Positions 1 to 29,544 of a stretch of DNA of 29,544 bases are shown piece after piece. The notes under the pieces were generated by a model. The model was given only the letters and a program-made list of their open reading frames with translations. It was not told the DNA's origin and ran no database searches. The stretch covers positions 1-29,544 of IMG/VR virus record IMGVR_UViG_3300046009_007651; one strand, given 5' to 3'. The position numbers and the translations under genes are program-made. The DNA is from a virus. How positions within the stretch are numbered: position 1 is the stretch's first letter; the number at the start of each line of letters is the position of its first letter.

Positions 1-2202
1 GAGATATTCTGTTTCACCACTTAATAATCTGGTGTATGCCTCACTACAACCTGAAGGATACTGATAGAATCCTAAACAATCTCCCGCAAACGCAGAACTG
101 CTCGAAATATTCAAAGAATTTATACAGCTAGAATAAGGACCTATTGGGGCTGTCATGTAATTCAAATAGAGTGTATTTTGATCTGACACACAATCAATTG
201 GCGGGGTAATGCTACCTGTTGATGTAAGAGTCAAACCTGACCATAAAACTGACTGAGGTCCCATAGATGATGGGAAACCTGCAGGTACCGGTAAACCTAT
301 AAATTGATTCGGCAATGTTGCCGCGACTGAAGCAGAATTACAAAATTTTGATTTGTTAGGGTTTCCACCAAATAACTTTTCTTTGTAATCCACATAAGTA
401 CTTGTGTTTATTAATGATTCATCATTTACATATCCCAAATATTCATTATTACCGACACTTAAGTAATAACCATCATTAGTTATAATTGCATTACTTAGTT
501 CAGACGGATCTTCACAAATATCAAACACAACACCTGCAGTGAGATAGGATGCGTTGATGGATCCGTCAATTGTTAATTGTGTAAAACCTGCAGGATTTGT
601 TATTGTTAATATAATTGATCCTTCAGCACTACCTGTGGTTGGGGTTGGGGGCGTTGTTGAAATAGTATTTCCCGATATTGTAATTTTACAATTAGCACAA
701 GAAGATAGTGTAGGAATCCCATTGTTTGTTGTAAAAGTGTAAGTTTCTGCAAAATTCTGCGATGGAACCCAACTCATATTAATAAAACGGATTGATATAG
801 ATTCTATTGAAGTTGCAAATGTCAAAGTGTAAACTCCGCCCGGAGGGCTACCATTTGGGACATTCCCCATAATTCCGCATGGATTTGTTGAGTCACCGAC
901 TATTGGGCACGGATCACTTGGTGAAACCGAGGATGGAAGTTCTTTTACTGCGTTGTATGGGATTGATGACCCAGTTATAGAAATACCATTCCAAGTTATA
1001 ACAGGATTAGTTTCAGGTATGGGTGGTGTAATAAAAGATGTACAACATTCAAAAAATGTGGGTGTTGGCGTGGGTGTTGGTGTGGGTGTTGGCGTAATTG
1101 TTGATGTAGGTGTAGGTGTTGGTGTTGGTGTTGGTGTTGGTGATGCTGGAGCACAAGTGTGGATTTGACATTCCCAACCACATTCTAAACAAGGTAACTG
1201 ACCACAACTACAACCACATTGTGGTGTTGGGTTTCCATTACAAACATTACAACCATAATTAACATGAGGATCATGTTGATTATTTTGCGATCTCGGCGGG
1301 TAAACATAAATACATCTACTATTTGTAACACCTGTATTACAACAAGCACAAGTCTCAATACAATTATAAAGAGGTGTTGTAACTCTTGTGTACCCACTGT
1401 AATTCCAAGGACTTCCGTTTGCATGATGATAAAATTTGTTTTCAGCTCTTGTACCCCAATAAAAAAATATGTTTTTATTTTGAGGGTAGATATCATTTAA
1501 AGTAGTTTGACCCGGACCTGGTTCATATTCATTTATCAATCTTGGCTTGAGTAACATCTCAACAGTCCAACCTTTATTTACCCTTTCAGGAAGAATTTCA
1601 TAATCATAACCAAAAAGTTTATAAAATCCTTGATAAAAACCTCCGTATAATTCGTGATATTTACCAACCGCAATATTATCTTTTGACACTACTTCGTATA
1701 GTGTTTGGTCCGTAATTGCCGAAAAACGATTATAAGTTCCAGTATACCCCGTAACTTGGAATAATTTCATCCTTCTATCAAAGTAAAATCTTTGGTATTT
1801 TAAGAAGTCGTTAAAAAGTCCGTTTGTAAATGTGATAGTTTCTCCTGTCATTTTATCAACAAGACCATTATCAATACCCGTCAAACCAATATCACATGCG
1901 GTCTCAACGTCAAAACAATCTATTCTTAAACCATCAGGTTCGTAATAATTTTGGGAAACAAATATATTACTCTTATCATAATTTCCATATGTAAGTGTCT
2001 TAGGAATCCAAGTTAATGGGTTATCAATATCATAATACACAGGTAATTTCTTCCCATATGTTTGAGCGATCAAATATGGAGAAAAAACTACCTCTTCATT
2101 AAAGCTTCTTTCGTCTGATGCTAATGACATATCTTGCCCATCGTAGATCAGTTGTAACTTTAATTTTTGGTAATTATATTGATTTATATTCTGATAAGCC
2201 AT
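1..2202 (-). CDS. Large Cys-rich virion/fibre-like protein with Pro-Thr linker, partial (C-terminus beyond left edge)
   Basis: An open minus-strand frame runs from ATG at 2202 to position 1 without a stop, giving the first 734 residues (start MAYQNINQYNYQKLKL). The N-terminal ~270 residues are rich in Tyr, Phe and Asn. The stretch around residues 215-265 (KGWTVEMLLKPR, then IFFYWGTR) resembles strands of a concanavalin/LamG-like jelly roll. Residues 281-350 hold 14 cysteines in pairs and triplets (for example CGCSCG and CLECGWEC). A 28-residue Pro-Thr run (355-382) follows, then ECC and a Gly/Ser/Thr-rich region of beta type. Pro-Thr runs are typical flexible linkers, so this is most likely a modular surface or tail-fibre protein. 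It is divergent from the gene at 2255, with late-type promoter motifs in the 52-base gap. The coding frame is certain; the role is inferred from composition and context. Confidence 0.82.
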   Translation of the reverse strand, partial: MAYQNINQYNYQKLKLQLIYDGQDMSLASDERSFNEEVVFSPYLIAQTYGKKLPVYYDIDNPLTWIPKTLTYGNYDKSNIFVSQNYYEPDGLRIDCFDVETACDIGLTGIDNGLVDKMTGETITFTNGLFNDFLKYQRFYFDRRMKLFQVTGYTGTYNRFSAITDQTLYEVVSKDNIAVGKYHELYGGFYQGFYKLFGYDYEILPERVNKGWTVEMLLKPRLINEYEPGPGQTTLNDIYPQNKNIFFYWGTRAENKFYHHANGSPWNYSGYTRVTTPLYNCIETCACCNTGVTNSRCIYVYPPRSQNNQHDPHVNYGCNVCNGNPTPQCGCSCGQLPCLECGWECQIHTCAPASPTPTPTPTPTPTSTITPTPTPTPTPTPTFFECCTSFITPPIPETNPVITWNGISITGSSIPYNAVKELPSSVSPSDPCPIVGDSTNPCGIMGNVPNGSPPGGVYTLTFATSIESISIRFINMSWVPSQNFAETYTFTTNNGIPTLSSCANCKITISGNTISTTPPTPTTGSAEGSIILTITNPAGFTQLTIDGSINASYLTAGVVFDICEDPSELSNAIITNDGYYLSVGNNEYLGYVNDESLINTSTYVDYKEKLFGGNPNKSKFCNSASVAATLPNQFIGLPVPAGFPSSMGPQSVLWSGLTLTSTGSITPPIDCVSDQNTLYLNYMTAPIGPYSSCINSLNISSSSAFAGDCLGFYQYPSGCSEAYTRLLSGETEYL
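1057..1140. repeat. Low-complexity GGTGTT-type repeat encoding a Pro-Thr linker
   Basis: Imperfect hexamer repeats (GGTGTT, GGTGTG, GGCGTN) on the plus strand read as alternating Pro and Thr codons in the minus-strand gene, residues 355-382, with one interruption (Ser-Thr-Ile). The repeat can change length by slippage in steps of six bases without breaking the frame. It also creates Gly-Val and His-Gln pseudo-ORFs in the other frames. Confidence 0.9.
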
Positions 2203-2211
2203 CGTTTTAAC

Positions 2212-2219
2212 TATAAATA
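2212..2219 (+). promoter_or_regulatory. T4-type late promoter motif TATAAATA
   Basis: This is an exact match to the T4 late -10 consensus. It ends 35 bases before the ATG at 2255, leaving room for a short leader. No -35 element is evident, as expected for gp55-dependent late promoters. A gp55-like sigma gene lies in the window at 15104. Confidence 0.55.
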
Positions 2220-2232
2220 CCACACATCAAAG

Positions 2233-2240
2233 TATTTATT
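2233..2240 (-). promoter_or_regulatory. Candidate divergent late promoter AATAAATA
   Basis: Read on the minus strand this is AATAAATA, one mismatch from TATAAATA. It lies 30 bases upstream of the ATG at 2202 and would drive the large partial gene. In AT-rich DNA a single-mismatch octamer is weak evidence on its own. Confidence 0.35.
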
Positions 2241-2254
2241 GTAAAAAAGTGAAC

Positions 2255-3139
2255 ATGTTAGAATTTGGAAAAGAATATTTTGAAAAGCCTTATTATTTTT
2301 ATCTTAAAGATAAAGGTGATAAATTTAGTGTTTATTATTCTGTATCGGAAACTATTAAGGAATCAAGAGAATCTGACGAAGAGGTTGAATTCTTAAAAGA
2401 AGATTTTAGTAAAATAATAAAATTCATAAAAAAACTTTTTAAATCAGGTAAAAAATTTACAAAAGAACAAATAAAAAAATTATTAAACTTTTTTAAATCT
2501 AAAGGGGATAAAAAAGTTGATGGTGAATTACAAGAATTTGTTGGTAGCGATGGATCATTTACCAATTCAAGTATACCAATGTTAAATCAAAGACTTGTTA
2601 CAAAAAATACAATGGATCAAACGGTTAAGATGACTAGAGCAAATCAGTTTCCATTTATAAGAGTGTACTATGGTGAATCTGAAGAAGAACAGGAAAATTT
2701 AATTGATGAAGTTGATATGTCCGATGCTTTTGGTTATGAAGAAACGAAAGAAGCCAAAAGTTATAAAGAAGCATCTAAAATATTAAAACAAATGGGGGTT
2801 GAAGATCCTTTTGAAAGAAATGAAAGATTAGAAACTATGGGATTTGATCCTGAATACGATAAACAATTAAATATGATCAAGAAAAAAGGTCATGGTAAAA
2901 ATTGGTTTACCAAAAGAAGATTGTCTGAGTTAGAAAAAGGAAAAATGGAAAAAATGATTGATGAAATTGTTTTAGGTAAAAAGAAAAAAAATGATGACAT
3001 AGTTAAAAAAACTAAAGATGAATCAGATTCTACTATGTCAAAATTGTTAATTAGAAACTTAGAATCCATCAAACATTTGGCAGACAAAGAAGGTTTGGAT
3101 ATAAGGGATTTATTAAAAAAAATTAAAGATAGTGAATAG
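2255..3139 (+). CDS. Unrecognised charged phage protein (294 aa)
   Basis: I do not recognise this family. The ATG at 2255 is chosen; an in-frame GTG two codons earlier (2249) is possible. The protein is highly charged. Residues ~40-85 form a Lys-rich amphipathic stretch (repeated FxKKLFK and KKLLNFFK). The middle contains an Asn/Thr-rich segment and an acidic one (ESEEEQENLIDEVD). The C-terminus is a predicted helix with a Leu/Ile pattern (LLIRNLESIKHLADKEGL). It is the first gene of a five-gene plus-strand unit behind a TATAAATA motif and overlaps the next gene by 8 bases. Expression timing is therefore probably late, and a virion or head-associated role is possible but not shown by the sequence. 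Confidence 0.75.
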   Translation: MLEFGKEYFEKPYYFYLKDKGDKFSVYYSVSETIKESRESDEEVEFLKEDFSKIIKFIKKLFKSGKKFTKEQIKKLLNFFKSKGDKKVDGELQEFVGSDGSFTNSSIPMLNQRLVTKNTMDQTVKMTRANQFPFIRVYYGESEEEQENLIDEVDMSDAFGYEETKEAKSYKEASKILKQMGVEDPFERNERLETMGFDPEYDKQLNMIKKKGHGKNWFTKRRLSELEKGKMEKMIDEIVLGKKKKNDDIVKKTKDESDSTMSKLLIRNLESIKHLADKEGLDIRDLLKKIKDSE

Positions 3140-3602
3140 TCAATTATACAATAAAACAATTGAATTACCTGAAGAGGTAACAAAGTATCTACAACAATGT
3201 TTTGATATGTTCCCAAATTCTGATCAATCAATTGAAGGTCATAAAAGGAATGAGGAATTAAGAAACAGTGGTTATGTCACATATCAACAATTAGGTAGGA
3301 TGAAAAATTGGTTTGATGGTTATAGAGGTGACGGTAAAGATGCTCCTTATATTTTAAATGGTGCGGATTATGTTAGAAATTGGGTAAATCAAACATTAAC
3401 AGATATGAGAAATGGTGATAATTTCTCTAATCAAACTAAACAAGATTTCGTACCTGACGAAGTAGGCGACGAATTAAAAGATAATTTAGGTTGGCTGGCA
3501 GATATGAATAGACCTTCAAAAGAACACAGTACATTTGTACAAGATATAAAATTGAAAGAAGACCTGCAAAGGATAAATTTAATAATGAAAAAAATAATTT
3601 AA
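3132..3602 (+). CDS. Unrecognised phage protein (156 aa)
   Basis: The start is a GTG at 3132, overlapping the end of the previous gene by 8 bases, which suggests translational coupling. The next Met is 24 codons in and would leave a gap. The protein has Trp-rich segments (MKNWFDGYRGDG, YVRNWVNQTL, LGWLADM) and looks like a compact soluble helical domain. No catalytic motif or membrane segment is visible and I do not recognise the family. Its place in a unit of small proteins between a large virion gene and a terminator suggests a late, possibly virion-related product. Confidence 0.75.
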   Translation: MNSQLYNKTIELPEEVTKYLQQCFDMFPNSDQSIEGHKRNEELRNSGYVTYQQLGRMKNWFDGYRGDGKDAPYILNGADYVRNWVNQTLTDMRNGDNFSNQTKQDFVPDEVGDELKDNLGWLADMNRPSKEHSTFVQDIKLKEDLQRINLIMKKII

Positions 3603-3603
3603 G

Positions 3604-3891
3604 ATGCCAGAAATTGAAAGATTGGACTATAGTCAACCCGCAAACGATTTAACAGCAATTGCGGATATTGAAAGAAAAAGATTAATTGTTAAAAATGATT
3701 ATTTAACATCTAATCAGTATTCTGCTGTTAATAAAGATGCCAAGTCGGATGGTGATGAATTTGGAAAAGGTACTGGTATTTTTTTAGATACTAGTAACGG
3801 TGGCTCAAGAACTGATAATTCGGAAAGAATCAGTGAAGTAAAATTAAATGAATATCAACCAAACAAACCTTATACCACACCGTCAGCATAA
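3604..3891 (+). CDS. Small polar unrecognised protein (95 aa)
   Basis: It starts one base after the previous stop, and its TAA overlaps the next ATG by one base (TAATG), so it is a tightly coupled member of the 2255-4890 unit. The product is polar and rich in Asp, Asn, Ser and Gly. It has a short helical N-terminal part (IADIERKRLIVKNDYL) followed by a probably disordered Gly/Ser/Asp-rich tail ending in YTTPSA. No family is recognised. Confidence 0.7.
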   Translation: MPEIERLDYSQPANDLTAIADIERKRLIVKNDYLTSNQYSAVNKDAKSDGDEFGKGTGIFLDTSNGGSRTDNSERISEVKLNEYQPNKPYTTPSA

Positions 3892-4289
3892 TGAAACTTT
3901 ACAATACATTCAAAAATCTTATTGTTGAGGTAGCCTCTATTGACAAAGTTGTGGATGCAATTAAAAGTAGGAAAAAAGTTGTAATTTATTATGATGGTGA
4001 TGAACCAGGTGGTAAAGGATTAAGAGTTATCGAACCTGTTTGTTACGGATATAGTAAATCGGATAATCCTGTTTTAAGAGCTTGGGATTATGAAGGAGCT
4101 TCACACACAGCGTATTTAGGTAAGAAACCTTTACCGGGTTGGAGATTGTTTAGAATTGATAAAATAACATACCTACAACCAACAGCGGAAGTTTTTAATG
4201 AGGTTAGACCAAATTACAACCCAAATGGGGATAGGAGTATGTCTAGAGTTATCATAAACGCAAAATTTGACACAGAAAACGAACAATAA
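3891..4289 (+). CDS. Lone WYL-like domain protein with capsid-targeting-like N-terminus (132 aa)
   Basis: Residues ~18-100 follow the WYL-domain pattern: a helix (VDAIKSRKKVVIYYDG), then RVIEPVCYGYSK, then VLRAWDYEG, and RLFRIDKITYLQPTAEVF at the end. WYL domains are usually ligand or nucleic-acid sensors joined to an HTH, but here there is no HTH or partner domain. The N-terminus, MKLYNTFKNLIVE|VAS, resembles the capsid-targeting peptides of T4 internal head proteins (recalled as MKTYQEFI-E) and contains I-V-E, which fits the [L/I]-x-E cleavage rule of gp21-type proteases. The ATG overlaps the previous stop by one base. WYL assignment is from pattern recognition; packaging in the head is an inference. 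Confidence 0.7.
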   Translation: MKLYNTFKNLIVEVASIDKVVDAIKSRKKVVIYYDGDEPGGKGLRVIEPVCYGYSKSDNPVLRAWDYEGASHTAYLGKKPLPGWRLFRIDKITYLQPTAEVFNEVRPNYNPNGDRSMSRVIINAKFDTENEQ

Positions 4290-4290
4290 T

Positions 4291-4890
4291 ATGAATAGTG
4301 AAAATGATTTAATTAAAAGATTAATGGTCTCTAAAAAAATAATGGAGAAACATGATCAAATGGGTAGAGGATCTCAGGACCCATTTAATTCGACACCAAT
4401 GTTAGAAAATTACCAACCTGTTAATGCTTCATATAATATACCTCAGGATATTTTACAGGAAGAACAAGTAAGACGACCTCAACAAGTTAATAATGAAGTC
4501 CCAACTGCGGACAGAATTGCAAATTCAAAATTACCTGATGAGATTAAAAGGTTAATGATGGAACACCCAATTGCACAACCAACAAGTTCATTAGGGGGAC
4601 CAACATTATCAACAGATTTAATAGATAAAGCGGCAAGATTAATGGCCGTTGATGCTAGTGGTAAACAAGTTTCAGAAACACCAAGAAGAAAAGAAAACAT
4701 AAATGAAAATTTAAACACACCTAACAATACAGGTTTAAAAGAAATGTTAAGAGAGGTTGTTGAGGAAGTTCTTTATGAAAATGGTTTAATTATGGAATCG
4801 GAGAGTAAATCTAATGAAATGTTTAAATTTAGAGTTGGTGATCACATATTTGAGGGTAAGGTCACTAAAATTAGAAAAGTATCAAAATAG
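4291..4890 (+). CDS. Unrecognised phage protein with central helix ending L-Y-E (199 aa)
   Basis: The start is placed at ATG 4291, one base after the preceding stop, rather than at an in-frame TTG 24 bases earlier. The N-terminal 140 residues are polar and low in structure (Asn, Pro, Gln, Ser). Residues 149-163 form an amphipathic helix (LKEMLREVVEEVLYE) like those in three other proteins of this window and end in L-x-E. The final ~25 residues (MFKFRVGDHIFEGKVTKIRKV) look like a small beta domain. It is the last gene of its unit, followed by a hairpin terminator. It may be a processed head or internal protein, but the family is unknown to me. Confidence 0.75.
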   Translation: MNSENDLIKRLMVSKKIMEKHDQMGRGSQDPFNSTPMLENYQPVNASYNIPQDILQEEQVRRPQQVNNEVPTADRIANSKLPDEIKRLMMEHPIAQPTSSLGGPTLSTDLIDKAARLMAVDASGKQVSETPRRKENINENLNTPNNTGLKEMLREVVEEVLYENGLIMESESKSNEMFKFRVGDHIFEGKVTKIRKVSK

Positions 4891-4913
4891 TCAAGTTCCT
4901 GACTTTTGTTCCA

Positions 4914-4938
4914 CCCACCCCAAAAAGGTGGGTTTTTT
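4914..4938 (+). terminator. Rho-independent terminator after the 2255-4890 unit
   Basis: The stem CCCACC (4914-4919) pairs with GGTGGG (4927-4932) across a 7-base loop and is followed directly by six T. It closes the upstream unit and separates it from the glycosyltransferase region. Confidence 0.85.
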
Positions 4939-4989
4939 GTTATTGATATTTCAAGTAAAAAGGTTTATTATTTTGATAAATTCTTAAAA

Positions 4990-6204
4990 ATGCAAAAAAT
5001 ACAAGTATTAGTTTTACCATCAGATAAAGCGGGTGTTGGTAGATATAGATCCGTAGATCCACACGTTAATCTACAAAATAATTTTCCACAAGAGTTTCAA
5101 ATCACAATTGATTATGAGCCAAAGTTACAAGATGAAAACTATTGGAAAAAATTCCAAATAGTACATTTCCATAGATCTATTGGTCAAGATTATGAATTAT
5201 GTTTAGAAATAATAAAAAAACTTAAGTCTTGGGGTATCGTGGTTGTTGGTGATATTGACGATTATTGGTTACCAACAAAAGAACACCCAATACATCAATT
5301 AATTGTATCTAACAAATTAAATGAAAAAATAATTGCAAATCTTAAAGCTTGTGATTATGTAATAACAACGACTGAATTATTCGCAATGGAAATTAAAAAA
5401 TTCAATAAAAACGTAGTTGTTTTTCCAAATGCGATAGACCCAAATGAACCACAGTTTAACGAACCTACTTTACCTTCGGAAAAAATTAGAGTTGGTTGGT
5501 TAGGAGGATCATCTCACTTACATGATCTTAAATTACTTGATGGTATGGTTTCTAAATTATCACCATTACAAGACAAACTTCAATATTATTTATGTGGTTT
5601 TGATACGAGAGGAGTTATCACTGAAATTAATCAAACAACAGGTGAGAAAAAAACAAGACCAATAAAACCCGAAGAAACCGTGTGGGTACAATACGAAAAA
5701 ATATTTACCAATAGTTACAATATAATTTCTCCAGAATATAAAACCTTTTTAGACCAATTCCAAGAGGGAGATTATCCGGCAATCCAAAATGAAAATTATG
5801 TTAGAGTTTGGACACGTCCTGTCGATTCATACGCAAGAAACTATTCAAAATTTGATATATCTTTAGCACCAATTAAAAACCACGTATTTAATAGACTTAA
5901 ATCACAATTAAAGGTTATTGAAGCTGGATTTTATAAAAAAGCATTAATTGCTTCAAATGTTGGCCCATATACAATTGATTTGAAAACCGCATATAGTAAT
6001 GGTAAATTTACTGATGGTAATGCCCTTTTAGTTGATGAGGTTAAATCACATAAAGATTGGTACTTATCAATTAAAAGATTAGTCGAAAACCCAAATATGA
6101 TACAAGATATGGGTGAAAGATTATATGAAACCGTTAAGGATCGATACGACCTAAATAAAGTATCAATAGAAAGAGCATCATTTTACAAATCTTTAATTAA
6201 ATAA
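4990..6204 (+). CDS. GT-B fold glycosyltransferase, GT4-like (404 aa)
   Basis: The start is placed at ATG 4990 (MQKIQVLVLPSDKAGVGRYR), because the frame extends upstream only through the terminator hairpin and would add an implausible MFHPPQKGG leader. The N-terminal half has the Rossmann-like pattern of GT-B enzymes (VHFHRSIGQD, VVVGDIDDYW, then TTTELFAMEIKKF and VVFPNAIDP). The C-terminal half opens with RVGWLGGSSHLHDL, a typical GT4 nucleotide-sugar half, and continues with FDISLAPIKNHVFNRLKS and KVIEAGFYKKALIASNVGP, where the Glu matches the usual EA element. It should transfer a sugar from a nucleotide donor in the cytoplasm; donor and acceptor cannot be told. It is the first gene of a long plus-strand unit. 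Confidence 0.85.
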   Translation: MQKIQVLVLPSDKAGVGRYRSVDPHVNLQNNFPQEFQITIDYEPKLQDENYWKKFQIVHFHRSIGQDYELCLEIIKKLKSWGIVVVGDIDDYWLPTKEHPIHQLIVSNKLNEKIIANLKACDYVITTTELFAMEIKKFNKNVVVFPNAIDPNEPQFNEPTLPSEKIRVGWLGGSSHLHDLKLLDGMVSKLSPLQDKLQYYLCGFDTRGVITEINQTTGEKKTRPIKPEETVWVQYEKIFTNSYNIISPEYKTFLDQFQEGDYPAIQNENYVRVWTRPVDSYARNYSKFDISLAPIKNHVFNRLKSQLKVIEAGFYKKALIASNVGPYTIDLKTAYSNGKFTDGNALLVDEVKSHKDWYLSIKRLVENPNMIQDMGERLYETVKDRYDLNKVSIERASFYKSLIK

Positions 6205-6207
6205 GTT

Positions 6208-6933
6208 ATGATTAATATCCCAATTACAAAAATTTTATTCTTAGATATAGAAACCGTTGGTGGTTGTGCGGATTACCAAACGTGTATTAAATCAAACCCA
6301 AGAGTTGCCGAACAATTTGATAAGTACTTCGATTGGTTTTTGAAAAGATTCCCCGAAGATAAAGAATGGGGTGAAGGTAGAACAACTGAAGAACATATGG
6401 ATATTGTCTTTAGAAAAAGAGCAGCTCTTGTTCCTGAATTTGCAAAAATTGTATGTGTTTCTATGGCATTTGTTTTAGATAACGGTGAAACAAAAAAACA
6501 AACATTCTCAGGTGATGATGAACATACATTACTTTTAGAAGTAAGAGATCTTTTAAATCGATGCCACAAATTAGATTTTTATCTTTGTGGTCATAATCTT
6601 AAAAACTTTGATATCCCTATGTTGGCAAAACGAATGATTGTTAATGGGATTATGCCATCAAAGATTCTTCCTTCATATGATACGAAACCTTGGGAGGTAA
6701 AAGCAATTGACACAAAAGAAATTTGGCAGTATGGTGCATACACGGCAATTGGTTCATTAGATTTAATGTGTGCTTGTTTAGACATTCCTACACCAAAAGA
6801 TGGTGAGGTAAATGGGGGTATGGTTCACGAAGCATACTGGAGTCACAATAAACTGAAAGAAATATCAGACTATTGTGAAAGAGATGTTGAGGTTTTGATT
6901 GATGCAATTATGAAATTAAAAAGTTTAAAATAA
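6208..6933 (+). CDS. DnaQ-like 3'-5' exonuclease, DEDDy type (241 aa)
   Basis: All three exonuclease motifs of the RNase H-like DEDD superfamily are visible: Exo I FLDIETVG (D13, E15), Exo II CGHNLKNFDIPML (D135) and Exo III YCERD (Y222, D226), the YX3D form that defines the DEDDy class. There is no polymerase domain, so this is a stand-alone nuclease similar to the predicted PolB-type exonuclease family. It would degrade DNA or RNA from the 3' end, perhaps in repair, recombination or host DNA breakdown. The gap to the upstream glycosyltransferase is 3 bases, and its stop overlaps the dUTPase ATG by one base, so it is co-transcribed and probably coupled with dUTPase. Confidence 0.88.
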   Translation: MINIPITKILFLDIETVGGCADYQTCIKSNPRVAEQFDKYFDWFLKRFPEDKEWGEGRTTEEHMDIVFRKRAALVPEFAKIVCVSMAFVLDNGETKKQTFSGDDEHTLLLEVRDLLNRCHKLDFYLCGHNLKNFDIPMLAKRMIVNGIMPSKILPSYDTKPWEVKAIDTKEIWQYGAYTAIGSLDLMCACLDIPTPKDGEVNGGMVHEAYWSHNKLKEISDYCERDVEVLIDAIMKLKSLK

Positions 6934-7532
6934 TGAGTGAGGATTTTAATAACGAAGAGAATGACCTAATAGATGATTTATTAAAATCATTTGATATTAA
7001 TGACATTGATAAAGTTGAGTTAGATGGATTGAACGATTATTTTGGTTTTGATGTTTTAAGTTTAGAAAAAGAAATGGAAAACTACCAAGACACCTTAGAG
7101 TTTAGATTTTCAAAATCAAATGACGACGCTAAAGACCCAAAATATGCGTACACATCGGATTCAGGATTTGATTTATATTCGGTAGAAGATAAATGGATCC
7201 ATCAAAATGATAGAGCATTAATTTCAACAGGATTACATTTAGACATTCCTGAAGGGTATGAAGTACAAGTAAGATCAAAAAGTGGATTGGCAATTAATCA
7301 AGGTCTTTTTGTATTAAACTCACCAGGAACGGTTGATGAAGGATACACAGGAGAAATTAAAGTTATTTTATTTAACACTACTAAAGAAAAAATTAAAATA
7401 CAAAAAGGTCAAAAAATTGCCCAAGCAGTCCTTTGTCCTGTTGTTAGCGGCAAATGGATATCGTTTGTTCAAGTTGATGACGTTAACTCTAAAGATAGAA
7501 ATGAAAATGGATTTGGTTCTACCGGAATATAA
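6933..7532 (+). CDS. dut: Trimeric dUTPase with acidic N-terminal extension (199 aa)
   Basis: All five dUTPase motifs are present in order: I SDSGFDLYS (75-83), II RSKSGLA (114-120), III GTVDEGYTGEIKV (132-144) with the catalytic Asp, IV GQKIAQAVL (159-167) and V RNENGFGSTG (189-198). The enzyme converts dUTP to dUMP and pyrophosphate, keeping uracil out of phage DNA and supplying dTMP precursor. It is longer than the usual ~150 aa because the first ~50 residues are a very acidic segment (EENDLIDDLL and after) that belongs to none of the motifs. The ATG overlaps the exonuclease stop. Confidence 0.95.
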   Translation: MSEDFNNEENDLIDDLLKSFDINDIDKVELDGLNDYFGFDVLSLEKEMENYQDTLEFRFSKSNDDAKDPKYAYTSDSGFDLYSVEDKWIHQNDRALISTGLHLDIPEGYEVQVRSKSGLAINQGLFVLNSPGTVDEGYTGEIKVILFNTTKEKIKIQKGQKIAQAVLCPVVSGKWISFVQVDDVNSKDRNENGFGSTGI

Positions 7533-7551
7533 AATTAAAATAATATAAATA

Positions 7552-9072
7552 ATGATAACTATAGGGTTTTCAACAAGAAAAACAGACTCTGATTTTTTAA
7601 CTCACCTACAAAAATCTTGCGGTTCTAAAAAATTACAAATAATAGAAAAAGTAAACAATGGTGAAAAATCTTTGGCTAAAGTTTATAATGAAATTTTAAA
7701 TGAAGCTGAAAATGATATTGTTGTTTTTTGTCACGATGATATAGAGTTTGACACAAAAAATTGGGGTGAAAAATTAATCAAACTTTTTAAAAGGAATGAA
7801 GAGTACGGAATACTTGGTATTGCCGGTACAACAGATATGATAGATGGTAGATGGTGGTCAATGAGACAATCAATGACAGGTATTGTATCTCATAAACACG
7901 ATGGTAAAAAATGGACTAACACATATTCACCTGATCAAGGAAATAAAATAAAAGAAGTTGTTGTACTTGATGGTTTATTTTTTTGTGTTGATAAAAGAAA
8001 AATTAAACAAAATTTTGATGAAGATTTTGATGGGTTCCATTTTTATGAGATACCATTTTGTTTTGCAAATCATGTTGATGGTGTTAAACTTGGTGTAACA
8101 ACATTAATAAGAGTAACTCATAAATCTATTGGTATGACTAATGATCAATGGGAACAAAACAAGGTAAAATTTGAATCTAAATATGGTTCTCATTTACCAA
8201 TAAGACTTTCTGATAATAAAACATTGGAGGAAAAATCGACTATGGATATTGATAAAGTTGGTTTAGGTATGGTTACATACAACGCAGAACATAGGATATT
8301 ACAAAGTTCATTTACGGTCCCGAAGTGGATTAAAAATTTTGTAATCGTTAATGATGGTACACCATATGACTCAAGTTCTTACCCTGAACACGCACACATA
8401 ATCCAACACGAAACAAATCAATGTGTTGGGGCCGCAAAAAACACGGCTATGAAATATTTGATGGATTTAGGATGTGAACACATATTCCTTATGGAAGACG
8501 ATATCTTAATTAAAGATGAAAAAGTTTTTGAAGAATATATTAGACATTCTGCGATTTCAGGTATAAAACATTTAAATTTCGCATTACACGGTCCCGCTAA
8601 TAGAAAAGGATATACCGCATTTAGAGATTTATCTGAAAGACAAGATAGTAATGATGAACCAAACCCAAGAGCAATAATTCCATATCCTGAAGGAATTAAA
8701 ATTGCCTTCTATCCTAATTGTGTTGGGGCATTTTCATATTATCACAGATCTGTATTAGAAAAAATTGGTTTATTCGATCCTATGTTCAAAAATGCTTGGG
8801 AACACGTAGAACATACTTACCAAGCAATAAAAAATAATTTTCACCCCCCTTTTTGGTATTTTGCCGATATTGATAATAGTTGGGATTATTTAAATGACAT
8901 CCCAAATTCAATCCAAAATTCAACTATTGCAAGAACTCCAGAATGGAATGAGAACTTCAAAAAAAGTACGATGTGGTATAAAAAGAAACACGGAGTTACG
9001 CCATCTGAAATTCCTTTAATGGATTTTCAATCAGCACAAAAAATAATAAGTAATCTTTATATGTTAAGGTAA
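7552..9072 (+). CDS. Tandem two-domain GT-A glycosyltransferase (506 aa)
   Basis: Two GT-A-like domains are fused. Domain 1 (~1-215) matches the StrF-like/Glyco_tranf_2_5 pattern: ITIGFSTRK, NNGEKSLAKVYNEILNEA, then the acidic metal site VFCHDDIEF (HDD at 61-63) and VLDGLFFCVDKR. Domain 2 (~235-506) is GT2-like, with GMVTYNAEHRILQ, VIVNDGTPYD, CVGAAKNTAM and a second acidic site FLMEDDILI. Each domain keeps an Asp-Asp motif, so both may be active and add successive sugars. The sequence TATAAATA abuts the start codon, too close to serve as its promoter. The gene is followed after one base by another GT2 gene. The acceptor is unknown. Confidence 0.85.
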   Translation: MITIGFSTRKTDSDFLTHLQKSCGSKKLQIIEKVNNGEKSLAKVYNEILNEAENDIVVFCHDDIEFDTKNWGEKLIKLFKRNEEYGILGIAGTTDMIDGRWWSMRQSMTGIVSHKHDGKKWTNTYSPDQGNKIKEVVVLDGLFFCVDKRKIKQNFDEDFDGFHFYEIPFCFANHVDGVKLGVTTLIRVTHKSIGMTNDQWEQNKVKFESKYGSHLPIRLSDNKTLEEKSTMDIDKVGLGMVTYNAEHRILQSSFTVPKWIKNFVIVNDGTPYDSSSYPEHAHIIQHETNQCVGAAKNTAMKYLMDLGCEHIFLMEDDILIKDEKVFEEYIRHSAISGIKHLNFALHGPANRKGYTAFRDLSERQDSNDEPNPRAIIPYPEGIKIAFYPNCVGAFSYYHRSVLEKIGLFDPMFKNAWEHVEHTYQAIKNNFHPPFWYFADIDNSWDYLNDIPNSIQNSTIARTPEWNENFKKSTMWYKKKHGVTPSEIPLMDFQSAQKIISNLYMLR

Positions 9073-9073
9073 A

Positions 9074-9757
9074 ATGGTAGTAGATGTAATAATATTAAGT
9101 TATGCCAAAGATAGTTCTTTGGAAAAGATGAATTTAGAGTGTATGCAAAGTTTGTACAATAGTACAAATGAACACAAATTCCAAATTTGGATGGTTGAGA
9201 CTAACAAGGACAAAGAATTTGTCTACCCTGGTTGTGAAACTTGTAAAGTCATTCAACCTGAAGAAGAGTTCAACTATAATAAATTTTTAAATATTGGGTT
9301 AAAAAATTGTACCAACGAATGGATTTTAATATCAAATAATGATACTATCTATTATCCAAACTTTTTGGAGGAGATGTTGTCCGCAAATGAAAAAGACCCT
9401 ACTCTAATGTCAATGTCGCCTATGGATGACACTTGGCACAGACATAAAACTTTTAATAAAAATGTAGACATACATTATGGACATAGAACATCATATGAAA
9501 TTGCAGGATGGTCAATACTGGTTAAAAGAGAAGTGTTAGAAAAAATGGGTAATTTTGATGAACAGTTCGAATTTTGGTATCAAGATAATGATTATGCATT
9601 TACATTACAAAAGTTTGGTTATAAACATGCATTAGTTACAAAATCTAAAGTTAAACATTTACTTAGTAAAAGTCATAACTTAATAGATAGAAGTAAAAAG
9701 TATAAAATGACTGATGGTTTAATCGTCAATTTACAAAATAAATGGTTTAAAAAATAA
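9074..9757 (+). CDS. GT2-family glycosyltransferase (227 aa)
   Basis: The N-terminus VDVIILSYAKDSSLEKM is a typical GT2 opening (beta strand, then SYNR-like segment). SNNDT (87-91) stands where the metal-binding DxD lies, AGWSILVKREVLEKMGNFDE is the usual acceptor-side segment, and WYQDNDYAFTLQKFGYK contains the acidic general-base region. Length is normal for a single GT-A domain. It starts one base after the tandem GT and is followed 4 bases later by a methyltransferase. It probably acts in the same glycan pathway as its neighbours; substrate is not predictable. Confidence 0.85.
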   Translation: MVVDVIILSYAKDSSLEKMNLECMQSLYNSTNEHKFQIWMVETNKDKEFVYPGCETCKVIQPEEEFNYNKFLNIGLKNCTNEWILISNNDTIYYPNFLEEMLSANEKDPTLMSMSPMDDTWHRHKTFNKNVDIHYGHRTSYEIAGWSILVKREVLEKMGNFDEQFEFWYQDNDYAFTLQKFGYKHALVTKSKVKHLLSKSHNLIDRSKKYKMTDGLIVNLQNKWFKK

Positions 9758-9761
9758 AAAA

Positions 9762-10337
9762 ATGTTAACAATTAAAGAATACTACGAAAATTTTAAAAAT
9801 AAACAAGGTGATATTAATGAACATCTACCAACGTTAAAAAAATACGCACAAAAATGTGACCACGTTACTGAAATGGGAGCAAGATGGGGATGCTCAACGT
9901 TTGCACTACTTTCAGGAAAACCAAAAAAAATTGTTAGTTATGACATTAAAGAACACGAAAACATTACAAGGGCAAAAGAATTAGCAAAAAAAGAAAAATT
10001 AAATTTTGAATTTATTCAAAAAAACGTACTTCAAGTTAAGATAGAAGAAACTGATCTTTTATTTATCGATACTTGGCATAAGTACGGTCAATTAAAAGAA
10101 GAATTAAGATTACATAAGAATAAGGTAAGAAAATATTTAGTTTTTCACGATACAGAATCTTATGAATTTAAAGATGAACCAGATTGGGGTGGTTTATACA
10201 AAGATATAAAACCATTATCAACAGAAAAAAAAGGAATTTGGCCCGCAATTCAAGAATTATTAGACGAAGGTAATTGGGAAATTGAAGAGAGGTTTAAAAA
10301 CAATAATGGATTAACTATTTTAAAAAGAAAAAAATGA
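9762..10337 (+). CDS. Class I SAM-dependent methyltransferase, Methyltransf_24-like (191 aa)
   Basis: The SAM-binding glycine loop is seen in TEMGARWGCSTFAL (residues ~36-49), with the acidic strand-2 residue in VSYDIKEHENI and a strand-4 segment LLFIDTWHKYGQLKEEL. That last pattern is typical of the Methyltransf_24/cephalosporin hydroxylase-like group, which often act on sugars in glycan clusters. The position between two glycosyltransferases and another methyltransferase fits sugar O-methylation. It overlaps the next gene by 4 bases (ATGA). The substrate is an inference from context. Confidence 0.78.
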   Translation: MLTIKEYYENFKNKQGDINEHLPTLKKYAQKCDHVTEMGARWGCSTFALLSGKPKKIVSYDIKEHENITRAKELAKKEKLNFEFIQKNVLQVKIEETDLLFIDTWHKYGQLKEELRLHKNKVRKYLVFHDTESYEFKDEPDWGGLYKDIKPLSTEKKGIWPAIQELLDEGNWEIEERFKNNNGLTILKRKK

Positions 10338-10909
10338 TAACTGAAGAAAAAATTTTAAATGAAAACAATGTAGGTAAATGGGATTCTTGGTACAAAAATC
10401 TACCCGATAATCCATCAGAATTTAGATATGGTCAAACAGAAACATACCAATTAGCATCCGAATTTTTAAAAGATTGTGAAGTTGTTGAAGATTGGGGATG
10501 TGGTGCTGGTGGTTTTTTAAGATATAGAGAAGACGCAATTGGTGTAGATGGTAGTGATACTAAATTTGCAACAAAAAAGTTTATAGATCTAACCAAGTAT
10601 GTTTCAGAATGTGATGGAATCAATATTAGACACGTATTCGAACATAATTACAATTGGTCTTCCATTCTTGAAAATTCTTTAAAATCGGCGAAAAAGAAAA
10701 TTTGTATAACAATGTTTGTCCCTTTATCCGAAACAACAGAAGAAATAAGTCATAATTTACCACATGGAGTTGATGTACCTGATTTAAGAATTTCTAAAAA
10801 AGAATTTATGGATATAATAAATAAATTTTCACCAAAATCAGTCGACTCAGTTCTTTTGAATACCGCAACAGGTTATGGTATGGAAGAAATTATTTACATA
10901 ACAATGTAA
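10334..10909 (+). CDS. SAM-dependent methyltransferase, Methyltransf_11/23-like (191 aa)
   Basis: Motif I is clear in VVEDWGCGAGGFLRY (residues ~50-64), followed by AIGVDGSDTKFA (acidic residue at the end of strand 2) and IRHVFEHNYNW, which matches the usual [S/R]xVxEH segment of this superfamily. The start overlaps the previous methyltransferase gene by 4 bases, suggesting coupled translation. Together with that gene it gives the unit two different methyltransferases. Likely acceptors are sugars added by neighbouring enzymes, but protein or small-molecule targets cannot be excluded. Confidence 0.78.
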   Translation: MITEEKILNENNVGKWDSWYKNLPDNPSEFRYGQTETYQLASEFLKDCEVVEDWGCGAGGFLRYREDAIGVDGSDTKFATKKFIDLTKYVSECDGINIRHVFEHNYNWSSILENSLKSAKKKICITMFVPLSETTEEISHNLPHGVDVPDLRISKKEFMDIINKFSPKSVDSVLLNTATGYGMEEIIYITM

Positions 10910-10912
10910 TAA

Positions 10913-11581
10913 ATGAAAAAAAAAGTTCGTATCGTTACCGCTGATTTTGGAAATCATATTGAGGGATTTAACCCAAAATTACCCCATCAACTTACAAAAA
11001 ATTTTGAAGTGTCTTTTTCGGTTTATAATGATAACAACACTCCAAGTAGGTCTTTATCACTACACCCAAGATTAAAAGGTAAAATTCCAAAAATGTTAGA
11101 ATGGATGGAGTTTGATGCCGATTATTATTTTTGGGTAGACTCTAAATTCAAAATAACATCAAATAATTTTGTGGAAGAAGTTATTCATAATTTGGGAGAT
11201 GCCGATTTTGGTCTCATGAAACACCCAAGTAGAAAAAGTATACTTTCCGAATTAGAGTATATGGAACATGCGATGTCAGAAGAAAAAGAAGAATACCTGA
11301 TAAATAGATATACGGGTGAAAATATGAGAAATCAAGTTGAGTCTTATATTAAGACTGATGGATTTGTAGACGATAAATTATTTGCAATGGGATTTTTTGT
11401 ATACACAAAAAAAGTTATTGAAAATAAAGAATGGAATATAATGAAAGATTGGTTTTTCCAAAACACATATTGGTCAATACAAGATCAACTATCCTTTCCT
11501 TTTTTACTTTCTAAACATAATATTAATTATAAGGTTTTTGATTTTCACCTTTTCAGTAACTCATATATCAAATGGGGTTAA
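10913..11581 (+). CDS. DUF616/TOD1-MUCI70-like putative glycosyltransferase (222 aa)
   Basis: The sequence follows the pattern I associate with DUF616 glycosyltransferases: PRLKGKIPKMLEWMEFDADY then YFWVDSKFKI (the acidic WVD site near 77-80), FGLMKHPSRKSILSELEYM, a Gly-Phe-Phe strand (MGFFVYTKKVIEN), and DQLSFPFLLSKHNINYKVF near the C-terminus. Length fits one GT-A-like domain. It lies 3 bases after the second methyltransferase gene and is the last member of the central glycan block before phoH. Family assignment is by motif order only. Confidence 0.7.
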   Translation: MKKKVRIVTADFGNHIEGFNPKLPHQLTKNFEVSFSVYNDNNTPSRSLSLHPRLKGKIPKMLEWMEFDADYYFWVDSKFKITSNNFVEEVIHNLGDADFGLMKHPSRKSILSELEYMEHAMSEEKEEYLINRYTGENMRNQVESYIKTDGFVDDKLFAMGFFVYTKKVIENKEWNIMKDWFFQNTYWSIQDQLSFPFLLSKHNINYKVFDFHLFSNSYIKWG

Positions 11582-11598
11582 AAATTTAAATAAAAAAA

Positions 11599-12336
11599 AT
11601 GACACAAAGAAAAAAAAGTATAACACCAACAGAGGAAAATAACCCAACACCTATCAATAAAAGAGATATCATTTCACAGGTAGTAAAACGAAGACCAAAA
11701 GGAAAGTTTTTAACTGAAAACCAAAAAATTTATTACGAAACGTTATTAAATAATCAAATAACAATTTGTTCAGGTCCTGCGGGAGTTGGTAAAAGTTATA
11801 TCGCAATGAAAACAGCGGTAGATCTTTTATTAGATGATGGAAATGGTTATGACAAAATTATTATCGTAAGACCGGCAGTAGAAGCCGAAGAAAAATTAGG
11901 GGCGTTACCTGGTAATTTAGAAGAAAAATTAGATCCTTATATTTTTCCATCATATTATCTATTAAATAAAATAATCGGTAAAGAAGTCAGAGAAAAACTT
12001 AAAGATGCCGAAATTATTGAAGTTTTTGCTTTAGCTTATATGAGAGGTATGACCATCGACAATTCAATTTTAATTTTTGAAGAGGCTCAAAATGCGACCC
12101 CAAAACAAATGAAACTTCTTTTAACAAGAATAGGTACAAATAGTAAATTTTTCATTTCAGGTGATATTGAGCAAACCGACAGATACAAAGATAAAACACA
12201 CTCAGGTCTTTACGACGCATTAACAAGATTTAATAGCATACCTGGCGTTGGCATTTTTGAATTTGGAGATAAGGACGGTGTTAGAAATCCCATAATAACA
12301 AAAATACTCAAACGATATGAAGAAGATAGGGATTGA
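11599..12336 (+). CDS. phoH: PhoH-like ATPase (245 aa)
   Basis: Walker A GPAGVGKS is at residues 59-66 and Walker B LIFEEAQN at ~158-165. The flanking PhoH signatures IIVRPAVEAEEKLGALPG, LAYMRGMTIDNS and FFISGDIEQTDR are all present. PhoH-like proteins are RNA-linked P-loop ATPases common in marine and other T4-like phages; their phage function is unsettled. The ~35-residue N-terminus is polar and Lys/Thr/Pro-rich. The 3' end overlaps the next gene by 20 bases. Confidence 0.95.
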   Translation: MTQRKKSITPTEENNPTPINKRDIISQVVKRRPKGKFLTENQKIYYETLLNNQITICSGPAGVGKSYIAMKTAVDLLLDDGNGYDKIIIVRPAVEAEEKLGALPGNLEEKLDPYIFPSYYLLNKIIGKEVREKLKDAEIIEVFALAYMRGMTIDNSILIFEEAQNATPKQMKLLLTRIGTNSKFFISGDIEQTDRYKDKTHSGLYDALTRFNSIPGVGIFEFGDKDGVRNPIITKILKRYEEDRD

Positions 12337-12979
12337 TATTAATGGAGTTTTAAGAGATACTATTGGTAAATTTTCACAACTTTATGAAAAACATTTTATT
12401 GACTCAATCGATGAACCATATTTAGGTCAAACTTTTGAATTAGATATTTCAGGTAATACCGAATTAATTGTTGAGGAAGAAGTTAAATTTAAATATGAAA
12501 AAATTTCTGAGGTTACTTCTTTAGAATTAGACAAACATTTCTCTTTTCAAAATAAAGAAGAATTATTTGATTTTATGTATGAAGAATATGCTATGGAGTT
12601 GTTTGGTCATTCACCGTCTTCTGAATTATTAACATTTAATATACTTAATGAATTATATTTAAACTTAAGAGACGATCATAATTTTATTATAATCTCAAAC
12701 GAGATCTCTAAATCTAAACCAGCATCATTATTTTTCCTATCAAAATTTGGGTGTTTATTAGAGAAAGTTATGTTTTATAATGAAAAAACAAAAAATGATA
12801 TGTGGGATGAAGTAGACATTTTACTTACATCAAATCCAACATTACTTTTAAATAAACCGTCCAATAAGACTTTAGTAAAATATAAAACATCTTATAATGA
12901 GGGTATTGGTTCTGATTATGAAATTTCTTCACTATCAGAATTTGAAAAAATAATTTCAGAAATAGAAAAAAATGATTAA
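12317..12979 (+). CDS. HAD-superfamily-like protein with altered motif I (220 aa)
   Basis: The N-terminus KKIGIDINGVLRDTIGKF matches HAD motif I of the nucleotidase-like group (normally DxDGVLxD). D7 is kept, but the second Asp, the usual general acid/base, is Asn9. Motif II fits IIISNEISKSKP, and the later DEVDILLTSNPTLLLNKP resembles the motif IV region. A large insert or cap (residues ~35-110) is acidic. The family dephosphorylates nucleotides or other phosphates, but the D-to-N change makes normal phosphatase activity doubtful. It overlaps phoH by 20 bases and the next gene by 8, so expression is coupled. Confidence 0.65.
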   Translation: MKKIGIDINGVLRDTIGKFSQLYEKHFIDSIDEPYLGQTFELDISGNTELIVEEEVKFKYEKISEVTSLELDKHFSFQNKEELFDFMYEEYAMELFGHSPSSELLTFNILNELYLNLRDDHNFIIISNEISKSKPASLFFLSKFGCLLEKVMFYNEKTKNDMWDEVDILLTSNPTLLLNKPSNKTLVKYKTSYNEGIGSDYEISSLSEFEKIISEIEKND

Positions 12980-13226
12980 AATTTTAAATAACAACTATTA
13001 CTTAGATTTAGACAAATTGGATGAGGAATTACAAATTGAAGGTTCATCTGGTGAAACTCAAATTCATTTAGTTAAATACGAAGTAGTAAAAATGTTACTT
13101 GACACGATACTGACTGAAGTTGAGCAAGTTGACGAAACATTAGGTGATAAGAGTAATGAATTAACAATACCATTCAAATTGGCATTCAATACACTTTTAT
13201 TTAAAAAAATAATAAACAAAATATAA
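12972..13226 (+). CDS. Small unrecognised protein (84 aa)
   Basis: It overlaps the HAD-like gene by 8 bases and ends 8 bases before the next gene. The product has a short N-terminal beta-like part (MIKILNNNYYLDLDKLDEEL) and two predicted helices (IHLVKYEVVKMLLDTILTEV and IPFKLAFNTLLFKKIINKI). It has no membrane segment of convincing length and no known motif. Operon position and compact, well-formed sequence support it being a real gene; function unknown. Confidence 0.7.
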   Translation: MIKILNNNYYLDLDKLDEELQIEGSSGETQIHLVKYEVVKMLLDTILTEVEQVDETLGDKSNELTIPFKLAFNTLLFKKIINKI

Positions 13227-13234
13227 ATTAAGAT

Positions 13235-14296
13235 ATGACTAACGAACAAATACAAAAATTAGAATTATCTATTTTGAACCTAAAAGAAAAAAAATCAAGG
13301 GTTTATTTTATGGTTCAAGATACTAAAGGTAATGCAAAGGCGTCTGTTAAATACATTTATCAAATGGCGATGTCTCTCAAAAAAAATGGATTTAACCCAA
13401 TAATGTTACATGAGAAACCAGAATATCATGGTGTTTCAGATTGGATGGGTGAAGAATATATGTTACTAGAACACAGACCGATTGAAGGTACTAATTTAGA
13501 AATTTCTCCTGATGATTTAATTGTTGTACCTGAACTTTATGGGTTTGTAATGGATCAAATCACAAAATTACCTTGTGGTAAAATTGTTTTAAGTCAATGT
13601 TATGACTACATATTTGAAACTTTACAACCAGGTCAGACCTGGAGTAATTTAGGGTTTTTGAAATGTATTACAACTTCCGAAAAACAAAAAGAATATTTAG
13701 AGGGAGCTATGAGAAGCGTTTCCTTTGACGTGATTCAACCGACAGTTTCTGATTTGTTTGTAAAAAGCGAATATCCTGCTAAAACTATTATTAACATCCA
13801 CACTAGAGATCATAGAGATACTATAAATCTAATTAAACATTTTTACGCAAAATTCCCTCAATATAGATGGATTACGTTTAGAGATTTAAGAGGTTTAACA
13901 GAAACTCAATTTGCTGAAGCAATGAAAGAAAGTTTTGTGTCTGTTTGGATCGACCAACAAAGTTCATACGGAACTTTCCCATTAGAGTCTATGAAAATGG
14001 GAATTCCTGTAATTGGGTTAGTTCCCGATGTTGTACCTTCTTGGATGAGTGAAAATAATGGTATATGGATTAATAATAAAACAATTATAACTGACGTTAT
14101 TTCTGACTTTATCCAAAATTGGCTTGAGGACAACATCAATCCTCAATTACTTGAAGAAATGGAAAATACCGTAAAAACTTTACCTTCGTTAGAAGATTTT
14201 GAATCGGAAGTGGTTAGCATTTTCTCTAAGTTTTTTGAGACAAGATTAGAAAATTTTGTAATTCAGTTAGATAAATTTCAAACAATAGAAGAATAA
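13235..14296 (+). CDS. GT-B-like glycosyltransferase, GT4-type C-terminus (353 aa)
   Basis: The N-terminal half has a Rossmann-like pattern (RVYFMVQDTKGNAKASVKYI, then LIVVPELYGFVMDQI and GKIVLSQCYDYIF). The C-terminal half carries WIDQQSSYGTFPLESMKMGI followed by PVIGL, the Glu-containing nucleotide-sugar motif of GT4-type enzymes, and INIHTRDHRDTINLIKHF at the domain junction. The last ~70 residues form a helical, acidic tail. It would transfer a sugar in the cytoplasm. It is followed one base later by a GT-A-like gene, so the two probably work together. Donor and acceptor are unknown. Confidence 0.78.
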   Translation: MTNEQIQKLELSILNLKEKKSRVYFMVQDTKGNAKASVKYIYQMAMSLKKNGFNPIMLHEKPEYHGVSDWMGEEYMLLEHRPIEGTNLEISPDDLIVVPELYGFVMDQITKLPCGKIVLSQCYDYIFETLQPGQTWSNLGFLKCITTSEKQKEYLEGAMRSVSFDVIQPTVSDLFVKSEYPAKTIINIHTRDHRDTINLIKHFYAKFPQYRWITFRDLRGLTETQFAEAMKESFVSVWIDQQSSYGTFPLESMKMGIPVIGLVPDVVPSWMSENNGIWINNKTIITDVISDFIQNWLEDNINPQLLEEMENTVKTLPSLEDFESEVVSIFSKFFETRLENFVIQLDKFQTIEE

Positions 14297-14297
14297 T

Positions 14298-15104
14298 ATG
14301 GAAAATATAAATACAATTTCAGTAGTGTTGCCGATTAAGAGTTCTTCGGCATTAAGTTTCGAAGATTTTTTCGAAAAATGTATAAAATCAGTACAATACC
14401 AAAAAGAGAATGTTGATGAATTAGTGATCGTATATTGTAATGAGACTAATTTAGAAAAACACGTAACATCTTATGACTATGATGGTTTGAATGTTGTTTT
14501 TGAAAAATATGAAGGGACTCCAAGTTTCCAAAAACAAGTAAATCACGGTGTAAAAGTTGCGTCCTCTAATTGGATTAGTGTATTAGAGTTTGACGATGAA
14601 TTCTCTAATATTTGGTTTAAAAATGCTCGTAAATATATGGACATTTATAGAGACGTTGAGGTGTTTTTACCAATAGTAGTTGATGTTGATGATAAAGCAG
14701 TTTTTGCTGGATTTACTAACGAGGCCACATTTGCAGCCAACATTTCATCCGAGATTGGGATTCTTTCAAATGAAACATTACAAAATTTCCAAAACTTTCA
14801 ATTTTCAGGATGTGTTTTCAAAAAAGAAATGTTTGAGAAATTAGGTGGTCTTAAATCTAATATGAGATTAACATTTAACTATGAATTATTTTTAAGATTG
14901 ACTCATAACTCTGTTAAAATTATGTCGATCCCTAGAGTTGGTTACAAACATATGAATTTGAGAGAAGGGTCAATTTTTTGGAATTACAAAAATGGTGAGA
15001 ATAAAATTTCGGAAGATGAAGCGAGATTTTGGATCGAGTCCGCTAAAAAAGAATATTTCTTTACAGTAGAAAGGGATATAAATTATGAGCCCCAAAGTGT
15101 TTAA
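14298..15104 (+). CDS. GT2-like (GT-A) glycosyltransferase (268 aa)
   Basis: The N-terminus TISVVLPIKSSSALSFEDFF is a GT2-type first strand and loop. ELVIVYCNET is the second strand, and SNWISVLEFDDEFSNIWF holds the acidic metal site (FDDEF). FSGCVFKKEMFEKLGGLK is the typical segment before the catalytic acidic residues (NYELFLRLTH). The stop shares its last base with the sigma gene start (TAATG), so translation of the two is probably coupled. It is the last recognisable glycosyltransferase of the unit. Confidence 0.8.
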   Translation: MENINTISVVLPIKSSSALSFEDFFEKCIKSVQYQKENVDELVIVYCNETNLEKHVTSYDYDGLNVVFEKYEGTPSFQKQVNHGVKVASSNWISVLEFDDEFSNIWFKNARKYMDIYRDVEVFLPIVVDVDDKAVFAGFTNEATFAANISSEIGILSNETLQNFQNFQFSGCVFKKEMFEKLGGLKSNMRLTFNYELFLRLTHNSVKIMSIPRVGYKHMNLREGSIFWNYKNGENKISEDEARFWIESAKKEYFFTVERDINYEPQSV

Positions 15105-15847
15105 TGTCTTTGAATGAGAGTCCTGAAACGATAGAAAAGAAAAAGAAAGGTAGAAAACCAAGCACATTAAATTATTTTGCAGAAAGAGAGGAAAATGCGG
15201 TTAGACTATTTTTGGTCACCGAATCTTACCAAGAAAGAAACAAAATATACAATGAATTCTTGAGAGAACCTTTAGATAAAATGATATCTTCAATTATAAG
15301 AAGATATAAATTATACAGAAAGGATATGAATTATGATGAAATTCATAATGATACACATTCCTTTTTGATGACAAAAATAGAAAAGTTTAAGCCTTCAAAA
15401 GAAAAGAAGGCTTATTCTTATTTTGGAACTATTTGTAAAAATTATTTGATGGGTCAAATAATGAAAGATCAGAAAGAAATGAATCGTAAAATTTCATACG
15501 AAGACATTTCATCTGACTTATCAAATCGTGAAGATATGGCTTACTATATTGATAAAGAAGATTTAAGTTCTGAAATGATAATTAAAAAATTTTTAGAAAA
15601 ACTTAAAGATACTTTAGATAATGAAACTAGTAATGAACAAGAACAAAAATTAGGTTCTGCAATTTATGATCTGTTTGAAAATTACTCAACAATTTTCCCC
15701 GATTCAAATAATAATAAATTTAATAAAAATATTATTTTATTTGAATTGAGAGAGATGACAAATCTCTCAACTAAAGAAATTCGTACCTCTTTGAAAAAAT
15801 ATAAAAAAATTTACTTTGAGTTAGTCCAAGAAATTTTAAAAAAATAA
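15104..15847 (+). CDS. gp55-like late-transcription sigma factor (247 aa)
   Basis: Residues ~50-130 follow the T4 gp55 sigma-2-like layout: helices with LDKMISSIIRRYKL, then DEIHNDTHSFLMTKIEKF, and AYSYFGTICKNYLMGQIMKD followed by QKEMNRKISYEDIS. In T4, gp55 binds core RNA polymerase and reads TATAAATA, and that motif occurs before several genes here. It is longer than T4 gp55 (185 aa). The extra C-terminal part (~211-247, ILFELREMTNLSTKEIRTSL) looks like a helix-turn-helix, which T4 gp55 lacks. The N-terminus is Lys-rich (KKKKGRKPS). Assignment is by motif and layout, supported by the promoter motifs. Confidence 0.8.
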   Translation: MSLNESPETIEKKKKGRKPSTLNYFAEREENAVRLFLVTESYQERNKIYNEFLREPLDKMISSIIRRYKLYRKDMNYDEIHNDTHSFLMTKIEKFKPSKEKKAYSYFGTICKNYLMGQIMKDQKEMNRKISYEDISSDLSNREDMAYYIDKEDLSSEMIIKKFLEKLKDTLDNETSNEQEQKLGSAIYDLFENYSTIFPDSNNNKFNKNIILFELREMTNLSTKEIRTSLKKYKKIYFELVQEILKK

Positions 15848-15859
15848 TATTTATAGAGT

Positions 15860-16225
15860 ATGCCAAGACCAACTAAAAAACAAATTAATTTAAGTAAGGA
15901 TTCAATGTTATCATTGATGCAGGAAATCTATAATGAACTTGTAGAACAAAGGAATACTGCAATTAGGATTCAAAACAAAATGTTAACAATGATGAAAGAA
16001 CCTGAGGATATGACTCTTATAGGTCCAGTTATTGAAAAACAACAAAAAATCATTAATGATTGTGTTGATAAAAAATTAACCCTATCTAAGTTACAAGCAC
16101 AAATGTGGCAAAAATCTTCAGAGAAAGAAGAAGATTTTACGTTGTCTGATTTGGAAATGGATGATGAGGTATTGCAAAATTTGTTAAAGAAAGATATCAA
16201 TTCGGATAATAAATATAAAATGTAA
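15860..16225 (+). CDS. Small coiled-coil protein next to the sigma gene (121 aa)
   Basis: The protein is largely helical. Residues ~12-90 show heptad-like Leu/Ile/Met spacing (LMQEIYNELVEQ, IRIQNKMLTMM, IEKQQKIIND), suggesting a coiled coil. The C-terminus is acidic with a hydrophobic cluster (FTLSDLEMDDEVLQNLLKKD). The N-terminus is basic (MPRPTKKQ). I do not recognise the family. Being 12 bases after the gp55-like gene, it could be a transcription partner, but it could equally be the first virion gene of the next block. Confidence 0.7.
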   Translation: MPRPTKKQINLSKDSMLSLMQEIYNELVEQRNTAIRIQNKMLTMMKEPEDMTLIGPVIEKQQKIINDCVDKKLTLSKLQAQMWQKSSEKEEDFTLSDLEMDDEVLQNLLKKDINSDNKYKM

Positions 16226-16237
16226 TTATAAAATATT

Positions 16238-18169
16238 ATGCCAATTGAAGTAGGTCAAAGTTTTAAAAAAGTCGATAAAGCAGCACAAGTATTCCCGATT
16301 TATAAACAATTAAGGGAAGATCAAAAAAAATTACAGAAAAAAGCATCTGACTCTTTTGATACTAGTGAAAAATTTCTTAAAACACAATTATCCGAATGGT
16401 CTGAAAAAAAACAAGATTTCCAAGATGACGTAAAAACAGCATTCACCGAATTAGTAAAGTTATCAAAACTTATAAAAGGTAGTGGTGCCGATAGTGACAA
16501 TTATTTAAAGAAAATTTTCATCAAATCATTAAAAGAGCTACAACCACAATTAAAAGAAATTTTTATTGATACAACTAAAAAAACTTTAGGTTGCTCTACA
16601 GATCAGATCTTACCCGCAAACTCACCGCAATACATACCTGTCCAATCAGTAGACTTTTTTGACTATCTCACAATTAGTGCCGATACTAAATTAGGTAAGT
16701 TAATTTATGAACCAAATTTATTAAATTATTATTCTTATCCATTCACAATGAACAAATGTTTATATGATAGGATACAAAACTTAGGTCAACCACTAAGTGC
16801 CGTTGCGGGTACACCATATGTTGGGACCTCAACTCAAAACATATTTGATGTTGAGTATGTTGAGCAATTTACAAACCCCTTAGGAGGTCAAATTATTCAA
16901 GGTAACTTTTTTAAAGTCACAATTAGTAACAGGGCAAACGCATTAACTGTTGATGAATTTTTGAATGATTATTTTTCAACAATAGATTTATTTGATCAAA
17001 AAAATTTTTACACACAATTAGTTAATATTATAACAGGTTCTGTATATTCATACAAGGGTGCGGGTACAAACGAAATTTATTTTTTTCAAAAATTTTTAAA
17101 AATATTACAAAGAATTTTAGGATTATGTTACGACGCAACTCCTGAAATAGATGTAAGTGGTGTTGCTAAAATTTCAGAAAGAGATATTTTGAGTGATGAT
17201 TTCTTTGAGTTAAGTAATTTAGATCTCAGATTAATTGAACAAAAAGTTTCAGATATAAAATTAGGTATTATTGATTTTGAAGAATGTGATAACATTAAGG
17301 TTAAAATGAATGTTGAATCGGTTATTGATGCACTTTCACAATTAAATTTTGTTGAGGGAATAAATGAAAATAATATAATAAATCAAACCTCAAATATTAT
17401 TAATAACACAACTGATCAAAGATTTAAATTGGCTTACGATGGGGCTTGGATAGAAGAATTTCCTAAAGCACTTTTAACAACAATATTGAGCCCAAAAGTT
17501 ATGTTACCATTTATGACAACCGCTAAATCATTAGGACAGTCCGCAACAGTTGATAATACAAAAACACTTGAGGATTTTATAAAAAATTATAAGACATTTT
17601 TAATTGAGTTTATGTCACAAGTTGGGTCTATCTACACAAGAATAATTTATAATTTAATTAGAAAAGATATTAAAAAACTATTAAAAGAAATTTTAGCAGA
17701 TATTGAGAGGGAAAGAAAAGAGAAAGTTAAAAACTTAATATTCCCATTAACTGTTTTAGGTGTTGGGGTGTCTTTAAAAATATTAAAGGACTTTAGAGAT
17801 TGTAAAAGTATTGTTGATGATCTAACAAAAATATTAAGTTTAGTTGTTAGAAGGAAAGTTAGTGCTCTTCAGGCAAATCCCAATGCGGATGTTCCATTAC
17901 CTTTATTATTTACCGCAAGATTATTAGAGGGAGCATCACCTACAAGATCGTACATTAATACTGTACAAAAATTAGAAGAATTGGGAGTTCCTACAGGACC
18001 TATGCCAGACGGAAGTCCAAACGAATTTTTGGCGGCAATTTATGCTGTAATTCAAGGAATGGATCAAGAAAATGCAGAAAACGGAAAATCGGTAGTTGCC
18101 GTAGGTCCATTAACGGTAACACCATTATTTACAACTGTACCACAAAAGGCTTATGGAAAATCATTTTAA
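16238..18169 (+). CDS. Large virion or baseplate-associated protein (643 aa)
   Basis: I do not recognise the family. Residues ~20-115 are helical and charged, probably coiled coil. The middle (130-400) is mixed, with beta-type Asn/Thr/Gly-rich segments. Residues ~445-500 form a long Lys/Glu helix (RKDIKKLLKEILADIERERK) followed by a hydrophobic stretch (500-515, LIFPLTVLGVGVSLKIL) that could be buried or membrane-seeking. The end is Pro/Gly-rich. Position directly before a gp5-like protein and a fibre-like protein suggests a baseplate or tail component. It overlaps the next gene by 17 bases. Confidence 0.75.
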   Translation: MPIEVGQSFKKVDKAAQVFPIYKQLREDQKKLQKKASDSFDTSEKFLKTQLSEWSEKKQDFQDDVKTAFTELVKLSKLIKGSGADSDNYLKKIFIKSLKELQPQLKEIFIDTTKKTLGCSTDQILPANSPQYIPVQSVDFFDYLTISADTKLGKLIYEPNLLNYYSYPFTMNKCLYDRIQNLGQPLSAVAGTPYVGTSTQNIFDVEYVEQFTNPLGGQIIQGNFFKVTISNRANALTVDEFLNDYFSTIDLFDQKNFYTQLVNIITGSVYSYKGAGTNEIYFFQKFLKILQRILGLCYDATPEIDVSGVAKISERDILSDDFFELSNLDLRLIEQKVSDIKLGIIDFEECDNIKVKMNVESVIDALSQLNFVEGINENNIINQTSNIINNTTDQRFKLAYDGAWIEEFPKALLTTILSPKVMLPFMTTAKSLGQSATVDNTKTLEDFIKNYKTFLIEFMSQVGSIYTRIIYNLIRKDIKKLLKEILADIERERKEKVKNLIFPLTVLGVGVSLKILKDFRDCKSIVDDLTKILSLVVRRKVSALQANPNADVPLPLLFTARLLEGASPTRSYINTVQKLEELGVPTGPMPDGSPNEFLAAIYAVIQGMDQENAENGKSVVAVGPLTVTPLFTTVPQKAYGKSF

Positions 18170-18386
18170 ATTTGAGAGGGAAACTGTTGATTCTAAAAAA
18201 ATTTTAGAAATCATAAAAAGTTATAAAGAGTCATCTAATAAAGATTTAAATCTCGCACTACAATTTATTCAAAAAGATTTCGAACACACAAAAGAAACTC
18301 TTTTAAAATTAAGTGAGCATTTAGATAAATTAGAAAACACTTATAATATGTTACATAAAGAATTTATGAATAGAAATGTTATTTGA
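18153..18386 (+). CDS. Small helical protein between virion genes (77 aa)
   Basis: It overlaps the gene before by 17 bases and the gp5-like gene after by 11, so it is translationally locked between two virion genes. The product is almost entirely helical, with regular Leu spacing (LNLALQFIQKDFEHTKETLL, then LSEHLDKLENTYNMLHKEF), consistent with a coiled coil. It may be a chaperone or accessory subunit for a neighbouring virion protein; no family recognised. Confidence 0.7.
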   Translation: MENHFKFERETVDSKKILEIIKSYKESSNKDLNLALQFIQKDFEHTKETLLKLSEHLDKLENTYNMLHKEFMNRNVI

Positions 18387-19938
18387 CGGTAAACATATAT
18401 TTTATGGTCGTGTTTTAGATAATAAAGACCCACTTATGTTAGGAAGATTAAGAATTTTTCCTAAACATGAAACTAAAACTGATTTAGAACCTGTGGACGT
18501 AAAAGGTAATCCGTTACCAGTTTCTTCATATGCCTGGAAGGCTAATGATCCATTTATATTTTTACCATTATTACCATACTATTTAAATCAAACCCCCGAA
18601 GTTGGTGAATATGTACACTTATTATATTATAATGTAAAAGAAAGAACTAATAACAGTAAATTCTATATTCAAGGACCAATTACAAGACCACAGAATAACT
18701 CTTTTGAGGATTATCCAAATGCTGAATCAATGTTGGCAAGTGGTGAATATCTTAAAACGTCAAATTCGTTAAGAGATGTTACAGGATCTACAATACCAAG
18801 TGTTTATGGTATCTATCCTGAACCAGGTGATAACGGATTATTAGGGAGGGGGACATCAGATGTTATTGTAAAAAGAGATTCGGTTTTAGTTAGAGCAGGA
18901 AAAAATTTCCAAACACAAACCGCAAACTTTAATTACCCTGAAAAAAACCCTAATTGGGGGTTTTTACAAATATCTAACTTTGATCAAGAAAGAGTTGTAT
19001 TACCGTCAGTAACGGAAGAAGTTGCAATCCAAGAACCTTTAGAAGTAAAAAAAGTTATTGAGTGGAGTATTGATAGTTCAGCGTATATTTCAGGAAACAC
19101 AACATTTAATACTACAACTGGTGACACGTTTTATAACGGTAGTATAAATCTATACTCATTAATTTCAAATGAACAGGTTACTACTGTTAATTTAAATTTA
19201 AACACACCGATAGATCAGTTTAAAACTAATTTAGATTATTCTATAACTTTTACAGGACTGACCTACAATTTGGCTCTTAATTTAATTAACACATTTATAC
19301 AAAATTTTAATGATGGTAAAATTAATATAGATGGTTATCCCCAATACCCACCTAACAATGATCAACCAATCATTAATCAATTTCCTTTCTATGTTAAACC
19401 TGATTCAAAAACTTTAAATAAGTTAAATTCAACAGGAGTTACTAGCTTTAATTACGTATCATTATTTAACAAAAAAATCAAATTAAATCCATCTGAAACT
19501 TCTTACGGTAGTTTCCTTATTTGGTCAAGAGGTGTTGTTGGACAACAAAAAACTATAAAAACTCTAACAAGCGAACAAACAGAATATAGACCAAATCCAG
19601 TGTCATATGGGACTCTAACCGCAGATAATGTCTATCTATTATCACATAAAAGTCAAATTCCGTCACGAGGAGATAAAGTCAATCTTCAAGAATCTTTGTA
19701 TGGAATAACACAATTACAATTTACAGAAGAGATAATAGACAGAACAGATCCGATGGTTAGAGGAGATCAATTAATGGTGTTATTAAACAAGATTGTTGAC
19801 TTTATGGCGTCTCACGTACACAACCCAAATAAGGCACCAATCCCGATTGGTACTGATGGTACAAAAATTGACGAAATAAGAAAATTGATACAAGATGCCG
19901 ACAATACAATTTTAAATCAAAATATTCGACTTAATTGA
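18376..19938 (+). CDS. gp5-like baseplate hub/spike protein, no lysozyme domain (520 aa)
   Basis: The N-terminus FYGRVLDNKDPLMLGRLRIF matches the OB-fold opening of T4 gp5 and related spike proteins (V-x-D-x-x-DPLxLGRxRV). Further signs of the OB fold are PEVGEYVHLLYY and FYIQGPITRP. The middle (~220-400) is an Asn/Thr-rich insert. The C-terminal part has YLLSHKSQIPSRGDKVNLQE, then GDQLMVLLNKIVDFMASHVH, a pattern seen at the end of many phage spike proteins. HVH gives an HxH motif like the metal site in P2-type spike tips. Unlike T4 gp5 it has no lysozyme domain. It is expected to form a trimer under the tail tube that pierces the outer membrane. Confidence 0.8.
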   Translation: MLFDGKHIFYGRVLDNKDPLMLGRLRIFPKHETKTDLEPVDVKGNPLPVSSYAWKANDPFIFLPLLPYYLNQTPEVGEYVHLLYYNVKERTNNSKFYIQGPITRPQNNSFEDYPNAESMLASGEYLKTSNSLRDVTGSTIPSVYGIYPEPGDNGLLGRGTSDVIVKRDSVLVRAGKNFQTQTANFNYPEKNPNWGFLQISNFDQERVVLPSVTEEVAIQEPLEVKKVIEWSIDSSAYISGNTTFNTTTGDTFYNGSINLYSLISNEQVTTVNLNLNTPIDQFKTNLDYSITFTGLTYNLALNLINTFIQNFNDGKINIDGYPQYPPNNDQPIINQFPFYVKPDSKTLNKLNSTGVTSFNYVSLFNKKIKLNPSETSYGSFLIWSRGVVGQQKTIKTLTSEQTEYRPNPVSYGTLTADNVYLLSHKSQIPSRGDKVNLQESLYGITQLQFTEEIIDRTDPMVRGDQLMVLLNKIVDFMASHVHNPNKAPIPIGTDGTKIDEIRKLIQDADNTILNQNIRLN

Positions 19939-19942
19939 TATT

Positions 19943-19950
19943 TATAAATA
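19943..19950 (+). promoter_or_regulatory. T4-type late promoter motif TATAAATA
   Basis: An exact TATAAATA lies between the stop at 19938 and the ATG at 19959. It overlaps its inverse TATTTATA (19939-19946). A start point 6-7 bases downstream would leave almost no leader, so it may be a leaderless late promoter or simply part of the A/T-rich initiation region. Confidence 0.4.
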
Positions 19951-19958
19951 AAAAGTAA

Positions 19959-21434
19959 ATGTCAATTAATAATTCATATTTTAACAAAAACAACACAATA
20001 GTTTCGGATAGTTATGTAAACACAGGAAGAAATCCTGTTATGCAATTATTTTATGGTGATGGTGGGATATCAAAACCCGTTGGTTATTCAAGATTTATAT
20101 TTGATTTAGATCTAAGATTATTAAGAGAAAAATTGGCAGATGGGACAATTTCTATTGATTGTGCAAACTACTACATCACTCATAAGTTGAAGATGACAAA
20201 TACTTCCACTTTTGATATTGATCTTTTAAATACAACGACTCCTGATGGTAGACAACGATCTACCTCATTTGATTTAATTCTTTTTAGAATTCCTTATTTA
20301 GATGATGACCCGACAACAGTACAACTTTGGGATGAGGGTGTTGGGTATGATTTTTATGATGTTAAAGACCCCATTGAAAGTGATAAAAACTACTCAAATA
20401 GACCTTCGAATTGGTTTCAAACAACAACACTTGATAAGTGGGGTGAACCTGGAACATATAACAATTTAAATTTAGGTGGTTATCCATTTTCGGCACTTAC
20501 AATTTTAGATATACAACATTTTGAGTTTGGTAATGAGAATGTTGAATTTGATATGACATCAGAAATTAACAACTTATTAGCAGGGAATATTCCTGACGGC
20601 ACAACTTGGGGTGTTGCGTACCTACCTCAACTTGAGTTACTTACGGGAACTGATGGTACATATTCAGTTGGGTTTTTCACAAGACATACTCAAACTTTTT
20701 ATCAACCATTCTTAGAAACAACATATGACGATTTAATCGAAGATGATAGAAATTATTTTTCTATGGGTAAGGCAAATAAACTTTATTTATATGTTTATGA
20801 AGATGGTAATTTCATTAATTTAGATAAAAACCCATTAGTAACCATAAAAGATCCTGCGGGAAATCCAATAACAGGATTAGTGAATTTACCAAGTTGTAGA
20901 AGAACAAGAGGTGTATATGAAATTACATTACCGGCATTTATGGGTTATAAAACTCCGTGTCAATTTACCGACACTTGGTCTGATTTGAAATTAAATGGGT
21001 TTTCTTTACCGGACGTTATCAATGACTTTATTCTATACCCAATAAAAAAATCTATTCAAATCGGTACTTCAACATTTGATCCTTCTCAGTTTGGATTTGA
21101 ATATTATGGAATTTTACAAAATGAAAAAATATTAGACACTGATATGAGAAAAGTTGGTGTGATAATTAAAGAAGCCTACACCTCAAATAAAATGTTACCA
21201 AATGTAGATGCTAGTTATAGAGTCTATGTGAGGGAAGGTAAAACTGAAGTGTTAATACAAGATTGGACAAATTTAAATAGGACCCCTAATGAATACTATT
21301 TTATGTTTGATACTAGAGATAAAATACCAAACGAATACTTCATCGACATACAAGTTAAGATGATGGGACAGATTACAACATATAAAAAACAAATCCAATT
21401 CCAAATCGTTAATTCAAAATTGAAGTATTTATAA
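19959..21434 (+). CDS. Fibre-like virion protein, DNRLRE-like features (491 aa)
   Basis: The protein is beta-rich. Residues ~30-260 (SRFIFDLDLRLLREKLADGT, LKMTNTSTFDIDLL, GVGYDFYDVKD, WFQTTTLDKWGEPG, VEFDMTSEINNLLAG, VGFFTRHTQTFYQPFLETTY) resemble the DNRLRE stalk modules of surface and fibre proteins, which have a repeated ...SRE...P.L.V.Y pattern. The C-terminal ~200 residues look like immunoglobulin-like domains (VTIKDPAGNPITGLVNLPS, then YRVYVREGKTEVLIQDW). No signal peptide is present, so it is a virion component rather than an exported protein. A TATAAATA motif lies just upstream, and the gene is followed by a Cys-rich small virion-type protein. Confidence 0.72.
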   Translation: MSINNSYFNKNNTIVSDSYVNTGRNPVMQLFYGDGGISKPVGYSRFIFDLDLRLLREKLADGTISIDCANYYITHKLKMTNTSTFDIDLLNTTTPDGRQRSTSFDLILFRIPYLDDDPTTVQLWDEGVGYDFYDVKDPIESDKNYSNRPSNWFQTTTLDKWGEPGTYNNLNLGGYPFSALTILDIQHFEFGNENVEFDMTSEINNLLAGNIPDGTTWGVAYLPQLELLTGTDGTYSVGFFTRHTQTFYQPFLETTYDDLIEDDRNYFSMGKANKLYLYVYEDGNFINLDKNPLVTIKDPAGNPITGLVNLPSCRRTRGVYEITLPAFMGYKTPCQFTDTWSDLKLNGFSLPDVINDFILYPIKKSIQIGTSTFDPSQFGFEYYGILQNEKILDTDMRKVGVIIKEAYTSNKMLPNVDASYRVYVREGKTEVLIQDWTNLNRTPNEYYFMFDTRDKIPNEYFIDIQVKMMGQITTYKKQIQFQIVNSKLKYL

Positions 21435-21445
21435 TAAAAAAGAAG

Positions 21446-21823
21446 ATGGCACAATATGTTTTAGAATTATGTACAAATAACGAATTAACCGTAACGGTGG
21501 ATGCAGGGGCGACGACCTTATTCCCAGGACAGATAGTTTCGTTCTTCAACGAAGAAGGATCAGGTTCTTGTGGCACTGTTGTTGAAGGTATCCCATCAAC
21601 ACCTGTTTATAGTCTTGGTAGTTTATATGAGTTTTGTAATGATTGTTTAAATGCAACACCTTATCAAGTTAATCCACCTGAATATACACTTTGTGTTAAA
21701 GATTGTGATGGTAACCTTGTTGAACTAACTCTCCCACATCCTGTATGGACTAATAATTATGGTGCCGCGGTAACACAATTAAACGCAGTCACTTTAGGTG
21801 GGGTAAATGGACTTAACAATTGA
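21446..21823 (+). CDS. Cys-rich small virion-type protein (125 aa)
   Basis: Six cysteines are seen (C9, C42, C64, C67, C82, C86), including CNDC and CVKDC pairs. The N-terminus VLELCTNNELTVTVDAGATT, the Gly/Ser-rich middle and the C-terminal AAVTQLNAVTLGGVNGLNN suggest a beta-type structural protein. Similar Cys-pair segments occur in the large protein at the left edge and inside the capsid protein, which hints at a shared theme in this virion. The family is unknown to me. It is 11 bases downstream of the fibre-like gene. Confidence 0.7.
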   Translation: MAQYVLELCTNNELTVTVDAGATTLFPGQIVSFFNEEGSGSCGTVVEGIPSTPVYSLGSLYEFCNDCLNATPYQVNPPEYTLCVKDCDGNLVELTLPHPVWTNNYGAAVTQLNAVTLGGVNGLNN

Positions 21824-21825
21824 TT

Positions 21826-22314
21826 ATGAGAAATTTAGATAGAATTATTACAAAAGTTATTAGAGAAACTATAGAAGATGTTCCATCAACACAAGAGCAA
21901 GAATCTTCAAGATATATGTTTTTCTCAAATTTAGAACAAATGAGAAGACAATGTGATTTATTATTAGATTTAGATCACAAGATGGTTGAGTCTATTTTAG
22001 AAAATGGTCACGATTGGGCTCAAGATCATATTTCAGAAGCAAAAAACAATATGGACCAAGTTTTTGATTTCTTAATGAATGAATCAAAAAAAGATGGTAT
22101 GGAACTTTCTATGAATATTGATGACAAAGATATGGTTATGATGGAAGGTCGTAAAAAAACAGGTACTAAACTTTGTGCTAGAGGTAAGGCAGCCGCAAAG
22201 GCGAAATATGATGTTTATCCTTCAGCCTACGCAAATGGATACGCAGTACAAGTATGTAAAGGTAAAAAACCGGGTCTTGACGGTAAAAAACATTGCTCAG
22301 GAGCATATTGTTAA
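21826..22314 (+). CDS. Head-targeted-like protein with basic Cys C-terminal domain (162 aa)
   Basis: The ATG at 21826 is chosen over an in-frame TTG at 21820. The N-terminus MRNLDRIITKVIRETIED is an amphipathic helix containing I-R-E14, a site that fits gp21-type cleavage. The middle is acidic and Met-rich. The C-terminal ~50 residues (GTKLCARGKAAAKAKYDVYP, then SAYANGYAVQVCKGKKPG, ending HCSGAYC) form a basic Cys domain that I recall as DUF5872-like, found in phages and large viruses. Such a basic tail could bind DNA. It may be an internal head protein. It is the last gene of its plus-strand unit. Confidence 0.72.
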   Translation: MRNLDRIITKVIRETIEDVPSTQEQESSRYMFFSNLEQMRRQCDLLLDLDHKMVESILENGHDWAQDHISEAKNNMDQVFDFLMNESKKDGMELSMNIDDKDMVMMEGRKKTGTKLCARGKAAAKAKYDVYPSAYANGYAVQVCKGKKPGLDGKKHCSGAYC

Positions 22315-22329
22315 TTTTTAGTAAATTTT

Positions 22330-22341
22330 TTTTCCGGAAAA
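22330..22341. other. 12-base perfect palindrome TTTTCCGGAAAA
   Basis: The palindrome lies in the 79-base gap between 22314 and 22394, just upstream of the TATATTTG promoter motif, about where a -33 element would be. T-runs follow on both sides. It could be an operator, or part of a weak terminator for the upstream gene. Confidence 0.35.
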
Positions 22342-22364
22342 TTTTTTTTAATCTAAATAATTCA

Positions 22365-22372
22365 TATATTTG
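22365..22372 (+). promoter_or_regulatory. Bacteroidota-type -7 promoter element TATATTTG
   Basis: The octamer matches the Bacteroidota consensus TAnnTTTG, read by the host primary sigma factor. It ends 21 bases before the ATG at 22394. The -33 TTTG box is not seen at the expected spacing, where there is only a T-run. It would make the next two genes early or host-transcribed, unlike the surrounding late genes. Confidence 0.5.
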
Positions 22373-22393
22373 TAGAAACAAATAAACATATAC

Positions 22394-22825
22394 ATGAAAA
22401 AATTATTTAGAAGACTCTACAAACGATTTAAAGTACGAATGAATAGAATTGGTCGTTCTTCAGCAATGAAAACTTATGAAGAAGTGGAATTACACGAAAA
22501 AACCGCATTTAAAATCTGTGTCAAACTTATTTCCGATAAAGATTCAGATTTTATGATTGCACCAATGTCTCAAAAAAGGTACATAATCAATGAAAAGTTA
22601 AATCTATTTATTATCTTAGATTATGATAGAGTTGAGATTACAAATCACATTTTTCATTATGATGTAAAACTATCAAAAAGAGATACTGAACGTATATTAT
22701 ATTTATATGATACAGAGACAGAAAAAAGACGTTCAAACACTGAAATGAAAGTCAAAGAAAATATAAAAACAACCTTAGTTAAAGTATTAGACGCAATTAA
22801 TAAACAAACCGAAAAAAACGACTAA
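22394..22825 (+). CDS. Unrecognised basic-start protein, possibly early (143 aa)
   Basis: The first ~25 residues are strongly basic (KKLFRRLYKRFKVRMNRIGR) and could bind nucleic acid or membrane surface. The rest is mixed alpha/beta with LNLFIILDYDRVEITNHIFH and a helical, Lys-rich C-terminus (KVKENIKTTLVKVLDAINKQ). No family recognised. It follows a host-type promoter motif and is followed after one base by a lipoprotein gene, so the two form a small unit. Confidence 0.7.
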   Translation: MKKLFRRLYKRFKVRMNRIGRSSAMKTYEEVELHEKTAFKICVKLISDKDSDFMIAPMSQKRYIINEKLNLFIILDYDRVEITNHIFHYDVKLSKRDTERILYLYDTETEKRRSNTEMKVKENIKTTLVKVLDAINKQTEKND

Positions 22826-22826
22826 A

Positions 22827-23090
22827 ATGAAAAAATTAATCTTATTATCTTTATTGTCTTTATCTATTGTAAGTTGTAAATCAACATCACACACTGATTG
22901 CGACGCTTACGGAAATCTACAAATTGAGGATTCAACTAAGGTTGAGGGATATAACGAATCTCAAAGAGCTTTAGCGTACTATATTTTATCTTTACCTGAA
23001 AGTGAAAAAAATAAATGGGTTAAAGGCACATTTACTGAAGAAGAAAAAAATATTTTCTTAGACAGTGTAGAGATTAGAACTAAAAATTAA
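22827..23090 (+). CDS. Small phage lipoprotein (87 aa)
   Basis: The N-terminus has a basic start (KK), a hydrophobic core (LILLSLLSLSIV) and a lipobox ending SIVSC17, giving lipidation at Cys17. The mature part of ~70 residues is polar, with a second Cys (C25) and no known domain. Lys at +2 gives no outer-membrane retention signal by E. coli rules, but sorting in Bacteroidota differs. Phage lipoproteins often act in superinfection exclusion, so that is the first guess here; the sequence does not prove it. Its stop overlaps the convergent gene's stop at 23087-23090. Confidence 0.78.
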   Translation: MKKLILLSLLSLSIVSCKSTSHTDCDAYGNLQIEDSTKVEGYNESQRALAYYILSLPESEKNKWVKGTFTEEEKNIFLDSVEIRTKN

Positions 23091-24181
23091 TCGATTTTTG
23101 GGTATGGATCTATAACAGATGCGTTATTACCAAAACTGAAAAGATTTTTATCCCATTCAGGATCCATATCACCATTTACTCTACAATATTGTTTACCTTG
23201 TATTTCTTGTGTTTGGTATGTTTTCATAACGTATTTTTTATCCGTTAAAACACCTTTCAGTTTCGGGTCGGTTACCTCTTCAAATTCTAAAATTATGTCA
23301 TCAAATACACCATCAGATGGTAAATCTTCAGATCTTCTAATTATAAGTTTTACAGGTCTTGACTCTTTATCATATTTTACTTGACTCCAAGGAAACGGTC
23401 CTATGTTTGTTGATAGTGAATTTTTAGGATCTTTAATATTTAATTGTACACAAGTTAAATTTAAACCGTCTGATAATGAGGGTTTTTTATTTAATTGAGT
23501 TGCATTAGTAGATAATTGGATGTTTTCTTTAAGAACTCTCATAACGATTCTTCTAATGTCTGATTCTGTTAATTTTACAATTTTTTTCACGTCTTCGTTT
23601 GTTTTCTTTTTTGGTTTATAACTTGTCATAACAGGTTTTTGTCCTTTTCCTGTTTGTATGTCTTTTTTTTCTGCTCGTCTTTTTTGTTGACACGCAGATC
23701 TTTTTTGTGAGTCACTCATTTTACCCGCAACTCCAGCAGCTCTACATTTGGGGTATGATCCTTTAGATGTATCTTTTCGTCCACAAGGAGGGTGTTTTCC
23801 GTCAACTTTACGACATATATCTACCCAAGGACCTTTTGGTTGAGAAGATCCCTTAGGTTTCTTCTTTTTACCAAACCAAACAGCCAAATCTTCATTTATT
23901 GAGTGAGGATAATCTACATCTCTAAAATATGATCCATTTTTATCTTTTTCCCAAACGCCAACTATTCTCTTAATATTATTTTTTAAATTATTTTTATTTT
24001 TTTTTTCGTTTTCGGTAGGAACTACAAATGGAAACATTTCATTTTCCCATTTATATTCACCAATCTCAAGAGGTGCGTTATAAGGACCACTTGTAATTGA
24101 AGTGTCAGCTTCATTTATGATATTATCATAGGATAAATCAACCCATTCATTGAATGGTACTTTTATTGTGTATGGTTCCAT
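23087..24181 (-). CDS. Head-associated-like protein with processing motifs and basic Cys domain (364 aa)
   Basis: Residues 1-24 end in YDNIINE|AD, nearly the same as the capsid protein site (FLINE|AT), so prohead protease cleavage after E24 is likely. Residues 117-172 are a basic Cys block (GPWVDICRKVDGKHPPCGRK, then YPKCRAAG and ACQQKRRAEKK; C123, C133, C146, C164), similar in style to the domain of the 21826 protein. Residues 204-219 (LTESDIRRIVMRVLKE) form an amphipathic helix ending L-K-E. The C-terminal ~140 residues are a beta-type domain. It is likely a processed head protein. It is transcribed divergently from the small gene at 24261. Confidence 0.75.
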   Translation of the reverse strand: MEPYTIKVPFNEWVDLSYDNIINEADTSITSGPYNAPLEIGEYKWENEMFPFVVPTENEKKNKNNLKNNIKRIVGVWEKDKNGSYFRDVDYPHSINEDLAVWFGKKKKPKGSSQPKGPWVDICRKVDGKHPPCGRKDTSKGSYPKCRAAGVAGKMSDSQKRSACQQKRRAEKKDIQTGKGQKPVMTSYKPKKKTNEDVKKIVKLTESDIRRIVMRVLKENIQLSTNATQLNKKPSLSDGLNLTCVQLNIKDPKNSLSTNIGPFPWSQVKYDKESRPVKLIIRRSEDLPSDGVFDDIILEFEEVTDPKLKGVLTDKKYVMKTYQTQEIQGKQYCRVNGDMDPEWDKNLFSFGNNASVIDPYPKID

Positions 24182-24212
24182 TTTTTCTTTAAATGAGGGT
24201 TTTTTATTATTT

Positions 24213-24220
24213 GATTTATA
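24213..24220 (-). promoter_or_regulatory. Weak late-type promoter candidate TATAAATC
   Basis: On the minus strand this reads TATAAATC, one mismatch from the late consensus. It sits 31 bases before the ATG at 24181. It is in a divergent gap with an exact motif facing the other way (24238-24245). Confidence 0.3.
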
Positions 24221-24237
24221 TTTTTCATTTCTTATAT

Positions 24238-24245
24238 TATAAATA
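24238..24245 (+). promoter_or_regulatory. T4-type late promoter motif TATAAATA
   Basis: An exact TATAAATA ends 15 bases before the ATG at 24261, good spacing for a short leader. It is the only visible promoter for this single-gene unit. Confidence 0.5.
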
Positions 24246-24260
24246 TCTAAATAATGTAAA

Positions 24261-24476
24261 ATGAGTCAAGAAGAAAACAAAGTGTTTGCCAAGTTATTTG
24301 GTAATGTAGATATTTTAAGTGAAGAACATTTAGAATTGATATTACAAAATATGAATAAAGAACAATCATTATTTTTTTTGGTTGAGGCAATCAAGTTGGG
24401 TTATAAACAAAACCTCTATACTATTGGTGAAGTAGAAGTAATATCTAAAGCCATTAGAGTTATGAACAGAAACTAA
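24261..24476 (+). CDS. Small unrecognised helical protein (71 aa)
   Basis: This is a single plus-strand gene between two minus-strand blocks, with its own late-type promoter motif and a bidirectional terminator behind it. The product is helical and mildly acidic (EEHLELILQNMNKEQSLFFL, then GEVEVISKAIRVMNRN), with no known motif. The dedicated promoter and terminator are the main argument that it is real. Confidence 0.68.
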   Translation: MSQEENKVFAKLFGNVDILSEEHLELILQNMNKEQSLFFLVEAIKLGYKQNLYTIGEVEVISKAIRVMNRN

Positions 24477-24495
24477 ATTTTATTTTATACAAAAA

Positions 24496-24521
24496 AAAAG
24501 GTCAGATTTCTCTGACCTTTT
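24496..24521. terminator. Bidirectional terminator between convergent genes
   Basis: An 11-base stem AAAAGGTCAGA (24496-24506) pairs with TCTGACCTTTT (24511-24521) across loop TTTC. A nine-A run (24491-24499) gives a T-tract on the minus strand, and TTTTC follows on the plus strand. It ends both the 24261 gene and the capsid gene. Confidence 0.88.
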
Positions 24522-24541
24522 CTTATTCGGTGTTTAATTGA

Positions 24542-26425
24542 TTATCTCAATTCTCTCAAGTCAAATGTTCTAACTCCATCAACTGTGATACGTCCGTAGA
24601 AACGGTTGTTAACCATTTTCTTAGCGTATCTTGTCATAATACCTTTGATAGGTGTGAAGTTGAATGGGTTGTACATTGTAGGAGTTAATTGTAGAGGTAC
24701 ATACGGAGCGTAGATGTAACCTGTGTCTAACAATGACGTTCCTTTGTGTCCTACTAACACTTGGTTAGGTGGGAAGTAAGGGTCACGGTAAACTTGGTAT
24801 CTACCTGATAATGTACCAACTCTCTCAATACCCATGTTGTATTGATCTTGCTCAGGAGCTGCGTTAGATACGTGGAAGTATTCTAAGTCATCAAAGATTG
24901 CAGAAACCTCAGAAGATACAACGATCCAGTTAGCACCACCTCTCAAAGTTGATTTGTGGATTTGTGCTGACAATTGGTTGATCGCTGTGATCAAAGTTTG
25001 GTTCCAGTCTTTTTGAGTGTAAGAAGTGGTAGCACCAATTCTTCTCCATCCGTTGTAGTCCCAACGTAAGTTCCAAGCTGCACCTTTACGTAAGTCACGT
25101 AAGATTTCACGGTCGATCTCAGCTGCTACTTGCTCTGACAACAATGCTGTCAATTCAGCTTCAGCGTCGATGTTATGGAATGCAGCTACGTCTTGAGCTA
25201 ATTCAGGAGACCATTGTGCTCTTAGTTTTCTTTCTGTAACAGATACAGTTACTGACTCAAGGTCAAAAGAAACCTCACCAATTTTGTCTTCGAATTCCAT
25301 TTCTTCGTAACGTCTCCAAGTTGCTTGGAAAGATGTTCCTGATGTAAGTGCACTTAAAGTAACACCTGTGTAACCATCTAATGATGTATCACCACAGTCA
25401 GCACATGCTGGACAAGAAAGGTCTACTTCTAAGTAGATACATCCTTCAGAGTCACAAATATCCCAATAGTTACCACCGTTACCTGTGTTGTTAGCGATAG
25501 TTTGAGGGTAAGTGATGTTATTGAAGTTTGTAGGTGTTTGATTACCGTATTGAACAATACCTTTACCGTAGATTTGAGTTACAACTCTAAATAAAAGTGG
25601 TCCAGATCCTGTAGGACATGGAGAACTTGCTGCTTGTCCGTAACCTGTGTATTTAGTGATAGTTAAATCAGAAAGGAAAGATTCTGTATCCATTTCTTGA
25701 CCATCAGGACCGATAAGTTTACCAGCACCTGTAGAAGTAAATCCACAAAGTTTCATTAAGATTTTTCTAATGTTTGGTCCTACGTAAGTTGCGTCATTGT
25801 TAGATGCATCAACCAACATACCGTTAACCCATTTTTGAACTGAAGTTTCAGTAGTACAAGCTGTCCATCTACCTTTAGAGTAGTCAAACAATCCTGGAGG
25901 ATCTAACGCCGCTTCGTTACCTTCGTAGAACAAGTCATAAAGGTTTTTACCGTAAGGGTAGTTAGGAACTGCTCCTGAGTTAGGATAACCTTGTCCTGGG
26001 TTATTTTGACCTGCATTTACTGCTTCAGGTGAACCGATTGGTGGGTAGTGAACTCCTCCGTTATCAGTTTGTACATCGTTAGCATATCCTTGGATACGTG
26101 GTACAAAGTAGAACAATTTACCGATAGGTAAGTTCATTGCTTGTACAGATACGATGTCGTTAGCCAATAATTTAGAGAATACACGTCTTACGATTGGGAA
26201 AACAACAGTTTCGAATGCTCCGTTAGAAGTACCGTCAGATGTTGCTTCGTTAATCAAGAAAGATGCTTGGTTCTCATATAATTGAGCTACGTTTTCTTTT
26301 AAGTGACCTTTTAGACCATCCAAGAAGCCTAATTTGTCCCATTTGTTAATTGTGTCTTCTTTGATAACTTTAAGGTGTTTCAAACCAATGTTACCAACAA
26401 GACCTGATTCTAATAATGCTCCCAT
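24542..26425 (-). CDS. Major capsid protein, gp23-like (627 aa)
   Basis: T4 gp23 features are visible: N-terminal delta region with ENQASFLINE|ATSDG, matching the T4 site SFLTE|AE, so cleavage after E60 should give a 567-aa mature protein; then VRRVFSKLLANDIVSVQAMN and a C-terminal YIYAPYVPLQLTPTMYNPFN followed by GIMTRYAKK, as in gp23. It is longer than T4 gp23 (521 aa). The excess includes a Cys-rich insert near 324-344 (CDSEGC, CPACADC). Codon use differs from all neighbours, with many C-ending codons and CGT for Arg, typical of extreme expression. Upstream lies an AATAAATA motif, and a strong terminator follows. Confidence 0.93.
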   Translation of the reverse strand: MGALLESGLVGNIGLKHLKVIKEDTINKWDKLGFLDGLKGHLKENVAQLYENQASFLINEATSDGTSNGAFETVVFPIVRRVFSKLLANDIVSVQAMNLPIGKLFYFVPRIQGYANDVQTDNGGVHYPPIGSPEAVNAGQNNPGQGYPNSGAVPNYPYGKNLYDLFYEGNEAALDPPGLFDYSKGRWTACTTETSVQKWVNGMLVDASNNDATYVGPNIRKILMKLCGFTSTGAGKLIGPDGQEMDTESFLSDLTITKYTGYGQAASSPCPTGSGPLLFRVVTQIYGKGIVQYGNQTPTNFNNITYPQTIANNTGNGGNYWDICDSEGCIYLEVDLSCPACADCGDTSLDGYTGVTLSALTSGTSFQATWRRYEEMEFEDKIGEVSFDLESVTVSVTERKLRAQWSPELAQDVAAFHNIDAEAELTALLSEQVAAEIDREILRDLRKGAAWNLRWDYNGWRRIGATTSYTQKDWNQTLITAINQLSAQIHKSTLRGGANWIVVSSEVSAIFDDLEYFHVSNAAPEQDQYNMGIERVGTLSGRYQVYRDPYFPPNQVLVGHKGTSLLDTGYIYAPYVPLQLTPTMYNPFNFTPIKGIMTRYAKKMVNNRFYGRITVDGVRTFDLRELR

Positions 26426-26442
26426 TTTTTTTGAGTTTTTAT

Positions 26443-26450
26443 TATTTATT
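26443..26450 (-). promoter_or_regulatory. Candidate late promoter of the capsid gene, AATAAATA
   Basis: The motif lies on the minus strand in the 33-base gap between scaffold stop and capsid ATG, 17 bases before the start. It has one mismatch to TATAAATA. A separate promoter would let the capsid gene be made in excess over scaffold. Confidence 0.4.
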
Positions 26451-26458
26451 GTTTATGT

Positions 26459-28009
26459 TTATTTTAATTTTCCCATTAAATCCTTCATTCTCAAGAATTG
26501 AGGATTTTCATAAGTTTTTGATTCAATCAAGTTTGTAGCGGATCCTGTTGTAGGAGTTTTAACTACGTTTCTCTCGAATGATTCTTTAATTGTTGTTTCT
26601 GATCCTTTTGATACTGAACCTAATTCATCTTTAATTACTCTATAAAGATTTTTAGATTCTTTAAGTGACTCCACATTATCAAATCTTCTTAGAATGTTAA
26701 TTTTTTCCTGTTTGGTTGTAGAATGCTCAGTGAAAAGTCTTGTTGCGTAAGCCAAATTAGAATTAAACACAGCAACTTCGTTAAGTTTTGTTCTGAAAAC
26801 ATCAAGAGCCTTTTTATATTCTTCGTTTTTTTCTCTTAGAAGATTAACTTCACCATTTACAGACTCTATTCTCAAATGAGATGGTGCTGCTTTTGGTTTA
26901 GGTAATCCAGGTTTACCCCAATATTTACCAGCCCCTAAAGTTCTTGACGCTTCTTTGGTTTCTTCTTTTTTAGTGTAATCTTTTTTACCCATGTGAGTTT
27001 TAGATTTATCACCTTTGTTTCCACCCATAGTTACTTTATCCCATCCTTCTTTAGATTCGCCTTCTTTATATTCAAATTTAGCTTTACCTGTACCAACAGC
27101 CTTTGTTCCTTTACCAAAAGCTTCTTTTCTTTTAGTATTAAAACCGCCGCTCATGTTAGGTTTTTTATCGTAGTTGAATTTTGGTCCTCTACCAACACCT
27201 ACACCTTTAGGTTTCATCGATTTTTTAATCGCTTCCATAATTTTGTCTTCAACAGAATCTTCTCCGTCTTCTTCCTCTAAGTCACCATAACTATCCTCAT
27301 CACCCGTACTTAAGAAAATATCTAAATCATCTTCGTCTTCAGGAAATTTAGGAAAACTTGGTTCCTCGTCGGCAGAAAGTTGGAAGTCATCGTCTTCATC
27401 CAAACCCATCCAATCTGTATCGATTTGTAAATCATCTTCATCTTCATCTAAGGTAATTTCAAAAACGTATTCGTCTTTTTCTTCACCACCAAAATCGTAA
27501 TCTTCTTCTGTAGACCAAGACTCATTTTTTTCATCTTTAAACATATCATCAAGTTCAGATTCACCTAATCGGATCATATATTCTTTTTCGCCATCTTTTA
27601 AATTTATCATATCGTCATTTTTTGTTACGATTATTCCGTCTTCTGGTCCCATGGCCGTAAAAACTCTTAGGACCTCAGAGTCAGGTGCTGCTGTCATATC
27701 AATTGTCTCATCATCCATAAAATCTTCATCTTCATCGTCTTCATCATCCGAATCTAATTTCATTTCTATATCTGAATCCGTGTCATCAACAACATCTTCA
27801 TCTGGATTTATTTCTGTGTTACTCACAGAAAGATTTGCAACCTCTTCATCATCATCTTCGTCTTGCTCGTTTAGAGATTCTTTTACTAATTGCTTGATTT
27901 CTTCCTTCATGGTTGAAGCAAGTATTCCTTTTGCATTCTCTTGTAGAGCTTCCTCCAAGTTCTTAATTTGGATTAATGCGTCTTCTACTACTTCTGATTT
28001 TTTTTGCAT
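26459..28009 (-). CDS. Prohead core/scaffold protein, gp22-like by position (516 aa)
   Basis: Located between protease and capsid genes, as T4 gene 22 is. The N-terminal ~260 residues are extremely acidic (many DEDD runs), residues ~260-350 are basic and Gly/Lys-rich, and residues ~375-470 are a predicted coiled coil (LREKNEEYKKALDVFRTKLN and on). The product is longer than T4 gp22 (269 aa), mainly through the acidic part. Several [L/I]-x-E sites occur in the first 50 residues (LQE24, LNE48), fitting repeated cleavage by the protease during maturation. Sequence similarity to gp22 itself is not obvious to me; the call rests on order and composition. Confidence 0.8.
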   Translation of the reverse strand: MQKKSEVVEDALIQIKNLEEALQENAKGILASTMKEEIKQLVKESLNEQDEDDDEEVANLSVSNTEINPDEDVVDDTDSDIEMKLDSDDEDDEDEDFMDDETIDMTAAPDSEVLRVFTAMGPEDGIIVTKNDDMINLKDGEKEYMIRLGESELDDMFKDEKNESWSTEEDYDFGGEEKDEYVFEITLDEDEDDLQIDTDWMGLDEDDDFQLSADEEPSFPKFPEDEDDLDIFLSTGDEDSYGDLEEEDGEDSVEDKIMEAIKKSMKPKGVGVGRGPKFNYDKKPNMSGGFNTKRKEAFGKGTKAVGTGKAKFEYKEGESKEGWDKVTMGGNKGDKSKTHMGKKDYTKKEETKEASRTLGAGKYWGKPGLPKPKAAPSHLRIESVNGEVNLLREKNEEYKKALDVFRTKLNEVAVFNSNLAYATRLFTEHSTTKQEKINILRRFDNVESLKESKNLYRVIKDELGSVSKGSETTIKESFERNVVKTPTTGSATNLIESKTYENPQFLRMKDLMGKLK

Positions 28010-28098
28010 ATTTTTTTAATCAACTTTCAAATAAATATTCAGAATATTAAAAAAAGTTATTATTTTAGGTATCTAATCGAAAAAAAATTAAAAAGCAT

Positions 28099-28124
28099 AA
28101 AAAAAGGGATGTTAAAAACATCCC
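28099..28124 (-). terminator. Terminator between DUF4494-like gene and scaffold gene
   Basis: GGGATGTT (28106-28113) pairs with AACATCCC (28117-28124) across a 3-base loop. On the minus strand it is followed by seven T. It ends the protease transcript upstream of the scaffold gene. The rest of the 141-base gap (28010-28150) is A/T-rich, with no other clear feature. Confidence 0.82.
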
Positions 28125-28150
28125 CAATTCTTTAAAAAAATTTTTTTCTA

Positions 28151-28360
28151 TTACTCAATTACCTCATCAATTTTACTTTCACTGATCGAAGTAATTCTCC
28201 AATCCATTGAGTAATTTTCGTAAACTTTGGTCACTTTCGCTTCCACATCAGTTGGGTTATAACCACGAACTAATTTTTCTTCTCTCATTTTTTTAATCTT
28301 ACCAGTCTCACTATCAACCATATCGGTAGTGATCTTTGCTACAAAATATTTTTCGTCCAT
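28151..28360 (-). CDS. DUF4494-like small protein (69 aa)
   Basis: The pattern KYFVAKITTDMVDSETGKIK, then EEKLVRGYNPTDVEAKVTKV and WRITSISESKIDEVI, matches what I know of DUF4494: a strand with two modified residues, a linker with ETGK, a motif [V/L]xxxxxTxxEA, and a final strand with a basic residue. DUF4494 is found mainly in Bacteroidota and their phages and its function is unknown. It is coupled to the protease gene with an 8-base gap and sits inside the head cassette, suggesting late expression. Confidence 0.65.
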   Translation of the reverse strand: MDEKYFVAKITTDMVDSETGKIKKMREEKLVRGYNPTDVEAKVTKVYENYSMDWRITSISESKIDEVIE

Positions 28361-28368
28361 AATAAATT

Positions 28369-29097
28369 TTATTTATCCAAATAATCGGATAATCTTTTCA
28401 TTAAGTCAAGAGAAGCGTTTCCTGTTTCACCAACATGACGTTCAACTTGTTGTTTCTTTTCCTCATCCAAGTTCTCTTCAAAATTTAACCTATCATCAGG
28501 ATTTAAGAAAAGATACGCACCTGGTGTAGATGGAGAAGATACTAAGTCAAAACAAATTAATTCAAAATCTTCTTGTACTTCGTTTTGTTCCCCCACTTTT
28601 TTAAGTGATCCTACTCCACGAGAAGAAATACCTAAAGTAACTCCTTGACGAAGATAGTTTGCTGCCAAATCTCCTTTTGTTGATACAATTCCTCTTTCGT
28701 GGAAACCTGGACTTGTAAGTAATTTTAATTTACCTAATAATATAGGACCCTCCCACCATATATCGGTGATTGCGTGTGATACTCTATCTAAATCTATTAA
28801 AGATGATTCAGGGTGATTTAACTCTGAAAGAGCCGTTCCTTTTTGAATCATCTTCTTATAATTTTCCGACTCTCTCTTTAAGATCTTCTCAGGATAGATT
28901 CTTCCGTTTCTATTTGGTGTGTCATATTTTTGTAATACCGCATAAAACTCAAAAGGTTTTGAGTGATCTAACATATCACGATTTTCTCTGATCATAGATA
29001 AGTTTCTTCTTTCATTTGGATCAATGTATCCCGCATCGTATTCGACAAGGATTCCTCGACCAGAATCTCTTGGTCCTAATATTTTTAATTCGCTCAT
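28369..29097 (-). CDS. Prohead core protease, gp21-like (242 aa)
   Basis: Signature segments of the phage prohead protease family are present: TPNRNGRIYP (60-69), SELNHPE with the probable catalytic His95, VTLGISSRGVG with Ser158 or Ser159, and ELICFDLVSSPS with Asp184, as in T4 gp21. The enzyme matures the prohead by cutting scaffold, capsid and internal proteins after [L/I]-x-E. Length is close to T4 gp21 (212 aa). The N-terminus SELKILGPRDSGRGILVEYD may include a self-cleaved part. It precedes scaffold and capsid genes, the T4 order. Confidence 0.9.
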   Translation of the reverse strand: MSELKILGPRDSGRGILVEYDAGYIDPNERRNLSMIRENRDMLDHSKPFEFYAVLQKYDTPNRNGRIYPEKILKRESENYKKMIQKGTALSELNHPESSLIDLDRVSHAITDIWWEGPILLGKLKLLTSPGFHERGIVSTKGDLAANYLRQGVTLGISSRGVGSLKKVGEQNEVQEDFELICFDLVSSPSTPGAYLFLNPDDRLNFEENLDEEKKQQVERHVGETGNASLDLMKRLSDYLDK

Positions 29098-29120
29098 TTA
29101 ATATTTTTTATTAATAAATA

Positions 29121-29544
29121 CTAAACAGTTTCAGTTTGTTTTTTTATTACTTTAACATTACCGTTCTTTGTTAGATAAAATTTAAAATATTTGTTTTTGG
29201 AAAAAACTTCTCCATATACATCTTTTATTAAATTTTTAACTGATTTTTTTAATTGGGGAGATTTGAAATCCATTGGTTCTTTGAGATAAAGATTTATTTC
29301 TAAATTCAAAAATGATTTCTTTTTTAATTGTAGACCACTAGTTCTTAAGTCTAAATCGACAATAAATTTGTCGTCAAAAAGTTCTTTGTTTATGTTTGTG
29401 TAAACCGAATGTTTTACTGATCTTGACATATTTGACACAACTCGGTTCCAATTTTCTATGTCTTCTTTGGGCTCAACCCAAGTTTGCAAATTTAAATAAA
29501 TTGATTTCAGATTTTGTGAATCAATTGTTCCATAATGGGATCCC
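29121..29544 (-). CDS. Unrecognised protein upstream of prohead protease, partial (N-terminus beyond right edge)
   Basis: The frame stays open from its stop at 29121 to the window end, so the gene is cut at its 5' side. An internal TTG at 29489 is not needed as a start. The visible ~141 residues (GSHYGTIDSQNLKSIYLNL, then VEPKEDIENWNRVVSNMSRS) have a helical first part and a beta-type second part (FIVDLDLRTSGLQLKKKSFL, NLEINLYLKE), ending in a basic tail. In T4 this position is held by gp67/gp68 and the portal gene. I see no clear similarity, so only the position suggests a prohead core or head role. Confidence 0.72.
   Translation of the reverse strand, partial: GSHYGTIDSQNLKSIYLNLQTWVEPKEDIENWNRVVSNMSRSVKHSVYTNINKELFDDKFIVDLDLRTSGLQLKKKSFLNLEINLYLKEPMDFKSPQLKKSVKNLIKDVYGEVFSKNKYFKFYLTKNGNVKVIKKQTETV

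Follow-up and report, generated by a model that had tools for sequence, protein, structure and literature searches.

Bacteria use the WYL fold in stress and defence regulators, and the locus described here raises the question of what a lone WYL domain does in a late-type unit of a phage, where its N-terminus resembles that of the T4 internal proteins (IPs). The stretch of DNA analysed (the window) is a virus fragment of 29,544 bases. The WYL protein occurs in a large family of uncultured T4-like giant phages, and its N-terminal tag suggests that it is packed inside the head and delivered to the host with the DNA.

The WYL gene and its family

The gene and its parts were delimited as follows.

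3891 to 4289, plus strand: gene for a WYL-domain protein of 132 amino acids (aa); its ATG and the stop codon of the upstream gene overlap (TAATG)
3891 to 3929, plus strand: putative capsid-targeting tag MKLYNTFKNLIVE, codons 1 to 13, with a predicted cut after E13
3939 to 4178, plus strand: WYL domain proper, residues 17 to 96 (Pfam match 17 to 96; strands of the model at 28 to 101; Foldseek)
4206 to 4268, plus strand: subfamily C-terminal motif RPNYNPNGDRSMxxVIxxAxF, residues 106 to 126, common to bacterial lone WYL proteins

The open reading frame is not a chance one, since 57 homologs were obtained from one IMG/VR scan (on contigs of up to 322 kb) and at least 577 from a profile scan. Its product consists of one WYL domain, with no second domain and no HTH, and the presence of the WYL domain is in our judgement practically certain. 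Taken by itself, the window copy lies under the Pfam cut-off for WYL (PF13280; E 0.0052, 17.2 bits against a cut-off of 21.8); the profile matched 25 of 26 homologs, with a best E of 1.8e-5, and the copies in 4 of 12 contigs exceeded the curated cut-off. The WYL assignment is therefore secure despite the sub-cut-off window copy, because the family-wide matches settle the question. PADLOC WYL models also matched (1.3e-6 and 3e-6), and NCBIfam and PHROGs gave nothing useful for the protein.

Structure prediction with AlphaFold on alignment A1 (pLDDT 83, pTM 0.76) gave a single N-terminal helix followed by six strands. A sequence search of the PDB returned no relative of the protein, and relatives were found by the fold search alone: the top 11 Foldseek matches were all PafBC, DriD or BrxR, each with a probability of 1.00, although the best E was only about 2e-3. 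Pfam across the family, PADLOC and the fold search thus agree with the initial annotation, which had read a single WYL-like domain without HTH and had proposed structure prediction and a profile search as checks. Among the 26 homologs, R45, R63 and R88 were invariant and C51 and R85 were conserved in at least 90%. The refined WYL domain has been defined by basic residues and a frequent cysteine lining a groove, to which these five residues may correspond, and WYL_2 (formerly DUF2693) has been placed in the same superfamily (PMC4012209). WYL_2 is likewise a small Sm-like SH3-barrel domain, and one homolog matches it weakly (E 0.27), but the phage family fits PF13280 much better. PafBC, DriD, BrxR and CapW share the WYL fold with the phage protein (Foldseek probability 1.00), but they possess an HTH and often further domains, whereas the phage protein is one WYL domain only. 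Some homologs of 226-227 aa (loci L003-L020) are extended at the C-terminus by some 95 residues.

The late cassette and the head genes

The WYL gene belongs to a five-gene cassette with the following elements.

2212 to 2219, plus strand: T4-type late-promoter-like box TATAAATA, upstream of the cassette
2232 to 2239, minus strand: matching late-promoter-like box ATAAATAC, facing the tail-fibre-like gene
2249 to 3139, plus strand: o2249, first cassette gene, ATG start probably at 2255, accompanying the WYL gene in 52 of 57 loci (alignment A3)
3132 to 3602, plus strand: o3132, cassette gene, in 53 of 57 loci
3604 to 3891, plus strand: o3604, directly upstream of the WYL gene and overlapping it, in 57 of 57 loci
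4291 to 4890, plus strand: o4267, last cassette gene, ATG at 4291, in 55 of 57 loci (alignment A4)
4913 to 4933, plus strand: intrinsic terminator after the cassette, a GGTGGGT stem with a T run

Nearly all 57 loci, among them many contig ends, keep one gene order: tail-fibre-like gene (opposite strand), o2249, o3132, o3604, WYL gene, o4267. The two facing boxes occupy the gap between the divergent units (2212-2239) and are present in most relatives. Of 29 distinct upstream regions, 22 contain ATAAATA, which occurs in 6% of random stretches. Behind the cassette, the 14 relatives listed likewise have a hairpin with a T run after it. With its conserved membership, T4-type late box, terminator and fixed synteny, the unit fits the late type that had been proposed for it. 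Searches with o2249, o3604 and o4267 found no relative in isolated phages, and the cassette could therefore not be placed. The neighbours of the WYL gene had no PHROG match, and its neighbourhood in the phages is not that of any known defence or anti-defence system. Elsewhere in the window, the tail-fibre-like open reading frame (1-2223, minus strand) contains PTPTPTP repeats at 996-1168 (minus strand), and the segment from the late cassette to the baseplate-like genes (4906-15104, plus strand) holds several putative glycosyltransferase reading frames and two that look methyltransferase-like, as read from sequence.

Since PafBC and other WYL proteins contact RNA polymerase, a regulator that acts late in the cytoplasm, for instance on late transcription, was considered. 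PafBC is among the best fold matches, its complex with RNA polymerase included, and a sigma-like gene lies at 15104-15847 (a weak match, E 0.031). The WYL protein has no DNA-binding domain, however, its gene is co-transcribed with late structural-type genes, and a regulator of this kind would leave the shared tag unexplained; we regard it as improbable.

In the window and in its relatives the cassette has tail-fibre and baseplate-like genes for neighbours and is outside the head cluster. The head genes in the window are as follows.

24542 to 26425, minus strand: T4 gp23-type major capsid protein (phrog_138, 1e-65)
26459 to 28009, minus strand: probable scaffold, acidic, in a gp22-like position between the protease and capsid genes, with no PHROG or other family match
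28369 to 29097, minus strand: T4 gp21-type prohead core protease (Peptidase_S77, 5e-22, 78.7 bits against a cut-off of 27; phrog_207, 1e-41), which aligns with T4 gp21

The capsid protein of T4, gp23, is cut after residue 65, as given by its propeptide length (PMC5694885), and SFLINE/ATS of the window capsid protein aligns with SFLTE/AEI of gp23 (the slash marking the cut), from which a cut site in the former may be predicted. An S77 protease above the cut-off was found in 11 of 12 tagged contigs as well as in the window, and none was found in the twelfth (a 191 kb contig). Another window gene on the minus strand (23087-24181) encodes a protein with a mid-located KLTESDIRRIVMRVLKE motif and a Cys/Lys-rich segment.

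The N-terminal tag

The WYL protein of the window begins with MKLYNTFKNLIVE, followed by VAS, and T4 IPII and IPIII begin with MKTYQEFIAE/A, as read from the T4 record. K2, Y4, F7 and I-x-E are common to both, the window tag being three residues longer (13 residues as against 10). In T4 IPIII, targeting depends on residues 4 and 7 and processing on residues 8 and 10 (PMC9026906), and these have their counterparts in Y4, a mostly hydrophobic residue 7, I11 and E13 of the WYL tag. When 92 unique homologs were reduced to 60 distinct N-terminal 16-mers, 58 of them beginning with M, E13 was present in all 60. Within the 58, position 11 was I in 54 and L in 4, position 12 varied (L, V, T, N, F, S, I), position 4 was Y in 45 and position 15 was A in 55. 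A prohead-protease site of the I/L-x-E kind would be expected to look like this, with P3 and P1 constant and P2 free. An I-x-E sequence can arise by chance, and the tag might instead be a membrane- or partner-binding helix. To our knowledge, CTS function has been demonstrated only in T4.

In six relatives of 187 to 322 kb, 2161 gene N-termini were scored with a matrix built from the WYL tag, with 7894 internal Met as control. Twelve N-termini reached 15 bits or more, against none of the internal Met, and the pattern with E at position 13 was matched by 22 of the 2161 N-termini, against 2 of the 7894. Six of these 22 were WYL proteins and the others were different genes, some of them mutual orthologs; gene starts were taken from a simple gene caller, so individual tagged cases may be wrong. 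Once the first 15 residues were removed, the tagged bodies were unrelated by blastp and phmmer, except for two WYL proteins and one LRR-bearing family. They include LRR-bearing proteins of 452-662 aa, a 531 aa family, a 245 aa protein, a DUF2237 protein of 304 aa (1e-36) and a 161 aa protein that matched ART-PolyVal at 6e-6 (27.4 bits, under the cut-off of 31.2) on a contig that also holds a WYL copy. The initial likening of the first 13 residues to a T4 internal-protein leader is accordingly upheld, both by the matching positions and by the recurrence of the tag on unrelated proteins. The idea that WYL resemblance and tag are both chance matches could draw on the sub-cut-off window copy and on the Foldseek E of about 2e-3, but the concurrence of family-wide matches, two libraries and the fold search, together with the tag statistics, refutes it for practical purposes.

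Further N-termini of this sort were seen in the relatives. One 276 aa protein (G007, 131610-132440) has two copies of the tag, one N-terminal and one internal (NLQESIRRILREE), like two tagged proteins fused. The same contig has a cluster at 128147-136481 (L233, L234) of mostly unrelated genes starting MNLQExIKKILREE or similar, one of them ADP-ribosyltransferase-like. At least 8 paralogous LRR proteins starting MKKIKLTESDLYRIVRKVLLEQ or a near variant are spread over the 256 kb contig G005 (loci L076-L088); this abundant N-terminus was rejected as a tag on many proteins because its carriers are LRR paralogs of one family. A recurrent N-terminus MK(I/L)IITE(S/N)QYxxLxE occurs in tandem runs at 313405-316657 of G004 and 153750-166707 of G002 (L074, L096, L097), with some differing bodies, and might be another type of packaging tag.

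The tag also behaves as an addition to the domain. About 140 residues are inserted between tag (MRLLESLTGLIIE) and WYL domain in one contig (L053-L055), and the lone WYL proteins of bacteria that belong to the same subfamily (97-102 aa, 32-39% identical to the phage protein) are without it. The latter begin at the equivalent of window residue 16-17, about three residues past the predicted cut, so that a cut after E13 would leave a near-bacterial form. Lone WYL proteins of about 97-102 aa from bacterial and archaeal plasmids or prophages have the same single domain and an RPxYNPN-D type C-terminal motif, but no N-terminal tag, and some lie beside nuclease or ATPase defence genes. In three phages of 635-735 kb, the domain forms part of proteins of about 300-418 aa without a tag, and the S77 matches there are weak and sub-threshold, in contrast to the clear S77 proteases of the tagged contigs. 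None of the isolated phages searched carries the WYL protein; in Flavobacterium phage immuto, a near annotated isolate by its capsid protein, the protease is present and a WYL copy was not found. To judge from near isolates, the hosts of the group are probably freshwater Bacteroidota. A match in Bacillus paralicheniformis (L327) was set aside, as no WYL-like reading frame lies at the match position.

These observations bear on a possible role of the protein in the tail, baseplate or neck, as a component or assembly factor that uses its Sm-like SH3 barrel structurally and keeps the N-terminal helix uncut for packing or oligomerisation. This is the main rival to packaging, given that the cassette is flanked by tail-fibre and baseplate-like genes both in the window and in its relatives. 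The WYL gene is kept in almost all contigs, as structural parts are, and the AlphaFold helix extends over residues 2 to 26. On the other hand, its residues 1-10 are modelled with low confidence (pLDDT 61), the tag is common to unrelated proteins and detached from the WYL domain in one homolog, and the bacterial relatives do without it. We consider such a structural role rather doubtful.

Proposed role and relation to known systems

The account that we prefer is that the WYL protein would be synthesised late in infection, that its 13-residue tag would bind the prohead core, and that the gp21-type (S77) protease of the phage would cut after E13 (I/L-x-E, before x-A), leaving a bare WYL domain from about V14 that resembles the bacterial lone WYL proteins. 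The mature protein would remain with the packaged DNA and enter the host alongside it. Other WYL domains bind nucleic-acid or nucleotide ligands, and in the host the basic groove may bind a ligand of this kind. Packaging, cleavage, injection and ligand are all steps that we infer. Late synthesis, head targeting, a cut after E13 and host entry together make the best account, with a probability of about 0.62, and the head-targeting and cleavage it invokes explain why E13 is constant, why unrelated bodies carry the tag and why the bacterial relatives lack it. To judge by sequence, the tag probably directs head packaging with processing; that the mature protein reaches the host we put at even odds.

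Nearly all the relatives examined have the WYL gene, and in the same gene order, whereas the T4 IP genes vary between phages (PMC9026906). Constancy and synteny favour a core, DNA-associated role and weaken a purely anti-defence one, yet the same near-universal conservation counts against a packaged protein of the T4 IP type, just as a head protein is disfavoured by the tail-fibre and baseplate-like genes next to the cassette. A core DNA-associated head protein is the most likely role, with action on host WYL-type defence as a possible addition; an anti-defence role as such is unlikely.

The T4 IPs are the classical internal proteins. Ip1-3 have only a leader in common, are injected and inhibit Type IV restriction (PMC12373910). 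IPI, IPII and IPIII likewise carry a short N-terminal MK-x-Y-x-x-F...I-x-E tag on otherwise unrelated proteins, and T4 and the WYL phage both have a gp21-type protease and a gp23-type capsid protein. The cargo here is a WYL domain, its gene sits in a conserved structural-type operon, unlike the T4 IP genes, and its packaging is a prediction. Among giant phages, the ejection proteins SPN3US gp53/gp54 and phiKZ gp93 are diverged paralogs whose N-terminal 15-mer is identical and contains a protease site; in phiKZ gp93 the cut is at SLE-13 (PMC5694885). Their bodies are paralogs (34% identical), whereas the tagged bodies described here are unrelated.

The initial annotation had known of no described example. 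For the lone phage WYL protein this does not stand, as ORF40 of Limnohabitans phage DC31 is annotated as a WYL-domain protein (PMC12195039) and BFVD entry A0A6J5RNM4, from an uncultured Caudovirales phage, as 'WYL domain containing protein'; it does hold for a packaged or tagged one, of which a literature search with most subscription journals outside its reach found no description. Within the same reach, the common tag across unrelated proteins of these giant phages was not found described either, and what is new here is the recurrence of a 13-residue tag on many unrelated proteins of the same phages. If the WYL protein is packaged, it would, as far as the literature searched shows, be the first known case of virion delivery of a WYL domain. 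The shared tag would then allow the head-packaged proteins of several hundred uncultured giant phages to be listed by a sequence rule, and the old question of which proteins these phages inject would become testable.

The contexts of the bacterial relatives bear on whether the phage protein is a packaged or early-acting decoy that disturbs WYL-regulated or lone-WYL defence of the host. A same-subfamily relative in Deinococcus pDrdII adjoins an OLD/GajA-like nuclease, one in Aliarcobacter lies in an operon with SbcD-like, LmuB-like, PDC-S06 and NucC-like genes, and the injected T4 Ip1-3 offer a precedent in inhibitors that share nothing beyond a leader (PMC12373910). Clearly defence-like contexts were, however, confined to 2 of the 9 bacterial relatives examined, the others being mixed or unannotated, and the phage gene is a conserved core gene, in contrast to the variable T4 IPs (PMC9026906), so a decoy seems to us an unlikely reading. 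More speculatively, and with slighter odds, these giant phages may load unrelated effectors (WYL, ADP-ribosyltransferase-like, LRR and others) by one 13-residue tag, the bare WYL domain released at DNA entry competing with or hijacking host lone-WYL sensors of OLD- or Lamassu-like defence.

The bacterial lone WYL genes in defence-type operons, at 5001-5294 of L328 and 956-1246 of L329 (with LmuB-like, PDC-S06 and NucC-like genes or an OLD/GajA-like nuclease), possibly encode a single-domain component of unrecognised defence systems.
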